Part shown: positions 1-64,000 of the stretch, in pieces | How positions within the stretch are numbered: the stretch's first letter is position 1 | How the letters are laid out: each line of letters opens with the position of its first letter | NCBI RefSeq assembly: GCF_018881975.1 | Contig: NZ_JACVPJ010000009.1 | Location: forward strand, 1 to 64,000 | Direction: 5' to 3' | Length of the DNA: 64,000 bases | Source: Polynucleobacter sp. JS-Safj-400b-B2 | Lineage (GTDB): Bacteria; Pseudomonadota; Gammaproteobacteria; Burkholderiales; Burkholderiaceae | Made by a program: the position numbers and the translations under genes | Notes under the pieces: model-generated | The model's input: the letters and a program-made list of their open reading frames with translations, nothing else | Database searches by the model: none | Told to the model about the DNA's origin: nothing

Positions 1-9
1 TTTGGGGGA

Positions 10-42
10 TTCTATGATACAAAAGTACTTCTATGATACAAA
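10..42. repeat. 14-base direct repeat, two copies
   Basis: TTCTATGATACAAA occurs at 10-23 and again at 29-42, a period of 19 bases. It lies downstream of the tRNA-Arg gene and its terminator. Only two copies are visible and the left side is cut by the window start, so it may be the edge of a longer tandem array. No function can be assigned. Confidence 0.6.
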
Positions 43-43
43 C

Positions 44-60
44 TCAAAAGGGCATCGCCC
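44..60 (-). terminator. Rho-independent terminator of tRNA-Arg
   Basis: On the minus strand the sequence reads GGGCGATGCCC followed by TTTTGAG: a 4-bp GC stem, a 3-base loop and a short U-tract, 16 bases beyond the CCA end of the tRNA. The stem is short, so this is a modest call. Confidence 0.5.
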
Positions 61-76
61 GCTGAGCTATATAGGT

Positions 77-153
77 TGGTGCGGCTGGCAGGAATTGAAC
101 CCACGACCCCTTGGTTCGTAGCCAAGTACTCTATCCAGCTGAGCTACAGCCGC
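77..153 (-). tRNA. tRNA-Arg (anticodon ACG)
   Basis: The minus strand folds as a full 77-base cloverleaf. The acceptor arms are GCGGCTG and CAGCCGC with an encoded CCA end. The D-arm region is TAGCTCAGCTGGATAGAG, the anticodon stem CTTGG/CCAAG closes the loop CTACGAA with anticodon ACG, and the T-loop is TTCAATT. ACG is the arginine anticodon whose A34 is deaminated to inosine by TadA in bacteria. A plus-strand reading frame that runs through the tRNA into greB is an artefact. Confidence 0.97.
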
Positions 154-171
154 AACAGCCATAATTATGCC

Positions 172-672
172 ATGGAAGAGAAGAACTACATCACCCCTGC
201 TGGTCACGAACGGATTAAGACCGAGCTCTTACAGCTCTTAAACCTTGATAGACCGGAGGTTGTAAAGGTAGTCCACTGGGCCGCCAGCAATGGTGACCGA
301 TCCGAAAATGGGGACTATATCTACGGAAAAAAGCGCCTTAGGGAGATTGATAGGCGGATCCGCTTCCTCAACAAACGTCTTGAATTTGCAGTAGTTGTCG
401 ATAATGCCGCCCGAAAATCTGGTGAAAATGACGCTGAACAGGTTTTCTTTGGCGCTACTGTGACTTACTCAACCCTAGAGGGAGATCAGGCCGGCAAAGA
501 AACCACCATCACCATTGTTGGTGTGGACGAGGTGGATTTAGATAAGGGGCACGTGAGCTGGGTATCACCTATAGCAAAAGCCTTGATCAAATCTCGGATC
601 GGAGATTGTGTCTTTATTCAAACACCAACAGGCCCTGCTCAAATTGAAATCTTAGACGTTCAGTATCTATAG
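172..672 (+). CDS. greB: Transcription elongation factor GreB
   Basis: GreB enters the RNA polymerase secondary channel and stimulates cleavage of backtracked RNA, restarting stalled complexes. The 166-residue product begins MEEKNYITPAGHERIKTEL. It has the N-terminal coiled coil with the conserved stretch NGDRSENGDY, whose acidic tip coordinates the catalytic Mg, and a C-terminal FKBP-like domain with SPIAKALI. The longer lysine spacing and TPAGHERI opening favour GreB over GreA. I chose the ATG at 172 because the open frame extends upstream through the tRNA-Arg gene, which cannot be coding. It converges on spoT with only 12 bases between the stops, an arrangement I associate with betaproteobacteria. 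Confidence 0.93.
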   Translation: MEEKNYITPAGHERIKTELLQLLNLDRPEVVKVVHWAASNGDRSENGDYIYGKKRLREIDRRIRFLNKRLEFAVVVDNAARKSGENDAEQVFFGATVTYSTLEGDQAGKETTITIVGVDEVDLDKGHVSWVSPIAKALIKSRIGDCVFIQTPTGPAQIEILDVQYL

Positions 673-684
673 AACTTAAGAGGA

Positions 685-3078
685 CTATGTTGCGCGAGTT
701 CGAGTGACCCGCATGACATCAGGATTGGCGCGTAGGCTGCGCATCACTTTAGAGAGATGCAGGCGATCGTAAACCTGGATCGTAAAACGGATGGTGACGG
801 AATCTTCTTTGAAGCGATCTTCCATCGATACATTCATGATGTTGGAATCTGCAGAAGTAACACTACTCGCTACTCTAGCCAACACACCCTTACCTTGTCG
901 TGTATCAATAGCTAAATCCAATTCAAACTCACGATTGAGTTCTTTGCCCCACTCCACTTCAACCCATTTATCACTGTCCTTAGACAACATACGTAACGCT
1001 AACGGGCAATCATTGGTATGGACTTGCAGGCCCTCTCCTTTGCCGAGATAGCCAATGATGTTGTCGCCAGGAATAGGATGGCAGCAGGTTTGAAAGTGAA
1101 TAGAGTTGCCCTCACGTCCATCTACCAATATGGCTTGACGTTGGTGGTGATGACCTATTTCTTGATTTGGTGCAACCCAATCTGCAACACCTAAACGCAT
1201 CTGCTCAGTACCGCCCTCATCATCAATCAGAATTTTGAGGCGAATAGCTAGCTCTTGAGGTGAGCGCCTACCCAAAGCAATATTGACACAAGCTTCTTCA
1301 CGCGTTTTATCACCGGTCCAGTGCATTAGCTTTTCCCAAATCTCAGGGCTCAGCAATGCAGCATCTACACCCTGCTGGCGCAATGCATTGGCTAATAGAC
1401 GCTCGCCCAACTGAAGCGATTCAGAATAGTGTTTTGTTTTTAAAGAATGGCGAATTGAAGCACGTGCCTTGCCGGTACGCACAAAGGCTAACCAACCTGG
1501 GTTGGGCTGCGAGTTTGAAGAGGTAATCACTTCCACAATATCGCTATTTTTTAGCTCGCTGCGCAAAGGCAATTGCAGGCCATTAATCTTCACAGCCACG
1601 CAAGTATTACCCAAATCACTATGAATTGAATAGGCAAAGTCTAGGGCTGTCGCCCCTCTTGGCAATGCTCTGATCTGTCCAGTTGGCGTGAATACATAAA
1701 CTGCATCGGGGAATAAATCAATTTTGACGTGCTCTAAGAATTCTTGAGAGTCGCCACTGCTGTCCTGTATATCAATTAAAGACTGTAGCCATTGATGAGC
1801 GCGGTTTTGCACTTCACTCATATCAGGAGAGCCGTCCTTGTAGGCCCAATGTGCTGCCACACCTGCTTCAGCTACCGCATGCATTTCAGTTGTACGAATC
1901 TGGAACTCTACCGGCACCCCAGATGGACCTAATAAGGTCGTATGCAAGGATTGATAGCCATTTAATTTAGGAATGGCAATGTAATCCTTAAACTTACCCG
2001 GCATGGGCTTATATAGCGCATGCAAGATACCAAGAGCGCGATAGCATTCGTCAATCGAATTCACCGTTACGCGGAATGCATAAACATCTAATACTTGTGA
2101 AAAGCTTAAATGCTTTGAGCGCATCTTGTGATAAATGCTAAAGAGGGTCTTTTCACGACCGCGGAGATCAACCTCTAAGTTGGCCTTAGCAAAAGCCATA
2201 CGAGAGGATTGCAAAATCTTTTCAACCATCTCCTTGCGATTGCCACGCGCCCGCTTTACTGCGCCCTCAATAACCCTAAAGCGCATAGGCATGGAATAGC
2301 GGAAACTCAAATCCTGAAGGTCACGGTAAATCACATTTAATCCGAGACGATGCGCAATAGGTGCATAGATTTCGATTGTTTCAGCAGCTACACGACGACG
2401 CTTCTCCATCGGCACAGCATCTAGGGTACGCATATTGTGAGTGCGGTCAGCAAGCTTTACTAGAATGACGCGGACATCACGTGCCATTGCCATGAACATT
2501 TTGCGAAAGCTCTCTGCTTGAGCTTCTGCATGGCTTTGAAATTCTAATTTATCAAGTTTCGTTAATCCTTCAACTAGCTCAGCTACCTTATTGCCAAACT
2601 TTTCAACTAAGTCTGCTTTTGTACAGCCAGTATCTTCAATCACATCATGCATTAAAGCGGCCATGATGGATGGCGCATCTAAGCGCCAAGTCGCACAAAG
2701 CTCTGCTACAGCAACTGGGTGGGTTATGTATGGTTCTCCGCTATGACGGTATTGCCCTAAATGGGCGGCATCAGAAAACTGAAATGCCTTTTTGATTTGC
2801 ACAATCTCTTCAGGTTTGAGGTAAGAGAGTTTTGCAAGCAAACCCTCTATCGAAACTACCTGATGTTTTAGTGGAAGGCTGGGCGCAGAAGTTGGGCCAA
2901 ATAAATGACGGCTCGATTGCGCCAATAAGCTGGCGATAATCGATTTTTTACCACTTTGATTGGGTGTGTCGGAGTCTTCATCCAACAGCTGTGCTTGAGC
3001 TGAGCCAAGCGAAGCATCCTTAGACGAGACGCCTCCTACTTTTTCCGATGTTTTAACTATTCCTAAAGGAAGCTCCAC
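685..3078 (-). CDS. spoT: Bifunctional (p)ppGpp synthetase/hydrolase SpoT/RelA (Rsh)
   Basis: This enzyme makes and degrades the stringent-response alarmone (p)ppGpp. The 797-residue protein has the long RSH layout: an HD hydrolase domain with MHDVIEDTG near residue 143, a synthetase domain with GKFKDYIAIPKLNGYQSLH in the middle, a TGS domain (DAVYVFTPTGQIRALPRGAT), a zinc-finger-like region with CCHPIPGD, and a C-terminal ACT domain. The intact HD motif predicts active hydrolase, so the protein is SpoT-like rather than a hydrolase-dead RelA. The first 80 residues are low in conserved features. It sits 15 bases behind rpoZ, matching the common gmk-rpoZ-spoT operon. Confidence 0.95.
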   Translation of the reverse strand: MELPLGIVKTSEKVGGVSSKDASLGSAQAQLLDEDSDTPNQSGKKSIIASLLAQSSRHLFGPTSAPSLPLKHQVVSIEGLLAKLSYLKPEEIVQIKKAFQFSDAAHLGQYRHSGEPYITHPVAVAELCATWRLDAPSIMAALMHDVIEDTGCTKADLVEKFGNKVAELVEGLTKLDKLEFQSHAEAQAESFRKMFMAMARDVRVILVKLADRTHNMRTLDAVPMEKRRRVAAETIEIYAPIAHRLGLNVIYRDLQDLSFRYSMPMRFRVIEGAVKRARGNRKEMVEKILQSSRMAFAKANLEVDLRGREKTLFSIYHKMRSKHLSFSQVLDVYAFRVTVNSIDECYRALGILHALYKPMPGKFKDYIAIPKLNGYQSLHTTLLGPSGVPVEFQIRTTEMHAVAEAGVAAHWAYKDGSPDMSEVQNRAHQWLQSLIDIQDSSGDSQEFLEHVKIDLFPDAVYVFTPTGQIRALPRGATALDFAYSIHSDLGNTCVAVKINGLQLPLRSELKNSDIVEVITSSNSQPNPGWLAFVRTGKARASIRHSLKTKHYSESLQLGERLLANALRQQGVDAALLSPEIWEKLMHWTGDKTREEACVNIALGRRSPQELAIRLKILIDDEGGTEQMRLGVADWVAPNQEIGHHHQRQAILVDGREGNSIHFQTCCHPIPGDNIIGYLGKGEGLQVHTNDCPLALRMLSKDSDKWVEVEWGKELNREFELDLAIDTRQGKGVLARVASSVTSADSNIMNVSMEDRFKEDSVTIRFTIQVYDRLHLSKVMRSLRANPDVMRVTRTRAT

Positions 3079-3093
3079 ACCGGAACTCCTTAA

Positions 3094-3297
3094 TTACAGA
3101 GGTACTTTGGTCAACATGTCACGGTCAGTCACACCAGCAGCTACTTCACGCAAAGCAACTACGGTAGCTTTATCTCTGGACTCAACACGTGGGGAGTGAC
3201 CTTGTACCAACTGGCGAGCGCGATAAGTCGCGGCCAAAACCAATTCAAAACGATTAGGGATAGTTTTAAGGCAATCTTCTACAGTAATACGTGCCAT
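3094..3297 (-). CDS. rpoZ: DNA-directed RNA polymerase subunit omega
   Basis: Omega is the small RNA polymerase subunit that helps beta-prime assembly and forms part of a ppGpp-binding site. The 67-residue product opens [20 protein letters not shown] and contains [11 protein letters not shown] and [14 protein letters not shown], which are typical. Length is normal for betaproteobacteria. It lies between gmk and spoT on the same strand, 44 and 15 bases away, so the three genes are probably co-transcribed. Confidence 0.96.
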
Positions 3298-3341
3298 GCT
3301 GGACTCACTTAATTTAGCTTCAATACCTATAGGATAACTGA

Positions 3342-3980
3342 TTAGACCCCAAGCCGCTTTAAAAGAGCTGGATTTCTGGCCATACTGGGCCCAGAACGTA
3401 GACGACTTGAAGCCAGAATGCGCTTTAAATCGACCAATGCTTGCTCAAAAGAATCATTTACCACAATGTAATCCGCCTCAGGAGCATGCAAAAGCTCTAC
3501 GTGAGCAGCTGACAAGCGGCGCTGTATCGTTGCTTCATCATCTTGACCACGCTTACGAAGACGCTCTTCTAAAGCCTCTATTGAGGGTGGAAAGATGAAG
3601 ATCCACTGCACCGAGGGAATTAACTTCCGAATTTGTTGAGCGCCCTGCCAATCAATCTCCAACATGACGTCGCTACCCGCCTGCATTTGGGATTCAATCC
3701 AAGGTTTTGAAGTGCCATAAAAATGGCCATGGACTTCAGCCCATTCCAAAAAATGACCTTGGTCGCGCTCTTGCAGAAAATCTTCTTTAGTCAGAAAGCG
3801 ATAGTCCTTGCCATCCACTTCTCCAGGTCTTGGCGTGCGAGTGGTTGTTGATAAAGACAATTTAAGTCCGGCATCCTCTTTTAGCAAAGCATTTACTAAT
3901 GAAGATTTTCCTGCGCCTGAAGGCGCAACAATCATCAGCATACTGCCTTGATAAGATGGGGTCAGGTTAGCGTTAGTCAT
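3342..3980 (-). CDS. gmk: Guanylate kinase
   Basis: Guanylate kinase phosphorylates GMP to GDP with ATP in the cytoplasm. The 212-residue protein carries the P-loop APSGAGKSS with its lysine at residue 25, then [17 protein letters not shown] for GMP binding, and [15 protein letters not shown] start at Met14 would give a product closer to the core family length, so the first 13 residues are uncertain. It is followed by rpoZ and preceded by yicC 15 bases away, an operon tied to nucleotide supply and the stringent response. Confidence 0.95.
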
Positions 3981-3995
3981 AAATCAATCAATAGA

Positions 3996-4925
3996 TTACT
4001 CGAGATTTTGAACTTGCTCACGCATTTGCTCGATAAACAACTTGAGTTCTAGGGCTGCTTGCGTGCACTCTTCGGATACAGACTTTGAACTTAAGGTATT
4101 GGCTTCGCGATTGAGTTCTTGCATCAGAAAATCCAAGCGCTTGCCAACTGGGCCTTTGCCTGCAAGTGCATTATCAACAGCCTGAAGATGGGTCTTTAAG
4201 CGCGCGAACTCTTCAGCCACATCAATCCGTACCGCGTATAGAACAACCTCTTGACGAATGCGCTCCATCAACTCAGTGCCAGCTTTCGCTTGCTCTTGTG
4301 TTGCCAGCGCTTCCGCCAAACGCTCGGTGAGCTTTTCTTGATACTGCGCTACATATTCTGGAATCTTGGGCTCTATGACCTTTACGATCTCACGCATCTT
4401 GCCGATAATGCTGGTTAATACGCCAACCAAGGCTTTACCTTCAGCATGACGACTTTCCATCAGAACGGCTAAGGCTGCACGCCCGGCTTCGACTGCAGCA
4501 GTAATCCAGCTATCTTCTTCACCCCGCGGTTCAGAAACAACGCCAGGCCAACACAGAACTTCAGCAATACTGAGCTCTTGTGCTTTAGGGAAAGATTCTT
4601 GGGCTTTTTCTTGGAGGGTATACAAAGCATCGAGACGATCTCGATTGATTGCTCCCAAGGCGTGCGGATTACTTTTGGCGGCGCCCGCAGCAGCGCTATT
4701 GACTCGCCATGCCGCCCTAAACTCCACCTTGCCTCGAGAAAGGCTTTGGGTAGCCATTTCTCGCAAGGCAGGCTCAGCCCCGCGACATTCGTCCGGAAGA
4801 CGAAATCCAAGATCCAGAAAGCGGCTATTAACAGCCCGACATTCCACCTGCAGATCAGCAACTACACCCGCTCCTAAGGAGACTTGGCGAGAAGCGCTGC
4901 CATAACCAGTCATGCTCGATATCAT
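3996..4925 (-). CDS. YicC family endoribonuclease
   Basis: YicC proteins are manganese-dependent endoribonucleases that cut RNA hairpins and affect small-RNA stability in enterobacteria. The 309-residue product starts MISSMTGYGSA, the family hallmark, and contains ECRAVNSRFLDLGFRLP and the C-terminal GKRLDFLMQELNREANTL followed by ALELKLFIEQMREQVQN. The length is slightly longer than the usual 290. It heads the yicC-gmk-rpoZ-spoT block and is divergent from rph, with 55 bases between the two starts, so both promoters must lie in that short gap. Confidence 0.93.
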   Translation of the reverse strand: MISSMTGYGSASRQVSLGAGVVADLQVECRAVNSRFLDLGFRLPDECRGAEPALREMATQSLSRGKVEFRAAWRVNSAAAGAAKSNPHALGAINRDRLDALYTLQEKAQESFPKAQELSIAEVLCWPGVVSEPRGEEDSWITAAVEAGRAALAVLMESRHAEGKALVGVLTSIIGKMREIVKVIEPKIPEYVAQYQEKLTERLAEALATQEQAKAGTELMERIRQEVVLYAVRIDVAEEFARLKTHLQAVDNALAGKGPVGKRLDFLMQELNREANTLSSKSVSEECTQAALELKLFIEQMREQVQNLE

Positions 4926-4980
4926 ATGGACATTGTAGATTCATTATTAATCTAGACACCAACCTTACAGGACCCCCTTT

Positions 4981-5721
4981 ATGAGCACTGCTAACTCAGC
5001 CAATATTGCCCGCCCAAGCGGTCGTAAGCCAACCGATTTACGCCCAGTCACCATCTCCAGGGCCTTTACTAAGCATGCTGAAGGATCAGTATTGATTGCC
5101 TTTGGGGACACCAAGGTCCTGTGTACTGCCAGCATCCTGGAAAAGGTGCCTCCTCATAAGAAAGGCTCTGGCGAGGGCTGGGTAACCGCTGAGTACGGCA
5201 TGCTGCCCCGCTCTACCCATACCCGCAGCGATCGTGAAGCAGCCCGCGGCAAACAGTCCGGTCGTACTCAAGAAATTCAGCGCCTGATTGGCCGCGCTAT
5301 GCGTAGCGTCTTTGATTTAAAAGTTCTCGGCGAAAGAACGATTCACCTCGATTGCGATGTACTGCAAGCAGATGGCGGCACACGCACAGCTTCTATTACT
5401 GGCGCCTATGTTGCTGCTCGCGATGCAGTAAACCAACTTTTGAAAAGTGGCGCACTCGCTAAGGATCCCATCATTGATAGCGTTGCTGCAATTTCCGTTG
5501 GTATTTATCAAGGGGTGCCAGTGCTAGATTTGGATTACCCGGAAGATTCTTCTTGTGATACCGATATGAATGTCGTTATGACTGGTAAAGGCGGAATGAT
5601 TGAAGTGCAAGGCACTGCCGAAGGCGTCTCCTTCTCAAGATCAGAACTTAATGCTTTATTAGATCTAGCTGAGCAAGGCATTGAAGAGCTCACGCAATTT
5701 CAAATTGACTCACTTAAATAA
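4981..5721 (+). CDS. rph: Ribonuclease PH
   Basis: RNase PH is a phosphate-dependent 3'-5' exoribonuclease that trims tRNA 3' ends. The 246-residue product has [15 protein letters not shown] near the N-terminus, [33 protein letters not shown] and [20 protein letters not shown], the last holding the conserved catalytic aspartate region. Length is close to the 238-residue E. coli enzyme with a short N-terminal extension. An AGGA-like site lies upstream of the ATG. rdgB follows after 19 bases, so rph-rdgB-hemW is probably one operon. Confidence 0.96.
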
Positions 5722-5740
5722 ACTGATATTTACTTAAGCA

Positions 5741-6331
5741 ATGCAAAAGCTCGTTCTCGCATCTAATAATGCTGGTAAGGTAAAAGAATTTCAGGCGCTA
5801 TTAGCGCCCCTGAACTTTCAGGTCATTCCGCAAGGTGAATTGGGCATTCCTTCGGCCGAAGAGCCGCATCATACCTTTGTAGAAAATGCCTTAGCCAAAG
5901 CGCGTCATGCTAGCGCTGCATCTGGCTTACCTGCACTGGCTGATGACTCGGGTATTTGCGCCCATGCTTTAAATGACATGCCAGGGGTATTGTCGGCTCG
6001 CTATGCAGGAGATCAAGGCAATGATGCAGCCAATAATCAAAAACTCATCCAAGAATTAAAGGATCAGGTAGATCGAGGCGCTCATTATGTTTGCGCTTTA
6101 GTGTTTGTCAACAGCGTCAATGATCCCGAGCCCATCATTGTGCAAACCCGTTGGTATGGCCAGATTATTGAACAAGCAACGGGCGCTAATGGCTTTGGTT
6201 ACGACCCCCATTTCTTCTTACCTGAGCAAAATCTCACTGCAGCACAACTAGATCCTGCGCAAAAGAATTTAATCAGTCACCGTGGCCAAGCCTTACGTGA
6301 ACTTATTGCCCAACTCAAATCTCGTGCTTAA
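5741..6331 (+). CDS. rdgB: RdgB/HAM1 family non-canonical purine NTP pyrophosphatase
   Basis: RdgB hydrolyses dITP, ITP and XTP to monophosphates and keeps deaminated purines out of DNA. The 196-residue product has the N-terminal LVLASNNAGKVKEFQALL, the FVENALAKARHA segment, ADDSGICAHALNDMPGVLSA around the metal site, GANGFGYDPHFF, and the C-terminal SHRGQAL. All of these are family signatures. It overlaps the likely GTG start of hemW by 8 bases, suggesting translational coupling. Confidence 0.95.
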   Translation: MQKLVLASNNAGKVKEFQALLAPLNFQVIPQGELGIPSAEEPHHTFVENALAKARHASAASGLPALADDSGICAHALNDMPGVLSARYAGDQGNDAANNQKLIQELKDQVDRGAHYVCALVFVNSVNDPEPIIVQTRWYGQIIEQATGANGFGYDPHFFLPEQNLTAAQLDPAQKNLISHRGQALRELIAQLKSRA

Positions 6332-7511
6332 TTCCACCCCCAATAAAGTCAGTCTTACTGCGTTGCCACCACTGGCTTTATATATTCACTTTCCTTGGTG
6401 CGAAAAGAAATGTCCCTATTGTGATTTCAACTCCCATCAAATTAAAGATAGTGTATCTAAAGCAGGCTTCGATGAGGATCGCTATATCAATGCACTCATC
6501 GCCGATTTAGAAACCGAATTGGCTAATACTTGGGGACGTCAGGTTCACAGCATCTTTATTGGTGGCGGTACACCTAGCCTTTTGTCTGCAGAAGGCATGG
6601 ATCGATTACTCTGCGCTGTACGTGCCCGCGTTAACTTAGAGCCTGATGCTGAAATCACCATGGAAGCCAACCCAGGATCTATCGAAGCCGATAAATTTGC
6701 AGGGTTTGCAAAGGCAGGTATTAATCGAGTTTCGATAGGCGTTCAGAGCTTTCAAGATGAGCAGCTCAAAGCCTTGGGGCGTATTCACAATGGTGAAGAA
6801 GCTAGGCGCGCAATTGCAATTGCGCTGAAACACTTTAAATCAGTAAATCTTGATCTCATGTATGGCCTCCCAAAACAGACTTTAGAGTTAGCCAAGGCAG
6901 ATGTGGAGACAGCACTTTCCTTCAAAACGCCACACCTATCTTTCTACAACCTCACGCTAGAGCCCAACACCTACTTCGCAAACTTTCCTCCGCAATTACC
7001 AAACGATGATGAAGTCGATGCCATCTTTGAGCAGAATTTGGATTTACTGACTAGGGCGGGCTACAAACGCTATGAGGTATCTGCTTACGCCCAAAAGAAC
7101 CAAGAATGCAAACATAATCTGAACTACTGGCGCTTTGGTGATTACATTGGCATTGGCGCAGGTGCTCACGGCAAGATTTCCTATCCCGACAAGATTACAC
7201 GCCAAGTACGTGAGCGCCACCCTGAAACGTATATGCAGGCAATGGAATCCAAGGGCAATGCCTTAATTGAATCCAAGTCGATTGAAGCCAAGGATCTCCC
7301 TTTTGAATTTATGCTCAATACCCTAAGACTGACTGATGGCGTTGCTACTAATACCTTTAGTGAACGTACAGGCCTACCTTTAAATGTGATTAGTAAGGGT
7401 CTTTCCGAGGCTAGTAATATGAAATTGCTCGATGAGAATCCCAGTCAACTCAAGGCCACTCCACTGGGAATGCGTTACCTGAACAATCTTCAAGAGATGT
7501 TTTTGGATTAG
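6324..7511 (+). CDS. hemW: HemW, radical SAM heme chaperone
   Basis: HemW is a radical SAM protein that binds heme and is implicated in heme insertion into respiratory enzymes. It was formerly annotated as oxygen-independent coproporphyrinogen oxidase. The [4Fe-4S] motif CEKKCPYC gives C26, C30 and C33 in the numbering used here, and lacks the extra cysteine of true HemN. IFIGGGTPSLLS and GVQSFQDEQLKALGRIH follow, with a C-terminal HemN_C-like domain. I chose GTG at 6324, which overlaps the rdgB stop. A GTG at 6282 in the same frame would add 14 residues, so the start is uncertain. The stop overlaps the convergent enoyl-CoA hydratase gene by 4 bases. Confidence 0.9.
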   Translation: MLNSTPNKVSLTALPPLALYIHFPWCEKKCPYCDFNSHQIKDSVSKAGFDEDRYINALIADLETELANTWGRQVHSIFIGGGTPSLLSAEGMDRLLCAVRARVNLEPDAEITMEANPGSIEADKFAGFAKAGINRVSIGVQSFQDEQLKALGRIHNGEEARRAIAIALKHFKSVNLDLMYGLPKQTLELAKADVETALSFKTPHLSFYNLTLEPNTYFANFPPQLPNDDEVDAIFEQNLDLLTRAGYKRYEVSAYAQKNQECKHNLNYWRFGDYIGIGAGAHGKISYPDKITRQVRERHPETYMQAMESKGNALIESKSIEAKDLPFEFMLNTLRLTDGVATNTFSERTGLPLNVISKGLSEASNMKLLDENPSQLKATPLGMRYLNNLQEMFLD

Positions 7512-8305
7512 CTTCCAGTCCAATTAGGTGGCTGGCCTTTTAAGAACGATGCCACGCCATTCTTAAAATCATCGCTTCCGTAAGTTTCACTAATTAAGTC
7601 ACTGCAATCGGGCAAATTATTTTTAATTAATCTTGCCAATACAAGTTTGCTGGATTTTTGTGTAATAGGCGCTAGATTGCTCAGGCGCTCTGCAAGCTTG
7701 TCAGCCTCATGACTCAATTGATCCTGCTCATGGATAGCAAGAACATGGCCTTGTTTTGCTAACTCTTCAGCAGAAATCATCTCCGCCAAAAGTAACATGC
7801 GCTTCACAATATTGATATTCAAATGGGCGACTAGCCAAGCCACATTGCCGGCAGATAAACAATTACCCAGGGTTTTAGCAATAGGCACACCAAACTTAGC
7901 GCCAGGAGTGGAGATACGGAAATCACAGCATGATGCAATTGCTAAGCCCCCGCCTATTGCCATGCCATCAATCACAGCAATTGTTGGAATAGGCAATGTT
8001 GCTAATGGCGCTAGGTAACTATCGATGCCCTCTTCGTATCGGACCCCATCATTACCATTTCGAAAATGAGCAAATTGGGCGATATCGCTACCCGAGACAA
8101 AGGACTTTCCGCCAGCACCACGAAAGATGGCTACACGTACCTTTGGATTCTTGGCAATATCTTCACAGATTGACTTTAAGCTCTGATACATGCTGACGGT
8201 CATCGCGTTGCGCGCCGCTACATGGTCAAAGGTAATGTGGGCAATGTTATCGCGTATCTCTAGTGTAACTTGCGCAATATTGCCCGCATTTTCTTGTTGT
8301 GTCAT
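7508..8305 (-). CDS. Enoyl-CoA hydratase/isomerase family protein
   Basis: A crotonase-fold protein of 265 residues, normal for the family. The oxyanion-hole strands are visible as GKSFVSGSDIAQF and AIDGMAIGGGLAIASCCDFRI. The usual hydratase glutamates are not clearly placed, so it could be a hydratase, isomerase or another crotonase activity. It starts 7 bases after the stop of the Bug-type binding protein gene and must be co-transcribed with it. A CaiB-type CoA transferase is divergent from both. Together they suggest uptake and CoA-dependent metabolism of an organic acid, substrate unknown. Confidence 0.85.
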   Translation of the reverse strand: MTQQENAGNIAQVTLEIRDNIAHITFDHVAARNAMTVSMYQSLKSICEDIAKNPKVRVAIFRGAGGKSFVSGSDIAQFAHFRNGNDGVRYEEGIDSYLAPLATLPIPTIAVIDGMAIGGGLAIASCCDFRISTPGAKFGVPIAKTLGNCLSAGNVAWLVAHLNINIVKRMLLLAEMISAEELAKQGHVLAIHEQDQLSHEADKLAERLSNLAPITQKSSKLVLARLIKNNLPDCSDLISETYGSDDFKNGVASFLKGQPPNWTGS

Positions 8306-8312
8306 AAAACGC

Positions 8313-9302
8313 TTATTCAGCCTTGATGTTCAAACTCTTTACTAGACGCTGATACTTTGCAAGCTCCCCAGCCAAGAATAAGCTGAACGCTGCTGGTGTG
8401 GTAGGGCCTTCTGGCTGTAAGCCTTGCGAATTAAGTGTCTTTTTAATCTGTGGATCGGCCATGGCAGCCTTCACTGCCTGATCAATCTTGTTGACTACAA
8501 CTGGATCCATCCCCTTCGGACCCATGACAGAGTACCAATTGGTGACATCAAATCCAGTGATGCCAACTTCATTAAATGTTGGCACGTTTGGAAGAATTGG
8601 CAAGCGTTTAGGTGTTGAAATCGCTAGCGCCTTCAAGCTACCATCCTTAATTTGTTGCAGGTTAGGCGGCAAGGTATCAAAGTTCATCGTGATCTGGCCA
8701 CCAAGCAAATCAATAATCGCTTGACCGCTACCCTTGTAAGGAACGTGATTCAGTTGAATACCAGCAATCTTGGCAAATAAAGCGCCCGCTAAATGCTGAG
8801 TACTTCCAATGCCAGAGGAACCATAAGTCATCTGACCTGGATTTGCTTTTGCAAGTGAAATGAGTTGCGCTACTGAGTTCACGGGCAATGAAGCCTTCAC
8901 AACTAGAACGTTAGGAACATATCCCAAATAAGTAATGGGCGTGAAATCTGTCGCTGGATTGTATTGAACATTAGTGAGAACAAAAGGTGCGATTGCATTG
9001 GAATTGGAATGCCCTACGAGCAAGGTATATCCATCAGGATTTGCTTTAGCAATTTGATCGGCTGCAATGGTGCCAGCTGCGCCAGATTTATTTTCAACAA
9101 TCACACTTTGACCGAGAATCTCACCCATCTTAGGCGCAATTGCACGAGCAACTATATCTGTGCCACCGCCAGGTGCAAATCCAACAATCAGTCGAATCGG
9201 TTTTGTTGGGAAGGCTTGCTGTCCCAAAGCAAAAAATGGGGTCGTGGCTAGCGTAATTGCTAGCAAACTACGAACAGCCCATTGAGGCGTTTTAAGCAAC
9301 AT
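8313..9302 (-). CDS. Bug/TctC-family tripartite tricarboxylate transporter substrate-binding protein
   Basis: Bug proteins are periplasmic receptors for carboxylates, greatly expanded in Burkholderiales. The 329-residue precursor has a signal peptide of about 27 residues (basic start, LLAITLATTPFFALGQQ) and then FPTKPIRLIVGFAPGGGTDI, the typical first strand and carboxylate-binding loop. VIVENKSGAAGTIAAD and LNHVPYKGSGQAIIDLLGG are also family marks. No TctA or TctB membrane subunit is present nearby, which is usual for these orphan receptors. Expected to be exported and to deliver a ligand linked to the adjacent CoA-metabolism genes. Confidence 0.93.
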   Translation of the reverse strand: MLLKTPQWAVRSLLAITLATTPFFALGQQAFPTKPIRLIVGFAPGGGTDIVARAIAPKMGEILGQSVIVENKSGAAGTIAADQIAKANPDGYTLLVGHSNSNAIAPFVLTNVQYNPATDFTPITYLGYVPNVLVVKASLPVNSVAQLISLAKANPGQMTYGSSGIGSTQHLAGALFAKIAGIQLNHVPYKGSGQAIIDLLGGQITMNFDTLPPNLQQIKDGSLKALAISTPKRLPILPNVPTFNEVGITGFDVTNWYSVMGPKGMDPVVVNKIDQAVKAAMADPQIKKTLNSQGLQPEGPTTPAAFSLFLAGELAKYQRLVKSLNIKAE

Positions 9303-9378
9303 AAAGTCTCCAAAATTGTTTTTATTGTGTTTGATACTATTAGTAGTTAATTCTAAACATATAAGAACAATCGAGACA

Positions 9379-10629
9379 ATGACGAAAACACCTATAAATG
9401 ACGCATTAGATGATACTCATCAGCGATCATCAAAGCCATTACCCCTCTCTGGAGTGCGCGTTCTTGACGTAAGTCAAGTAATGGCCGGCCCCTACTGCTG
9501 CATGCTCTTGGCCGACTTAGGTGCAGACGTTATCAAGATTGAGCCTCCAGGTACTGGTGATCAAACACGTGGGGCAATGGGATTCAAAATGAAAGGTTCA
9601 GACAGCATGGGCTTTCTGAATATGAATCGCAATAAACGCAGTCTGACTCTTAATCTCAAAACTGAAGCGGGTAAAAAAGTATTTTTTGAATTGGTCAAGA
9701 CTGCTGATATTTTGGTTGAGAACTATCGACCAGGCGTTATGAAGAAATTAGGGATTGACTATCCTTCTTTGCAAGCCATCAACCCGGGCTTGGTTTATGC
9801 CAGCATCTCTGGTTTTGGCCAAACCGGCCCTTGGGCAGATCGCCCTGGGTTTGATCTGATGGCGCAAGCAATGTCTGGCGTCATGAGCGTCACAGGTTAT
9901 CCAGATGGACCTCCCGTCAAAGCTGGCGTGCCGGTAGCTGATATTGGTTGCGCACTCTTTGCGGTTTATGGAATTTTGTCAGCCTATATCGGCAAGACGA
10001 AAACTGGCGAAGGTCAATTTATTGATGCCTCACTCTTTGATTCTGCTTTGGCATTTTCTATCTGGGATACCGCTCAATATTGGGGTACTGGGGTGGAGCC
10101 TTATAAGCTTGGGACAGCAAATCATATGAGTGCGCCCTACCAAGCCATGAAAGCTTCGGATGGTTACTTTGTCATGGGCGCTACCAATCAAAAACTCTGG
10201 AAATTACTGTGTGACAAGATTGAACATCCAGAGTTATTTGATGATGCACGCTTCAAAACGAATCCATTGCGCTTGGCAAATCGTTTAGAGCTCGCCGCAG
10301 AACTAGAGAAGTCATTTGCAACTAAAACTGCTGATGAATGGGTTGATGCACTTCTGGCTGCAGGTATTCCAGCAGGTCCAATTAATACCTACCCAGAAGC
10401 ATTTGATAGTGAACATGGTCGTCATCGCAAGATGCGTATGGAGATTGACCACCCTATTGAAGGCACAGTTCCCAACATTGGCTTTGCCGTCAAAATGAAT
10501 GGCACGCCTCAGCAGGTATATCGTCACCCTCCTTTACTGGGGGAACACACCAGCGAGCTTCTAGCAGAACTGGGTATTGAAGGCGATGAACTGAAGTCTT
10601 TAGAAGCTGGCGGTGCTTTTGCACCATAG
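9379..10629 (+). CDS. CaiB/BaiF family CoA transferase
   Basis: Family III CoA transferases move CoA between carboxylic acids. The 416-residue product has LSGVRVLDVSQVMAGPYCCM, LADLGADVIKIEPPGTGDQT, a FIDASLFDSALAF segment holding the likely catalytic aspartate, and GIPAGPINTYPEAF. I chose ATG 9379. The frame is open from 9316 but the extra 21 residues form a hydrophobic stretch that does not fit the family. It is divergent from the Bug receptor/enoyl-CoA hydratase pair, which supports a shared organic-acid pathway. The acyl donor and acceptor cannot be told from sequence. Confidence 0.9.
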   Translation: MTKTPINDALDDTHQRSSKPLPLSGVRVLDVSQVMAGPYCCMLLADLGADVIKIEPPGTGDQTRGAMGFKMKGSDSMGFLNMNRNKRSLTLNLKTEAGKKVFFELVKTADILVENYRPGVMKKLGIDYPSLQAINPGLVYASISGFGQTGPWADRPGFDLMAQAMSGVMSVTGYPDGPPVKAGVPVADIGCALFAVYGILSAYIGKTKTGEGQFIDASLFDSALAFSIWDTAQYWGTGVEPYKLGTANHMSAPYQAMKASDGYFVMGATNQKLWKLLCDKIEHPELFDDARFKTNPLRLANRLELAAELEKSFATKTADEWVDALLAAGIPAGPINTYPEAFDSEHGRHRKMRMEIDHPIEGTVPNIGFAVKMNGTPQQVYRHPPLLGEHTSELLAELGIEGDELKSLEAGGAFAP

Positions 10630-10659
10630 ATTGCAACTTGATCAGCGAAGAGAATAAGT

Positions 10660-10687
10660 AAAAAGGGGCCCAACGGAGCCCTTTTTA
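10660..10687. terminator. Bidirectional Rho-independent terminator
   Basis: AAAAGGGGC pairs with GCCCTTTTT across an 8-base loop, giving a 9-bp hairpin (one G-U pair) with A- and T-tracts on either side. It lies between the convergent CoA-transferase and alkylsulfatase genes and can serve both. Confidence 0.85.
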
Positions 10688-10705
10688 CTTGGCAAGAGTA
10701 ACTCA

Positions 10706-12811
10706 CTACTCGCCAGCTGTAATTGCCATCTCTTGTGCGGCAAATGGATCTTTAGCTGGGGATGCTGGTTTAGGGGCGACCTTTCCTTTTGTCCCTGGCA
10801 TGAGTTCAAAATCAGGCACAAAGACAGTCAAGGTGCTTCTGAGCTGATCAAATGGCTTGCGATCGCCATCAAACTTTACCTTGCCTTCAGCTAAGAGTTT
10901 GTCAAAAGTCGTTTGGCCGCCCATTACTTGCTCAAGATCACTTCGATTCAGCGTAATAGTCAGATTAGGGTTCTTGGCCTGCTGACCCTTAATGTTGGTC
11001 AATGCAGAGTTACTCATTTCAATCACGAATTTTTCGCCATTGTCTGGAGTAGAAAGATTGATGACAAAATTCATACCTGCTGCTTTTTTACTATCCATGC
11101 TGATAGCTAAGGCATTGAGCCAGAGTTCGGTTGTCATGCCTTTGATCATGTCTGGGCCATTAGACTTTGGCGAGGCGCCTGATGGCATACCATGTCGAAG
11201 TTCGTAAGCAGCTCCCAAGAAGCTATTACGCATACTTGGGCTTTCTTTTTGGTAACCAATCTGCTCAAAGATGTCAGCAAGCAAGTCTTTTGCGGCAGTA
11301 TTGTTCGGCTGTGCGTAGACCAACTTATTCACAATCTCCATAGCCTCGCGGTACTTACCCTGCTTATAGAGCTCTTTACCCTTTGCCATGATCTTGGCTG
11401 AACCACCCATCATCTCGACATACAGTGGCGCTGAGTCTTTTGGCGACAGTGGTGCCAGCGTTGCTGGATTAGCATCCCAATAACCCAGATAACGATTAAT
11501 CACAGCGCGGCTATTGTGCTCTTCAGATCCATGATAACTATGGGCAGCCCACTGCTTCTTTAAGCTTTCGGGCTGCTTGTAGACATTCTGAATTTCATTA
11601 ATGGTCACACCATTATTTGCTAGGTGAAGGACTTCATTATGCAAGTGAGCATAACTATCGCGCTGCGTACGCATCACTTCCTGAATACGTTCATTACCCC
11701 AACGTGGCCAAGTATGCGATGCAAACATGACTTCACTTTCATTGCCAGAGCGATATAAGGCGTTATTGATATTCTTAGACCATGCCAAGGAGTCGCGAAC
11801 TAAAGCGCCGCGCAAGGTGTAAATATTGTGAATTGTGCCGGTGATATTTTCCGCAGCTCAAAAAGCTTTAAATTGCGGAAAGTAGGTATTCATCTCGGCA
11901 GGAGCTTCAGTACCAGGAGTATTTTGGAACTCCATCTCTACACCATCAACCGTCATTTTTTCGTATGGCTGATTGATATAGACGTTAGGCTCAATGAGGC
12001 CTAAATTGCCTGCTGCAGTATTTTTACCAATCGATTGATCCACGTGTCCAAAAGGACTTCTTGGCAATAACACTCCGTATTGGAAATACATTCTGCGGGT
12101 CATGGCATTACCGGCATAGACGTTCTCAGCAATCGCATGATCCATAAAGCCAGCCGGGGCAATGATCTTCACCTTGCCACTCTTAACATCCGCCTCATCC
12201 ACTACGCCTCTCACACCACCAAAGTGATCTCCATGCGAATGGGAATACACCACAGCTACAACTGGACGTTTACCAAGCTTTTCATTTACCAACTCCAGAG
12301 CAGCACGCGCTGTTTCTTTGGCAGTCAATGGATCAAATACAATCCAGCCGCTATTGGTCTTCACAAAGCTAATATTGGCTAAGTCAAAGCCGCGAACTTG
12401 ATAGATTTTTCCTGGCACCACTTCATACAAGCCATAACCCATGTTGAGGATGGCTTGACGCTGTAATGAAGGATGAACGCTATCAAAGTCTTTACCTTGT
12501 AATAAGAAGTCGTAGCTTCCCATGTCCCAGGCAACATTACCCGCATCGGCCATGATGGTTTTATAAGGAGGCGCAGCGATAAAACCTCTCTTTGACTCTT
12601 CAAAATCTCGCTTATCTTGAAATGGCAGCGTCTTGCGAAGCACATTTTGTAATTCAACCGTGTAACTGGATGGTGCCTTACCTTTCTCATCGAAGTGTTT
12701 ACCCTGCATGGCGCCAGGATCAGCGACAACACCTCCGCCACCAGCTGCCATTGCGAATCCTGAAGTCATCATCATGATTGCAATTGAAATTTTGTTAAGT
12801 TTGATTTTCAT
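10706..12811 (-). pseudogene. Alkyl/aryl-sulfatase (SdsA1/BDS1-type metallo-beta-lactamase fold) with one in-frame TGA
   Basis: Full-length alkylsulfatases of this type hydrolyse primary alkyl sulfates such as SDS in the periplasm. The gene reads as 702 codons in one frame, broken only by TGA at 11858-11860 (codon 318). The N-terminal part has a signal peptide (MKIKLNKISIAIMMMTSGFAMA) of the usual type, GYGLYEVVPGKIYQVRGFDL, and the zinc motif HSHGDH near residue 190. Downstream of the TGA the reading continues without a frameshift as AAENITGTIHNIYTLRGALV, the expected next family segment, then an alkylsulfatase dimerisation domain and SCP2-like C-terminus. It may be a nonsense mutation, a sequencing error, or recoding. 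The residue expected at this site is Cys or Trp, as far as I recall the family. Confidence 0.85.
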
Positions 12812-12905
12812 AAGAGCCTAAAGAAAAGATGTTTTATTGCTTAAATGATATGTTTGAGTAAATCCATAGCAATTAGCCTTACAGCTAATAAGCAATATAG
12901 AAGGA

Positions 12906-14354
12906 TTACGTTGAATAAACTGCAACCAAAGGTAAACGTACAAAAAAGGTAGCCCCCTTACGAGCAAATGACTCAAACCAAATAGAGCCGCCATGCCTAG
13001 AGATAATATGTTTGCATAACCAAAGGCCAATACCCATTCCCGAGCTTTTGGTCGTCGAGAGGAGTTCAAACATATGGGTCTGGACATCCTGGTCAATCCC
13101 TAAACCACTATCTGTGATCGATATTTGAATCTCAGATCCAATGTTCTTACCCAAAATGGTGATTGTTTTATCTGCTTTATCTGAGGACTTCAACGCATCA
13201 ATGGCGTTAATCAATAGATTCAAAAGAACCTGTTGTAGCTCGCTCTTATTTGCCGTTATAAATAAATCTTTTTCTAACTTCAATACCATTTGAATATTTT
13301 GCTTAGCAATCTCAGGGCTAGCGATAGTAAGCACTAAGTCTATTAAATCAGCGACATCTACTTTGGATGTCAGAATTTTTTCATCAGAAAAAACAGATCT
13401 GAGAGAGCGAATGATGTTTGCTGCTCGCTGGTTATCCGATAGTAATGAATCTAGGATTTCTTTTTGCAACTCAGGATCTACACTTCCTTCAGTTAATTTT
13501 TTTTGCAGGAATTGTATATTTAGGTTTGATGCACCTAAAGGTTGATTCAGCTCATGAGCAATGGAAGCTGATAAGGCCCCAGTGCTAGCGGTCTTGTTAG
13601 CCTTTAATAATGAGGCAATCAAAAGGTCTCGCTCTTGCAATAGTTTTTTAGTTGTCTCATTTTCGGCTATCACATTGATATTGGCGACAACGACTTGCTC
13701 AGCCCAATAACTACCAATAGCAATGTACGAAAGCGTATTCATTACTAACTGAGAGATGGTGAATAAGATCAGTATTTGCGGAATTTGCTCAACACGCGTA
13801 ATCGCAACAGCAGATGTAACTAATATTAAAAAACGGCCTATCGCAAAAAACATTTCTGCAAAGCTTGCACATTGCATATAAAGCAACTGTTTTGAGGGTG
13901 AAGTTTTTCTTTTGATGGCCAACTCATAAATTTGCCAGCAATAAAAAATACTGGCAATGGTAGCCATTACAGCAGTTCGAATCTCAAAAGTACCGTGTAG
14001 GCGCATGTATTCGAATGTAAGAATGAAAATGAGGACTGAAGCTAAGGCATAGATCTTTGTTTGCTTGGAGACCCCTCGATTAAGCGACTGACAAAATAAG
14101 ACTTGCAATAACGCAGCGACATAAAAAAGGCTATTAGCTACCGTGAAATTAAATTCAGGGTTCACCATATTTTGTAGAGTGATGGCTCCAGCGCCAAAAG
14201 TTAATAAGCCCGCCACGCTAACTATTATTGAGAACATCCAATACAAACTAGGTTTAAGAAGGCTTTGGGAGCGGTAATAGTGATAAATACCCAAAAACAA
14301 GCCCATCTGAATGATGGCGAGAATAAAGAAGTAGATAGAAATTAGAGCCTTCAT
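12906..14354 (-). CDS. Membrane sensor histidine kinase
   Basis: A 482-residue two-component sensor. The first 215 residues hold about seven hydrophobic segments (opening LISIYFFILAIIQMGLFLGI) with no obvious periplasmic domain. A linker helix follows, then an H-box ASIAHELNQPLGASNLNIQF with the phospho-acceptor histidine near residue 266. The HATPase domain shows an N-box LLNLLINAIDALKSS, a G1 box DSGLGID and a G2 region GMGIGLWLCKHIIS. No response-regulator gene lies beside it, so it is an orphan kinase. It is divergent from an outer-membrane beta-barrel gene at 14400 with 45 bases between starts. The stimulus is unknown. Confidence 0.9.
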   Translation of the reverse strand: MKALISIYFFILAIIQMGLFLGIYHYYRSQSLLKPSLYWMFSIIVSVAGLLTFGAGAITLQNMVNPEFNFTVANSLFYVAALLQVLFCQSLNRGVSKQTKIYALASVLIFILTFEYMRLHGTFEIRTAVMATIASIFYCWQIYELAIKRKTSPSKQLLYMQCASFAEMFFAIGRFLILVTSAVAITRVEQIPQILILFTISQLVMNTLSYIAIGSYWAEQVVVANINVIAENETTKKLLQERDLLIASLLKANKTASTGALSASIAHELNQPLGASNLNIQFLQKKLTEGSVDPELQKEILDSLLSDNQRAANIIRSLRSVFSDEKILTSKVDVADLIDLVLTIASPEIAKQNIQMVLKLEKDLFITANKSELQQVLLNLLINAIDALKSSDKADKTITILGKNIGSEIQISITDSGLGIDQDVQTHMFELLSTTKSSGMGIGLWLCKHIISRHGGSIWFESFARKGATFFVRLPLVAVYST

Positions 14355-14399
14355 GTTCGCTATAGTACATCTACTAAATTGAATCGCTAAAATCGAATA

Positions 14400-15353
14400 A
14401 TGCTGCCTTTTAGTAGAACCCAGCTCCTTTTCTTTGTCACCCTATTTGCCGCTGGGATTGACCTTGCACATGCCCAATCCGCCCTCTATAACGCCGCAAA
14501 TAATTACCTTAAAAAGCGCGCTGATGCCTTTATGACGATTACTGGCTACTCTCTCACACCAGATGTCACTACGGGCCCCTTATCGATTCGCAACAATGGT
14601 GGCGATAACGCTGACTTACAGATGATCTCTTTAGGTGGTGGTGATCGTATTAGTGCAAATTTTCCACTCTACTTAGAAGGTACTATTGCGGTGAATCGCT
14701 ACAACCCCACTTTTACCGACGGAATTGGGAACAGCTCTGTTACCGTACCGGTCCACTGGAATAGCGTAACTGGTACAGGGGGTATTGGATGGGATTTTCC
14801 GATTACGAATGAGCTGCGCTTTCGCCCTATTGCCAATGTCATGCTAGGTCACCTAGAGAGCGATCTTTCGATTGCCTCTCGAGTCATTCAAAATCAAAAA
14901 GGCGTTGACTTGCAATTCCTCAATGGTGGTCGCATGAACTCTTATGGCTTAGGCGGCTCAGTCATGCTCGATTATGAAAATTACAAACCTGATCAAGAAA
15001 TTGATGTGGAATTGCGTTACACCAATATTCCGGTCCAAACATTTGCGACTTCTACCGCGGTCCAGGGATCAGCAGACTCGCAAAGTCTGGCACTTTGGGC
15101 CCGTAGTCGCATACCAACACCGATCATGCTATTGGATAGGCCATTAAGAGCCGTGTTTGAGCTAGCCCATACAGAATTTTTGGGTGACCTACGGGGGGCG
15201 CTGGGGTTTAATTCCCTTTCCTCCGTCGGCACTGGCATTGAATTGGATCGAAGCGCCTCTGACCCCATATTTACAAGGGTTAGGGTCGTATTTCGCTACC
15301 AATTTGGCCAAAATGTCCATGGAACCTCTATCGGATTAGCGGCAAGCTTCTAG
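14400..15353 (+). CDS. Outer-membrane beta-barrel protein, function unknown
   Basis: The 317-residue product has a clear signal peptide (SRTQLLFFVTLFAAGIDLAHAQ) cleaved after AHA at about residue 24. The remainder alternates short amphipathic strands with Gly/Asn/Asp-rich turns and ends in AASF with a terminal phenylalanine, the Bam recognition feature of outer-membrane proteins. The central and C-terminal strands resemble a solitary autotransporter-like barrel. I cannot name a family. It is divergent from the sensor kinase at 12906-14354, so the kinase could sense envelope state, though that is only positional inference. Confidence 0.7.
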   Translation: MLPFSRTQLLFFVTLFAAGIDLAHAQSALYNAANNYLKKRADAFMTITGYSLTPDVTTGPLSIRNNGGDNADLQMISLGGGDRISANFPLYLEGTIAVNRYNPTFTDGIGNSSVTVPVHWNSVTGTGGIGWDFPITNELRFRPIANVMLGHLESDLSIASRVIQNQKGVDLQFLNGGRMNSYGLGGSVMLDYENYKPDQEIDVELRYTNIPVQTFATSTAVQGSADSQSLALWARSRIPTPIMLLDRPLRAVFELAHTEFLGDLRGALGFNSLSSVGTGIELDRSASDPIFTRVRVVFRYQFGQNVHGTSIGLAASF

Positions 15354-15452
15354 CAATACAATAGACATAAGTACTAAATTGCTAGTATTTAGACATTCCC
15401 GCATCGCCATCTAATGGCGATGTACTTTAAATATCTTAAGGATCAAACGATT

Positions 15453-16034
15453 ATGAAAAAAATTATCATTGCTGTCGTCATTGCTGCAATCGCAGTTGGC
15501 GGTTACTTTTACCTCACTAAACCAAAAGCACCTATTGCTGGTGTAGCCGCTCAAGAAGCCGCACTCATCTACGATGGTGAAGTAATTAAAATTGATGCTG
15601 CAACACGCACAGTTACTCTAAAAAATAAAGATGGCGAAACTTCTATCGTTGCCGGTCCTGAAGTGAAAAACTTTGCTGAAATTAACGTGGGTGACCATTT
15701 TGATGTTGTTTATGAAATGGCTGTAGCGATTGAATTAGTTAAGGTTAAAAATCCAGGCGTAACTAGCGAGCAAGTTACTACTAGCACCGCAACTGCCCCA
15801 CAAGGTGACAAGCCAGGTATGATCACTACCAACACTGTTACTGCAACTGCCAATGTTGAAGCTATTGATACAGTTAAAAATGTTGTTTCATTAAAAGGCC
15901 CACAAGGAAACATCTTCAAGGTTAAGGTTCAGAACCCTGACTTGATGAAAGATATTGCCGTAAATGATCAAGTAAAAGTGGTTTACACAGAAGCAATTGC
16001 TGCAGTAGTAAGCGCACCAGCTGCTAAGAAGTGA
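15453..16034 (+). CDS. Membrane-anchored/exported protein with two repeated beta domains
   Basis: The 193-residue product starts MKKIIIAVVIAAIAVGGYFY, one N-terminal membrane segment or uncleaved signal anchor. Two similar halves follow: GEVIKIDAATRTVTLKNKDG ... NFAEINVGDHFDVVYEMAVAI near residues 40-95, and ANVEAIDTVKNVVSLKGPQG ... DIAVNDQVKVVYTEAIAAVV near 130-190. This points to an internal duplication of an OB-like or DUF-type beta fold. I chose ATG 15453 because AAGGA lies 10 bases upstream and the hydrophobic segment then starts at once. The earlier in-frame ATG at 15414 would add 13 residues. Function unknown. Confidence 0.75.
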   Translation: MKKIIIAVVIAAIAVGGYFYLTKPKAPIAGVAAQEAALIYDGEVIKIDAATRTVTLKNKDGETSIVAGPEVKNFAEINVGDHFDVVYEMAVAIELVKVKNPGVTSEQVTTSTATAPQGDKPGMITTNTVTATANVEAIDTVKNVVSLKGPQGNIFKVKVQNPDLMKDIAVNDQVKVVYTEAIAAVVSAPAAKK

Positions 16035-16096
16035 TCAAGCAATACTGTAGTTTTACGAAAGTTCCTTCATAGCTCTTTTCTAGGAGCTAGAAAGAT

Positions 16097-16127
16097 AAAA
16101 GCCCAGCAAGTAGTTGCTGGGCTTTTT
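16097..16127. terminator. Strong bidirectional terminator
   Basis: AAAAGCCCAGCAA-GTAG-TTGCTGGGCTTTTT: a 9-bp perfect GC-rich stem, tetraloop and T-tract, with an A-tract on the other side. It sits between the exported-protein gene and the convergent tRNA-Ser gene. Confidence 0.93.
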
Positions 16128-16137
16128 ACATTCAATT

Positions 16138-16227
16138 TGGCGGAAGAGGTGAGATTCGAACTCACGGAGGACTTTCATCCTCGCCAGTTTTCAAGACTGG
16201 TGCATTCAACCGCTCTGCCACTCTTCC
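16138..16227 (-). tRNA. tRNA-Ser (anticodon TGA)
   Basis: A 90-base class II tRNA with encoded CCA. Acceptor GGAAGAG pairs with CTCTTCC; the anticodon stem CCAGT/ACTGG closes loop CTTGAAA with anticodon TGA; a long variable arm CGAGGATGAAAGTCCTCC and T-loop TTCGAAT follow. It reads UCN codons. The adjacent FAD oxidoreductase gene lies upstream on the other side of a short gap. Confidence 0.97.
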
Positions 16228-16260
16228 ATTTACTTGAATCTGTTTGATTCAAGCCCTAGA

Positions 16261-17397
16261 TTATAGAGAACTTTTGATTTGCCCTTCTAAATGCATGGCA
16301 ATAGCTAGGCTGGAGGTCAATCCAGGGGACTCAAAGCCATATAGATTAAAGAGACCTTCCAAGCCATGGTCTTTAGGGGTATTGAAGCAGAAGTCACCTG
16401 CAGGAGTATTGGGCGGGACAATTTTAGCCCTCACTCCAGAGTAGTCTGGCTGCAAAGCATTGTCCTTAAGGCCTGGCCAGTAGCGCCTGACGGCCTCATA
16501 GAAGCCCTCGCCTCTTTTGGGATTGACTGTGTAATCAATCTGCTCTTCCTGGTCAATATCGAGCCACTCCACATCAGGACCAAATTTGGCTTGTCCACCC
16601 ATATCTAAAGTGAGATGTACGCCGAGTCCACCAGGTTCTGGGATGGGATAAATCAAATGATTAAATGGTGATTTTCCGGAAAGAGAAAAGTAATTGCCTT
16701 TAGCAAAATACGCTTTCGGGATTTGATCTTTAGATAAAGATTCAATTTTTTGCGCCACTGCTGGTGCGCTCATACCCGCACAATTAATCAGAAGCTTTGT
16801 TTGAATTTTCATGCCATCGGCGCCACCGATTTCTAATTCAAATCCATCCTTGGCATTTTCGCCAATGGGCTTTGCACTGATCAGTGGTGATTGGTATGCC
16901 ACCATGCCACCTGCATCTTCAAAGCCACCCAAGAGGGAAAGCATGTAGCCATGGCTATCAACAATGCCAGTACTAGATGACAAGATAGCTGCTACGCACT
17001 GCAACTGTGGTTCTAATGATTTTGCTTCATCACCAGAAATCATCTTGATCTCTGGTACGCCATTGTTCTGAGCTTTATACAAAATGGCCTGCAAGTCATC
17101 TATTTGGGATGCATCAGCAGCAACAATAAGTTTGCCGTAGGGTTGAGTTGCTACTTGATGGCTGCGGCAGTATTCATAAAGCAAGCGATTGCCTTCTACG
17201 CAGAGCTTCGCTTTAAGTGAATCCTTGGGGTAATAGATTCCGGCATGAATCACCTCACTGTTGCGCGCGCTACTAATCGTGCCAAAAGAAGCCTCACGTT
17301 CTAACAGAATCGTTTCCCTGCCTTGCAAAGCCATTTCCCTAGCAACAGCCAGACCAACCACCCCGGCACCAATGACGACACAATCAAGTCGCTCCAT
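16261..17397 (-). CDS. FAD-dependent oxidoreductase, L-2-hydroxyglutarate dehydrogenase (LhgO)-like
   Basis: A 378-residue DAO-type flavoprotein. The N-terminal dinucleotide-binding motif is VVIGAGVVGLAVAREMALQG, followed by ETILLERE and SSARNSEVIHAGIYY. That last stretch is typical of the L-2-hydroxyglutarate/glycerol-3-phosphate dehydrogenase branch. The C-terminus has YGFESPGLTSSLAIAMHL. The closest functional guess is oxidation of an L-2-hydroxy acid to a 2-keto acid with electrons to quinone. The substrate is not certain. It stands alone, divergent from pgi. Confidence 0.82.
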   Translation of the reverse strand: MERLDCVVIGAGVVGLAVAREMALQGRETILLEREASFGTISSARNSEVIHAGIYYPKDSLKAKLCVEGNRLLYEYCRSHQVATQPYGKLIVAADASQIDDLQAILYKAQNNGVPEIKMISGDEAKSLEPQLQCVAAILSSSTGIVDSHGYMLSLLGGFEDAGGMVAYQSPLISAKPIGENAKDGFELEIGGADGMKIQTKLLINCAGMSAPAVAQKIESLSKDQIPKAYFAKGNYFSLSGKSPFNHLIYPIPEPGGLGVHLTLDMGGQAKFGPDVEWLDIDQEEQIDYTVNPKRGEGFYEAVRRYWPGLKDNALQPDYSGVRAKIVPPNTPAGDFCFNTPKDHGLEGLFNLYGFESPGLTSSLAIAMHLEGQIKSSL

Positions 17398-17497
17398 CTA
17401 CTACGCTCGCTTTGTTTTTTTAGGTATTAACATACTTAAATCGTAACATTTTCAGTGTTTTAGTGGGTTTTTGGGCACTTCTTGATAGAATCTTTCT

Positions 17498-18988
17498 ATG
17501 TCTACAAAACCAGCTGCAGTTAATCTGAAAACCCTATTTAGTACCCAAGATATCGTTTTAGATAGCGCTTATCAAGGCATTGATGCTGCCAGTTGGAAAT
17601 CCCTCTTCAAACAAGCTAAAGAGGCTCATTTAGAGCAGTTTATTACCGACCTATTTGCTGGTAAGCCAGTCAATAACTCTGAGAATCGCCCCGCCCTTCA
17701 TTCTGCTCTGCGTAATCTGGATAAAACTCCAGTATTAATCGACGGTAAAGATGTCATGCCTGAGGTTGCTCAAGTTTGGCATCGCATTGAGGCGCTGTGC
17801 AATAAATGGGTTGGCGTTACCGATGTTATTCATATTGGTATTGGCGGATCTGACTTTGGCCCCCGTTTAGCCATTGAAGCTTTAGCCCATGTTCCCGATA
17901 TTGAAAGCCGCGGCATGCGCATGCATTTCTTGGCCAATATCGATACTGCTGAACTCAATCGTATTTTGCAACGCGCTTTACCCCACAGCACCAGGGTCAT
18001 CATCGTTTCCAAGTCCTTCACAACACTGGAAACCACCATGAATGCACAGGCTGTGGTGAAGTGGCTTAAAAATAACGGCCTTACCGATAGCCAAGTGAGC
18101 AAATCCCTCTTTGCTGTCACAGCCAATATTTCTGCAGCCAAAGAATTTGGTATTGATCAAGACCGCATCTATCCATTCTGGAACTGGGTTGGCGGCCGTT
18201 ACTCCGTATGGTCTGCCGTAGGATTACCAATTGCTCTGCAATATGGCTTTGATACCTTTAAGCAGTTCTTAGCTGGTGCCCAGGCAATGGATCTGCACTT
18301 TAAGTCTGCGCCTCTTGAAGAAAATCTGCCAGTAATCATGGCTCTGAGCCTACTCTATCAGCAAGAAAAACACAATATCAAATCATATGCTGTTATTCCG
18401 TATGCAGATGCTTTAGATTGGTTTCCGAAGTGGTTGCAGCAACTTGATATGGAAAGTAATGGCAAGAGCGTCGATCGCGATGGCAAGCCAGTAAAGTTTT
18501 CTTGCCCAGTTGTATTTGGTAGCTCAGGCAGTAATGCGCAGCATTCTTACTTTCAGTTATTGCATCAAGGCACCGAAATCATTCCCATTGATTTCATCGC
18601 AGTACGTGAGCCGATGAGTAAATTGCCTGAGGCAAAGGCGCATCACCGCATTCTGTTATCCAACTGCTTGGCGCAAGCCCAAGCACTTGCTAATGGCAAG
18701 AAGACTGATAACCCGAACAATACCTACCCTGGTAAGCGCCCTAGCAACCTACTAATTTTGCCTAAGCTGGATGCCTTCTATTTAGGCGCGCTCCTGGCGC
18801 TGTATGAAAATCGCACCGCAGCGCTAGGCGCTCTATGGAATATCAATAGCTTTGATCAACCCGGTGTTGAGCTTGGCAAAGTATTGGCCAAACCGATTGA
18901 AGCAGCCTTAAAGAATAGTGGCGCGGTAGAAGCTGATGCCAGCATCGATGAAGTGACTGCCGCCCGCATTAATTTATTTAATTCCTAG
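17498..18988 (+). CDS. pgi: Glucose-6-phosphate isomerase
   Basis: Pgi interconverts glucose 6-phosphate and fructose 6-phosphate. The 496-residue product has VIHIGIGGSDFGPRLAIEAL, FVSKSFTTLET-like VIIVSKSFTTLETTMNA, the signature GGRYSVWSAVGLPIAL, GSNAQHSYFQLLHQG with the catalytic histidine, and FDQPGVELGKVLA near the end with the substrate-binding lysine. Length is a little below the 549-residue E. coli enzyme, normal for the shorter branch. It is a single gene with no obvious operon partner; the mazEF-like pair starts 75 bases later with its own promoter. Confidence 0.96.
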   Translation: MSTKPAAVNLKTLFSTQDIVLDSAYQGIDAASWKSLFKQAKEAHLEQFITDLFAGKPVNNSENRPALHSALRNLDKTPVLIDGKDVMPEVAQVWHRIEALCNKWVGVTDVIHIGIGGSDFGPRLAIEALAHVPDIESRGMRMHFLANIDTAELNRILQRALPHSTRVIIVSKSFTTLETTMNAQAVVKWLKNNGLTDSQVSKSLFAVTANISAAKEFGIDQDRIYPFWNWVGGRYSVWSAVGLPIALQYGFDTFKQFLAGAQAMDLHFKSAPLEENLPVIMALSLLYQQEKHNIKSYAVIPYADALDWFPKWLQQLDMESNGKSVDRDGKPVKFSCPVVFGSSGSNAQHSYFQLLHQGTEIIPIDFIAVREPMSKLPEAKAHHRILLSNCLAQAQALANGKKTDNPNNTYPGKRPSNLLILPKLDAFYLGALLALYENRTAALGALWNINSFDQPGVELGKVLAKPIEAALKNSGAVEADASIDEVTAARINLFNS

Positions 18989-19005
18989 GCTATTTCTGTT
19001 TGAAT

Positions 19006-19043
19006 TTGACAAGCCATCTATAGATGTATAAACTTGTATAAAC
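19006..19043 (+). promoter_or_regulatory. Promoter and palindromic operator of the mazEF-like pair
   Basis: TTGACA at 19006-19011 fits a -35 box. TATAAA at 19027-19032, or the second copy at 19037-19042, fits a -10 region; the first gives a 15-base spacer, shorter than ideal. Between them lies the perfect 12-base palindrome CATCTATAGATG (19015-19026), and TGTATAAAC is repeated just after it. A palindrome inside the promoter suits autorepression by an AbrB/MazE-type antitoxin. Confidence 0.6.
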
Positions 19044-19063
19044 AATTTCCTTAGGAGTAAATC

Positions 19064-19324
19064 ATGGCTCCAGCACTTAAAGTAGAGCAAACGATCCAAG
19101 AATGGGGAAATGGTCTTGGTGTCAGGATTACATCACCCGTTGCTAAAGCAGCACATCTTTCGCAAGGCGTTCCAATCTCAGTTGAAGTCGTCAAAAATGG
19201 AGTACTTCTCAGAGTCGTAGGTAAACCTAAACTAAGCCTCAATCAAAAACTAAAGGCCTATGATCCAGAGCTACATGGTGGTGAAATCATGAATTGCTCC
19301 CCCATTGGTAAAGAAATTATTTAA
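19064..19324 (+). CDS. mazE: AbrB/MazE-family antitoxin
   Basis: The 86-residue product contains the swapped-hairpin AbrB DNA-binding signature: IQEWGNGLGVRITSPVAKAA followed by GVPISVEVVKNGVLLRVV. The C-terminal part, LKAYDPELHGGEIMNCSPIG, is the flexible toxin-binding tail found in MazE and ChpBI types. A TTAGGAG Shine-Dalgarno site precedes the ATG. Its stop codon overlaps the start of the toxin gene in TAATG, so the two are translationally coupled. It should bind its own promoter and neutralise the MazF-like partner. Confidence 0.88.
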   Translation: MAPALKVEQTIQEWGNGLGVRITSPVAKAAHLSQGVPISVEVVKNGVLLRVVGKPKLSLNQKLKAYDPELHGGEIMNCSPIGKEII

Positions 19325-19692
19325 TGGTTGAAAAATTGAAACTCTGGGTTCCAGAGCGCAGGGATATGATCTGGATTAATTTCAATCCGCAATCAGGAAA
19401 AGAAATGAAGGATGAGCATCCAATGCTCGTTATTTCACCAAAACCTTTTAATGAAAAAACCGGCATTGTGATTGGTCTACCAATGACACACGCGCAATTT
19501 AACGAAACCAATCCCTTTGCCATTAAGTTTTCAATAGGAAAAGGTGATCCCGCATATATCTTGACCCATCAACCAAAGTCTTTTGATTGGCGCCTTCGAA
19601 ATGCCAGACCACATCCTTGGAAAAGTCTCTCGCCTGCTCTTTTTCAAGAGGCATGCGAAGGATTAAATTCCATCATTGAAATTACCCATTAA
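19324..19692 (+). CDS. mazF: MazF-family toxin (mRNA interferase)
   Basis: MazF toxins cut single-stranded RNA at short motifs. The 122-residue product contains RRDMIWINFNPQSGKEMKDE, HPMLVISPKPFNEKTGIVIG and LPMTHAQ, matching the PemK/MazF beta-barrel with the conserved R/D and QSG-like loop. It is slightly longer than E. coli MazF (111 residues). No frame damage is visible, unlike the other two toxin genes in this window. It is coupled to the antitoxin and followed after 24 bases by a phosphohexomutase gene that probably has its own expression signals. Confidence 0.88.
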   Translation: MVEKLKLWVPERRDMIWINFNPQSGKEMKDEHPMLVISPKPFNEKTGIVIGLPMTHAQFNETNPFAIKFSIGKGDPAYILTHQPKSFDWRLRNARPHPWKSLSPALFQEACEGLNSIIEITH

Positions 19693-19716
19693 CACCAACT
19701 CTATTTAGGACCTACC

Positions 19717-21102
19717 GTGCAACTCTCTCCTTCTATTTTCAAAGCTTATGACATTCGCGGCATCATTGATGAGACTGTAGATCCATCAATTGCCAAACTT
19801 ATTGGTCAAGCATTTGGTACGGAGATGCGTGAACTCGGTGAAACCGAAATCGTAATCGGACGCGATGGCCGCTTATCAGGCCCTAGTTTGATTGAGGCAT
19901 TAACCGAAGGCCTACTTTCTACCGGTATCAATGTGATTGATCTGGGTATGGTTGCAACACCCATGGTGTACTTTGGTGCAAACCAAGAGATCGATGGCAA
20001 AAAGCCGAAGTCCGGCATTATGATCACTGGTAGCCATAACCCACCCAATTACAACGGCTTCAAGATGGTTCTTGGTGGTGCTGCAATCTATGGCGATCAA
20101 GTACAGAATCTGCGTAAGCGAATTGAAGCCAAGCAATTTGCTACGGGCCAAGGAACCAGAAGCAGCTTTGATATTTTCCCCATGTACTTAGAGCGCATTG
20201 TGAGTGATGTTAAGTTAGCTCGTCCCATGAAGATTGCTGTTGATTGCGGTAATGGTGTTGGTGGCGCATTTGCGGGAAAACTTTTTAGAGCTTTAGGATG
20301 TGAAGTAGAAGAAATCTTCTGTGAAGTCGATGGCCATTTTCCGAATCACCATCCAGATCCTGCGCATATTGAGAACTTACAAGATCTCATCAAGAACTTA
20401 CAAACTACCGATAATGAATTAGGCCTCGCTTTTGATGGCGATGCCGATCGTTTGGGCGTTGTGACTAAAGATGGTCAAGTGATTTTCCCAGACCGTCAAA
20501 TGATGCTCTTTGCTAAAGATGTACTCTCACGCAATCCTGGTGGTCAAATTATTTATGACGTGAAGTGCACTCGCAACCTAGCAACCTACGTGAAGCAACA
20601 TGGTGGCGAGCCTTTGATGTGGAAAACAGGCCACTCTTTAGTAAAAGCCAAACTCAAAGAAACTGGCGCACCACTTGCAGGTGAAATGTCTGGTCACATC
20701 TTCTTTAAAGACCGTTGGTTTGGATTTGATGATGGTCTTTACACCGGCGCACGCTTACTGGAGATTCTTTCTAAGGAGAAAGATCCAAATGCAACGCTCA
20801 ATGACTTGCCAAATGCCATTTGCACGCCTGAACTGCAATTAGCTTGTGCAGAAGGCGAGCCATTTGCTTTACTGGAAACCATTAAGGCGAATGCCAAGTT
20901 TCCAACTTCTGAATCGATCAACACAATTGATGGTGTGCGTGTGGAATATGCCGATGGCTTTGGTCTTGCCCGCCCTTCGAATACAACGCCTGTTGTAGTG
21001 ATGCGCTTTGAAGCAGATAGTGAAGAGGCTATCAAACGTATTCAGGCAGAGTTTAAAGATGCTTTGCTTGCCGCCAAGCCAGAAGCTCAGCTTCCATTCT
21101 AG
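19717..21102 (+). CDS. Phosphomannomutase/phosphoglucomutase (AlgC-type)
   Basis: This enzyme moves phosphate between C1 and C6 of mannose or glucose phosphate for lipopolysaccharide and exopolysaccharide precursors. The 461-residue product has the N-terminal FKAYDIRGIIDETV, the active-site serine loop MITGSHNPPNYNGFKMVL, the metal loop LAFDGDADRLGVV, the sugar-binding AGEMSGHIFFKDRW, and a C-terminal phosphate-binding region ARPSNTTPVVVMRFEA. Length matches P. aeruginosa AlgC (463). The choice between ManB and Pgm activity cannot be made from sequence. Pgi upstream is a functional neighbour in hexose phosphate supply. Confidence 0.93.
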   Translation: MQLSPSIFKAYDIRGIIDETVDPSIAKLIGQAFGTEMRELGETEIVIGRDGRLSGPSLIEALTEGLLSTGINVIDLGMVATPMVYFGANQEIDGKKPKSGIMITGSHNPPNYNGFKMVLGGAAIYGDQVQNLRKRIEAKQFATGQGTRSSFDIFPMYLERIVSDVKLARPMKIAVDCGNGVGGAFAGKLFRALGCEVEEIFCEVDGHFPNHHPDPAHIENLQDLIKNLQTTDNELGLAFDGDADRLGVVTKDGQVIFPDRQMMLFAKDVLSRNPGGQIIYDVKCTRNLATYVKQHGGEPLMWKTGHSLVKAKLKETGAPLAGEMSGHIFFKDRWFGFDDGLYTGARLLEILSKEKDPNATLNDLPNAICTPELQLACAEGEPFALLETIKANAKFPTSESINTIDGVRVEYADGFGLARPSNTTPVVVMRFEADSEEAIKRIQAEFKDALLAAKPEAQLPF

Positions 21103-21141
21103 TAATTCAATAAAGATTATTAGGGTCAAGTAAGATTTCGT

Positions 21142-22269
21142 ATGAATTCAATTGTTAGCACCCCTATTTCCTTTGATTACCCCCAGCAAGATTCTACTGG
21201 AGTGACTTGTACCGCCAAAGCTTGGGCTAAGACCCCTCCCCAGCTTCATGGCGCTGAAAAAGCAGTCGTCATTGCTCGTATCAAGCAATTGCTAGTTGAA
21301 AAAGATGCCGCTTTAGTTGCTCATTACTATGTAGATGGCGATATTCAAGACTTAGCCTTGGAGACAGGTGGTTATGTTGCCGACTCCTTAGAGATGGCAC
21401 GCTTTGGTAAAAACCACTCTGCGAAGAATCTCATTGTTGCCGGTGTGCGCTTTATGGGTGAATCTGCCAAGATCCTCAGTCCAGAAAAACGCGTCTTCAT
21501 GCCCGATCTTGATGCAACCTGCTCTTTAGACTTAGGTTGCGATGCTGCAGACTTTGCTACGTTTAGAGCAGTACATCCTGATCGTGTTGTTGTGGTGTAT
21601 GCCAATACTAGCGCCGCAGTTAAAGCGCAAGCAGATTGGATGGTAACGAGTTCATGCGCGTTAGCCATCGTGCATCAACTAAAAGTTGAGGGCAAAAAGA
21701 TTTTGTGGGCACCAGATCGTCATTTAGGTCGCTACATTCAAGAACAAACTGGTGCAGATATGTTGTTGTGGAACGGTGCTTGCATTGTTCATGATGAATT
21801 TAAAGCCGTTGAATTAGAGATGCTAAAAGCGGCTCACCCCAATGCCATGGTCTTGGTTCACCCTGAATCTCCGCAAGCTGTTGTTGACCTGGCAGACGTT
21901 GTGGGCTCTACTTCTGCCATGATTAAAGCCGTTGTTGAAGGTACAGCTACTGAATATATTGTTGCAACCGATAACGGCATCTTGCATCGCATGCGCCAAT
22001 TGGCGCCGAATAAGAAATTGATCGAAGCTCCAACTGCTGGTAATAGTGCAACGTGTAAGAGCTGCGCCCACTGCCCATGGATGGCCATGAATGGCTTACA
22101 AGGTATTTTGGATTGCCTAGAAAATGCTTCTGGTGAAATCTTCATCGAAGAGCCTATTCGTGTTGAGGCATTAGGCTGCATAGAGCGTATGCTCGATTTC
22201 ACCAAGAATCATCCCGACCTCTTAGCTAAAGCACAGCATGGCTTTGTAAAGAATATTGGTGCTGCTTAA
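21142..22269 (+). CDS. nadA: Quinolinate synthase A
   Basis: NadA condenses iminoaspartate with dihydroxyacetone phosphate to quinolinate using a [4Fe-4S] cluster. The 375-residue product has [44 protein letters not shown] and a C-terminal [13 protein letters not shown], supplying the cluster cysteines, plus [13 protein letters not shown]. Length is typical for the proteobacterial type. nadC follows after a 42-base gap and nadB lies convergent beyond it, so the three steps of de novo NAD synthesis are clustered. Confidence 0.97.
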
Positions 22270-22311
22270 TTTAAGTTTTTTACTTTTTCTTTTAGATAGA
22301 TATTGTTTGTC

Positions 22312-23166
22312 ATGTTTGATTACAACGAAACTTTAGAGCAAGCTCGCCAACGCAATATTCATGACGCGCTGATGGAAGATATCGGTACTGGCGATTGGAC
22401 GGCTAAACTCGTTCCTAGCAAGCCAGTAAAGGCACAACTCATTGTTCGTCAAGAAGCTGTTCTTTGCGGTGTGGATTGGTTTGAGGGCACACTAAAGAAG
22501 CTAGACCCCAATGCGAAGGTCACCTGGCATTATCTTGAAGGCGATCTCATGAGGCCTGATACCAAAGTTTGTGATATCGAAGCCGACTCTCAGGCACTAC
22601 TCTCTGCTGAGCGTACTTGCATTAATTTCCTGCAAACACTTTCGTGGACGGCCAGCATTACGCGACAGCACGTGGATGCAATTGCAGGTGTCAGCCCCAA
22701 CCCTAAAGGTTGTGCTGTACTGGATACTCGCAAGACTGTTCCGGGATTACGACAGGCTCAGAAGTACGCAGTGCTAGTGGGCGGCGGCAAGAATCAACGC
22801 CTAGCCCTATGGCATGGCATCCTCATTAAAGAAAACCATATTGCCGCTGCCGGCAGCGTGACTGCCGCCCTGAAAAATGCTCAGGCTTTAAATGCTGGTG
22901 TGGATATTCAGATTGAAGTAGAAAACTTTGCTGAACTTGAAGAAGCTTTGGCTGCAGGAGCCAAGAGTATCTTAATCGACAACTTCAATACTGATCAGAT
23001 GAAGCAAGCGGTTGCCATCAATGCTGGACGCGCTTTACTGGAAGCTTCTGGCGGTATTAATTTAGATCAAATGCGCGCTATTGCTGCTACTGGAGTTGAT
23101 CGCATCTCCCTTGGCAAGCTCACTAAGGATGTGCATGCAGTTGATTTCTCGATGCGCATTTTGTAG
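22312..23166 (+). CDS. nadC: Nicotinate-nucleotide pyrophosphorylase (carboxylating)
   Basis: NadC converts quinolinate and PRPP to nicotinate mononucleotide. The 284-residue product has ALMEDIGTGDWTAKLVP near the start, ERTCINFLQTLSWTAS, VLDTRKTVPGLRQAQKYAV, NQRLALWHGILIKENHI and GVDRISLGKLTKDV, all diagnostic. I chose ATG 22312 over the in-frame TTG at 22303. It ends 26 bases before the convergent nadB stop. Confidence 0.96.
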   Translation: MFDYNETLEQARQRNIHDALMEDIGTGDWTAKLVPSKPVKAQLIVRQEAVLCGVDWFEGTLKKLDPNAKVTWHYLEGDLMRPDTKVCDIEADSQALLSAERTCINFLQTLSWTASITRQHVDAIAGVSPNPKGCAVLDTRKTVPGLRQAQKYAVLVGGGKNQRLALWHGILIKENHIAAAGSVTAALKNAQALNAGVDIQIEVENFAELEEALAAGAKSILIDNFNTDQMKQAVAINAGRALLEASGGINLDQMRAIAATGVDRISLGKLTKDVHAVDFSMRIL

Positions 23167-23192
23167 TAAAGGTGGTCTTAAACTTAAAAGAC

Positions 23193-24851
23193 TTAAGAGA
23201 CAGAATCGCTCTCAGAGCCCTCTGCCTGAGGAGTCAGGATAGTTGGATAAGAAACTGCCCAAGTACCTGGGTAATCGCGGCTGTAATGAAGTCCACGGCT
23301 TTCTCTGCGCATTAAGGCTGAGCGTACGATGAGCTCGGCACATTCCAATAGGTTTCTGAGCTCAATCAGGTCACGGGTGACCTTAAAGTTAGCGTAATAC
23401 TCTTGAACTTCGTAACGCAGCAATTTGATGCGATGAAGCGCTCGCTCCAACCGGCGGTTAGTTCTAACGATGCCGACGTAGTTCCACATCAATGAGCGTA
23501 ACTCATCCCAGTTATGGGCGATGACTACCTGCTCATCCGCATCCTCAACCTGACTCTCATCCCATAAGGGAAGATCTGGCATTACTGGGGTCTTGAGATT
23601 GGATATGTCTTCTGCTGCTGCCTTACCGATGACTACACATTCTAATAATGAGTTGCTAGCCAAACGATTAGCACCATGCAGGCCGGTATACGTCGCTTCA
23701 CCTACCGCATAGAGTCCTGGTAAATCGGTGCGCCCTTTGAGATCGGTCACCACGCCACCACAGGTGTAGTGTGCAGCAGGAACAACCGGAATAGGTTCTT
23801 TGGTAATGTCTAAGCCAAGACTCATGCAGCGTGCATAGATCATTGGGAAATGCTCTTTAATAAATGCTTCGCCTAAATGAGTGGCATCTAGATGAACATA
23901 ATCTAAGCCGTGCTTCTTCATTTCGAAGTCGATTGCTCTTGCAACAATGTCACGCGGGGCTAATTCATTACGGTCATCATGCTCTGGCATAAAGCGGGTG
24001 CCATCAGGCAATTTCAGTAAGCCGCCCTCACCACGCATGGCTTCAGTAATTAGGAAGGTACGATCGCTGGGGTGATACAAGCAAGTTGGATGAAACTGAA
24101 TAAATTCCATATTACCTACGCGGCAACCTGCTCGCCAGGCCATGGCGATGCCATCGCCAGTGGCGGTATCGGGGTTACTAGTGTAGCGATAGACTTTGCC
24201 TACGCCACCAGTGGCCAATACCACTGACTTTGCTTCAATCGTTTCTACGCGATTATTTTTTATGTCAAGTGCATACACACCGTAACAACGATTAGGCTTT
24301 GTGCGCTGTGTCTTTGCATCTAGCTGGCGATTGGTAATGAGATCGAGTGCAATCCAATGCTCCAGGATCTGAATATTTTTATGGGCCTTGGCTTTATCCA
24401 GCAGTACTTCATGAATGGCTTTACCAGTGGCATCTGCAGCATGAGCAATGCGGCGATGACTGTGTCCACCTTCACGTGTTAAGTGCAAACCCATTGGACC
24501 GGATTTATCTTCTGTGAATGGAACACCCTGCTCTACCAACCAACGAATCGCATCAGCACTCTCTTCGGCGATATAGCGTGCTGTGGATTCGACCACAAGC
24601 CCTGCGCCGGCATCTAAGGTGTCGGCTACATGCGAATCAATACTGTCATGCTCTTTATCTACAACCCCAACAATGCCGCCTTGTGCCCAAGCGGTTGCTG
24701 CCTCACCTAGGCCGCGCTTAGCCATCAAAATCACTGGCTGAGACTCGGCCATGTGGAGGGCAACAGTCAATCCAGCTAATCCAGCCCCAATGATGAGAAC
24801 AGGAAGCTCGGCTTTTGAGGGAGTATTTACGGAGTGTTTGGAACTGGCCAT
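23193..24851 (-). CDS. nadB: L-aspartate oxidase
   Basis: NadB oxidises L-aspartate to iminoaspartate for NadA. The 552-residue flavoprotein begins with LPVLIIGAGLAGLTVALHMA (FAD binding), then GEAATAWAQGGIVGVVD, THEGGHSHRRI-like LTREGGHSHRRIAHAADATG, MEFIQFHPTCLYHP and HYTCGGVVTDLKGRTDLPGL with GLHGANRLASNSLLECVV. The C-terminal helical domain has RTNRRLERALHRI. It is convergent with nadC, completing the de novo NAD pathway. Confidence 0.97.
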   Translation of the reverse strand: MASSKHSVNTPSKAELPVLIIGAGLAGLTVALHMAESQPVILMAKRGLGEAATAWAQGGIVGVVDKEHDSIDSHVADTLDAGAGLVVESTARYIAEESADAIRWLVEQGVPFTEDKSGPMGLHLTREGGHSHRRIAHAADATGKAIHEVLLDKAKAHKNIQILEHWIALDLITNRQLDAKTQRTKPNRCYGVYALDIKNNRVETIEAKSVVLATGGVGKVYRYTSNPDTATGDGIAMAWRAGCRVGNMEFIQFHPTCLYHPSDRTFLITEAMRGEGGLLKLPDGTRFMPEHDDRNELAPRDIVARAIDFEMKKHGLDYVHLDATHLGEAFIKEHFPMIYARCMSLGLDITKEPIPVVPAAHYTCGGVVTDLKGRTDLPGLYAVGEATYTGLHGANRLASNSLLECVVIGKAAAEDISNLKTPVMPDLPLWDESQVEDADEQVVIAHNWDELRSLMWNYVGIVRTNRRLERALHRIKLLRYEVQEYYANFKVTRDLIELRNLLECAELIVRSALMRRESRGLHYSRDYPGTWAVSYPTILTPQAEGSESDSVS

Positions 24852-24895
24852 AGAGGGTTCATTCTAAAGGGCAATTAACTTCACCGGTTTAAATA

Positions 24896-24924
24896 CAAAA
24901 AGGCTCCTTGTGGGAGCCCTTTTG
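24896..24924 (-). terminator. Terminator of the formate dehydrogenase operon
   Basis: GGCTCC at 24902-24907 pairs with GGAGCC at 24913-24918 around TTGTG, with A-tract on one side and TTTT on the other. On the minus strand the hairpin is followed by CTTTTTGTATTT, 20 bases beyond the fdsA stop. Confidence 0.85.
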
Positions 24925-24943
24925 TGATTTGCTGCAACGGTGC

Positions 24944-27838
24944 TTAAACGTTAGACATTTCCTTAGATCCACCCGGGGAATTCGTACCGTACCCCATGAT
25001 CTTGGCCACTTCACCGCCTTTAGAGAGCTTCACAGCACAATACTTAAACTCTGGAATCTTGCCAAATGGATCTAGCGCTGAATTGGTAATCAAGTTGGCG
25101 GCAGCCTCATAGTAGGCAAACGGAATAAAGATTACGCCTCTCGGTGTGCCATCATCCCTTCTCACGTGGATACCGACTTCACCACGACGAGACTGAACAG
25201 TAATCACATCGCCAGCAGAAACGCCTAGCTGAGTCATATCTTCACCATTCATCGAAACAGTAGCCATAGGCTCAATCGCATCAAGCACGGTGGCACGACG
25301 CGTCATACTGCCTGTATGCCAATGTTCTAACTGACGACCAGTGATCAATACAAAGGGGTATTCAGTATCTGGGCGCTCATTAGCAGGAATGATATCGGCT
25401 GGGACTAACTTCACCCTGCCATCTTTGGTATCAAACTTGTCATTAAACACAATTGGACGACCCGGGTCTTCAGCAGACAAGCAAGGGTAGGTAACGCTAG
25501 ATTCTTTTTCTAAGCGCTCCCAAGTAATACCATTGATAGCACCATGCATGGCTTGACGCATTTCGTCATAAACCTCAGCAACACCGGCATCAGGACCTTG
25601 GTAATTCCAGTTCAAGCCCATGCCTTTAGCGATTTGCTGAATAATCCACAAGTCAGGCTTTGCATCGCCAGGAGGATTAATCGCTTTCTTACCCATCTGC
25701 ACCATACGGTCTGTATTGCTAGCAGTGCCAACCTTTTCGGGCCAAGCGCTTGCAGGCAAGACGACGTCAGCAAGTAATGCTGTTTCAGTCATGAAGATAT
25801 CTTGTACAACCAAATGCTCTAAGGCTGCCAATGCATGACGCGCATGATTCAAATCAGGGTCACTCATTGCAGGGTTTTCACCTTCGACAAACATGCCGCG
25901 AATCTTGTCTGGATCAGAATCAGGAGCAGTGATCTTATGCATGATCTCCACCACGGTATAGCCAGGTTTTTTATCTAATGGCGTACCCCAGAACTTCTCA
26001 AACCAAGCATGCGCCTCTGGATTATCAACGCGCTGATAGTTCGGGAACATCATCGGAATCAAACCGGCATCACTAGCACCTTGCACGTTGTTTTGACCAC
26101 GCAATGGATGCAAACCTGATCCAGGCTTACCAATTTGACCGGTGATACTAACCAAAGCGATTAAGCAGCGTGCATTATCGGTACCGTGCACGTGTTGACT
26201 TACACCCATGCCCCATAAAATCATGGCTGACTTGGTGGTAGCAAACTCTCTCGCCACTTCGCGCAAGATTTCTGCCGGGATACCGCAGATTGGCGCCATT
26301 GCTTCAGGGCTGTAGCCCTTAATGTTTTCTTTTAAGGCTTCAAAGTTATTCGAGCGATTTTGAATAAAGTCTTTATCAACCAAGCCTTCTTCAATAATCG
26401 TGTAGATCATGGCATTGAGCATCGCCACATCAGTGTCTGGCTTAAATTGCATTGTGCGCCATGCATGCTTGCTGATTTCGGTTGCACGTGGGTCGCATAA
26501 GACAATTTTGGCGCCACGCTTAGCAGCATTCTTGAACCAAGTAGCGGCAACCGGGTGGTTTGCAGTTGGATTAGATCCAATCAAGAAAATCATACTGGAG
26601 TGCTCAACGTCATTCACTTGATTACTTACCGCGCCAGAGCCAACGCCCTCGAGAAGCGCAGCAACAGATGATGCATGGCAAAGACGTGTGCAATGGTCTA
26701 CGTTATTGCTACCAAAACCTGTGCGAACCAACTTCTGGAATAGATAAGCTTCTTCATTGCTACCTTTTGCAGAACCAAAACCAGCCAATACTTTTAAGCC
26801 GTGTTGATCTTTTAACTTCTTCAGTCCACCAGCAGCAAATTCCAAAGCTTCTTCCCAAGTGGCTTCACGGAAAATATCGGACCAGTCTTGTTTGCCTTCC
26901 AGGATGGACTCATCCTTAGGAACACCTGCTTTACGAATTAATGGCTTAGTGAGGCGTTGTGGATTATGGATATAGTCCATACCAAAACGGCCTTTAACGC
27001 AGAGGCGATTGTGATTAGCCGGTCCATCACGACCTTCAACACTGACAATCTTTTCGTCTTTGACGTTGTAAGTAATTTGGCAACCAACGCCACAGAATGG
27101 ACAAACGGAGTCTACTTTGCGATCGACTGTTTGTGAGCCAATTAAACCCTTAGGCATCAATGCGCCAGTTGGGCAAGCCTGCACACACTCGCCGCAAGCC
27201 ACGCAAGTACTTTCACCCATCGGGTCATTTAGATCAAATACGATCTCGCTGTGACCACCACGCATAGCGTAACCGATCACATCATTAACCTGCTCTTCAC
27301 GGCATGCACGTACACAACGATTACATTGAATACAGGCATCTAAGTTCACAGCCATCGCTGGATGTGAAATATCACTACTTACCTTCTCACGTCGTAATGC
27401 TTTGAGCTCGGGTCGAACCGTGACATCCATGCGTGCTGCCCAGGTGCTGAGTTCGCCATGTTGATTTTTTTGCTCTTCTTCCTTGCTGTCTCCAACCCAC
27501 TTAAATCCTTCGTCTGGCATATCGGAGAGCAACATCTCGAGAACTAACTTTTGACTCTTTACAGCACGCTCGCTATTGGCTTTTACTTCCATACCTGGAG
27601 TAGCGCTTCTGCAGCAACTTGGTGCCAAAGTACGCTCGCCATTAATTTCCACTACGCATGCGCGGCAGTTACCATCTGGGCGATAGCCATCTTTAAAACA
27701 CAGATGCGGAATATCAATACCGTGGCGTTTGGCAGCCTTGAGAATCGTTTCACCTTCGTAGGAAATGATTGTTTGGCCGTCTAGCTTGAACTCAACCGTT
27801 TGCAGTTCGAGTTCTTTAGGATTTGTGGGTGCGTTCAT
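24944..27838 (-). CDS. fdsA: NAD-dependent formate dehydrogenase, molybdopterin catalytic (alpha) subunit
   Basis: The catalytic subunit oxidises formate to CO2 at a bis-MGD molybdenum site. The 964-residue protein has an N-terminal [2Fe-2S] domain (GYRPDGNCRACVVEINGER), two [4Fe-4S] motifs (CIQCNRCVRACREE and CVACGECVQACP), a further cluster CPFCGVGCQITYNV, and a molybdopterin oxidoreductase body. The metal-ligand loop reads NVDHCTRLCHASSVAALLEG with cysteine, so this is not a selenoenzyme. The C-terminal domain has FVLITGRQLEHWHTGSMTRR. It follows the fused NAD-binding subunit by 41 bases. No fdsD or fdsC is seen beside it. Confidence 0.95.
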   Translation of the reverse strand: MNAPTNPKELELQTVEFKLDGQTIISYEGETILKAAKRHGIDIPHLCFKDGYRPDGNCRACVVEINGERTLAPSCCRSATPGMEVKANSERAVKSQKLVLEMLLSDMPDEGFKWVGDSKEEEQKNQHGELSTWAARMDVTVRPELKALRREKVSSDISHPAMAVNLDACIQCNRCVRACREEQVNDVIGYAMRGGHSEIVFDLNDPMGESTCVACGECVQACPTGALMPKGLIGSQTVDRKVDSVCPFCGVGCQITYNVKDEKIVSVEGRDGPANHNRLCVKGRFGMDYIHNPQRLTKPLIRKAGVPKDESILEGKQDWSDIFREATWEEALEFAAGGLKKLKDQHGLKVLAGFGSAKGSNEEAYLFQKLVRTGFGSNNVDHCTRLCHASSVAALLEGVGSGAVSNQVNDVEHSSMIFLIGSNPTANHPVAATWFKNAAKRGAKIVLCDPRATEISKHAWRTMQFKPDTDVAMLNAMIYTIIEEGLVDKDFIQNRSNNFEALKENIKGYSPEAMAPICGIPAEILREVAREFATTKSAMILWGMGVSQHVHGTDNARCLIALVSITGQIGKPGSGLHPLRGQNNVQGASDAGLIPMMFPNYQRVDNPEAHAWFEKFWGTPLDKKPGYTVVEIMHKITAPDSDPDKIRGMFVEGENPAMSDPDLNHARHALAALEHLVVQDIFMTETALLADVVLPASAWPEKVGTASNTDRMVQMGKKAINPPGDAKPDLWIIQQIAKGMGLNWNYQGPDAGVAEVYDEMRQAMHGAINGITWERLEKESSVTYPCLSAEDPGRPIVFNDKFDTKDGRVKLVPADIIPANERPDTEYPFVLITGRQLEHWHTGSMTRRATVLDAIEPMATVSMNGEDMTQLGVSAGDVITVQSRRGEVGIHVRRDDGTPRGVIFIPFAYYEAAANLITNSALDPFGKIPEFKYCAVKLSKGGEVAKIMGYGTNSPGGSKEMSNV

Positions 27839-27879
27839 GTTTGTCTCGTTATTCCCTGAATGGTGTTTAAGCGACTTCC

Positions 27880-29682
27880 TTATGCAACTTCATTAGGGAA
27901 ATATTTATGAATACAGCGAATAGGGTTTGGTGCGGCTTGACCAAGACCGCAAATAGAAGCATCAACCATCACAGTAGCTAAGTCTTCTAAAGTGTCTTGA
28001 TCCCAAGATTTGGCTTGCATCAACTTAGCAGCTTTGCCAGTTCCAACACGACATGGAGTGCATTGACCACAGCTCTCATGCTCAAAGAAATGCATCACGT
28101 TCAATGCCATGTCGCGTGCTTTATCTTTATCACTGAACACCATCACTGCAGCTGAACCAATAAAGCATCCGTATGGTTGCAAAGTATCAAAGTCGAGTGG
28201 AATGTCATTCATGGTCGCTGGCAAGATACCGCCTGATGCGCCACCAGGTAAGTAACCATAGAATTTGTGACCATCTTGCATGCCGCCGCAGTATTCATCA
28301 ATCAATTCTTGAATAGTGATGCCTGCTGGCGCTAACTTGACACCCGGTTTATTCACGCGTCCACTGACGCTAAAGCTACGTAAGCCCTTGCGATCATGGC
28401 GACCGAAAGAACTAAACCACTCAGGTCCACGCTGAACAATATCGCGCACCCAGTACAGGGTCTCAAAGTTGTGCTCTAAGGTTGGACGTCCAAATAAGCC
28501 GACTTGCGCAATATACGGAGGACGCATGCGTGGCTCTCCGCGCTTGCCTTCAATACTTTCAATCATTGCGGACTCTTCACCGCAGATATAAGCGCCCGCA
28601 CCACGACGCAATTCGATATCTGGTAATTTGAATGGCGGATTAGCCTTGAGCTTTGCTAACTCAAGCTCAAGTAATTCACGACAGCCGTGATACTCATCAC
28701 GCAAATAGATATAACAAACATCAATTCCAACCACGCTTGCTGCAATTAACAGGCCCTCCAAGAAGCGATGTGGATCGCGCTCTAAGTAAGTACGGTCTTT
28801 AAATGTGCCTGGCTCACCTTCATCGATGTTCACTGCCATCAACTTAGGCGCCACTTGATCTTTCACAATACGCCATTTGCGTCCCGCCGGGAAGCCTGCA
28901 CCACCTAAGCCGCGCAAGCCTGAGCTTTCCATTGCCTTGATGATGCTTTCGGCATCTTTCTTGCCTTCGAAAATCGCTTTAGCAAAAGCATAACCACCTT
29001 GAGCACGATAAGACTCATAACCAACGTAGTCGGGAGAAAGCGCTTGCATCTCACCTTGTGGTGAAACACCCTGCTCTGCTAAGGCAGCAGGATCAAAGAT
29101 AGCATCATCTTTAGCCATTGGCTGAGTGGTTAACTTATTGTTTACAGCGGCCGATACCTTATCCAAGGTGGCAAACAACACCGGGTACTGATGAACTACC
29201 GCTACTGGAGCCTGTTCGCAACGACCTACGCAAGGCGCTGCAGCTACTTTGATGTTTGGATTACCCAAGATAGCAGGTAATTTAGCCAATAGATTTTGCG
29301 CACCAGCTAACTCACAGGCAATGCCGTCACACACGCGAATCAGAATATCTGCTACCGGATCATTACCACGCACTACTTCAAAGTGATGATAGAAAGTGGC
29401 AACTTCATACACCTCTGCCATGGGCAGATTCATTTCTTTTGCTAGAGCAACTAAATGACGATCATGCAAAGCACGGTATTCATCATTGAGCTTATGTAGA
29501 TTTTCAATTAATAAATCGCGACGATGCGGAGCATCTCCAATGAGCTCACGCACTTGGGCAATGGAAGCATCATCTGCTTGACGACCCTTCAATTTACTTT
29601 TACGGCGAATGGTTTCCCTCAAATCATCTGCTGTTGCAACTGCAACCGCTTTGACTTCTCCAGAAGGCTTTGGATGATTCAT
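27880..29682 (-). CDS. Formate dehydrogenase fused gamma-beta subunit (NuoE-like + NuoF-like)
   Basis: This 600-residue protein passes electrons from FdsA to NAD+. Residues about 40-190 are a thioredoxin-like [2Fe-2S] NuoE domain (EVYEVATFYHHFEVVRG, CDGIACELAGA, APCVGRCEQAP). From about 235 on it is a NuoF domain: GLRGLGGAGFPAGRKWRIVK binds FMN, NIDEGEPGTFKDRTYLERDP and CGEESAMIESIEGKRGEPR follow, and SCGQCTPCRVGTG holds the [4Fe-4S] cysteines. In most Fds-type enzymes the two domains are separate proteins, FdsG and FdsB. Here one frame encodes both, with fdsA next in the operon. Confidence 0.93.
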   Translation of the reverse strand: MNHPKPSGEVKAVAVATADDLRETIRRKSKLKGRQADDASIAQVRELIGDAPHRRDLLIENLHKLNDEYRALHDRHLVALAKEMNLPMAEVYEVATFYHHFEVVRGNDPVADILIRVCDGIACELAGAQNLLAKLPAILGNPNIKVAAAPCVGRCEQAPVAVVHQYPVLFATLDKVSAAVNNKLTTQPMAKDDAIFDPAALAEQGVSPQGEMQALSPDYVGYESYRAQGGYAFAKAIFEGKKDAESIIKAMESSGLRGLGGAGFPAGRKWRIVKDQVAPKLMAVNIDEGEPGTFKDRTYLERDPHRFLEGLLIAASVVGIDVCYIYLRDEYHGCRELLELELAKLKANPPFKLPDIELRRGAGAYICGEESAMIESIEGKRGEPRMRPPYIAQVGLFGRPTLEHNFETLYWVRDIVQRGPEWFSSFGRHDRKGLRSFSVSGRVNKPGVKLAPAGITIQELIDEYCGGMQDGHKFYGYLPGGASGGILPATMNDIPLDFDTLQPYGCFIGSAAVMVFSDKDKARDMALNVMHFFEHESCGQCTPCRVGTGKAAKLMQAKSWDQDTLEDLATVMVDASICGLGQAAPNPIRCIHKYFPNEVA

Positions 29683-29761
29683 AGTTCGTAGTCTCTAATT
29701 TTTCTATTTATTGCTATTTTTGCTCAGCACCAATGCAGAGCCATATCCTGGTTTGCGCACT

Positions 29762-29790
29762 AAAAAACCAGCTAAGCCAAATACTTAGCT
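29762..29790 (-). terminator. Probable Rho-independent terminator
   Basis: On the minus strand AGCTAAG pairs with CTTAGCT around TATTTGG and is followed by GGTTTTTTAG. The stem is 7 bp and AU-leaning. It lies downstream of the small lipoprotein gene and upstream of the formate dehydrogenase operon on the same strand, so it would insulate the two. A second hairpin without a U-tract, GTCCTTGA/TCAAGGAC, lies at 29842-29863. Confidence 0.55.
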
Positions 29791-29884
29791 TGCCACTAAT
29801 ACGCAAAGTAACGCTTTATTTTGGGTTATTTAGGACCCCATGTCCTTGACGGCGCTCAAGGACTTTAACTAAGGGTTTACCCTG

Positions 29885-30109
29885 CTATAGAAGTGAAGGA
29901 GAAGGCTGATCCCCGGGAGGAAGGGAGTAATCTAGCTTGCGCTCATAAAGCCTAGCTTTATAGCAATCCTGGTAGCCTTTACTGCCAATTTGCCAGCCAA
30001 TTGACGTGCAGTCATCTTGTGCGGCAGATTCAATAGAGCCACAGCCCGCAAGACTGAGAACAGCCAACACGGTGGCAATAGGGAGAATGCGCATTTTTGT
30101 TGAATTCAT
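29885..30109 (-). CDS. Small putative lipoprotein
   Basis: The 74-residue product starts MNSTKMRILPIATVLAVLSL and continues with a lipobox LAGC, so it is probably lipidated at the cysteine near residue 23 after signal peptidase II cleavage. The mature part has a DUF2799-like look with CTSIGWQIGSKGYQDCYKAR and two more cysteines. The open frame begins 26 codons earlier, but only the start at 30109 (or Met6) puts the signal sequence at the N-terminus. Function unknown. It is divergent from the DUF1080 gene. Confidence 0.7.
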   Translation of the reverse strand: MNSTKMRILPIATVLAVLSLAGCGSIESAAQDDCTSIGWQIGSKGYQDCYKARLYERKLDYSLPPGDQPSPSLL

Positions 30110-30267
30110 GCCCTCAAGTCTACTTGATTCTGACCTCAACATCGAGAGGAATACCCTCTTTTCCGACCTCTGAAGTCTTAAGATCACCCTGTTGACTTGT
30201 CTTTAAGGGCCAATATCAGTAACAATGAAATTTATTAACAACAATAAATAAAACCCCGGGAGACCCC

Positions 30268-30861
30268 ATGAAAGCATTCCTCAAAAAACTAGGTGCGGCA
30301 ATTTTATGTCTTACCACCCTATCCATTGGGGGTGTTGCACATGCCCAAAATTCAGATGGCTTTACTGACCTCATTGATGGCGTGAGCCTGAGTGGATGGA
30401 GCATTATTGGTAGCGCCAACTGGGTCATTGGCAATGGCATTGTCGAGGGCAATAAGCCCAATGGTTTTTTAGTTAGCACCAAGACTTACAAGAACTTTGT
30501 AATCAAGGCAGAGTTTTATGCTGAGTCCAATACGAATAGCGGTATTTTCATCCGCTGCCAAGACCCTAATAAAGTGAGTCAATCCACTTGTTATGAAATC
30601 AATATTTGGGATACTCGTCCTGAGCAAGCTTACGCAACTGGGGCGATTGTGGATATTGCCAAGGTAGATCCAGTTCCTAAGGCAGGCGGGCGCTGGAATA
30701 CTATGGAGATTGTTGCTAACGGACCCAATTTTAAAGTCATGATGAATGACGTTGTCACAGTAGCCAATGGTCAAGATAGTAAATTTACAGAAGGTCCTAT
30801 TGCCCTGCAATCGGCAGGTGGCGTGATTAAGTTTAGAAAACTACAAATCAAGCCGCTTTAA
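30268..30861 (+). CDS. DUF1080 (3-keto-disaccharide hydrolase-like) exported protein
   Basis: The 197-residue precursor has a signal peptide (KKLGAAILCLTTLSIGGVAH, cleaved after AHA) and one DUF1080 concanavalin-like domain: FTDLIDGVSLSGWSIIGSA, FVIKAEFYAESNTNSGIFIR, CYEINIWDTRPEQAYATGA and GPIALQSAGGVIKFRKLQI. Some DUF1080 proteins act on 3-keto sugars, but this short single-domain form may simply bind carbohydrate. A GGGAGA-type ribosome site precedes the ATG. The stop is one base from the stop of the convergent antitoxin gene. Confidence 0.82.
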   Translation: MKAFLKKLGAAILCLTTLSIGGVAHAQNSDGFTDLIDGVSLSGWSIIGSANWVIGNGIVEGNKPNGFLVSTKTYKNFVIKAEFYAESNTNSGIFIRCQDPNKVSQSTCYEINIWDTRPEQAYATGAIVDIAKVDPVPKAGGRWNTMEIVANGPNFKVMMNDVVTVANGQDSKFTEGPIALQSAGGVIKFRKLQIKPL

Positions 30862-30862
30862 T

Positions 30863-31213
30863 TTATTGAAGGCTTATCTCGTAGCGATCACCGCATGCCA
30901 CCGGCCTGAGGGCCCTGGCCTCTTGTAACATCTCAACTAAGCCGTAATGGGACATTGTTTTTAGTGTGCGAGATAAGTTGCCTTGCCTTCTTCCGGTAAG
31001 CTCTGCCAACTCAGAAATCGATACAGGCTTGGACGCCCTAATGACATGTAAAAGAGCTCTGTTTTCATCGCTCAATACTTGCGCCAAGGAGCGCATCGAG
31101 GTAAACCATATCTTAGGATCGGCTGATTTAGGTTTTAACTCGCCTTTAGCGATAGCGAGTACGCGTGCTCGAATATCTTTTTGTGTCGCAATCCCAATTT
31201 TGATAACTTTCAT
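30863..31213 (-). CDS. HTH antitoxin of a TumE/TumA-type toxin-antitoxin pair
   Basis: The 116-residue product has a central winged helix-turn-helix: LLHVIRASKPVSISELAELT then GRRQGNLSRTLKTMSHYGLV, of the MarR-like kind found in antitoxins paired with TumE (DUF6516) toxins. It has IWFTSMRSLAQVLSDENRAL upstream of it, also typical. The gene appears intact. It follows the broken toxin gene by 34 bases on the same strand, in the usual toxin-first order, and a perfect inverted repeat precedes the toxin. It may still repress that promoter. Confidence 0.8.
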   Translation of the reverse strand: MKVIKIGIATQKDIRARVLAIAKGELKPKSADPKIWFTSMRSLAQVLSDENRALLHVIRASKPVSISELAELTGRRQGNLSRTLKTMSHYGLVEMLQEARALRPVACGDRYEISLQ

Positions 31214-31247
31214 TTCTCTTTATCCAGTTTTAAGACCTTATCAACAT

Positions 31248-31565
31248 CTATAAAAAATCACTTAACAGTCCATGTGCATCTTTAAAGTCATAGCAGATAC
31301 CAGGATCCCTAGAGTTGCGATGCTTGTGATCGTAAGCTAATTTTCTGCCTGAATACCCCGATTTAGGCCTTACTGAATGAGCATTGTCGAAACCTAAAAT
31401 TCTTACCCCTTTTGGGTTATGCAAGGTTAATGAATAGCGTATTCCATGAGGCACTGCAACACTAACCTCGACTTACCAGGCCTCTATCTTTACCCAGTAA
31501 CCATCATCTTGATCAATGATCTCTTGGTGCAAATCCAAAAGGGTAGCAAGTCCACGTTTTCCCAT
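31248..31565 (-). pseudogene. TumE-family toxin, interrupted by an in-frame TAA
   Basis: Reading from ATG at 31565 gives 105 codons in one frame with a TAA at 31473-31475 (codon 31). The first part reads MGKRGLATLLDLHQEIIDQD and GYWVKIEAW, then stop, then VEVSVAVPHGIRYSLTLHNP and VRILGFDNAHSVRP, ending with HKHRNSRDPGICYDFKDAHG. These are consecutive pieces of a TumE-like toxin, where the residue at the stop is usually lysine (AAA to TAA is one change). A product from the internal GTG at 31454 would lack the N-terminal third. The antitoxin downstream is intact. Confidence 0.8.
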
Positions 31566-31571
31566 CACCCA

Positions 31572-31596
31572 TGATATATCATCAGATGATATATCA
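31572..31596. promoter_or_regulatory. Perfect inverted repeat operator of the toxin-antitoxin locus
   Basis: TGATATATCATC and GATGATATATCA form a 12-bp perfect inverted repeat with a single base between the arms. It lies 6 bases upstream of the toxin ATG at 31565. The symmetry, size and position suit autoregulation by the HTH antitoxin. It has stayed perfect although the toxin frame is broken. Confidence 0.75.
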
Positions 31597-31625
31597 AAAG
31601 TGACAGCCCTGCTTAAGTAATGGCA

Positions 31626-31931
31626 TTATTTTGCCGGTGGAAAGCCTGCTTTTTGTTCCCACATATTATTGAAAACGTGAACGATAGGCATTTCATAAAC
31701 ACCAGCCTTGGTATACGGCTCATCTTTTAACCAAGCATCCACATCTGCCCTGCTAGGAAAGTCAATTGCAATCAAACTACCAAGCGTCGTCTTGCCATCT
31801 TCCGAAGTGAGGGGCCCTGCAAAAGCCATCCGATCTGAAAGTTGCGCTAAATAAGCGCGGTGCTCTGGGCGAATCTGAATCCGTAATTCCGCTGTACCAG
31901 GCTTATCCATCAACATAATTGCGTAGATCAT
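31626..31931 (-). CDS. YciI family protein
   Basis: A 101-residue YCII-fold protein with a ferredoxin-like alpha-beta structure. It has RPEHRAYLAQLSDRMAFAGP with the conserved histidine, TTLGSLIAIDFPSRADVDAW and LKDEPYTKAGVYEMPIVHVF. YciI proteins are small enzymes or enzyme-like folds of mostly unknown role. It is complete, with a GGAG-like site in front of the ATG on the minus strand. No partner is evident; the neighbours are mobile-element genes. Confidence 0.88.
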   Translation of the reverse strand: MIYAIMLMDKPGTAELRIQIRPEHRAYLAQLSDRMAFAGPLTSEDGKTTLGSLIAIDFPSRADVDAWLKDEPYTKAGVYEMPIVHVFNNMWEQKAGFPPAK

Positions 31932-32000
31932 TTTTTCTCCATCTCTTGATTGGTTTTATTTCTTGTATCTCAACTACCAAGATATTACGGGAAGTTGAAA

Positions 32001-32026
32001 AGAAAAAACCACCCGAAGGTGGCTTT
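32001..32026 (-). terminator. Rho-independent terminator
   Basis: On the minus strand CCACC-TTCG-GGTGG is followed by TTTTTTC: a 5-bp GC stem with a stable UUCG tetraloop and a U-tract. It lies downstream of the primase remnant and upstream of the YciI gene. Confidence 0.8.
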
Positions 32027-32261
32027 GTTACAACATGGCGGTGCACCAAGTCACCACCCACATTGTCTTTGCATCCTACCCTGTTATCAGGGAAATTTAC
32101 AGGGTATTTTGTAATTCTGCTCCTCATATTTCCCCAAAAAATCTGCCTAGACCTTTATTGCATATGGACACCAAGCAATTTACTCACTATCTCAGCTTAA
32201 AAGAGCAGGGAATATTTTTCGTGATATCAGGGATTGCATTTATTTGATGCAGGGATCTTTT

Positions 32262-32840
32262 GTAATGCGATATGCCAAGCTCATCACAGGACCGCATAAA
32301 TGCCTACACATCATCACGCCACTGCTCCTCATCAAAATCGACCGCTAGAAAATAGCAGGTGTCATCTTCCAAAAGAGGATAAATACCGATGGTTTTCTTA
32401 CTGGTGAGGTGCTCATGGATGACGGTATCTGATAGCGTAATTAATTCGCGCCGGTTACAGTCACCACACTTAATGCGCGGCTTATTGCAAACCCCGGCAC
32501 GCCATTCGTTGGCGCATGTTGGTGCATAACCCGAATTACCCGATTTTTTACTTTCCCACCTTAAGGAATAGACATCGGTGCGCCCGCGAAATAGTCGGCG
32601 GAACAAAGCGATCTTATCGGCGTTGGAAATACCTGCCGCAGGCTTGGCTGCTAAATGCCCCGGGATGCCGGAATCCCCCACTTCATCCGAAGCATTTAGA
32701 GTAACCGACCCATCGAAATTATTTGCTAATTGCCCATCGATTCCATGGGATTGCAGCAAAGCAATCAAACGGGCATTTTCAACCCTAAGTGATTGAATGC
32801 TCTCGATGAGCTCGGTGGGGTTGTTAGTCTGATTGGGCAT
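32262..32840 (-). pseudogene. Truncated TOTE-type archaeo-eukaryotic primase (AEP) remnant
   Basis: The reading frame from 32840 encodes an N-terminal coiled region (SIQSLRVENARLIALLQSHG), then ADKIALFRRLFRGRTDVYSL, RWESKKSGNSGYAPTCANEW, a cysteine cluster CGDCNRRELITLSDTVIHEH and LLEDDTCYFLAVDFDEEQWR. This is the N-terminal half of the primase domain of large TOTE-associated helicase-primases, including the first catalytic Asp pair (VDFD). A TAG at 32304-32306 interrupts it, yet the same frame continues AFMRSCDELGIS, the expected next segment, before similarity fades. The rest of the primase and the helicase are gone. A relic of a larger gene. Confidence 0.75.
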
Positions 32841-32923
32841 GATGGTTTGATGATCTTAGTTTGGTCAATTATTTTTATGCCTTAGTCGCAGGTGGGTTTT
32901 CATAGTGGCTTTACACCAAGAAA

Positions 32924-33301
32924 ATGATAATCACCAAACTCTGCGCCAACTGTTCCAGCACCTTTATTCCTCGCCCTCAAAGTCCCAATCAGCAATTTTG
33001 CCCGGAATCAACCTGCCAAAAAATACGGCGCAAAAGCTGGCGCCAAAAGAAAATCGCAGCCGATCCAGACTACCGCCTTAATCAATCAAGGGCGCAGCGC
33101 GCTTGGCTAGATCGAAACCCCGATTATTGGCGTAAGTATCGAAAAAATAGGGAAATAAAGGGGGATACAAAATCCTTTGGAGGGCAAATAGGTGCCAAGC
33201 AACCCCTCTCAGGTTTTTATCAAATGCGATTTATCTCCAAGAAAGAGGTTGCTAAGAGTGACGCATGGATCGTTGAAATCACCCCTATCAATGACGTTTG
33301 A
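32924..33301 (+). CDS. Zinc-ribbon-like small protein of the recombinase element
   Basis: The 125-residue protein starts with a putative zinc site, LCANCSSTFIPRPQSPNQQF, then CPESTCQKIRRKSWRQKKIA, giving a CxxC...CxxxxC pattern. It continues ADPDYRLNQSRAQRAWLDRN and PDYWRKYRKNRE, a strongly basic stretch. Proteins with this DYR-NQ-RAQ-AW pattern often sit next to a large serine recombinase, from my memory of such loci. It is likely a DNA-binding accessory factor. The C-terminal 40 residues look less conserved. Confidence 0.7.
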   Translation: MIITKLCANCSSTFIPRPQSPNQQFCPESTCQKIRRKSWRQKKIAADPDYRLNQSRAQRAWLDRNPDYWRKYRKNREIKGDTKSFGGQIGAKQPLSGFYQMRFISKKEVAKSDAWIVEITPINDV

Positions 33302-33401
33302 ATTTGCAAATGCAACGCCTGCAAAGAGATCACTTAATAGCGCTTCCCCCGCTTTTCCCTTAGCGTGCCATCTAACGACCAACATTTCACGATGATGTTT
33401 T

Positions 33402-34967
33402 ATGCAAACCGACCATTCAAAAGAAGAAGATTTATATCAGCCAGCGCTTTTTAGGGCAGCCGAATATGTTCGGATGTCCACCGAGCATCAGCAGTATTCA
33501 AGCCAGAATCAGGCAGATAAGATTCGGGAATACGCAGCGCAGCGCGGTATTGAAATTGTGCATACCTATGCCGATGAGGGTAAGAGCGGATTAAACATTG
33601 GCGGGCGTTTAGCTCTGCAGCAACTGATTAAAGATGTGGAGACTGGCGCCGCTAACTTTCAATTGGTGTTGGTATATGACGTGAGTCGTTGGGGGCGCTT
33701 CCAGGACGCAGATGAAAGTGCTTATTACGAATACATCTGCCGCCGTGCTGGAATCCAGGTGACCTATGTTGCTGAGCAGTTTGAAAACGATGGATCGCCC
33801 GTCTCCACGATCGTCAAAGGGGTCAAGCGGGCTATGGCGGGGGAATATAGCCGCGAGCTTTCCGCCAAAGTCTTTGCCGGGCAATGCCGCCTCATTGAAT
33901 TGGGTTACCGCCAGGGCGGCCCGGCCGGGTTTGGATTGCGTCGGGTTTTAATTGACCAGAATGGTTCGATCAAGAGTGAGTTAGCTCGCGGGGAACACAA
34001 AAGCCTGCAAACTGATCGAGTGATCTTGGTGCCTGGACCAGAGGGTGAAGTAGATACAGTAAATCAAATTTATAGCTGGTTCATTGAGATGGGCCTCTCA
34101 GAGACTGAAATTGCTGATCGTCTGAATCAAAGTGGTGTTCGCACAGATCTGGACCGCAACTGGACGCGCTCTACAGTACGCGAAATTCTGACCAACGAAA
34201 AGTATATTGGCAACAATGTGTACAACCGTATTTCATTCAAGCTAAAAAAGTATCGGATTACCAATCAGGCTGATATGTGGATTAAGAAGGAAGGTGCGTT
34301 TGAAGCTATTGTTCCGCCCGAAACCTTCTATGTGGCCCAAGGAATTATCAGGGCAAGAGCTCATCGGTTTAGTAATGAAGAGTTAATTGAGAAACTGCGT
34401 AATCTTTATCAGCACAAAGGCTTCTTATCAGGAATGATCATCGATGAGGCCGAAGGAATGCCCTCAGCCGCTGCCTATATTCAGCGTTTTGGCAGCCTCA
34501 TTCGGGCGTATGAAACAGTAGGATTTACGCCAGACCGAGATTATCGGTTTTTGGAGGTAAACAAGTTCTTGCGCAAACTTCACCCTGAAATCGTAGGCAG
34601 TACTGAGGCTGCCATTCTCGATTTAGGCGGAACGGTCGAACGAGATCCTGCAACTGACCTCATCAATGTCAATCGTGAATTTACGATTTCAATTGTGATT
34701 GCTAGGTGCCAAACCCCCGAGAGCGGTCGCCACCGCTGGAAAATCCGATTTGATACGAGTTTGGCTCCCGATATTACGATTGCTGTTCGCTTGGATCGTA
34801 CCAATCAAAGACCGCTCGATTATTACCTTCTTCCCTACCTTGATTTTGGATCTTCGCGCGTGAGCTTGGCTGAGCACAATGGGGTTGAGTTTGAGAGTTA
34901 TCGCTTTGATGACCTTCACTATTTATATGGCATGGCTGAACGTGCTCGCATTAAACGAGCCGCATAA
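33402..34967 (+). CDS. Large serine recombinase
   Basis: A 521-residue site-specific recombinase. The resolvase/invertase domain has the catalytic serine in YVRMSTEHQQYSSQNQ at about residue 26, then YADEGKSGLNIGGR, VLVYDVSRWGRFQDADES and STIVKGVKRAMAGEYSRELS. A Recombinase domain follows (IYSWFIEMGLSETEIADRLN and TVREILTNEKYIGNNVYNR). The C-terminal 150 residues are specific to this branch. It should catalyse integration or excision of the element. The two ParB-like genes follow at once, and a zinc-ribbon gene precedes it, all on the plus strand. Confidence 0.93.
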   Translation: MQTDHSKEEDLYQPALFRAAEYVRMSTEHQQYSSQNQADKIREYAAQRGIEIVHTYADEGKSGLNIGGRLALQQLIKDVETGAANFQLVLVYDVSRWGRFQDADESAYYEYICRRAGIQVTYVAEQFENDGSPVSTIVKGVKRAMAGEYSRELSAKVFAGQCRLIELGYRQGGPAGFGLRRVLIDQNGSIKSELARGEHKSLQTDRVILVPGPEGEVDTVNQIYSWFIEMGLSETEIADRLNQSGVRTDLDRNWTRSTVREILTNEKYIGNNVYNRISFKLKKYRITNQADMWIKKEGAFEAIVPPETFYVAQGIIRARAHRFSNEELIEKLRNLYQHKGFLSGMIIDEAEGMPSAAAYIQRFGSLIRAYETVGFTPDRDYRFLEVNKFLRKLHPEIVGSTEAAILDLGGTVERDPATDLINVNREFTISIVIARCQTPESGRHRWKIRFDTSLAPDITIAVRLDRTNQRPLDYYLLPYLDFGSSRVSLAEHNGVEFESYRFDDLHYLYGMAERARIKRAA

Positions 34968-34985
34968 AACCAGAAGAGACCCTAT

Positions 34986-35888
34986 ATGAGTAAAACCTAC
35001 CCAACGAGTAATCTCCAAATCATTGCGATTGATCAGATTGAGGTACTTAACCCACGGGATCGCAATGCCCGCACTTTTGATGACATCGTTGAGAACATCA
35101 AAAATATTGGCCTTAAAAAGCCAATTACCGTAACCCCGCGCAAAAATGCTGATGGCAGCGGTAAGTTCTTGCTCATCTGCGGTGAAGGTAGACTCAAAGC
35201 ATTTAAGTCTTTGGGTGAGAAGACCATTCCAGCGGTCGTAGTCGATGTGAGTGATGAGGATGCTTTCATCATGAGTTTGGCTGAGAACATCGCCCGCCGG
35301 CAGGCGCGCACCATAGAGCTTTTGGCTGGTATCGAGCAATTGCGTGATCAAGGTTACGACAAGATAGAGATTGCTCAAAAGACGGGCCTGAGCCGGGAAT
35401 ACATTCAAGGGATTTTGCAATTATTAAAAAATGGGGAAGAGCGCTTACTCATTGCGGTGGAAAGTGGCCGCATTCCATTAAATGCAGCACTGACAATTTG
35501 TGGGGCGGGTGGTAGTGACAAAGATGTTCAATCAGCGCTTCAAGAAGCTTATGAAAACGGTAAGTTACGGGGCAACCATCTGATTTATGCACGCAGACTC
35601 ATTGAGAAACGACGCTCTTTAGGGCGAGGCATGACTAAAACCGGACCCCGCAAAGCGCCCGGGCTCACCTCCTCTAGTTTGGTGAGGGCTTATCAAAATG
35701 AGGTGGGACGTCAAAAGCTAATGGTAAAAAAAGCGGAGCTCGTGCATCAACGGCTTTTATTTGTTACCCAGGCATTGCGCCAACTTCTTGGCAATGAAAA
35801 TTTCACTAACTTATTAAGGGCGGAGAGCTTAGATACCTTGCCGCAATATCTTGCCGAGCGCGTCTGGGAAGGGCCCCACACGTTATGA
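34986..35888 (+). CDS. ParB N-terminal domain protein 1 (RepB-like)
   Basis: The 300-residue product has a ParB/Srx-like N-terminal domain: IAIDQIEVLNPRDRNARTFD, IGLKKPITVTPRKNADG, LICGEGRLKAFKSLGEKTIP and MSLAENIARRQARTIELLAG. An HTH follows, YDKIEIAQKTGLSREYIQGI. The GEGRLKA box is the variant of the CTP-binding GERRxxA motif. There is no ParA ATPase gene nearby, so classical partitioning is unlikely. It overlaps the next gene by 4 bases, so the two are co-translated and may form a heteromer. Confidence 0.85.
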   Translation: MSKTYPTSNLQIIAIDQIEVLNPRDRNARTFDDIVENIKNIGLKKPITVTPRKNADGSGKFLLICGEGRLKAFKSLGEKTIPAVVVDVSDEDAFIMSLAENIARRQARTIELLAGIEQLRDQGYDKIEIAQKTGLSREYIQGILQLLKNGEERLLIAVESGRIPLNAALTICGAGGSDKDVQSALQEAYENGKLRGNHLIYARRLIEKRRSLGRGMTKTGPRKAPGLTSSSLVRAYQNEVGRQKLMVKKAELVHQRLLFVTQALRQLLGNENFTNLLRAESLDTLPQYLAERVWEGPHTL

Positions 35889-36766
35889 CTGACTCTCATT
35901 TGGGGTTTATTCCAGAGCCGATTACTGTACCGCTTGATAAATTACTCCCCTCACACCAAGTTCCCGAGCGCCTTGCGCACTCCAAAAAGTTCAAACAAAT
36001 CCTTTCTTCCATTAATGCGGTTGGTTTAATTGAGCCACTAACGATCACAAAGCTCAATAAAGCTAGCGGCGTGCATTTATTGCTCGATGGCCATCTACGA
36101 ATGCTCGCTCTTCAAGATCTCGGGTTTACTGATGCGCCCTGTTTGGTCGCCAAGGATGATGAACGCTACACCTATAACAATCGGATAAATAGACTCTCTA
36201 CCATTCAAGAGCATTACATGATCCGGCGAGCCGTCGAGCGCGGTGTAACTGCGGAACGGCTTGCCAAATCCCTAAATATTGATATTGAGCACGTTGCCAA
36301 GAAAATAAAGCTACTAGATGGAATCTGCGCCGAAGCTATTGGCCTGCTAAAAGATAGAACCTTTTCAGCTAGCTTGAGCCCCATATTACGAAAACTCAAA
36401 CCCACTAGGCAAATTGAATGCGTGGAGTTGATGATAGCAAGCAATAATCTGACCGTGCCCTATGCTCAGGCACTTTTAGCAGCCACGCCTACCAATATGT
36501 TGATTCGTGAAACCATTGCCAAGAAGATCAAAGGCGTTAGCGCAGAGCAAATGATTAAGATGGAGCACGAAATGGCCAATCTGGAGGGGCAATATAAAAT
36601 TATTGAACAGTCTTATGGTCAAGATGTTTTGAATCTTGTATTGGCTAAAGGCTACCTGGCAAAGCTACTTGAAAACGAAACGGTGATACGTTATTTGTCT
36701 GCGAACCATCCGGACTTCTTAAGAGAGTTTTCCAGCATTACAGAGGCTACCGGTTTAGATCAGTAA
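35885..36766 (+). CDS. ParB-like protein 2 with RepB C-terminal type domain
   Basis: The 293-residue product has a weaker ParB-like N-terminal domain (PSHQVPERLAHSKKFKQILS, NAVGLIEPLTITKLNKA, LLLDGHLRMLALQDLGF). The usual GERR box is replaced by DGHLRMLA. A helix-turn-helix follows, AERLAKSLNIDIEHVAKKIK, then a helical C-terminal domain like that of plasmid RepB. It starts inside the stop of the previous gene (ATGA). The pair of unequal ParB-like proteins after a serine recombinase is a recurring mobile cassette, by my recollection. The role is unknown. Confidence 0.8.
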   Translation: MTDSHLGFIPEPITVPLDKLLPSHQVPERLAHSKKFKQILSSINAVGLIEPLTITKLNKASGVHLLLDGHLRMLALQDLGFTDAPCLVAKDDERYTYNNRINRLSTIQEHYMIRRAVERGVTAERLAKSLNIDIEHVAKKIKLLDGICAEAIGLLKDRTFSASLSPILRKLKPTRQIECVELMIASNNLTVPYAQALLAATPTNMLIRETIAKKIKGVSAEQMIKMEHEMANLEGQYKIIEQSYGQDVLNLVLAKGYLAKLLENETVIRYLSANHPDFLREFSSITEATGLDQ

Positions 36767-37062
36767 TCTTGATGTGGTAAGCCCAAAAAATTGAGCGCTT
36801 ACTTATTGTCAAAACATAATGATTTATTTATGAAGGAACTTTATTAAATAAATGATGAAATTACTCTAGCAGATTTTCTTGAAAAATTTGATAACTTTAG
36901 AATCGCCCTGCTTGAACCTATCTAACCATATCATTACTTCAAAACACAATTTATTAGTATCGCCCAAAGCGCTGGGGATTAATCACATAGGAAAACACGG
37001 TGGTGCCAGATGAAATTGATTTGCGTTCTATAAGATGGTTATTGGATACATCCACAAATCTC
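36767..37062. other. Gene-free 296-base gap with degraded coding look
   Basis: No complete gene is visible. The plus strand reads NDEITLADFLEKFDNFRIAL with LEPI before a stop near 36924, and later ENTVVPDEIDLRSIRWLLDT, both without a usable start. These look like pieces of decayed genes at the right edge of the recombinase cassette. AT content rises here. No clear terminator or promoter could be identified. Confidence 0.35.
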
Positions 37063-37359
37063 TTACAAGTGCAACGGCCGCACTTCCCTTTCGATCTTCT
37101 TGGCCACCGCCTTTTGGGCCACTTTCAAGTCATAGGCTTGTTGTAGATTTAGCCATGATTGTGGATCTTCGCCAAAGTACCGCGCTAAGCGCAAAGCCGT
37201 ATCCGGCGTAACGCCCCTAACCTCTCTGGCCACATCATTAATTCGCGCTGGTGTGACGTGTAAGGCCCTAGCCAATGCGTTAGCACTCATGCCTAAAGGC
37301 ATGAGATAGTCTTCTCGCAAGATCTCTCCCGGGTGAATTGCTCTCATTGCATTTTTCAT
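37063..37359 (-). CDS. higA: HigA-family addiction-module antitoxin
   Basis: The 98-residue product is a Xre-type HTH antitoxin: RAIHPGEILREDYLMPLGMS, ANALARALHVTPARINDVAR and GVTPDTALRLARYFGEDPQS, WLNLQQAYDLKVAQ. This is the HigA pattern in full. It is intact. The gene upstream on the same strand, 10 bases away, is a decayed higB toxin. The antitoxin may persist as a stand-alone repressor or as protection against a related toxin elsewhere. Confidence 0.92.
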   Translation of the reverse strand: MKNAMRAIHPGEILREDYLMPLGMSANALARALHVTPARINDVAREVRGVTPDTALRLARYFGEDPQSWLNLQQAYDLKVAQKAVAKKIEREVRPLHL

Positions 37360-37369
37360 TCCACTCCCC

Positions 37370-37654
37370 TTAGTGGTAATCCACTATCTCTACATTGTCT
37401 GGGCCTAAGTTGGTCCAGGCAAAACAAATCTGCCATTGCACATTAATGCGAATACTGTATTGGCTGGCTCTACTACCCCTTAAACTCTCCAGACAATTGC
37501 CTGGGGGTGATCTTAAAAACTCCAAGGTCGCAGCACTACCCAAGTTGCTGCAACTTACGCTCTGCTGCCGACTTAATCGCACTAAATTGCTTAGTTTTCC
37601 CGGTGGTAAAAAGGGTTTCTGTGTGAGCGCACTAGAACGATGGGATGGAGTCAT
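37370..37654 (-). pseudogene. higB: Decayed HigB-family toxin
   Basis: The C-terminal half reads LGSAATLEFLRSPPGNCLES, LRGSRASQYSIRINVQWQIC, FAWTNLGPDNVEIVDYH, a standard HigB (RelE fold) ending. The N-terminal half in the same frame is not HigB-like. In the neighbouring frame it reads SF-stop-CAHTETLFTTGKTKQFSA then IKSAAERKLQQLG, exactly the missing part. So a one-base insertion in the GGG at 37539-37541, plus a TAG at 37632-37634, separate the two halves. The full open frame of 94 codons is therefore a chimera of frames and unlikely to be toxic. Confidence 0.75.
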
Positions 37655-37779
37655 TACATTATTTCATATCATTTATCGGTAAAAAATATGTTTTTGGGCT
37701 CACAGGCACCTGACGGGAAGCTTGCCCCACCCAAATTGACAGGTATTGCATTATTGAGGGCATGCGGTATATTTACCCC

Positions 37780-38313
37780 ATGAGAATTACCACCAAATGC
37801 AAGATTGCAACAGATGCCCTGCTTGAAATCGCCGCCCATACGCTAAAAGGGTATGCCATCTCACTGCCCATAGTCAGCAAAAGACTAGCCGTCTCTCACT
37901 CGTATCTTGAACTCATTTTCGCCAGCCTAAAGGCTACCGGACTGATTCACAGTCATAAAGGCCCCGGTGGCGGTTATTCGTTGGCCAAAAAGCCTGAGGC
38001 GATTTCCATCAAAGATATCGTTGATGCCACTGGTGATTCCCAACCTTTGGAGGGCGGCCCGAGCGCGCAATTATGGGTCAATTTAGACGCGCATATGCAA
38101 AATCATATGACGCAAATTACACTGAGCCACCTCTTGTTCAAGACGGCTGTTCAGATTGAGCCCAGCCTTGCGCATCTTCATCTCAGACTAGAAAAAACAC
38201 CAAAATCCAAGGTGGCCAAAGCATCGGTAGAAAAGCAGTCCAATATGACTCGGAAACCTACAGGACCAAACTCCGTATTTAGCTTTGGCAAATACTTATT
38301 GCATAAGCAATAG
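37780..38313 (+). CDS. Rrf2-family transcriptional regulator
   Basis: The 177-residue product has the Rrf2 winged helix-turn-helix: MRITTKCKIATDALLEIAAH, ISLPIVSKRLAVSHSYLELI, FASLKATGLIHSHKGPGGGY, SLAKKPEAISIKDIVDATGD. The three cysteines that bind the Fe-S cluster in IscR and NsrR are absent, so it probably does not sense iron-sulfur status that way. I start at ATG 37780; an ATG at 37762 adds six residues. The C-terminal tail is basic and unlike the family. No clear target operon lies beside it. Confidence 0.85.
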   Translation: MRITTKCKIATDALLEIAAHTLKGYAISLPIVSKRLAVSHSYLELIFASLKATGLIHSHKGPGGGYSLAKKPEAISIKDIVDATGDSQPLEGGPSAQLWVNLDAHMQNHMTQITLSHLLFKTAVQIEPSLAHLHLRLEKTPKSKVAKASVEKQSNMTRKPTGPNSVFSFGKYLLHKQ

Positions 38314-38330
38314 CAATAGCAACCCAAGAA

Positions 38331-38618
38331 TTAATGAATGGCCGAACTTCCCTGTGTTGTGGAGATCATTCTGTCAACTAACACTTGATCCCACAGGCGA
38401 TCGAGCAGCGCTTTAGCTTGACTCTTTTCACTCTCGGAGAGTTCCATACCTATTAAGGTCGATTTAATCATCACTGCGTATGCCATCATCACTTCTGCAG
38501 TACTAGAACCCCTGACATGGGGCAATATTTCCTGCAAGGCATCAATGACAATTTCGCCCACCTTCTTAGCATCAATAGTTTGTTCAAGATCATCTAAATC
38601 TATGGAATCTGCTGTCAT
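38331..38618 (-). CDS. Hypothetical acidic helical protein
   Basis: A 95-residue product with predicted helices: TIDAKKVGEIVIDALQEILP, TAEVMMAYAVMIKSTLIGME, LSESEKSQAKALLDRLWDQV. It has no signal peptide or cysteine and is acidic. I do not recognise the family. It is convergent with the Rrf2 gene (17-base gap) and followed upstream by a tRNA cluster. The codon use looks like neighbouring core genes, which supports a real gene. Confidence 0.6.
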   Translation of the reverse strand: MTADSIDLDDLEQTIDAKKVGEIVIDALQEILPHVRGSSTAEVMMAYAVMIKSTLIGMELSESEKSQAKALLDRLWDQVLVDRMISTTQGSSAIH

Positions 38619-38647
38619 ATGCTCTACGGATAATGGTTAATATTAAG

Positions 38648-38723
38648 TGGTGCCGCCCAGAAGAATCGAACTTCCGACCTACGCGTTACGAGTGCGTTGC
38701 TCTACCAACTGAGCTACAACGGC
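38648..38723 (-). tRNA. tRNA-Thr (anticodon CGT)
   Basis: A 76-base cloverleaf with encoded CCA. The D-arm is TAGCTCAGTTGGTAGAG, the anticodon loop CTCGTAA gives CGT, and the T-loop is TTCGATT. Two weak points are visible: acceptor position G7 faces G66, and A31 faces C39 at the base of the anticodon loop. The acceptor also has two G-U pairs. It may be a slowly diverging minor tRNA reading ACG codons. Confidence 0.92.
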
Positions 38724-38734
38724 GTTTATGCAAC

Positions 38735-38808
38735 TGGAGCGGGCGATGGGAATCGAACCCACGTCATTAGCTTGGGAAGCTAAAGTTCTACCATTGAACT
38801 ACACCCGC
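38735..38808 (-). tRNA. tRNA-Gly (anticodon CCC)
   Basis: A 74-base cloverleaf with encoded CCA. Acceptor GCGGGTG pairs with CGCCCGC (one G-U). The anticodon stem TTAGC/GCTAA closes loop TTCCCAA with anticodon CCC, which reads GGG. It is 11 bases from the preceding tRNA-Thr gene, so the cluster of three is likely co-transcribed. Confidence 0.96.
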
Positions 38809-38810
38809 CT

Positions 38811-38900
38811 TGGCGGAAACGGAGGGATTCGAACCCTCGATACTTTTACAAATATGCCGGTTTAGTAGACCGGTGCCTTCAGCCGCTCGGCCACGTTTCC
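38811..38900 (-). tRNA. tRNA-Ser (anticodon ACT)
   Basis: A 90-base class II tRNA with encoded CCA. The acceptor GGAAACG pairs with CGTTTCC. The anticodon stem CCGGT/ACCGG is perfect and closes the loop CTACTAA, giving anticodon ACT. Nearly all bacteria use GCT for the AGY serine codons, so position 34 is A where G is expected. The D-arm GTGGCCGAGCGGCTGAAGG and the long variable arm are otherwise normal. It is first in the three-tRNA cluster on the minus strand. Confidence 0.9.
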
Positions 38901-38977
38901 TTGCTCGAATTATAGATCTCAATAATTAACGAGCGCTATCTGTTGCATCTTGGTCATTTGCATAAGGAGGCTTGAGT

Positions 38978-39211
38978 CTAAGCGCAATATAACGGGGCGA
39001 CAAATCTTGAGAAACCACCCTCAACAGCTATAAAGATAATGGCAATGGCTCCACCAACCACCAGCAGCAGATGAACTACATTGCGCACCTGCTCTGATTT
39101 CATGCCCAGCATCATTCCGCTTGCCATAAACCCCAGTAAAGCTAGAGCCGCAATTCCAATATCTATATTTAATAGCAACCCCGAGAGTAGAAAAATAACC
39201 GTTCGCACCAC
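38978..39211 (-). CDS. Small hydrophobic membrane protein
   Basis: The 77-residue frame has two membrane segments, VIFLLSGLLLNIDIGIAALA to about residue 35, and VVHLLLVVGGAIAIIFIAVE from about 45. Between them lies a short charged linker, MKSEQVRNV. The start is GTG at 39211, 22 bases after the panD stop on the same strand, which favours co-transcription. I do not recognise the family. Confidence 0.5.
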   Translation of the reverse strand: MVRTVIFLLSGLLLNIDIGIAALALLGFMASGMMLGMKSEQVRNVVHLLLVVGGAIAIIFIAVEGGFSRFVAPLYCA

Positions 39212-39233
39212 TACACTAATGCCATTACCCTTG

Positions 39234-39593
39234 CTATGGCTTGATTTGGCTAATTTGATTCTTCTCGCCGACCAAAACTATCGTTGGGCGATGGTTTTCA
39301 AGATCGGCCTGATCAATCTGACCATAAGTACAAATAATGAGATGGTCGCCAACATGCGCCCTTCTCGCCGCTGCGCCATTTAACGAAATAATTCCTGAGC
39401 CCTTTGGCGCCTTAATAATGTAGGTAGAAAAGCGTTCGCCATTGTTAATGTTGTAAAGCTCAATTTTCTCAAACTCGCACATACCAGCAGCATCAAGTAA
39501 ATCTTCGTCAATACCGCAGGAGCCCTCGTAATGCAGGTCTGCCTCGGTCACTGTGACACGATGTAGTTTTGCTAAAAGCATGATTCGATTCAA
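39234..39593 (-). CDS. panD: Aspartate 1-decarboxylase
   Basis: PanD makes beta-alanine from aspartate for pantothenate and CoA. It is made as a proenzyme that cleaves itself before serine to form a pyruvoyl cofactor. The 119-residue product has the cleavage site at G24-S25 within ADLHYEGSCGIDEDLLDAAG. The core continues CEFEKIELYNINNGERFSTY and SGIISLNGAAARRAHVGDHL, IICTYGQ. All family marks are present and the length is normal. Confidence 0.96.
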   Translation of the reverse strand: MNRIMLLAKLHRVTVTEADLHYEGSCGIDEDLLDAAGMCEFEKIELYNINNGERFSTYIIKAPKGSGIISLNGAAARRAHVGDHLIICTYGQIDQADLENHRPTIVLVGEKNQISQIKP

Positions 39594-39670
39594 TGTATTC
39601 CCCCGTATGTTCTGATATTGGCCCAGATTTTATAGTTATAAATCTAGGGCTCGGCAATTAATTAAAGTCG

Positions 39671-40897
39671 CTACATTTCCCATTCGGTGGGCATCATCAT
39701 TTGCGCCACCATCTGTGCAGTGACCGCCGATAAAGTCCAGCCTAAATGGCCGTGACCTGTGTTGTAAAACACATTGGGCTTTGATCCTGAGCCTACTTTA
39801 GGCATGAGATTGGGCATCATGGGCCGCAATCCTGCCCAAGGCACCACAGATCTAGTGCCAACATTCGGAAAGCATCGCTCAACCCAGTCAATTAGGGGTT
39901 TAATGCGGTCAGCCCTAATATCTTTGTTAAAACCATTAAATTCTGCGGTACCTGCCACTCGAAAGCGATCAATCCCCAGACGACTAGTAACGAGCTTAGT
40001 CTCATCATCCAAAAGACTCACTGTTGGTGCTCCAGCCTGGCTTTGCACATCGATGAGATTGACTGTAATTGAATATCCTTTGACCGGGTATATATTGACA
40101 GAATCGCCAAGTTGGTCGGCCAGCTGCCTACTAGCGACGCCAGCACAAATCACCACCTTGTCAAAACTGGCCACATGAGAGCGCCCCGCCTGATCTAAAG
40201 TAATGTGAACTAGTTTGCCGTCTGAAGTGATTTTTTCTACCGATTGCTCATAAAGTGTTTTAACGCCAAGCTTTTCAATGGCAAGCGATAGACCATGGGT
40301 AAATTTATGTATATCGCCTGTCGAGTCGCTTTCGGTAAAGTAGCCGCCGTAATAAGTACCAGCTAAGGTGGGTTCTATGGCACGCATCTCATCTGGCGAG
40401 ATGGCTCTACGCTCAAGACCACCTTTGGCCAATAATTTGGAGACTTTGCCCGCATGGGTAAAGCTCGCTTTATCACGGTAGATGTGCAAAATGCCCTTTT
40501 GTTTTAAATCAAAATCAATGCCCTCATCTTGTGCCCAGGAAAATAAGTACTCCCTGGCAGCAATAGCCATCTTGGCCGTTTCAATGGTATTTTTTTCGTA
40601 ATGAGGGATGCTCGCAATAAACTCTCCAAACCAAGACAGCTTGTGCCAAGTGGGCGTTGGATTAATGAGTAGTGGCGCATCATTTTTGAGCATCCACTTC
40701 ATTCCTTTGATTAGAGTAGACCAATGCGTCCACACCTCGGCGTTCGATGCGGAAAGCTGTCCGCCATTGGCAAATGAAGTCTCCATGCCAGCGTAACGAT
40801 GACGCTCAATCACCGTTACATTAAATCCTTGTTTAGCTAAAGCGTAGGCCGTCGTAATGCCGGTGATGCCGCCACCGATAACTGCAATGGTTTTCAT
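39671..40897 (-). CDS. dadA: D-amino acid dehydrogenase / glycine oxidase-like flavoenzyme (DadA family)
   Basis: DadA-type enzymes oxidise amino acids to keto acids and ammonia with FAD. The 408-residue product starts MKTIAVIGGGITGITTAYAL, a FAD-binding Rossmann motif, then AGMETSFANGGQLSASNAEV, typical of DadA, and the C-terminal GHLGWTLSAVTAQMVAQMM. An earlier in-frame start at 40918 is possible, but ATG 40897 has AGGA 8 bases upstream. A tandem glycine riboswitch lies in its leader, so the enzyme is probably induced by glycine and may use glycine or feed from it. That is inference; DadA normally prefers D-alanine and other D-amino acids. Confidence 0.88.
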   Translation of the reverse strand: MKTIAVIGGGITGITTAYALAKQGFNVTVIERHRYAGMETSFANGGQLSASNAEVWTHWSTLIKGMKWMLKNDAPLLINPTPTWHKLSWFGEFIASIPHYEKNTIETAKMAIAAREYLFSWAQDEGIDFDLKQKGILHIYRDKASFTHAGKVSKLLAKGGLERRAISPDEMRAIEPTLAGTYYGGYFTESDSTGDIHKFTHGLSLAIEKLGVKTLYEQSVEKITSDGKLVHITLDQAGRSHVASFDKVVICAGVASRQLADQLGDSVNIYPVKGYSITVNLIDVQSQAGAPTVSLLDDETKLVTSRLGIDRFRVAGTAEFNGFNKDIRADRIKPLIDWVERCFPNVGTRSVVPWAGLRPMMPNLMPKVGSGSKPNVFYNTGHGHLGWTLSAVTAQMVAQMMMPTEWEM

Positions 40898-40967
40898 ACA
40901 AGATCCTAAAGACGTCAAAAGGGTTAGGCTATCTAGCTAACAAGCGAGATAAGCCCCCTCTGTCTTG

Positions 40968-41170
40968 GACCTGAGAGATTCACGCACGCCAATGATGGCA
41001 ATCCGCTTGCTCCTTCGGTATATTTGGCTGACGAAAAAGGCCAATAACTCTTCAGAGTGATAATACGCAACATCGGTTCATTTGCCTGAGAGTTTCCGGG
41101 GCTGTTGCTCCTTCGGCGTTGTCGGTAGAAATGCAATTACTACCAATCAATCTCTCCCGATGCTACGCAA
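40968..41170 (-). promoter_or_regulatory. Tandem glycine riboswitch upstream of dadA
   Basis: On the minus strand there are two aptamer-like copies. The first (about 41168 to 41083) reads CGGGAGAGATT, GCCGAAGGAGCAA and ACTCTCAGGC. The second (about 41075 to 40968) has ACCGAAGGAGCAAGC and ATCTCTCAGGT. These are the conserved core boxes of the gcvT-motif glycine aptamer, in tandem. A leader of about 70 bases separates the second aptamer from the dadA ATG. In most bacteria this riboswitch controls glycine cleavage genes. Confidence 0.92.
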
Positions 41171-41189
41171 AAGATCTTAACCGATTTTT

Positions 41190-41561
41190 TTACACCCCGA
41201 TAGATTGGGGTGCAAGGTCAGATAATGGTTTTAAATCCACAGCCATGCGTAGCGCATTGCATTTGGGATTGACAATCCCATGCCCATCGTGGCAATTAAA
41301 TTCTCGGCAAGGGCTGGGCCGGTTTTCGTAAATGGAGCAGCGATAACCCATTTGGGGCCAATATTTCAATGCAATACAAGGATGCCTACCCTGCTCTGTG
41401 CCTTTCATGCAAACCAGGTGTGGGCTAATTGACGTTACTAGCTCTGGCGGCACCGTGCCGTAGCCATTGCCGCTCACCTGCCCATGATAAAACGTGACCC
41501 GAAAATGCTGACAGCATTGAGCGCATTCGAGGCATGGGTTTGTTAAGGTGCTTGACTTCAT
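41190..41561 (-). CDS. YkgJ-family cysteine-cluster protein
   Basis: The 123-residue product has the zinc/iron-type cluster pattern: NPCLECAQCCQHFRVTFYHG, HLVCMKGTEQGRHPCIALKY, YRCSIYENRPSPCREFNCHD. This spacing of cysteines matches the YkgJ/CxxCxxCC family. The N-terminal start MKSSTLTNPC at 41561 fits the family; the open frame extends 23 codons further. Function unknown. It lies between htpG and the glycine riboswitch, same strand as both. Confidence 0.82.
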   Translation of the reverse strand: MKSSTLTNPCLECAQCCQHFRVTFYHGQVSGNGYGTVPPELVTSISPHLVCMKGTEQGRHPCIALKYWPQMGYRCSIYENRPSPCREFNCHDGHGIVNPKCNALRMAVDLKPLSDLAPQSIGV

Positions 41562-41687
41562 CAATATAGATACCGGCTGAGCATTAGAGGTACTAATCCA
41601 ATGCTCAGCCAATGTACAGCTAATGCGCAATTAAAAAAGCAATGGGCTCTTGACGGTCAATTACATGATTAATTTTAGCCATCCCAA

Positions 41688-43589
41688 TTAATTTAAGAGT
41701 AGCTGATTCATGCGCTTCACAAAGCTAGCTGGATCATTTAACTGGCCACCTTCCGCTAGTAAGGCTTGATCAAATAAGAGATTCGTCCAATCATCAAATT
41801 GCTTATCATCACTTTTGAGCTTGGATAGTAAAGGATGCTCAGGATTAATCTCCAGGATAGGCTTCATATCAGGAGCATTTTGACCGGCGGCTTTGAGCAT
41901 ACGTAGCAAGTTTCCAGACAGTTCATTTTCATCCGCAATCAAACAGGCTGGGGAATCGGTTAGACGGAATGTCACCCGCACATCTTTAGCCTTATCTTCC
42001 AAGACTTTTTTCATGCGCTCAACTAAGTCTTTGAATTGCTTTTCAGTTTCCTCGTGCTCTTTCTTTTCTTTTTCATCGCTCAGGCTTCCCAAATCCAAGC
42101 CACCCTTAGCAACTGAGGCTAATTGCTTGCCATCAAACTCAATCATGAAGGAAAGCATCCACTCATCAACACGGTCAGATAACAAGAGGACTTCAACGCC
42201 TTTCTTGCGGAAAATCTCTAAATGCGGACTGTTTTTAGCTGCGTTGAAAGTTTCACCCGTGACATAGTAAATTCTATCTTGGCCTTCTTTCATACGCGAG
42301 ACATATTCAGCCAAAGATACTGTCTGCTCAGCCGAATCAGTATGGGTGCTGGCAAAACGAAGGAGCTTGAGAATACGTTCTTGATTTGCCTGATCTTCGC
42401 CAACGCCCTCTTTGAGCACTTGACCAAATTGCGTCCAGAACGTGCGATATTTTTCTTTCTTAGCCTCATCTTCATTATTGGCAAGTTCTTCCAGCATGCT
42501 CAGCACTCGCTTGGTAGAGCTTTCACGAATAACCTTAATATCACGAGACTCTTGCAAGATTTCACGGGAAACATTTAGCGGCAAGTCGACCGAGTCAATT
42601 ACACCAGTGACAAAGCGTAAATACATCGGCATGAGCTTTTCAGCGTCATCCATAATAAAAATGCGTTTAACATACAGCTTGATGCCGCCACGCTTATTGC
42701 GATCCCACAAATCAAACGGGGCTTTGCTCGGCACAAAGAGTAACTGGGTAAATTCACTTCTACCCTCTACTCGATTTAATGAATAGCAAAGCGGGTTTTC
42801 ATAATCATGCGATAGGTGCTTATAAAACTCGTTGTATTGCTCTTCGGTAACATCTGATTTAGTACGAGTCCATAAAGCCGAGGATTGATTAATGCTCTCA
42901 AACTCATCTATTTTCACAATTTCATTTTTATTCTCATCCCAATCTTCTTTTTGCATCTGGATAGGCAAAGAGACATGGTCTGAGTACTTGCGAATAATCG
43001 ATGTCAATTTGTAGCTATTGAGGAAATCATCCTCGCCTTCGCGCAAATGCAATGTTATTGAGGTGCCACGCTGTGGGCGGTCGATCGTTTCGATCGTAAA
43101 TTCGCCTGAACCATCCGACTCCCAACGCACGCCATCAGAAGCAGGCAAGCCTGCACGACGAGTCTCAACGGTAATGCGGTCAGCAACAATAAAGCCAGAG
43201 TAAAATCCTACGCCAAACTGGCCAATGAGGGCTGCATCTTTTTGCTGGTCTCCAGATAGTTTGGTAAAGAACTCTTTAGTGCCGGAACGGGCAATCGTTC
43301 CCAAGTTGTTAATCGCCTCTTCTCGGCTCATACCAATTCCATTATCCGAAATGGTTAGAGTTCTGGCAGCTTTATCAAATTCGACTTTGATCTTGAGCTC
43401 AGAGTCATCGCCATACCAATCTGGGTGGGCAAGGCCTTCAAAACGCAATTTATCAGCAGCATCAGAAGCGTTTGAGATGAGCTCACGCAGGAAAATTTCC
43501 TTATTAGAATACAAGGAGTGGATCATCAACTGCAAAAGCTGCTTTACTTCCGCCTGAAATCCAAGAGTTTGTTTAGTAGCAACGGTCAT
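41688..43589 (-). CDS. htpG: Hsp90 chaperone HtpG
   Basis: HtpG is the bacterial Hsp90, an ATP-driven dimeric chaperone. The 633-residue protein has the N-terminal GHKL ATPase with [36 protein letters not shown] and [17 protein letters not shown], and the middle domain with [15 protein letters not shown] and NVSREIL. Length equals that of the family. A consensus heat-shock promoter precedes it. The defence island begins just beyond, so htpG marks its boundary on this side. Confidence 0.97.
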
Positions 43590-43620
43590 TTTGATTTCCT
43601 ATAGAAAAGAAGAATTCCCA

Positions 43621-43749
43621 TTATTTGGGGATAATTTTTAGTATTTCAAGGCCTATAAACTGCCCTCTTAGAGAGGCTGGCGGTGCAATGAGGCGAGCAT
43701 TCTCTAAACGATGCGGATCTAGATTTTCTATCGTCATTATCGTAGTCAT
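43621..43749 (-). CDS. Small ORF downstream of the island helicase
   Basis: ATG at 43749 lies 8 bases after the helicase stop with a GGTGAAG ribosome site. The 42-residue frame reads MTTIMTIENLDPHRLENARL, then IAPPASLRGQFIGLEILKII, PK. It could be a real small gene at the end of the defence operon, or the chance leftover of the pre-island sequence. Its last codons overlap the heat-shock promoter of htpG, which argues against strong selection on the peptide. Confidence 0.35.
   Translation of the reverse strand: MTTIMTIENLDPHRLENARLIAPPASLRGQFIGLEILKIIPK
43623..43650 (-). promoter_or_regulatory. Heat-shock (sigma-32 type) promoter of htpG
   Basis: On the minus strand CTTGAAA is followed after 13 bases by CCCCAAAT. 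This matches the sigma-32 consensus of CTTGAAA, 11-16 bases, CCCCATnT almost exactly. It lies 34 bases upstream of the htpG ATG. The positions fit transcription starting just ahead of the gene. Confidence 0.85.
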
Positions 43750-43756
43750 GCTATCT

Positions 43757-46700
43757 TCACCGCATTAACGCAGGCTTAGATAAATGCTCATCCAGCAGTT
43801 CGTTTAATCGTTGAAATGTACTACTGTTACTTATCCAAAGTGGCTTATCACCAACCACGTAGATACGTTTTTTTGCACGTGTTAATGCGACATTGAGCAG
43901 GTTCGGAGTTTGCTCATTGCCTGCGAAAAAAGAAACGGCATCCGCTCCCACGTCTTTATACGGGGTAATAACATTAATATGCCAGTCGCCCTTATCGTTT
44001 TTCAACTGGCCATTTAGTTCTGGTGTTTGCAGCAATTGATTTATCAAGTTAAGAGTAAAATCCCCTTGCGTTTTCACCCAGTGACCCACACCCTCGCCAC
44101 GAATATCGAACCATTGGCTTGATCCAATCCAATCAGATATCTTAGTGTCATCATGAACTCCATGCACCATCAGATTAGCGTAAGCAATCTCGTTAGCTGC
44201 GTCAAACATGGGATTAAGGCATCTTCTATGCACTCGGAGTGGGCTACCAACCCAAACTTTTCTATCTTCAACACCACCAACATCCAACTCAGTCCCGTAT
44301 GGGGTTACATCATCAGCAAGCACCTGGACGGAACAGTCGGGAGGAGTCCATTGTGAGTTGGCTCCAACCCAATTTCTCCACGCAGCGATAGCTTCTTTGG
44401 GCTGAGGTACTACAGGTTCCAACTGCAGCGGATCGCCAACTGCGATTACTCGTCGTGATCGCCAAATTGCCCCCACCGCATTTTGTGGTGTGGATTGTCC
44501 AGCCTCATCAATCAGCAACATTCCGAGTTGCTCTTGATCAAGCCCCGCGAACAGTCGTCCGAATGAAGCAAATGTACTTGACACAACCGGCACGACAAGA
44601 AAAAAAGCATTCCAAAGGTGCGCCGTAGCCTTCCCAGCCTGAGCCGTTGAAAATTTCCCCCCTTGATAGTCCACAAATGCTGAAAGTGTGTTGCTCAGTC
44701 TCTTCCATGAAGCCACGACAAAGGACTCGTTAAGCTGCATTGCCAGACGGAAAACTTCAACCCTGAGTTTTCTTAATGTTGCATCATCGTAAGGGATGCC
44801 AAGTTGCAATTCGTGATCTGTTTTGTGATGCAAATCTGAGTTGTTGTGAAAGCTTGCATCTAAGGGGCCAAGTAGTTCATCAATCTTAACAAGTTGCGAA
44901 TTTAGTTCTTGCAGGCGAGCTTGCTGATTTTTGTAGGAATTTTCTAAAAATTGCAGTTCGTCTTGTTTAGACTTAGCCATCTCTGTTGCATCAATATGTC
45001 TTTTGCGGGCGATATCAAAGGACTCATCAAGTTGATGCTCGATAAGCTGATTGCATGGCATCTGAATACCGAGTCGAGATGCCTCATCAATCGCCTGATT
45101 TTCTGAAACTTCAGAAGTCGAACATTCCAACTCAATTTCCTTTAAACGGATGGCAGCCGCGGTTGCGAACGCCACAATCTGGCGTGCATTGCGTAGACTT
45201 TCGCTGGCTGCACGCTCATTCTCACTTGCCGCGAGAAGCTGCACGCGCCAGCGTCGCTTAACACCCCACTGAAATAGAGCTTCGATGAATCCAGGTTTTG
45301 CCGCTAACACCAGCGTTGTGTGGCGCTGAGCAGAAGAAAACGCTTCTTCTGCTGACCGCTCAGATGCATTTACTATTGAGGCAGATGGATATTGAGCCTC
45401 TTCAACAGTAGCTTGTTGAAGTTGTGATCTAGCCTCGTTTAAAGCCGAATGGGCTTCTATTGCAACGCGGCAGACCGACAATCGCTGCTTGGCCACACGC
45501 ATTTCTTCTGCAGTTGCGCGCATATCATCATCCAGCGAGCTTACGTCTGCACGCAAAGCTTGAATTTGAATGGGCAGAAGCCGAATTTGATCTTTTAATA
45601 TTTCTGTTTCGCTAACTATTAGAATGCGCGATTGGATTGCGTTTGCTCGCTCTAGCATTTTGCGACGAGCTTCCTTGAATTCCTTGACTGCCTGCGCCCA
45701 GGGTACTGCTGCATGATCCTTTCTTTCGATAAGTCCTTTAAGACTGCGCAGTCGTTCTGGGTCGGTTTTTTCACCGTCGACTGGAGAAGTTTCAAACCAA
45801 AAACGACTCATAAATGCGCGCCGCTTGTCTGAACTCCCAAGTAGCGCCGCAACAAGGCCCCAAGTTGCACCGCTGCTCCGACGCTTTTCCTTTGGTCCAG
45901 CAGCGATGGAGTCAGATACTTCTGAAAAATACCGTAAACCGGCATTACGCATAGGATCTGTGAGCTTGGGGAGATCCTTGACCACATTTTCTATAGCGCC
46001 ATTGTTCGATGAAACTACTGCTATGCCGTGTCCATGCAATACACTGTCAAGCTCCCAAAAGCCAAATTTATGCCCCTCAATTTCGCCACGACGAATAAAC
46101 GCATCCAATGGATCGCCATAATTCGCCATAACCTCTGCCCGACTAACAATAAGATCGGCCATAATGTCTCTTAATAAAGTACTCTTGCCAGTACCCGGAG
46201 GGCCGTTGACACCATACAGCCCGCCATCAACGAGATGACTCCGCGACATATTGACTGCAAATTGTTGTGCCGCCACCAAGGGGTAGTCTGGCCAAGCACC
46301 TAGTGGCAGTTTATTTGGCGATAAGGCATCAATAAAAATTCCGTGTCCGCCGTTTACAGAACCATCGCGCAATTCAATGCGCGACATAGGTGTTTGCAAC
46401 TTTAAATACTGACTTAAAGCTTTCCCAACACCATGTGCTTTTTCGTTTGTTAGATTATGGCGGACGCTGACTACATCGGAAGCAATCATCGAATTTAATG
46501 CGCCAAGATCAACTGATCTTTCTACATGACGCGTCATCGTCACAATCTTGATGCGAACAAGATGCGACTCTTCACGTGTGTCAGCGTCTTCCCAATCTGG
46601 TGGCCTCCAACCACAATGCCCCCAGATAATAGATAGCAGATCACGCACATCCGATACTAAAAGCGGACGCATTTCAGGGTGACCACAAATTTTGCCTTCG

Positions 46701-47272
46701 CGTGATTTCAGCGCTGATCCGTCTTGATGTTGTGAATTTTCTTGTGCACATACATCCTCTTCGCGAATTAACTGCAACTGCACGAGCTTTATGCGAAGTT
46801 TGCGCATCAAATCGTCCAAAAATCCGTCAAAGCCTTCTAGGATTAATGAATTGGATGGCTTTCCTTGGGCTAGATGATCATGAAGCCGTCCCATCATCCA
46901 AGCCAGCGATGAAACAAATACATCCCCGCAAACTCGGCCCGTATCATCGAGAGGAATAAGCAATATGGCAGCATCTCCACGCCCAAGATGCTTCTTTGCA
47001 ATAGTTGTCGCCCCAAGGCTTGAACGCAGGGAAAATGCATAAGCTGCTTTTGAAAATAAACCACAGTAGGCAATTTGTGCTTTATATCGATTACCAGAGC
47101 TACTTAAAGCACTTGCACGGCTCCGATTTAACCATGGCAAATCCACATCTGATTCGATATCAAATACATTTTGGCGCTCATCGGTATCGGGCGCAGCCAC
47201 TAAATTCATGTATTCGAGGCCAGTCCAAAAGTCGCACGCTCGAATAGCTTGTTGATTCGCTTCTGTTGTCAT
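43757..47272 (-). CDS. SF1 (Upf1/DNA2-like) helicase with long inserted coiled coil
   Basis: A 1171-residue ATPase. The N-terminal 350 residues are unlike known domains and include IAYCGLFSKAAYAFSLRSSL. Motif I (Walker A) is GVNGPPGTGKSTLLRD near residue 355. A coiled-coil insertion fills about residues 540-800. Motif II is MLLIDEAGQS near 917 and motif III GDPLQLEPVV. Motif VI is NVALTRAKKRIYVVGD near 1127. This is the SF1B pattern, with an AAA/DNA2-type core. It is last in the minus-strand defence cluster after SIR2, HerA and DUF2130 genes, 122 bases from the DUF2130 stop. The role in that system is inferred. Confidence 0.85.
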   Translation of the reverse strand: MTTEANQQAIRACDFWTGLEYMNLVAAPDTDERQNVFDIESDVDLPWLNRSRASALSSSGNRYKAQIAYCGLFSKAAYAFSLRSSLGATTIAKKHLGRGDAAILLIPLDDTGRVCGDVFVSSLAWMMGRLHDHLAQGKPSNSLILEGFDGFLDDLMRKLRIKLVQLQLIREEDVCAQENSQHQDGSALKSREGKICGHPEMRPLLVSDVRDLLSIIWGHCGWRPPDWEDADTREESHLVRIKIVTMTRHVERSVDLGALNSMIASDVVSVRHNLTNEKAHGVGKALSQYLKLQTPMSRIELRDGSVNGGHGIFIDALSPNKLPLGAWPDYPLVAAQQFAVNMSRSHLVDGGLYGVNGPPGTGKSTLLRDIMADLIVSRAEVMANYGDPLDAFIRRGEIEGHKFGFWELDSVLHGHGIAVVSSNNGAIENVVKDLPKLTDPMRNAGLRYFSEVSDSIAAGPKEKRRSSGATWGLVAALLGSSDKRRAFMSRFWFETSPVDGEKTDPERLRSLKGLIERKDHAAVPWAQAVKEFKEARRKMLERANAIQSRILIVSETEILKDQIRLLPIQIQALRADVSSLDDDMRATAEEMRVAKQRLSVCRVAIEAHSALNEARSQLQQATVEEAQYPSASIVNASERSAEEAFSSAQRHTTLVLAAKPGFIEALFQWGVKRRWRVQLLAASENERAASESLRNARQIVAFATAAAIRLKEIELECSTSEVSENQAIDEASRLGIQMPCNQLIEHQLDESFDIARKRHIDATEMAKSKQDELQFLENSYKNQQARLQELNSQLVKIDELLGPLDASFHNNSDLHHKTDHELQLGIPYDDATLRKLRVEVFRLAMQLNESFVVASWKRLSNTLSAFVDYQGGKFSTAQAGKATAHLWNAFFLVVPVVSSTFASFGRLFAGLDQEQLGMLLIDEAGQSTPQNAVGAIWRSRRVIAVGDPLQLEPVVPQPKEAIAAWRNWVGANSQWTPPDCSVQVLADDVTPYGTELDVGGVEDRKVWVGSPLRVHRRCLNPMFDAANEIAYANLMVHGVHDDTKISDWIGSSQWFDIRGEGVGHWVKTQGDFTLNLINQLLQTPELNGQLKNDKGDWHINVITPYKDVGADAVSFFAGNEQTPNLLNVALTRAKKRIYVVGDKPLWISNSSTFQRLNELLDEHLSKPALMR

Positions 47273-47394
47273 CGGATTGGTTATCTTTAATTCCTAGTTA
47301 TCGTTTATCAATTCAAAATTTAAGACTAAGAAAAACTGTTTGAGAAAGCAAACTAATTTATCTTTTCAGTGAATTAACCATCTTTTTCTTCGAG

Positions 47395-48801
47395 TTAATC
47401 CGTGTCTTTGGAGACATTTTTCAGCTCAGTAAACTTGGCGGTCATGGTTGGGTTGTCCCGAGTGAGTTTTTTAATGGTCACATCCTGAGCCTTGTCATTG
47501 GCTAACCGTAAATTGCGATCAGTACCCAGCAAAGCATCTTTGGTTTTTTGCAAGTGGTCTATAGACTTGTCGATTTCATCGATGGCTGTTTGAAAGCGGC
47601 GCGAAGCCAAATCGTAATTCTTGCCAAATGACTCTTTGAAGCTCTCCAACTGATTTTCAAAGTTAGTGATATCGATGTTCTGCGACTTTACCAAGGCCAA
47701 CTCTGTTTTGTACTTGAGTGAGTTCAAGGCTGCATTGCGTAGCAATGTGATAATGGGAATAAAGAATTGTGGGCGTACCACATACATTTTTGGGTAACGG
47801 TGAGATACATCAATGATGCCAGTGTTGTACAACTCACTCTCGGGTTCTAACAGCGAGATCAGTACAGCGTATTCGCATCCTTTCTCGGAGCGGTCCTTGT
47901 CAAGCTCCTTGAAAAAGTCTTCGTTCTTTTTCTTGGTGGCTGTCGCGTCACTTTCATTCTTCATCTCGAACATGATCGAGACGATTTCGGTGCCGGCGTC
48001 GTCCGAGTCCTTGAAGATGTAGTCGCCCTTGCTGCCACTGCTGATGTCGTTATCCTTTTCAAAGTAAGCGCACGGAAAGGCCGTGGCGCGAATGCGATTG
48101 AACTCAGTCTCGCAGTGTTGCTCCAAGGTTTCGCCCACCATCTTGGTGGAGAGCTTTGCCTTGAGGTCTTTCAGGCGTTCGATAGCGTCTTCACGCTCTT
48201 TGATCTGGAGTTCATACTTTTCTTTGAGTGATTGCTCAGCCAGACACTTTTCCAGCTGGGCTTGCTCAAAGCGATTTTTGAACTCATCTCGCTGCTTTTC
48301 TACGGTACTCAATGCCTGAGTGATCGCCAGTTGCTGATCCTTTGTGGCGACTTCCAATCGTGCCCGCAATGCTTGTATTTCGGCCGCGCTGGCGGCTGCC
48401 GCTTGCTGCAAATCGGCCACGCGTTGTGCCTGCGCAAGCGCTGCAGCAGCTTGGTTGTCGCGCTTGACCTGCTCCAATTGATGGGCCAGAGCATCGCGCT
48501 CTTTTTCGACGCCACTCAGTGCCTGAGCCACTGCGAATTGTTGTTCCTGGTTTGATGAGGCCACCTTGGCTTGCAAGGTTTGAATTTCTGCATCCTTAGT
48601 TGCTGCCGCTTTTTGTAATTCGGTAGTCAATTGCGCCTTGGTCAACTCGACAGCACTTTGCTTGTCCTTTTCGGCCAACTCCAGCCTTTCATGTAGTTGC
48701 TCCTCAAACGCGCTGTCGCGTACTTGCTTCAAGATTTCGGCATAGCCAGCCTCGTCGATCTTGAAGGCCTTATGGCAATGGGGGCAGATGATTTCATTCA
48801 T
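47395..48801 (-). CDS. DUF2130 coiled-coil protein with PD-(D/E)XK-like motif
   Basis: The 468-residue product begins [20 protein letters not shown] with a zinc-ribbon-like CxxC, then a coiled coil of about 200 residues rich in E, K, Q and A (for example [20 protein letters not shown]). A globular DUF2130 part follows: [40 protein letters not shown], with D near 260 and E-x-K near 277. This D...ExK spacing suggests a restriction-endonuclease-type fold. I start at ATG 48801, which has GGAGTAAGG upstream and lies 4 bases past the HerA stop. The tight spacing indicates co-translation with HerA. Confidence 0.82.
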
Positions 48802-48805
48802 AACC

Positions 48806-50902
48806 TTACTCCTCACTTTGATCAGTTGCATTTTTTGGTTCTATCGCCGAGATTTGCTGCCAATCGTCAGTAACAACCTTCCAATCAACGTTGCGCTCGA
48901 CCTGCTCGCCTTGGCTATTTTTACCCGACCATACATCCCAGAAATCAGGGTCATTAGACTTTGGTCGATGATGCTCAGGTAGCGCGTTCATTTGAACAAG
49001 TACCGGCAGCTCCGATGCCCAGCCAAGGAGGATGGCGTGTCGGGAAGGCAGCGAGGGCAAATCGCGCAACAAACCACGTAAGTTGTCTGGCACAAGCTTG
49101 TGAACAAGTTCTTGGTCTCGGTCATTGCTGATGCGATGCAGTAGATAGCTGTTGCATTGCGAAAGAACGGTAGGCGATAACTCGCTTGGGCGCTGCGAGG
49201 ACAGCACGAGGCCCAGTCCAAACTTGCGACCCTCGCGGGCAATTTTTTCGAACACCTGGCAACAGATGGCAGCCGAGTTCTGGTTCTCCGCATCGTCGTG
49301 GTAACGCTTGATGAAGGTGTGCGCCTCTTCCATCACCAGCACGGTAGGCAAGGTCTTGCCATGCTGTAGCTTGCGATAACGCTGCAGTGCCTCTAGCGTC
49401 ATGCGGGCGATCACTGCCGTGATAATGTGCACCACCTCGGCGGGCACCAGCGAGAGGTCGATGACGGTGACCGAACCGTTCGATGCATTGTTATTACCAA
49501 TGTAGTTGCACAGCCAGTCGTCCAGTGTGAGATTCTGGGTGGTACCCGATACGATCTTCATGCGGCTGTCGGACAGTAGTGTGCGAATGCGCATCTGCAT
49601 GGTTTCAACGTACTCGGAGACTCCGAGCAACTCCGCAGTGGCTTCGACGCTGCGGAGAAGCTGGTCGCCGGTAAACGAACGTGGCACATCGGCGTCAATG
49701 GGCAGGATGTCGGTGTCACTGCCGCCGAAAATGGAGTGTGCGGACTGGATCAACGACAAAAGATTGTCAACTTCGCCAAGCGTAAACTCGTAGGTCGGAT
49801 ATTGGCTGGAGCGAGCATTGACCAAACTGGTGAGTTCGTCTCGTACAGCGCTGAGCGATGCTTTCTCGGCGCCTGAAAATGAGTCCTGAACAGCTAAACC
49901 CTCCCGCCACTTCTTCAACTTTTCAAAGAAGCCTTTGGGCTGGGGAAACCTACCCCAAGGACTACCGGCATTACGCTCTAGTTGCAATATGCTGACCAAG
50001 GTGCGTAGATAGCGCCGCATTTCATGGCTGGGCGTGACTGTGGCGCCGAATACGCCGTCACGGACTGATCGCAGCGCCTGTACCAAGGTTGGTCGCTGGG
50101 TCTTTGCACTGGCCTGAGTAAAGGCACTCCATTCGGCGCTGTTCCAGAACCACAGCGGGATTTGCAGTTGTTCCACGCCTTCACTGGGCTCGACGGCGAA
50201 TACCCGCACCTTGCTCATGTCGCTAAAAGTGTTAGCATATTCACCATTGGGGTCAAGCACGATGAATCGAGCATTGGGATCTGCACCACCACGAGCCTTA
50301 CGAGCCTCATCCATCGACCAACGGATCAGGCCAGCGACCGAGCAGGATTTTCCACTGCCAGTGTTCCCTAGAATAGCAAGATGGCGGCCAAACAGGCGAT
50401 CTGGATCGATCTTTACTTCGGCATTGGCAGCCAGCGGGCTCGTACCGATAAGTACATGGCGGTTTTCGCCAGACTCGACGATGGCATGCAATTGGTTTTG
50501 TGTGGGTAGAAGTACCGAATCGCCAACAGTCGGGTAACTTTCGACGCCTCGCCGGAAGCGATAGACATCTTTGCTTTCATATGCAAGTACCCCTAGCGGG
50601 TTCAGACTCATCTTGCGCAGGGGATAAGGTAAATCAACCAAGCCGAAGTCTTGCATGCCCTTGCGCTTGGGATATTGCGAGCGCTCAATGGTGATCCACT
50701 CAACCTGAGCGACCAGATGTCCTTCGTCACTGGGAATCAGCACATAACCATTGATACGAGGGAAAGGGCGCGGTGTGCCGGTATTGAGCGCCACACCATC
50801 GGGAGCCTCAATGTCGAGCAGGACCTTGATTTCATCAGGTGAGACAAAGTCAATGGCACCAATGCGAAGTGAGTCGGCATAGGCCAGAGGTGAGAAGCTC
50901 AT
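48806..50902 (-). CDS. HerA-like ATPase (DUF87), partner of SIR2
   Basis: HerA-type hexameric ATPases move DNA or regulate an associated effector. The 698-residue product has an N-terminal HAS-barrel-like region, Walker A in [20 protein letters not shown] at about 177-196, [20 protein letters not shown], and Walker B in [20 protein letters not shown] at about 520. It also has [20 protein letters not shown] and [20 protein letters not shown], typical of HerA/FtsK-like proteins. It overlaps the SIR2 stop by 4 bases, the arrangement of known SIR2-HerA defence pairs. Confidence 0.92.
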
Positions 50903-52329
50903 ATGAGGTCACTCCCATCTAAAGCCTTTGTGTCCGTATCTGATCTGTTGATAGTTTGAGGCTCTACCCCCATTCGCTGCTTAAGCAGTTCACTCATACG
51001 GAAGGTTGTTTTGTCTATGGCTGGTTTGGGCAGATAATGTTCGGTCAAGGTAGTCAGATCTGCTAGCGCAGGGCCTATCAGCAGGCTAATCTGGGAGGGC
51101 CTCCCAAGCTCTTGATAATTCTGCATGATGCGGCCCAGTGGGTCGTCATAGGAGATAACGACCAAGTGGGTTGAGGGGATGGTGAGCATGTCGCGAATAA
51201 CCCGATTAATGTGCTCATCGCCAAAGCTGTAACCGTAGGTAACCAAGGTGCTATTCGGACGGCAAACTGCAGCAGCAAAGTCGCGGAACAGCTCGACGTA
51301 GGGGTAGTCAGCAGTTTCCCTATCTTTGGCGGAATTAGGATAGATCATCAGCTCGTGGGCAGACAATCCACTAAGGCCTGGTGCTTGCAAATATGGTTCA
51401 ACGCTGACGGCCCCAAACGGCAATCCGATCCGGCGAATGTCTTTACCTGTCTGCACCCAGTCCACTGAGCCATGCAGCTTGGTGTAACGGGCTACACCTT
51501 CTAGATAGCGCGGTTCGCCACGGATGCCGGGTGGGTTGTAGTGCATGTCTAAATCTAGGCGTGAAGATCGAAAAATCGGCATCAGCTTGCCAATGAAACG
51601 ATCCAGCAAATGCAGTCCTGCCAACTCGGCCCCTGCCTCGATCAGTCGGTCGTAGTTAGTGGTAAAAATGTTAAGCCGATCGCGCACGCCAGTACGACTG
51701 GCAAAACTCATCAGGAATGTGACGAGAATATTGAAGGCCTGCTCGCGCTGGTCATGGTGTGCGGTGGCAATTCCTGTTTCGCTCTTTAAAATTGATTGAG
51801 CAAAGGTTTGCATGCCATTATTAAGTTCCGAGCGCAAGGCATCCGCCTCAATTTTATTTTGCAGAATCTCAAAACCACGGAGCAGTTCGTTGGCAACCCG
51901 AAGTTGATCTTCTAAGTTGCCCTTCTTACGCCCAGCCGCTTCAGACGCCATTTCGGCAGCATGATTGATTTGGGTTTGATTGTTACTTAACGTTAAGGCC
52001 CCCATGCCGGCAGCGCTTTTTTGCGCAGCTAAGCAATGCACCGCATGGGTCAGCCCCGATCCGGCAAGCAGTGACAGATGCTCAGATTGAAACAACGACG
52101 TAAGCCAAGGCTCAATACGCTGACGGAGATTTTTATAACTTAACTCATCTGCGCCTAGCCAAGATGGTTTATTATTTCCCTCCAGCTTATACTTCCCGTC
52201 GCTTTCAGAGAACCATACCGGGCTAGCATCATCGCGAACCTTAAGAATATTTTGGCATTCAGGTTTCTTACCTTCAGATGCAACTTTATTAGCAAGAACT
52301 GGTCCAGGGTCAGAAATTTTATTTGTCAT
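50899..52329 (-). CDS. SIR2-family NADase, SIR2-HerA defence system
   Basis: SIR2-domain effectors in defence systems degrade NAD+ during phage infection, causing growth arrest. The 476-residue protein has the N-terminal NAD-binding strand SLLAGSGLTHAVHCLAAQKS near 86-105. The catalytic-type histidine is in TKLHGSVDW near 284. The C-terminal part has TLVTYGYSFGDEHINRVIRD near 360 and HLVVISYDDP. There is no HST-like zinc module. It precedes the HerA gene with a 4-base overlap, and a short DUF262 remnant lies 22 bases upstream. The pair matches known SIR2-HerA anti-phage loci. Confidence 0.92.
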   Translation of the reverse strand: MTNKISDPGPVLANKVASEGKKPECQNILKVRDDASPVWFSESDGKYKLEGNNKPSWLGADELSYKNLRQRIEPWLTSLFQSEHLSLLAGSGLTHAVHCLAAQKSAAGMGALTLSNNQTQINHAAEMASEAAGRKKGNLEDQLRVANELLRGFEILQNKIEADALRSELNNGMQTFAQSILKSETGIATAHHDQREQAFNILVTFLMSFASRTGVRDRLNIFTTNYDRLIEAGAELAGLHLLDRFIGKLMPIFRSSRLDLDMHYNPPGIRGEPRYLEGVARYTKLHGSVDWVQTGKDIRRIGLPFGAVSVEPYLQAPGLSGLSAHELMIYPNSAKDRETADYPYVELFRDFAAAVCRPNSTLVTYGYSFGDEHINRVIRDMLTIPSTHLVVISYDDPLGRIMQNYQELGRPSQISLLIGPALADLTTLTEHYLPKPAIDKTTFRMSELLKQRMGVEPQTINRSDTDTKALDGSDLI

Positions 52330-52351
52330 TTTGATTACTCCGATGATAGAA

Positions 52352-52516
52352 CTAGTAGTCGGTTAAATTTTCGGCAAGTTGCTGAATCTTGTCATCATTC
52401 CAGACGAACCCTCGCTGATATGTATCCACTGCAAACGGATGTTTCGACTTCTCGAATAATTCCGAAAAACTTCTGATGTACACACGTGCTGGAGATTGAA
52501 TAGATTTGTCGTTCAT
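52352..52516 (-). pseudogene. DUF262 (GmrSD-like) N-terminal remnant
   Basis: A 54-residue frame on the minus strand reads MNDKSIQSPARVYIRSFSEL, FEKSKHPFAVDTYQRGFVWN, DDKIQQLAENLTDY and stops. The segment VDTYQRGFVWNDDKIQQL is the opening of a DUF262 (ParB/Srx-like nucleotide-binding) domain found in GmrSD-type restriction enzymes. Only the first strand and helix remain. It is the only coding signal in the 348-base gap between hsdR and the SIR2 gene, and could be a small gene, but a truncated relic is more likely. The remainder of the gap, 52517-52677, shows nothing definite. Confidence 0.6.
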
Positions 52517-52677
52517 ACCAGTCGAATTCTGCCGAGCTGAAGCGACTCCTGCAACAGTATGACCTGCCGAATGATGGGGGATGTCATGACAGGTGTTGAT
52601 TGTTCATTTTGTTTTGTCATCGGACGGCCTTCTTAAATATTTTACAGTTACAGTTTTTTTGAGATTGAAAATTCATT

Positions 52678-55600
52678 TCAATTCTCCGCAGCCTTAACCT
52701 GTTGGTATACAGCACGCATCAGGTGGCTTGCAGCAACATTCCTAAACGCCTCATCGTTCATCAGGCGTACAAAGATTTCTTCGTTGCCGTCCATGCGCTC
52801 AATGAAGAGGTTCTCAAGCTGCTTGTTGAACACCGGCTCGAAGTTTTCGATGCTGTTGGCCATAACCGCTTGTCGCAACTGCTCATTGGCCACGGCAGTT
52901 TCGCGAACTTGATCGAAGAAAAGCTGGTCAGCAGGTGTGAATTCTGTGCCGAAGCGCTCATTGAGCTTGCCAACCAAGGTCGAAAGCTGAACATCCTCGT
53001 CTGCTTGACCTGTGCCTACGTCGGTTGGGCCCTCAAGCGCATCTGCCTCGCCCACCTTCAGATCAATTGCCCCTTCGCTGATTTTTTGCAGGCGGTAGTA
53101 CTTGAGCTCGACCTCGTCGTCGATCTGAACCGCCCGGTTGTCCGTCGTGCGTGGCAACTTGGTCAGCAGGAAACGGGCATAGGTGTACAGCTTCTCGTGA
53201 TCGGAATCCTGGTAAGGCACAATCTGAGAAACAAAACTATAAAGATTGCGGAAGCTGACCAGCTGCCCCTTAAACAGATTCTGATCTTCTTCTCCGAGTT
53301 TCTTGAATCGCTCAATCGCCAGATCAAGCAGGCCGTTCAATTTCTTGTGCTCGCCGCCAGTGGGGTTCAGCCGATTGCGGAACCAGATCTCGCACCAAGC
53401 GCTAACCTCTTCCTCGGTGTAAATCTTCCAGCCAGCCAGCGTATGCGCCAACGTGTTGAGTTGTTGCGGATCAGTGTCGTCGCCTTTGTCCGTTGTCTCA
53501 TAATAGGGCTTGAAGGCCGTGTAGATGTCCGCAGGCTCGTTGACAAAATCTAGCACGAAAGTGTCCGTCTTGCCTCGTGTCGTTCGATTTAGGCGCGACA
53601 AGGTCTGCACTGCATGGATGCCTGACAGGCGCTTGTCGACATACATGCTGTGTAACAGCGGCTGATCAAAACCCGTCTGATACTTCTCGGCCACCAGCAA
53701 GACTTGGTATTCCTCGGTGTTGAACTTCTCCGGCAGCTCGGACTCCTTGATGCCGTTGTTCATGTTCACTTCAGTGAATTTCTTGTCGACGAACTCCTTT
53801 AGCGTGATCTCGCCCGAGAAAGCCACCAGCGATTTCACGTCAGTGTAGCCTTTGTCCTTGATGTACTTGTCGAACCCCAGCTTGTAGCGCACGGCATGCT
53901 CACGCGAGCCGGTGACCACCATCGCTTTAGCCCGGCCGCCAATCTTGTGGCGGGTATGGGTGCGAAAGTGCTCAACAATCACTTCGACCTTCTGCGCGAT
54001 TTCGTAGTCGTGGAATTCAACGAATCGCGCGAGTGCGCGGGCGGCCTTGCGGCGCGGCACCTCGGGATCAGCCTCCACCTTCTGGATCAGCTTGTAGTAA
54101 CGCTTGTAGCAGGTGTAGTGCGCCAGCACGTCGTGAATGAAGCCTTCCTCAATGGCTTGGCGCATGCTGTAGTGGTGGAATGGCGCTTTGCCATCAGGGC
54201 CGGGCTCGTTGAAAACGGCCAGTGTCTTGAACTTGGGCGTTGCGGTGAAGGCAAAGAAACTCAAGTTGGGTTGTTTTGCGCGCTTGAGTTGTTCGCGCAG
54301 CAGCTCCTTCTTTGCTTCCTCGCTCAAGGCATCGTCGTCCATGTCCAGCAACTGCTCGGCAATGGCGGATTCAATACCGTCTTTATTCAAGATCTTGCGC
54401 AGTTCCATCGCGGTTTCACCGCTTTGCGAGCTGTGCGCCTCATCCACGATCACCGCAAAGCGCTTACCCGCTGTTGAGATAGCCACCCCTTTGCCGTTGG
54501 CCTCCATCGTGCGGATGGCTTGAGTGATAAAGGGGAACTTCTGGATGGTGGAAATGATGATCGGCACGCCATCGGCCAGCGCCTTGGCCAACTGTTGTGT
54601 GTTTTCGTCGATCTTCTGCACAACGCCCAGCTTGTGCTCAAATTGAAAGATTGTGTCTTGCAGCTGTTGATCCAGCACGCGCCGATCGGTGATCACCACC
54701 ACTGAGTGAAAGATCTTCTCGTTGTTGGCATCGTGCAAGCTGGAGAGGCGATGCGCCAGCCATGCAATCGAGTTCGATTTGCCTGAGCCAGCGGAATGCT
54801 GGATCAAGTAGTTGTGCCCCGAACCATGCGCCTGCGCGTGGTCGGTCAGTGCGCGCACCGCATCTAGCTGGTGGTAGCGCGGGAAGATCATCGTCTCTTT
54901 GCGGTGGCGCTTGATGCCCTTCTCGGTGACAACGGTCTTTTCCTCAACATCCAAATGAATGAACCGAGCAAGAATGTCCATCAAGCTGTCACGAGTCAAC
55001 GCCTTATTCCAAAGGTAGCTGGTACGCACATCGCCCGCTGCTGGCGGGTTGCCCGCGCCGTGATCATGCCCCAAGTTGAAAGGCAGAAAGAGCGTGTCTT
55101 TGCCTTCCAGCTTTGTGGTCATGAAAACTAGCTCAGTATCCACGGCGAAATGCACCAGGCAACGCTGCTTGAAGGTAAACAACAATTCTTTGGAGTCGCG
55201 CTCAAAGCGATATTGGTACTTGGCGTTCTCCACGTTCCAGCGCGTGGCCGACATCGGGTTCTTCAGCTCCAGCGTGGCCACGGGCAAGCCGTTTACCGCC
55301 AACACCACATCGGGAATGGCCCCGCTCTTGGTGTTGACCTGCCGCACGATGGTCAAGCGGTTGTCGTAGTAACGTTCAGTACTCGCGGGGTCTAGCCCGG
55401 TGTTGGGCGCAAAGTAGGCCAGCCGCACCGTCTTGCCCACGCACTTAAAACCCTCGCGCAAGATCGCCAGGGCACCTTTGGCTGCAAGCTCCTTCACCAA
55501 GCTGTCCAGCAGCATCGCGGGCGCTTTGGCGGCGTCTAGCTGGGTCAGGCGCGTCCAGATCTTGGGCTGCGTCTTCTGCACAAAGGCAACGACATCCGCC

Positions 55601-55719
55601 GGAAACAGGGCCGCTTCCGGGTCGTAGGTGTTGGGATCACCTTTTTCGTAGCCACCGCCGCTGATCAGTGCGTGCTCAATGTCATTTTCAAAGTCGATTT
55701 CTTTGTGCATAACTCTCAC
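52678..55719 (-). CDS. hsdR: Type I restriction enzyme subunit R
   Basis: HsdR is the ATP-dependent translocase and nuclease of type I restriction systems. The 1013-residue protein has an N-terminal nuclease domain with PDVVLAVNGLPVATLELKNP (D...ELK near 150), Walker A LIQHSAGSGKSNSIAWLAHR near 306, a DEAH box VDEAHSSQSG near 425, motif III-like FTATPKFKTLAVF and QTLSRLNRTTRGKTDTFVLD in motif VI. A helical C-terminal HsdM-contact region follows. It is intact. Base composition is GC-richer than the core genes, a sign of transfer. hsdS and hsdM precede it in the operon with one extra gene between. Confidence 0.95.
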   Translation of the reverse strand: MRVMHKEIDFENDIEHALISGGGYEKGDPNTYDPEAALFPADVVAFVQKTQPKIWTRLTQLDAAKAPAMLLDSLVKELAAKGALAILREGFKCVGKTVRLAYFAPNTGLDPASTERYYDNRLTIVRQVNTKSGAIPDVVLAVNGLPVATLELKNPMSATRWNVENAKYQYRFERDSKELLFTFKQRCLVHFAVDTELVFMTTKLEGKDTLFLPFNLGHDHGAGNPPAAGDVRTSYLWNKALTRDSLMDILARFIHLDVEEKTVVTEKGIKRHRKETMIFPRYHQLDAVRALTDHAQAHGSGHNYLIQHSAGSGKSNSIAWLAHRLSSLHDANNEKIFHSVVVITDRRVLDQQLQDTIFQFEHKLGVVQKIDENTQQLAKALADGVPIIISTIQKFPFITQAIRTMEANGKGVAISTAGKRFAVIVDEAHSSQSGETAMELRKILNKDGIESAIAEQLLDMDDDALSEEAKKELLREQLKRAKQPNLSFFAFTATPKFKTLAVFNEPGPDGKAPFHHYSMRQAIEEGFIHDVLAHYTCYKRYYKLIQKVEADPEVPRRKAARALARFVEFHDYEIAQKVEVIVEHFRTHTRHKIGGRAKAMVVTGSREHAVRYKLGFDKYIKDKGYTDVKSLVAFSGEITLKEFVDKKFTEVNMNNGIKESELPEKFNTEEYQVLLVAEKYQTGFDQPLLHSMYVDKRLSGIHAVQTLSRLNRTTRGKTDTFVLDFVNEPADIYTAFKPYYETTDKGDDTDPQQLNTLAHTLAGWKIYTEEEVSAWCEIWFRNRLNPTGGEHKKLNGLLDLAIERFKKLGEEDQNLFKGQLVSFRNLYSFVSQIVPYQDSDHEKLYTYARFLLTKLPRTTDNRAVQIDDEVELKYYRLQKISEGAIDLKVGEADALEGPTDVGTGQADEDVQLSTLVGKLNERFGTEFTPADQLFFDQVRETAVANEQLRQAVMANSIENFEPVFNKQLENLFIERMDGNEEIFVRLMNDEAFRNVAASHLMRAVYQQVKAAEN

Positions 55720-55745
55720 CCTTTAAATAAGTCGGATTCGGCCCG

Positions 55746-56339
55746 TTAGCGAATCACCTCAATATTGCTGTTTTCCAAATCCGCCAGCGCCATTCCATTG
55801 AGATCGGCATAGCGATAGTGGCGTATCGTGTGATCGCGCTTCAAATATTTACCTTCCACATCCAAATAAGGACTATCAGCGAGCTCGTGCTCACTAAAAA
55901 CGTACTTCGTAACACTCAACTGCATCTTTTTCCCCGTATAAGCATTGATTGTTGCTTGAAGGGCTTTGCACCATGCCAGGCTGGCCGTCAATTGATCAGG
56001 CACATCGGGAGGGATCGTCGCTGATTTGAATTCCATGCAATAGGGAAACAGTTTTGACTTCCGCAGATTAAAAATCACAAAATCGCATCTCTTTGACCAC
56101 GGTTTTGCGGTGTCATCCAAAAAATGGAAAAGTCTGTCCTTTTTCCCGTCCAGCTTGATGACGATTACGTTCCCCTCGGTCGATAGGGTTACCTTGAACT
56201 CCTTTGGTCGCTCCCCCTGTGCTTTATGAATTTTCTCCTTCAGAACAACAGCTCCCGCAGTTGGCTGCTGGACTCCATAGTCATCATGATGGAGATATGA
56301 TTTCAGACAGTTGAAGTAACCTTGCGCATTCAATGCCAT
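55746..56339 (-). CDS. Unknown protein inside the hsd operon, PD-(D/E)XK-like
   Basis: The 197-residue product reads MALNAQGYFNCLKSYLHHDD at the start and has WSKRCDFVIFNLRKSKLFPY, CMEFKSATIPPDVPDQL in the centre. A D near 87 followed by E-F-K near 103-105 fits the metal-binding core of a PD-(D/E)XK nuclease. The C-terminus (YRYADLNGMALADLENSNIE) is not diagnostic. I do not recognise the family. It lies between hsdS and hsdR with gaps of 16 and 26 bases on the same strand, so it is co-transcribed with the restriction genes. It may be an accessory nuclease or restriction-alleviation factor. Confidence 0.65.
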   Translation of the reverse strand: MALNAQGYFNCLKSYLHHDDYGVQQPTAGAVVLKEKIHKAQGERPKEFKVTLSTEGNVIVIKLDGKKDRLFHFLDDTAKPWSKRCDFVIFNLRKSKLFPYCMEFKSATIPPDVPDQLTASLAWCKALQATINAYTGKKMQLSVTKYVFSEHELADSPYLDVEGKYLKRDHTIRHYRYADLNGMALADLENSNIEVIR

Positions 56340-56355
56340 TTTGGATAGTCTCCAT

Positions 56356-57675
56356 TCATGAGGCTAATCCTTCGGCGGACTGTGGTATCTGAAAATCACG
56401 CACATCGATTTTTCCAGTGACTGCATTTGTAATTAGCGATGAGCGATATTCCAAGAGCTTTGCAATTACGCTTTCCACCTTTTTTACCTGCTCATCAACT
56501 TTGGCAGTTTTCGCATCTAGGAATCGAACAATCGTCCTCTGTTCGTCTAACCCTGGGATTGGTATCCAGATTTTCTTCAAATCATCCTGACTTAAATTGG
56601 GTTGTCCGCCGCCATTAGAAAGAGAAATAAGTATTGGGCGACGCATCCAAAGCCAGTAGTAAACAAAGCGATTGTCGAAAACCATTGGATCAGAAAAGAC
56701 GCAGCATGCTTGATTGAAGGTGGCCTCTACGCCAAGTATGCCTAGTCGCCCAATCGTTGCGCCGTACATCGCAATCGCCAAACTGCCCGCCGGATAAATT
56801 TTCAGAGCAGAGTGAGAAGCAACGGCCTCGACAGTAACTTTTTGCATCGTATCAAAAATCACAGACTCTCTAAGCTCCGAGGTTGTCACCCAAGGGATGG
56901 TTCCGTCATAAAAAATGGGGTTATCACTTTTTGGTGTTGTACCGCTGCCGATTTTTCCAAAACCATGTGTCACTTTCCAAACATCCCAGTTCTCTGGAAT
57001 CTTCCCCAACCACGCTACTCCCGAATCCTTCATCGACACGGATGGATCTAGCCCCTTGACGACGGCATGGCTGATTAACGCTGTGCGCATTTCGGCCAAC
57101 TTATCGAGCAGAGTCTGTTGTTTAGTGATCAGTGCATCGATTTGTGCGGTCTTGAAATCGAGGAAGCACGCGATGACCTTTTGTTCTTCTACATCTGGCA
57201 ACAGGACCGGAAGGTTTCCAATGGAATCCCAACTTGCTCGCGGCATCTTGCTGCCATAGGTTGAAGAATCCACAATATTGATGAAGTCACGAGACAGCAT
57301 GTAGTACTTCAGAAACTCGGCATCAAGCTCATCCTTGCTTCTTATAACCAATGCTTCGCTCGAAATCAGTCCATCCTGCTGAGCCAAGTAAACTTTGGCG
57401 AGATATGGGCGCAACTTCCCGAAGAGGACATCCCCCACTACGAACGACGATGCCAGGCCTTCGCTATTGCTAATTTCACCCTCGATCTTTCTTCCAGTCC
57501 ATGATTCGATATGTTCCAGGCCAAGATAAGGCAATGGCGAATCTTCGACGCTTACTTTGTTGTTGATGAGATCAGTTGAGAATTTCAGCCTCTTGATTCG
57601 CCAATGGCTAGGCTTTTTCTGCAACCATGAGACCCCCGAGCTGTCCAACTCCTTGTATTGCGCGTACCCCATCAC
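56356..57675 (-). CDS. hsdS: Type I restriction enzyme specificity subunit
   Basis: HsdS sets the DNA target of the type I enzyme. The 439-residue product has two target-recognition domains, each followed by a conserved helix. The first ends in QKVIACFLDFKTAQIDALIT, KQQTLLDKLAEMRTALISHA. The second, from about 220, includes IGSGTTPKSDNPIFYDGTIP, WVTTSELRES, NPTLSQDDLK-like PNLSQDDLKKIWIPIPGLDE and ends QRTIVRFLDAKTAKVDEQVK, KVESVIAKLLEYRSSLITNA. The two-repeat layout predicts a bipartite target. It overlaps the hsdM stop by 4 bases. The recognition sequence cannot be inferred. Confidence 0.94.
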   Translation of the reverse strand: MMGYAQYKELDSSGVSWLQKKPSHWRIKRLKFSTDLINNKVSVEDSPLPYLGLEHIESWTGRKIEGEISNSEGLASSFVVGDVLFGKLRPYLAKVYLAQQDGLISSEALVIRSKDELDAEFLKYYMLSRDFINIVDSSTYGSKMPRASWDSIGNLPVLLPDVEEQKVIACFLDFKTAQIDALITKQQTLLDKLAEMRTALISHAVVKGLDPSVSMKDSGVAWLGKIPENWDVWKVTHGFGKIGSGTTPKSDNPIFYDGTIPWVTTSELRESVIFDTMQKVTVEAVASHSALKIYPAGSLAIAMYGATIGRLGILGVEATFNQACCVFSDPMVFDNRFVYYWLWMRRPILISLSNGGGQPNLSQDDLKKIWIPIPGLDEQRTIVRFLDAKTAKVDEQVKKVESVIAKLLEYRSSLITNAVTGKIDVRDFQIPQSAEGLAS

Positions 57676-59909
57676 ACCACCTCACTCAGCATGGCCATGA
57701 TGTCTTTTTCGAGTTGGCTGATTTCGCCTGCGATATCTTCCAATGGGCGGGGCGGCTGATAAACGTAAAAGTGTCGGGTTATCGGAATTTCGTAGCCCAC
57801 CTTGGTTTTGCTGTGGTCAATCCAAGCATCGGGCACGTGCGGTAGGACTTCAGCCTTGAGGTAGTCCTCACAGTGGTCTTTCACCAGCGCCAACAGCTTG
57901 TCGTGGCCGGTCTCGTTGTCGTAGCCCAGTGGCAGCGGCAATTCAATATCAACCGGCAGGGCCACGATTTCGGTATCGCGCAAATCGGCATCGGGTTCCG
58001 GGTTGCCCTTTGCATCCAGACAGATGTCTGCCTTGGGGTCGCGCTCAGACAGCGCTGCCAAAATCGCTTTCTTCACTGGCGCAGGAAGCTTGTTGGGTAA
58101 CTTTTTCAGAGCTGCATCAAGCACAGCCTCGAATGCAGGGCGATTGCGGTACAGCCGTTTTTCATCATCTGTACTTTTACTGTCCATGCCCTGCAGGGCA
58201 GCCTTGATGGCTGCCTGTGTTTCTTGGCCTGCCGCGACTTCCGCGCGATAGGCTGCATCATCTTTACGCTTCTTGCTGCTTGCCAAATTGACAAAGGCAC
58301 TCTGCTCATCGAGCTTGGCAATGCGCTCTGCGCTGGCTTGGAAGTTCAGCCGCAGCGGGCGCTCAACGGTAATCTTCAAGAAACCAAATTCGCGGTTCTC
58401 GAAGAGCTTGCTGCAAACCCGGCGTTCGGGCTTCCCGTCCACCAGCACTTCACTTTCCGCGTCGTGGTCGTGCTCAGCGTACAGGCGCACCAGTTCCCTG
58501 ATGTGGTCGTCCGAGAGCTCGTTGCGCTTGTTGCCCAGGCTCTTGTCCATCTTCTTGAGGTGGCGGGTGCCGTCGATCAACTGCACCTGGCCTTGATGAT
58601 GAGCGGGCTTCTTATTGGTGACGATCCAGACGTAGGTGTAGATGCCGGTGTTGTAGAACATTTGGTCTGGCAGTGCAACGACTGCGTCGAGCATGTCGCG
58701 CTCGATGATCCAACGGCGGATGTTGGACTCGCCCGATCCAGCATCGCCGGTAAACAGCGGTGAGCCATTGAACACGATGGCGATCTTGGAGCCGTCACCA
58801 CCAACTTTTTTTCCGTCGACCAGCTTGGGCGGCTGGTGCATCTTCGAGATCATGTGCTGCAAGAAGAGTAGCGAGCCATCGTTGATGCGCGGCAGGCCAG
58901 CGCCGAAGCGGCCGGAAAAGCCCTGGTCTTCGTATTCTTCGCGCACGAAGTCTTCTTCCGGCTTCCACTCCACTCCAAAGGGCGGGTTGGCCAGCATATA
59001 GTGGAATTTCTTGTCCGGATGGCCGTCGTGCGGCACAAAGCCGTTGGTCTTGTTCTTGGCGTCCTTGATGCCCAGAGTGTCGCCGTAGATCAGGTTGTTG
59101 ATCGGCTCATCCTTGATCAGAAGGTCAGAGCAGCAGATGGCGTAGGACTCTGGATTGTATTCCTGACCGAATAGCTCGATGTTGGCCTGGGGGTTCTTAG
59201 CCATCGCGGCTTTTTCAGATTCAGACAGCATGCCGCCCGTGCCCGCAGTTGGGTCGTAGACACTTCGGTAGATGCCCGGCTCGAAGATGCCGTCTTCTCC
59301 CGTGAAGACCAGCTCAACCATCAGGCGAATGACTTCACGTGGGGTGAAGTGATCCCCAGCCTCTTCGTTGGCTTGCTCGTTGAACTTTCGCACCAGCTCT
59401 TCGAACAGGTAGCCCATCTGCAAATTGGTGATGGCCTTTGGCGACAAGTTGATGTCTGCCGAGCAGAACTCCTTGATGATCAAGTACAGGCGGTTCGCTT
59501 CATCCAACTTGGCGATCTCAGTTTCAAATTCGAACTTGTCGAAGATGTCGCGGGCGCGTGGCGAGAAGCCCTGGATGTAGGCGATCAAGTTGCCCGCGAT
59601 GTTAGGTGCATCACCTAGAAGCTTCTCAAATGTGAAACCGCTGGTGTTGAACAGCTCCTGCTTGCGGCCTTCGGCAGCAATGCGGGACAGCGCCTTTTCC
59701 AGCGCAGGGCCAGTGATTCCTTTGTCTTCCAAATGCTTTTTTTCGTCTAGTACCTTCTGCTTGTTCTCTGCCAGCACCAGATCGAAGCGGCGCAAAACAA
59801 TCAGCGGCAGCATGACGCGGCGGTACTGCGGCGGACGGTATGGGCCGCGAAGCTTGTTGGCGATGTTCCAGATGAAGCCGACTAGGTTTTGGTGTTGTGC
59901 GTTTTGCAT
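57672..59909 (-). CDS. hsdM: Type I restriction-modification methyltransferase subunit
   Basis: HsdM is an N6-adenine methyltransferase. The 745-residue protein has an N-terminal helical domain (GFIWNIANKLRGPYRPPQYR), the SAM-binding motif DPTAGTGGMLSESEKAAMAK near 216, and the catalytic motif NPPFGVEW near 305. The C-terminal third, with DADLRDTEIVALPVDIELPL and a final helix, is longer than in the E. coli 529-residue HsdM but normal for the larger class. It is the first restriction gene after the regulator, 35 bases from its stop, so the WYL regulator and hsd genes are one transcription unit. Confidence 0.95.
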   Translation of the reverse strand: MQNAQHQNLVGFIWNIANKLRGPYRPPQYRRVMLPLIVLRRFDLVLAENKQKVLDEKKHLEDKGITGPALEKALSRIAAEGRKQELFNTSGFTFEKLLGDAPNIAGNLIAYIQGFSPRARDIFDKFEFETEIAKLDEANRLYLIIKEFCSADINLSPKAITNLQMGYLFEELVRKFNEQANEEAGDHFTPREVIRLMVELVFTGEDGIFEPGIYRSVYDPTAGTGGMLSESEKAAMAKNPQANIELFGQEYNPESYAICCSDLLIKDEPINNLIYGDTLGIKDAKNKTNGFVPHDGHPDKKFHYMLANPPFGVEWKPEEDFVREEYEDQGFSGRFGAGLPRINDGSLLFLQHMISKMHQPPKLVDGKKVGGDGSKIAIVFNGSPLFTGDAGSGESNIRRWIIERDMLDAVVALPDQMFYNTGIYTYVWIVTNKKPAHHQGQVQLIDGTRHLKKMDKSLGNKRNELSDDHIRELVRLYAEHDHDAESEVLVDGKPERRVCSKLFENREFGFLKITVERPLRLNFQASAERIAKLDEQSAFVNLASSKKRKDDAAYRAEVAAGQETQAAIKAALQGMDSKSTDDEKRLYRNRPAFEAVLDAALKKLPNKLPAPVKKAILAALSERDPKADICLDAKGNPEPDADLRDTEIVALPVDIELPLPLGYDNETGHDKLLALVKDHCEDYLKAEVLPHVPDAWIDHSKTKVGYEIPITRHFYVYQPPRPLEDIAGEISQLEKDIMAMLSEVV

Positions 59910-59944
59910 TGGCGATTCCTGAATGCTGTTGAGTTTGTTGACTG

Positions 59945-60844
59945 CTATTTCTTGAGTGCGCTGGCCGGTGGTCTATATCCCGGCGCGAGCTTTGCGTTCT
60001 CGACGCCATACAAGGACAGCGGATCGCTGAGCCAGAGGCGGTACTGTTCTTCTTTAAGACTGTGATCGGGCGACGCATCGACGCTCCAGCGCAACAGCAT
60101 GTAGCCTGCGACGGCGGCGCGAACGCGCATGCGTATCGAGCCGTCGGTCATCCCGTAGTCCATCTTGATGATCTCGGGACGGGCGAGACGTGGATGCGGC
60201 ACCAAGTCCAACTCCACGATCCGCGTCCACTGGATGTCGTTGTCTGGCTGTTCCTTGGCCTGTGGTTCCTCGTCGAGCAGCGTTGGCGCTTCGATGCGGG
60301 TGACAACAAAGTCGCGGAACTCACCGCTCTTGCGATCAAAGGCCCGGACATGCCAGCGCAGGCCGGTATCCACTAGCGCGAAGGGGATGATCACCCGCTC
60401 GGACTCGCCATTGCTCATTGAGTGATAACGAATCGCCACCGGGCGCTTGGCGTGGATGGCGCGGCAGATCGGGGCCAGTACGTCCATTCGAGGGCTGCTC
60501 AACACAGCCGGCGACTCGCAGGGGAGCATGGGCTGCGGCTCGCCATTCACGCCATCACCAAACCCTAGCGAAAGCGCTGACAACACGCGCTGCAATGCAT
60601 GATCGAACAAGGGCGAGAATTCTTTGCCGATCCGGTAGATCTTGCTGCTGCTGTCAAAGGTAATATTTTGAGGTGCGATTTCCCTATACATAGCCAAATC
60701 GCGTGTTGCTCCTGCAGGTGCAACTCCAAAACGACTACATAGATCTGGGCGACCAACTTCACCAAAAAAGTAAAGCCTGAAGTCGATGTAGGCCATCCGC
60801 TCACGCAGAGGTTGACTCAAACTTTTAAGGCGCTGGATGCCCAT
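59945..60844 (-). CDS. WYL-domain transcriptional regulator (BrxR/CapW-type)
   Basis: The 299-residue product has an N-terminal winged helix (RMAYIDFRLYFFGEVGRPDL, CSRFGVAPAGATRDLAMYRE), a linker, then a WYL fold: RPVAIRYHSMSNGESERVII, PFALVDTGLRWHVRAFDRKS, GEFRDFVVTRI. A C-terminal dimerisation-like region follows (RAAVAGYMLLRWSVDASPDH). This layout matches BrxR and CapW, which repress defence islands by binding palindromes near their own promoters. It is first in the minus-strand operon, ahead of hsdM, and an inverted repeat lies upstream at 60863-60884. It likely controls the restriction genes and perhaps the SIR2-HerA group. Confidence 0.88.
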   Translation of the reverse strand: MGIQRLKSLSQPLRERMAYIDFRLYFFGEVGRPDLCSRFGVAPAGATRDLAMYREIAPQNITFDSSSKIYRIGKEFSPLFDHALQRVLSALSLGFGDGVNGEPQPMLPCESPAVLSSPRMDVLAPICRAIHAKRPVAIRYHSMSNGESERVIIPFALVDTGLRWHVRAFDRKSGEFRDFVVTRIEAPTLLDEEPQAKEQPDNDIQWTRIVELDLVPHPRLARPEIIKMDYGMTDGSIRMRVRAAVAGYMLLRWSVDASPDHSLKEEQYRLWLSDPLSLYGVENAKLAPGYRPPASALKK

Positions 60845-60862
60845 ATCTAGTCAATTGATAAA

Positions 60863-60884
60863 TAATGATCTAATCATATCATTA
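60863..60884. promoter_or_regulatory. Inverted repeat upstream of the WYL regulator
   Basis: TAATGAT (60863-60869) and ATCATTA (60878-60884) form a 7-bp inverted repeat with an 8-base spacer, 19 bases upstream of the WYL regulator start. It is a candidate operator for autorepression. The sequence is AT-rich, so chance is possible. Confidence 0.45.
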
Positions 60885-60934
60885 AAATGATGAGGTAAAG
60901 AGATGCAAATTATTATCTTGCATTTTGAAATTAA

Positions 60935-60954
60935 TAAACGTAAAATTACTTTAA
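60935..60954. promoter_or_regulatory. Near-palindrome, first copy of a shared operator-like site
   Basis: TAAACGTAAAATTACTTTAA matches the perfect palindrome at 61616-61635 in its left arm and centre (14 bases, AAACGTAAAATTAC, are the reverse complement of 61621-61634). It lies 16 bases upstream of the start of the 200-residue protein gene and 91 bases upstream of the divergent WYL gene. It probably binds the same regulator as the second copy. Confidence 0.55.
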
Positions 60955-60970
60955 ATACACAAAGGCAACC

Positions 60971-61573
60971 ATGAACATCCCCCCGCTAACACTCACCCTC
61001 GGCCAAGTTGCTTGGATTCTTGCGCTCGGACAAGAGCCCAAGCGCCATATGCTCGACAAACTAAACTACCTGCGCCAGCTGGGTATTCCATTTGAACAGG
61101 GCCAGCGACAGCTGGGTAGTGGCAACAGGGTAAGCTATTCATATGCAGAGATGGTGGAGATGGGGGTTGGACTATGGGGGCTTATGCATGGCGTCAAGCC
61201 CAGCGTTATCACCAAATTTTTGATTGGCCAGCGCACAAGCTTGCGCGATCTCTATGTTCAAGCCCTCCTTGAACTGCATCCAACAGCATTGGATGCGCCC
61301 TGGGTACGTAGCCGTGGCAAATCAGGGGCAGTCAGGGAAAATGACATCCTCTTACGCCTACATGATATGTATGACAAGCCTCTTGGTAAATTTGAAGTTG
61401 TTTTTCAGAAGGACTTGCAAAACAGCTCGTTTGATCAATTCGTTAACACCGTTGAAATAACAGGCTTGGGTTCACCCAAGCTCTTGATGCCTTTGACCAC
61501 GATGGCTATTCAGTGGCTCGCGTGGGCTTTGCAAGCTCCACCAATCCGCCCTGGACGTAGAGCATGCAAATGA
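60971..61573 (+). CDS. Unknown protein heading the prophage-like module
   Basis: The 200-residue product reads MNIPPLTLTLGQVAWILALG, QEPKRHMLDKLNYLRQLGIP, FEQGQRQLGSGNRVSYSYAE, MVEMGVGLWGLMHGVKPSVI. The pattern resembles a MerR-like or excisionase-like winged-helix start (RHMLDKLNYLRQLGIPF), so it may bind DNA. The rest is helical with no motif I know. A ribosome site AAAGG precedes the ATG. It is bracketed by two related palindromes, at 60935 and 61616. Possibly a phage-type regulator. Confidence 0.55.
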   Translation: MNIPPLTLTLGQVAWILALGQEPKRHMLDKLNYLRQLGIPFEQGQRQLGSGNRVSYSYAEMVEMGVGLWGLMHGVKPSVITKFLIGQRTSLRDLYVQALLELHPTALDAPWVRSRGKSGAVRENDILLRLHDMYDKPLGKFEVVFQKDLQNSSFDQFVNTVEITGLGSPKLLMPLTTMAIQWLAWALQAPPIRPGRRACK

Positions 61574-61615
61574 AACTAACCAAAAAAATGCAAAGGAGAC
61601 TTTCCTATGCTAAAT

Positions 61616-61635
61616 CAAACGTAATTTTACGTTTG
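61616..61635. promoter_or_regulatory. Perfect palindrome, second copy of the shared operator-like site
   Basis: CAAACGTAATTTTACGTTTG: 9-bp arms CAAACGTAA and TTACGTTTG around TT, a perfect inverted repeat. It lies 47 bases upstream of the ParB-methyltransferase gene and downstream of the preceding gene. The related site at 60935-60954 lies upstream of the first gene of the module. Same sequence at two promoters implies one regulator. Confidence 0.65.
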
Positions 61636-61682
61636 AATGATATGTCAACCATGCAGCAAGCATTATTTAAAAGGAACACAAA

Positions 61683-63089
61683 ATGAATGACGTAACCAGT
61701 ACGCAAACCAATGACTCGACAAGACAGACACTTGGCACGCAATTTCCCAAATCCTTGCATATCGAGTATCTCCCCATCACAGCAATATCACCCAATCCGC
61801 GTAATCCACGCAACCATTCCAAGCGTCAGGTACAGCAGCTCGCAAAATCTATCGAGACATTCGGCTTCAATGTGCCGCTGCTCGTTGATCAATCAGAAAT
61901 GCTGATTGCTGGACATGGTCGGTTGCAAGCCTGTCAACTGTTGGGATGGCGTGAGGTGCCTGTGATTCGACTTGAGCACTTGACCACAGAGCAGGCACAA
62001 GCATATTTGATTGCAGATAACCGCTTGACTGAAATCTCCAGTTGGAATGATGAACTGCTCGCACAAGAACTCAAGCTACTAAGTGATTTGGATCTGTCCT
62101 TTTCGCTGGACGTGATTGGCTTTGATATGGGCGAAATCGATGTACGTATCCAGAGCCTGGATGTGGTTGATGAGAACGACGCAGATCCTGCGGATGAAAT
62201 TCACATGGTGTCAGGCACTCCAGTTAGCCAGCTTGGGGATTTGTGGTTGTTAGATAAGCACCGCGTCCTGTGCGCAGACAGCCTATTGGCAAACACTTAC
62301 GAAATCTTAATGAATAATCAACGGGCAACCGTGGTGTTTGAAGATGCTCCGTTTAACGTCAAAGTGAATGGTCATGTTGGGGGTAAAGGAAGCATCAAGC
62401 ACCGCGAGTTCGAGATGGCCAGCGGCGAGATGACTTCAACTGAGTTTCAACAATTTCTGCGAACGGTTTTGGGATACGCAGCCCAATTCAGTAAAGACGG
62501 ATCAATCCATTTTCAGTGTATGGACTGGCGGCATATTGACGAGATGATGGCTGCTGGGCGCGCAGTCTATACCGAACTCAAAAACCTCTGCGTGTGGTCT
62601 AAGCATGCTGGTGGCATGGGCTCGCTTTATCGATCTCAACATGAATTGGTTTTTGTATTCAAAAACGGCACTGCGCCACACATCAATAACGTTGAGCTTG
62701 GACGTCATGGACGCTACCGCACCAACGTCTGGTCATATCCAGGAATCGGAGCCATGCGCCATGATAGTGATGAGGGTGATCTTCTAAAACTGCACCCTAC
62801 CGTCAAACCGATTCGCATGGTCGCTGATGCCATATTGGATGTTTCCAATCGTGGTGACATTGTGCTCGATGGTTTTTTAGGCAGTGGAACCACACTGATG
62901 GCTGCACAGCGCACAGGAAGAATTTGTTACGCCATTGAACTCGATCCGCTTTATGTGGATACCGCGATTCGTCGCTGGCAGAAGGACGCAGGTATTGATG
63001 CCATTCACGCCCAAACAGGTCAAACCTTCACGCAGCGACAGCAACGCATCGAACAGGTGGCAACTCAACAACAGGAGGGACAATCATGA
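61683..63089 (+). CDS. ParB-domain / DNA methyltransferase fusion (phage type)
   Basis: The 468-residue protein joins a ParB-like N-terminal domain (ITAISPNPRNPRNHSKRQVQ, LIAGHGRLQACQLLGWREVP, AYLIADNRLTEISSWNDELL) to a methyltransferase. Motif I is VLDGFLGSGTTLMAAQ near 400. Motif IV reads DAPFNV with D at 221, where DPPYNV is usual, so activity may be altered. The middle has HREFEMASGEMTSTEF, CMDWRHIDEMM and SLYRSQHELVFVF, the standard phage/prophage signature, and HPTVKPIRMVADAIL. Such enzymes are found beside terminase genes in prophages, as here. Confidence 0.9.
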   Translation: MNDVTSTQTNDSTRQTLGTQFPKSLHIEYLPITAISPNPRNPRNHSKRQVQQLAKSIETFGFNVPLLVDQSEMLIAGHGRLQACQLLGWREVPVIRLEHLTTEQAQAYLIADNRLTEISSWNDELLAQELKLLSDLDLSFSLDVIGFDMGEIDVRIQSLDVVDENDADPADEIHMVSGTPVSQLGDLWLLDKHRVLCADSLLANTYEILMNNQRATVVFEDAPFNVKVNGHVGGKGSIKHREFEMASGEMTSTEFQQFLRTVLGYAAQFSKDGSIHFQCMDWRHIDEMMAAGRAVYTELKNLCVWSKHAGGMGSLYRSQHELVFVFKNGTAPHINNVELGRHGRYRTNVWSYPGIGAMRHDSDEGDLLKLHPTVKPIRMVADAILDVSNRGDIVLDGFLGSGTTLMAAQRTGRICYAIELDPLYVDTAIRRWQKDAGIDAIHAQTGQTFTQRQQRIEQVATQQQEGQS

Positions 63090-63589
63090 CCACAGATCAT
63101 CAACGCACAGAAAAAATACCCAGCCAAAATCCGAAGGATAAGCTCTGCGATGAAGTCGAGTATGACGTCGGCTATGGCAAACCCCCTCAGCACACCCGAT
63201 TTAAAAAAGGTCAATCAGGCAACCCTGCAGGTCGTCGCAAAGGTCGAGCCAATTTAGGAACGCTGCTCAACAGCGTGCTGCATGCAACTGTGCAGATCAA
63301 CGAACGCGGTAAACGCGTCACCAAATCCAAACTCGAAATCGCGTTGACCCAAGTAGCTAATAAGGCGGCAACTGGAGATCTCAAAGCTATTGCCATGATC
63401 ACCCGCCTGGCACAATTCTCCGAGGACATAACGCGTTCTGAATTGGAGCTCCGCCTTAATGCGGATCAACAAATAACCAAAGAGATGGCGCGTGCGCTGG
63501 GGGCACGTATGGTGCTAGACCTTGCACAGAACTGCGCATTTCAACAATCCGATATTACCCATCAAAATCAAACGGGAGAGAGGTCATGA
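63086..63589 (+). CDS. DUF5681 domain protein
   Basis: The 167-residue product has the DUF5681 opening DVGYGKPPQHTRFKKGQSGN then PAGRRKGRANLGTLLNSVLH, a motif common in prophage proteins just upstream of terminase. The rest, with TKSKLEIALTQVANKAATGD and LKAIAMITRLAQFSED, is helical. It overlaps the methyltransferase stop by 4 bases and the terminase start by 4 bases, so the three genes are co-translated. It may act with terminase in packaging, though the role is unproven. Confidence 0.85.
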   Translation: MTTDHQRTEKIPSQNPKDKLCDEVEYDVGYGKPPQHTRFKKGQSGNPAGRRKGRANLGTLLNSVLHATVQINERGKRVTKSKLEIALTQVANKAATGDLKAIAMITRLAQFSEDITRSELELRLNADQQITKEMARALGARMVLDLAQNCAFQQSDITHQNQTGERS

Positions 63590-64000
63590 TGTTGTCCGAA
63601 GATAATCTCAAAACACTCATGAGAGGCTACCTCTCCATATTTCTTGAGCGCGTTTTTCGGCAACTCGATCCAGGCGCGCAATATTTACCCAACTGGCACA
63701 TCGATCTAATTGCCTACAAACTTGAACTCGTGCTATCAGGACGCATCAAGCGTCTGATCATCAATGTGCCACCGCGATCCATGAAATCAATGCTGGTATC
63801 GGTTGCTTTGGTGGCTTGGGCACTAGGACATGATCCTAGAAAACGATTTATCTGCGCCAGCTATGGTCAAGATTTGGCCGACAAGCTAGCACAGGATTTT
63901 CGTGCGGTCATGCAAAGTCAGTGGTACCGCGATTTGTTCCCCACGCGCCTTAAAGGAAGTAGGCCAGCAGTTGCAGATTTGATCACGTTTGAAGAAGGCG
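63586..64000 (+). CDS. Phage terminase large subunit, cut by window end
   Basis: Only the first 138 codons are in view. The frame begins MMLSEDNLKTLMRGYLSIFL and has LPNWHIDLIAYKLELVLSGR, LIINVPPRSMKSMLVSVALV, with the P-loop-like PPRSMKS (deviant Walker A of terminases), then WALGHDPRKRFICASYGQDL and FRAVMQSQWYRDLFP. These are diagnostic for the large terminase ATPase. It overlaps the DUF5681 stop in ATGA. The gene continues past the end of the window, so the prophage-like module does too. Confidence 0.92.
   Translation, partial: MMLSEDNLKTLMRGYLSIFLERVFRQLDPGAQYLPNWHIDLIAYKLELVLSGRIKRLIINVPPRSMKSMLVSVALVAWALGHDPRKRFICASYGQDLADKLAQDFRAVMQSQWYRDLFPTRLKGSRPAVADLITFEEG

Follow-up and report, generated by a model that had tools for sequence, protein, structure and literature searches.

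A gene row in a Polynucleobacter contig couples a large serine recombinase to two ParB/RepB-like proteins, and the question raised by this locus is what a recombinase and a ParB pair do together. The stretch of DNA that we analysed (64,000 nucleotides, referred to as the window) carries the row at 32262–36766. The initial annotation had described a zinc-ribbon gene, a serine recombinase and two overlapping ParB/RepB-like genes in one direction, with a decayed TOTE primase facing the other way, and all of these parts were located:

32036–32041, no strand: left TGGCGG copy (the 3′ end of tRNA-Ser is CCGCCA), left junction of a 42.4-kb island, from flank alignments
32042–32261, no strand: left arm of the island, in which TGCACCAAGTCA follows TGGCGG and is followed by four CAGGGA-type repeats (32088, 32206, 32228, 32250); similar arms occur elsewhere
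32262–32840, minus strand: truncated AEP-TOTE primase relic (ORF 32304–32840; PF22548, E 4e-42, model positions 1–118 of 230)
32924–33301, plus strand: ZF, zinc-ribbon-like protein of 125 aa (CxxC..CxxxxC; sub-threshold zf-CGNR match only)
33249–33340, plus strand: direct repeats like TGCAAAGAnnnGACG, at ∼33249 (within ZF, diverged), 33305 and 33320 (ZF–REC gap), from alignment
33402–34967, plus strand: REC, large serine recombinase of 521 aa (PF00239 3e-22, PF07508 1e-21)
34986–35888, plus strand: PB1, ParB/RepB-like, CTP-binding motifs intact (PF07506 3e-19, PF02195 3e-11)
35885–36766, plus strand: PB2, ParB/RepB-like, both hydrolysis glutamates replaced (GHxR, YN; PF07506 2e-42)
61683–63589, plus strand: start of the right-end module, a ParB-like/DNA methylase ORF followed by a DUF5681-like ORF (names by reading), common to a Nitrosospira island

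ZF, REC, PB1 and PB2 are all open, have about the length of their relatives and retain the conserved residues; PB1 and PB2 overlap by 4 bases.

The set recurs far beyond this genome. Of 133 testable loci, 131 show the order REC–PB1–PB2 (76/77 genome, 47/48 viral, 7/7 plasmid and 1/1 phage loci; 34 of the 167 loci were dropped because less than 2.7 kb was available upstream), and among the 77 genome loci where ZF could be assessed, 74 have it ahead of REC. Many bacteria carry the set, in islands, prophage-like regions or plasmids, at times with a tRNA gene immediately adjacent; relatives of PB2 occur in 107 plasmid records, and one was found in the phage collection, in a record other than phiPam-6. 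Within the genus a strong PB2 relative is confined to the source genome (1 of 101), with weak matches of 22–27% identity in 12 others, yet the same order returns in other genera, so that the set is not a chance assembly. The copies also share block edges, which speaks against the genes occurring separately and without common boundaries. We are therefore highly confident that ZF–REC–PB1–PB2 is a conserved module of mobile DNA. No description of such a set was found in the open-access PMC literature, in so far as its texts were accessible. Its ParB genes carry plasmid-partition annotations in the records examined.

REC has the domain order of a large serine recombinase, a Resolvase domain followed by a Recombinase domain. 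S26 and other N-terminal residues, which we take to be catalytic, are invariant in 36 sequences, and the best matches of the predicted REC model are serine integrase complexes, so that its fold agrees with that of serine integrases. A zinc-ribbon family match, as in a zinc-ribbon/coiled-coil region, was not obtained at E up to 0.1; residues 324–375 give a sub-threshold HNH_repeat match. In the separate ZF protein the four cysteines are retained in 89–90 of 90 aligned copies.

What REC acts on can be read best from copies with recognizable ends. Five copies are bounded (L123, L072, L076, L118 and, more weakly, L095, with a 6-base repeat), four of them by tRNA-like or other direct repeats. The minimal element L123 comprises 4,950 bases, flanked on one side by a 46-base repeat of the 3′ half of tRNA-Val (93%) and on the other by the intact tRNA-Val; its plausible genes are a 108-aa ORF, ZF, REC, PB1 and PB2. 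Its right flank matches G205 and G211 from exactly the 3′ end of the tRNA; the left flank shows no conservation among relatives. Compared with the native tRNA of G205 the displaced repeat differs by one base and the intact tRNA by two, too small a difference to identify the displaced repeat as the native 3′ end or to tell which half the element contributed. A relative of L123 carries more copies of the 46-base repeat near the same tRNA-Val, indicating that other islands use this repeat as well. The repeats of L123 and L118 both comprise 46 bases, the 3′ half of the tRNA up to the anticodon, a size expected from tyrosine integrases. A tyrosine-integrase-like ORF lies just outside L118; L118 and L072 sit in tandem arrays, and an array neighbour could have moved them.

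In five further, prophage-like loci tRNA-Met or its 3′ half lies ∼2 kb upstream of REC. Within these ten stretches, as far as they were fetched, REC is the sole recombinase detected with 10 queries (eight tyrosine-integrase-like proteins, REC and a second serine recombinase, REC2), and no REC2 homologue was found in the genomes of L123, L118 and L076 at E up to 1e-25. On the basis of both groups of loci we read the set as an integration module; judged from the anatomy of the junctions, REC is probably the integrase of the minimal elements and the prophage-like loci. Five other loci (L161, L132, L142, L074 and L071) have tRNA genes near the set with no clear far repeat seen. Many genome copies have TGGTGGTG left ends; for L067, L099 and L138 a T-arm-like sequence suggests the 3′ end of tmRNA, and an Rfam search gave no decision. 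Across the 79 genome loci TGG[TC]GGTG[TGC]A is commoner to the left of the set (24 in 382,668 bases, 23 loci) than to the right (8 in 437,212 bases, 7 loci).

In the window the set is part of a 42.4-kb island at tRNA-Ser(GGA), immediately within its left end. Flank alignments with three relatives (G148, G133 and G090) stop at the left junction and resume at C37:74402 with a 6-base overlap; their flanks are contiguous, and the comparison with relatives proposed by the initial annotation thus yielded an empty tRNA-Ser site, for the island as a whole. Beyond the window, up to C37:74492, there follow a terminase-like ORF, DUF3489, DUF2924, REC2 and tRNA-Ser. The recombinase adjoining the tRNA is therefore REC2. 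Among 13 loci with REC2 homologues, five (the window's included) have tRNA-Ser at a distance of ∼160 bases, and REC2 homologues occur in 8 of 18 genomes or records examined. Left arms similar to that of the window are found in Nitrosospira (L144), G043 (L250) and G140 (L243). In G140 the arm stands beside REC2, and so it does in G043, a genome with REC2 islands that lacks the set. Because REC2 homologues adjoin tRNA-Ser and the left arm occurs in the set-less G043, REC was set aside as integrase of the window's island; most likely the island's own integrase is REC2, at the tRNA end. We also considered the set as a discrete 5-kb insertion with ends of its own (32042–37057) and found no convincing boundary repeat; a candidate right edge near 37058–37070 derives solely from matches of G071 and G019 to 37058–38914. 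The cargo of the island includes defence-type genes (HerA-like and SIR2-like).

These observations allow the possibility that the window's set is a passive passenger of the REC2 island without a part in its movement. REC2 with DUF3489/DUF2924 at the tRNA end, the G043 islands that do without the set and the truncated primase next to it all agree with this. Against it stand the four open genes, of about the length of their relatives and with conserved residues retained, and the position of the set in Nitrosospira briensis, where it likewise adjoins the left arm, on the inner side, in the same two-ended tRNA-Ser island with other cargo. There a REC2 homologue closes the island (L144); in G194 (L132) the REC2 homologue and the set share a contig, ∼57 kb apart. 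We regard the passenger explanation as a serious but lesser possibility; otherwise the window's copy may be a nested or co-opted second module in a REC2 island.

If REC moves the simpler elements, the ParB pair remains to be explained. Sequence matches of PB1 and PB2 are Spo0J, Noc and KorB chains, and the fold of PB2 matches ParB, Noc and KorB. We compared the CTP motifs (GExR and ENxxR) in 135 PB1 and 161 PB2 sequences from the 167 loci plus the window, the rest being too short or containing stops. PB1 carries both: in G[E/Q]GR the glycine is present in 136/136 and the arginine in 135/136 sequences, with glutamate in 97/136 and glutamine in 39/136 at the second position, and in ENxAR the E, N, A and R are each found in 136/136. 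PB2 has GHxR and YN in their place; G, R and N are kept in 162/162, while the position of the first glutamate is histidine in 151/162 and never glutamate, and that of the second is tyrosine in 154/162. In Bacillus subtilis ParB the substitutions E78Q and E111Q abolish CTP hydrolysis (PMC8494293). PB2 is thus without both glutamates that the B. subtilis protein needs and, judging by its motifs, apparently cannot split the nucleotide. The earlier idea of a CTP switch fits this pattern of an intact PB1 and a PB2 that resembles a hydrolysis-dead form.

Candidate binding sites for any of ZF, REC, PB1 and PB2 may be the repeats upstream of REC. Over 90 loci, the 500 bases upstream of REC contain 146 forward copies of TGCAAA[AG]A, compared with 0–2 in each 250-base bin outside this region. 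A stricter pattern fits 78 of the 90 loci; the window and L071 are among those that fail it. Part of the repeat conservation comes from the ZF coding sequence and from common descent. The repeats are direct and non-palindromic, whereas the usual parS is a palindrome.

The presence of the set in islands, plasmids and prophage-like regions raises the possibility that its ParB pair helps to control when such DNA moves. Taken as a whole, the explanation that we favour with a modest degree of confidence treats the set as a module by which mobile elements, a number of them at tRNA 3′ ends, integrate and excise, with the ParB pair controlling REC. REC would cut and join element and target, as the junctions suggest. 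PB1 and PB2 would work as a pair, PB1 binding and splitting CTP and PB2 binding it without splitting; their clamp would load at the direct repeats just upstream of REC and control REC transcription, perhaps also synapsis or the direction of recombination. That the pair regulates REC at all is close to an even question. Regulation by an asymmetric CTP clamp is a tentative proposal, as heterodimer, CTP binding and clamp loading are all inferred. More doubtful still is CTP-gated recombination, in which a heteromeric clamp of PB1 and hydrolysis-dead PB2 on an asymmetric repeat would license or direct a ribbon-less integrase, with ZF perhaps substituting in trans.

Alternatively, the pair could stabilize an excised circle or plasmid by ParA-less partition or as a centromere-like system, REC being an integrase or multimer resolvase and the two functions merely travelling together. 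The membership of PB1 and PB2 in the RepB plasmid partition family PF07506 and the many plasmid records with PB2 relatives point in this direction, as do 30 loci with an extra gene of ∼456 aa after PB2, helicase/primase-like in the single copy tested; in several of them repeat-rich DNA follows, which may be an origin. We consider stabilization unlikely. The order with REC is strict, the repeats do not resemble parS, and no ParA was detected, as the initial annotation had remarked for the window: two ParA-like queries from the same genome as the window found none in the window or in the fetched flanks of the 167 copies (≤9 kb, shorter in many loci), so that the ParA/RepA neighbour of ParABS and RepABC systems was not seen.

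The primase relic proved not to belong to the set. Its match reaches 32262 when read through one in-frame TAG, and an intact AEP-TOTE primase, as in a TOTE conflict system, is not present in the window. A tblastn search of the 167 loci (E up to 1e-4) gave no relative of the relic, and PF22548 occurs in 1 of 151 genomes of the genus, the source genome itself. In a sample of 40 of the 79 triad genomes (genome loci) two contain PF22548, one on a contig other than that of the set; in the second genome at least ∼77 kb would separate the two, should they share a contig. The fixed-order recurrence proposed initially therefore stands for ZF, the recombinase and the two ParBs and not for the primase; instead of a full primase-helicase, of which none was seen in intact copies, the 30 loci mentioned above have a different gene. 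It is highly improbable that the ParB pair senses DNA as a CTP switch in a conflict (defence) element whose effector would be a TOTE primase-helicase: the adjoining relic and the island's HerA-like and SIR2-like cargo would suit this idea, but no counterpart of the relic was found beside other sets, and L123 has no evident effector gene. From the description as a mobile conflict element that does not serve partitioning, mobility and the absence of partitioning are supported, as the set travels with mobile DNA and has no detected ParA; the conflict part is not, defence-type genes being variable neighbours outside the set.

The preferred reading, an integration module with a controlling ParB pair, has partial precedents. 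In the Dehalococcoides ssrA islands, as far as the accessible text of the report goes, a DsiB/DsiA integration module stands at one island end, at the 3′ end of tmRNA and with direct repeats (PMC3146451); both systems have a conserved module that joins a large serine recombinase to a protein with a ParB domain, and in both the site is the 3′ end of an RNA gene. The Dehalococcoides module differs in that its single ParB-domain protein has 210 aa and that it includes another serine recombinase, a small one, and RecF-, Mom- and RNA-polymerase-like genes, whereas here there are two RepB-type ParBs and a zinc-ribbon protein, and the minimal elements gave no sign of a second recombinase; the row DsiB–DsiA–RecF–ParB–Mom, as given there, was not found in the gene content examined. 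The inducible phage phiPam-6 of Paracoccus aminophilus, according to the part of its description consulted, combines a serine recombinase with direct repeats of 17 bases at tRNA-Met (PMC3925955), a likeness to our prophage-like loci in the tRNA-Met site and the recombinase. A third case, the phage ParB-Tls locus with a ParB-methylase adjoining terminase (PMC6536676, considered in part), resembles the right end of the host island with its ParB-like/methylase, DUF5681-like and terminase-like ORFs; this concerns the REC2 end, opposite to the set. With the SPbeta/phiC31/Bxb1-type integrases REC shares the Resolvase and Recombinase domains and the match of its model to their complexes, and it differs in lacking a zinc-ribbon family match, in the sub-threshold HNH_repeat, in another C-terminal region and in the separate zinc-ribbon protein upstream. 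If this assignment is true, a group of tRNA-site serine integrases is added, with potential as genome tools. The ParB/Noc/KorB CTPase clamps are matched by PB1 and PB2 in sequence, by PB2 in fold and by the intact motifs of PB1; different are the tandem paralogues, with no ParA found for the set, the absence of both catalytic glutamates from PB2, the RepB-type C-terminal region and the link to a recombinase. A natural pair of a hydrolysing and a non-hydrolysing ParB would, if true, offer a ready-made means to study how clamps turn over, and should the pair control the integrase, the role of ParB-type CTP switches would extend beyond segregation to DNA integration.

The window spans positions 1-64000 of C37, a 107-kb contig of the genome G000. 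The following genes lie together between 32262 and 36766, in the arrangement already seen in the initial annotation:

Primase relic, minus strand, truncated AEP-TOTE primase (PF22548), left of ZF
ZF, plus strand, 125 aa, zinc-ribbon-like protein
REC, plus strand, 521 aa, large serine recombinase
PB1, plus strand, 300 aa, ParB/RepB-like protein
PB2, plus strand, 293 aa, ParB/RepB-like protein, sharing four bases with PB1

NCBIfam names for these genes reach domain level at most or fall below threshold. PADLOC gave a PrimPol match for the relic, weak matches for PB1 and PB2 and none for REC, in which no zinc-ribbon family match was found.

Of 101 genomes in the genus, one alone, the window's own, has a close relative of PB2; 12 others gave weak matches (22–27% identity). 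Outside the genus relatives are common: 107 plasmid records and one phage record, 535 confirmed genome candidates, of which the best 79 loci were retained, and 80 of 83 candidates on viral contigs. In all, 167 loci were inspected, of which 79 came from genomes, 80 from viral contigs, 7 from plasmids and 1 from a phage; as the retained loci are the best matches, the counts hold for close relatives of the set ZF-REC-PB1-PB2 and not for ParB proteins at large. REC and PB1 showed the same order and strand as in the window in 131 of the 133 loci whose sequence extends 2.7 kb or more upstream of PB2, the exceptions being L122 (PB1 partial, REC absent) and L221. ZF was found upstream of REC in 74/77 testable genome loci (from the best 79 of 535), 12/48 viral, 3/7 plasmid and 0/1 phage loci. 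The genes thus recur together, as had been proposed, and the data support the set as a recurring module of mobile DNA, for which we found no description in the open-access PMC literature searched. The initial annotation had further tied the set to the primase and suggested that it may belong to a conflict element; the first link is lost, since the AEP fragment gave zero tblastn matches (E up to 1e-4) across the 167 loci, and the second has to be dropped as well.

Many pairs of loci share blocks of about 87–97% DNA identity in otherwise different surroundings. Their left edge lies a short way upstream of ZF, at about −3,077 relative to the PB2 start, although some reach beyond it; on the right they stop about 1,100 or 2,340 bases past the PB2 start. 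In 30 loci the longer block brings in an extra gene encoding about 456 aa; the single copy that was searched gave PHROG helicase/primase matches. Further recurrent neighbours resemble Fic-, AbiE- and WYL-type genes, as named from reading of the sequences. Behind the 456-aa gene, L080–L087, L095 and L099–L103 have repeats of the TTTCGCTnATTTCGC type at about +2,250 to +2,340 relative to the PB2 start, in several of them with a CAAGTGCTTG palindrome; the repeats may represent a replication origin or a ParB site.

Five copies are bounded, L095 more weakly than the others:

Bounded copies of the set
L123, simplest copy: left repeat 5150–5195, a 46-base copy (93%) of the tRNA-Val 3′ half; then a 108-aa ORF, ZF, REC, PB1, PB2; intact tRNA-Val 10100–10174, right of the set
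L072: 7.1 kb, 57-base repeat
L076: 4.7 kb, a 51-base and a 27-base repeat
L118: 9.4 kb, 46-base tRNA-Arg-like repeat; adjoins a tyrosine-integrase-like ORF
L095: 8.6 kb, six-base repeat; tRNA-Ala

In G205 and G211, DNA matching the right flank of L123 starts exactly at the tRNA 3′ end. Compared with the G205 tRNA, the displaced copy in L123 differs by one base and the intact tRNA by two, which does not tell which half belongs to the element and which is native. In five prophage-like loci (L172, L190, L193, L196, L206), presumably alphaproteobacterial, tRNA-Met or its 3′ half lies about 2 kb upstream of REC. Across the ten stretches as fetched (five bounded copies, five prophage-like near ends), eight tyrosine-integrase-like queries gave zero matches and REC was the only serine recombinase match. 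A homologue of REC2, the serine recombinase at the right end of the window's island, was absent from the genomes of L123, L118 and L076 (E up to 1e-25). Repeats like these 46-base ones are also left by tyrosine integrases, so REC is likely rather than certain to be the integrase of the bounded and prophage-like copies.

In the window the set sits just inside the left arm of a larger island. The left flank, which reaches 32041, runs straight on into the flank starting at C37:74402 in G148, G133 and G090, with TGGCGG as overlap; the window's genome has 42,360 bases between the two, ending at tRNA-Ser(GGA). At the same junction G073, another genome of the genus (L060, G073:C1:1077000-1093000), holds a different element; its ORFs include one resembling a tyrosine integrase and a primase-like one of 789 aa. 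Beside the tRNA-Ser of the window's genome are a DUF3489 protein, a DUF2924 protein and the 606-aa REC2. Relatives of REC2 (E up to 1e-60) occur in 10/151 genus genomes at 13 places, five of which, the window's island included, have a tRNA-Ser about 160 bases away. The left-arm pattern (AGGGAAATTTACAGGG after TGGCGG) was found at four independent places in the fetched sequence, which totals 3.26 Mb with some overlap: the window, Nitrosospira, G043 and G140. Given the tRNA-Ser near several REC2 relatives, the arm adjoining REC2 in G043 and G140, and the lack of the set in G043 by the PB2 search, REC2 is most likely the integrase that inserted the window's island. Nitrosospira briensis L144 (contig positions 97864-142550) follows the same plan: left arm, ZF-REC-PB1-PB2, dissimilar cargo, right-end ORFs matching the ParB-methylase-like, DUF5681-like, terminase-like, DUF3489, DUF2924 and REC2 ORFs of the window's island, and tRNA-Ser(GGA). 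On these two islands of the plan, the set may be either a co-operating second module or a nested one. REC2 matches are missing in 10/18 genomes or records with REC, PB1 and PB2 (two of the ten being viral fragments), which together with G043 suggests that the set and the REC2 island can each stand alone.

The island carries further cargo. On the minus strand (48806-52329) a HerA-like ATPase adjoins a SIR2-like protein, which looks like a defence pair; ORFs at 52678-60844 resemble, on reading, a type I restriction-modification operon that includes a regulator of the WYL type. At 38648-38900 are three tRNA genes, for Thr, Gly and Ser, the last predicted with anticodon ACT; the 1.9-kb segment that contains them shares 85% identity with G019 and, over part of its length, with G071. 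ORFs at 39234-43589 resemble panD, dadA and htpG, and part of the dadA-like ORF has an 88% identical stretch at G000:C28:179307-179602. In the Nitrosospira island (L144/L260), ORFs at G236:C10:135910-138838 resemble a TIR protein and, next to it, a short Argonaute. On the right side, ParB-like/methylase, DUF5681-like and terminase-reading ORFs (window 61683-63589 and L064 587-2038) were noted; this row is reminiscent of phage ParB-Tls loci, and a phage may serve to package the island.

Structure models of REC (36-sequence alignment, mean pLDDT 77.6) and PB2 (34 sequences, 76.5) matched serine integrase complexes and ParB, Noc and KorB, respectively, with low global TM-scores. CTP-motif positions were read by alignment to solved ParB proteins. 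PB1 retains G-E-x-R, with Glu in 97/136 and Gln in 39/136 at the first-glutamate position, and E-N-x-A-R in 136/136. In PB2 the first-glutamate position is His in 151/162 and Glu in none, the second is Tyr in 154/162, and the Gly, Arg and Asn of the motifs are kept in 162/162. In the B. subtilis ParB study, E78Q and E111Q allow closure without CTP hydrolysis, histidine or alanine at these positions behaved similarly in first tests, and G77S and R80A impair CTP binding (PMC8494293). With these mutants as a guide, PB2 looks like a natural hydrolysis-dead ParB, as both glutamates are replaced and Gly, Arg and Asn kept; given the Gln at the first position, hydrolysis may be lost in some PB1 copies too. 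Up to 500 bases upstream of REC, TGCAAA[AG]A occurs in a single orientation in 146 copies across the 90 ZF-bearing loci (window included), compared with 0–2 per 250-base bin elsewhere. A stricter pattern holds in 78/90 and fails in the window and L071; looser copies lie near 33249, 33305 and 33320 of the window, of which those at 33305 and 33320 fall in the gap separating ZF from REC. A non-palindromic repeat would suit a two-protein reader. The best candidate mechanism would have the unequal pair of PB1 and PB2 regulate REC.

The nearest published arrangement that we found is the Dehalococcoides ssrA island module, described as having a serine recombinase with one ParB-domain protein (PMC3146451). 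The inducible phage phiPam-6, which has a serine recombinase and sits at tRNA-Met (PMC3925955), may encode the set as well.
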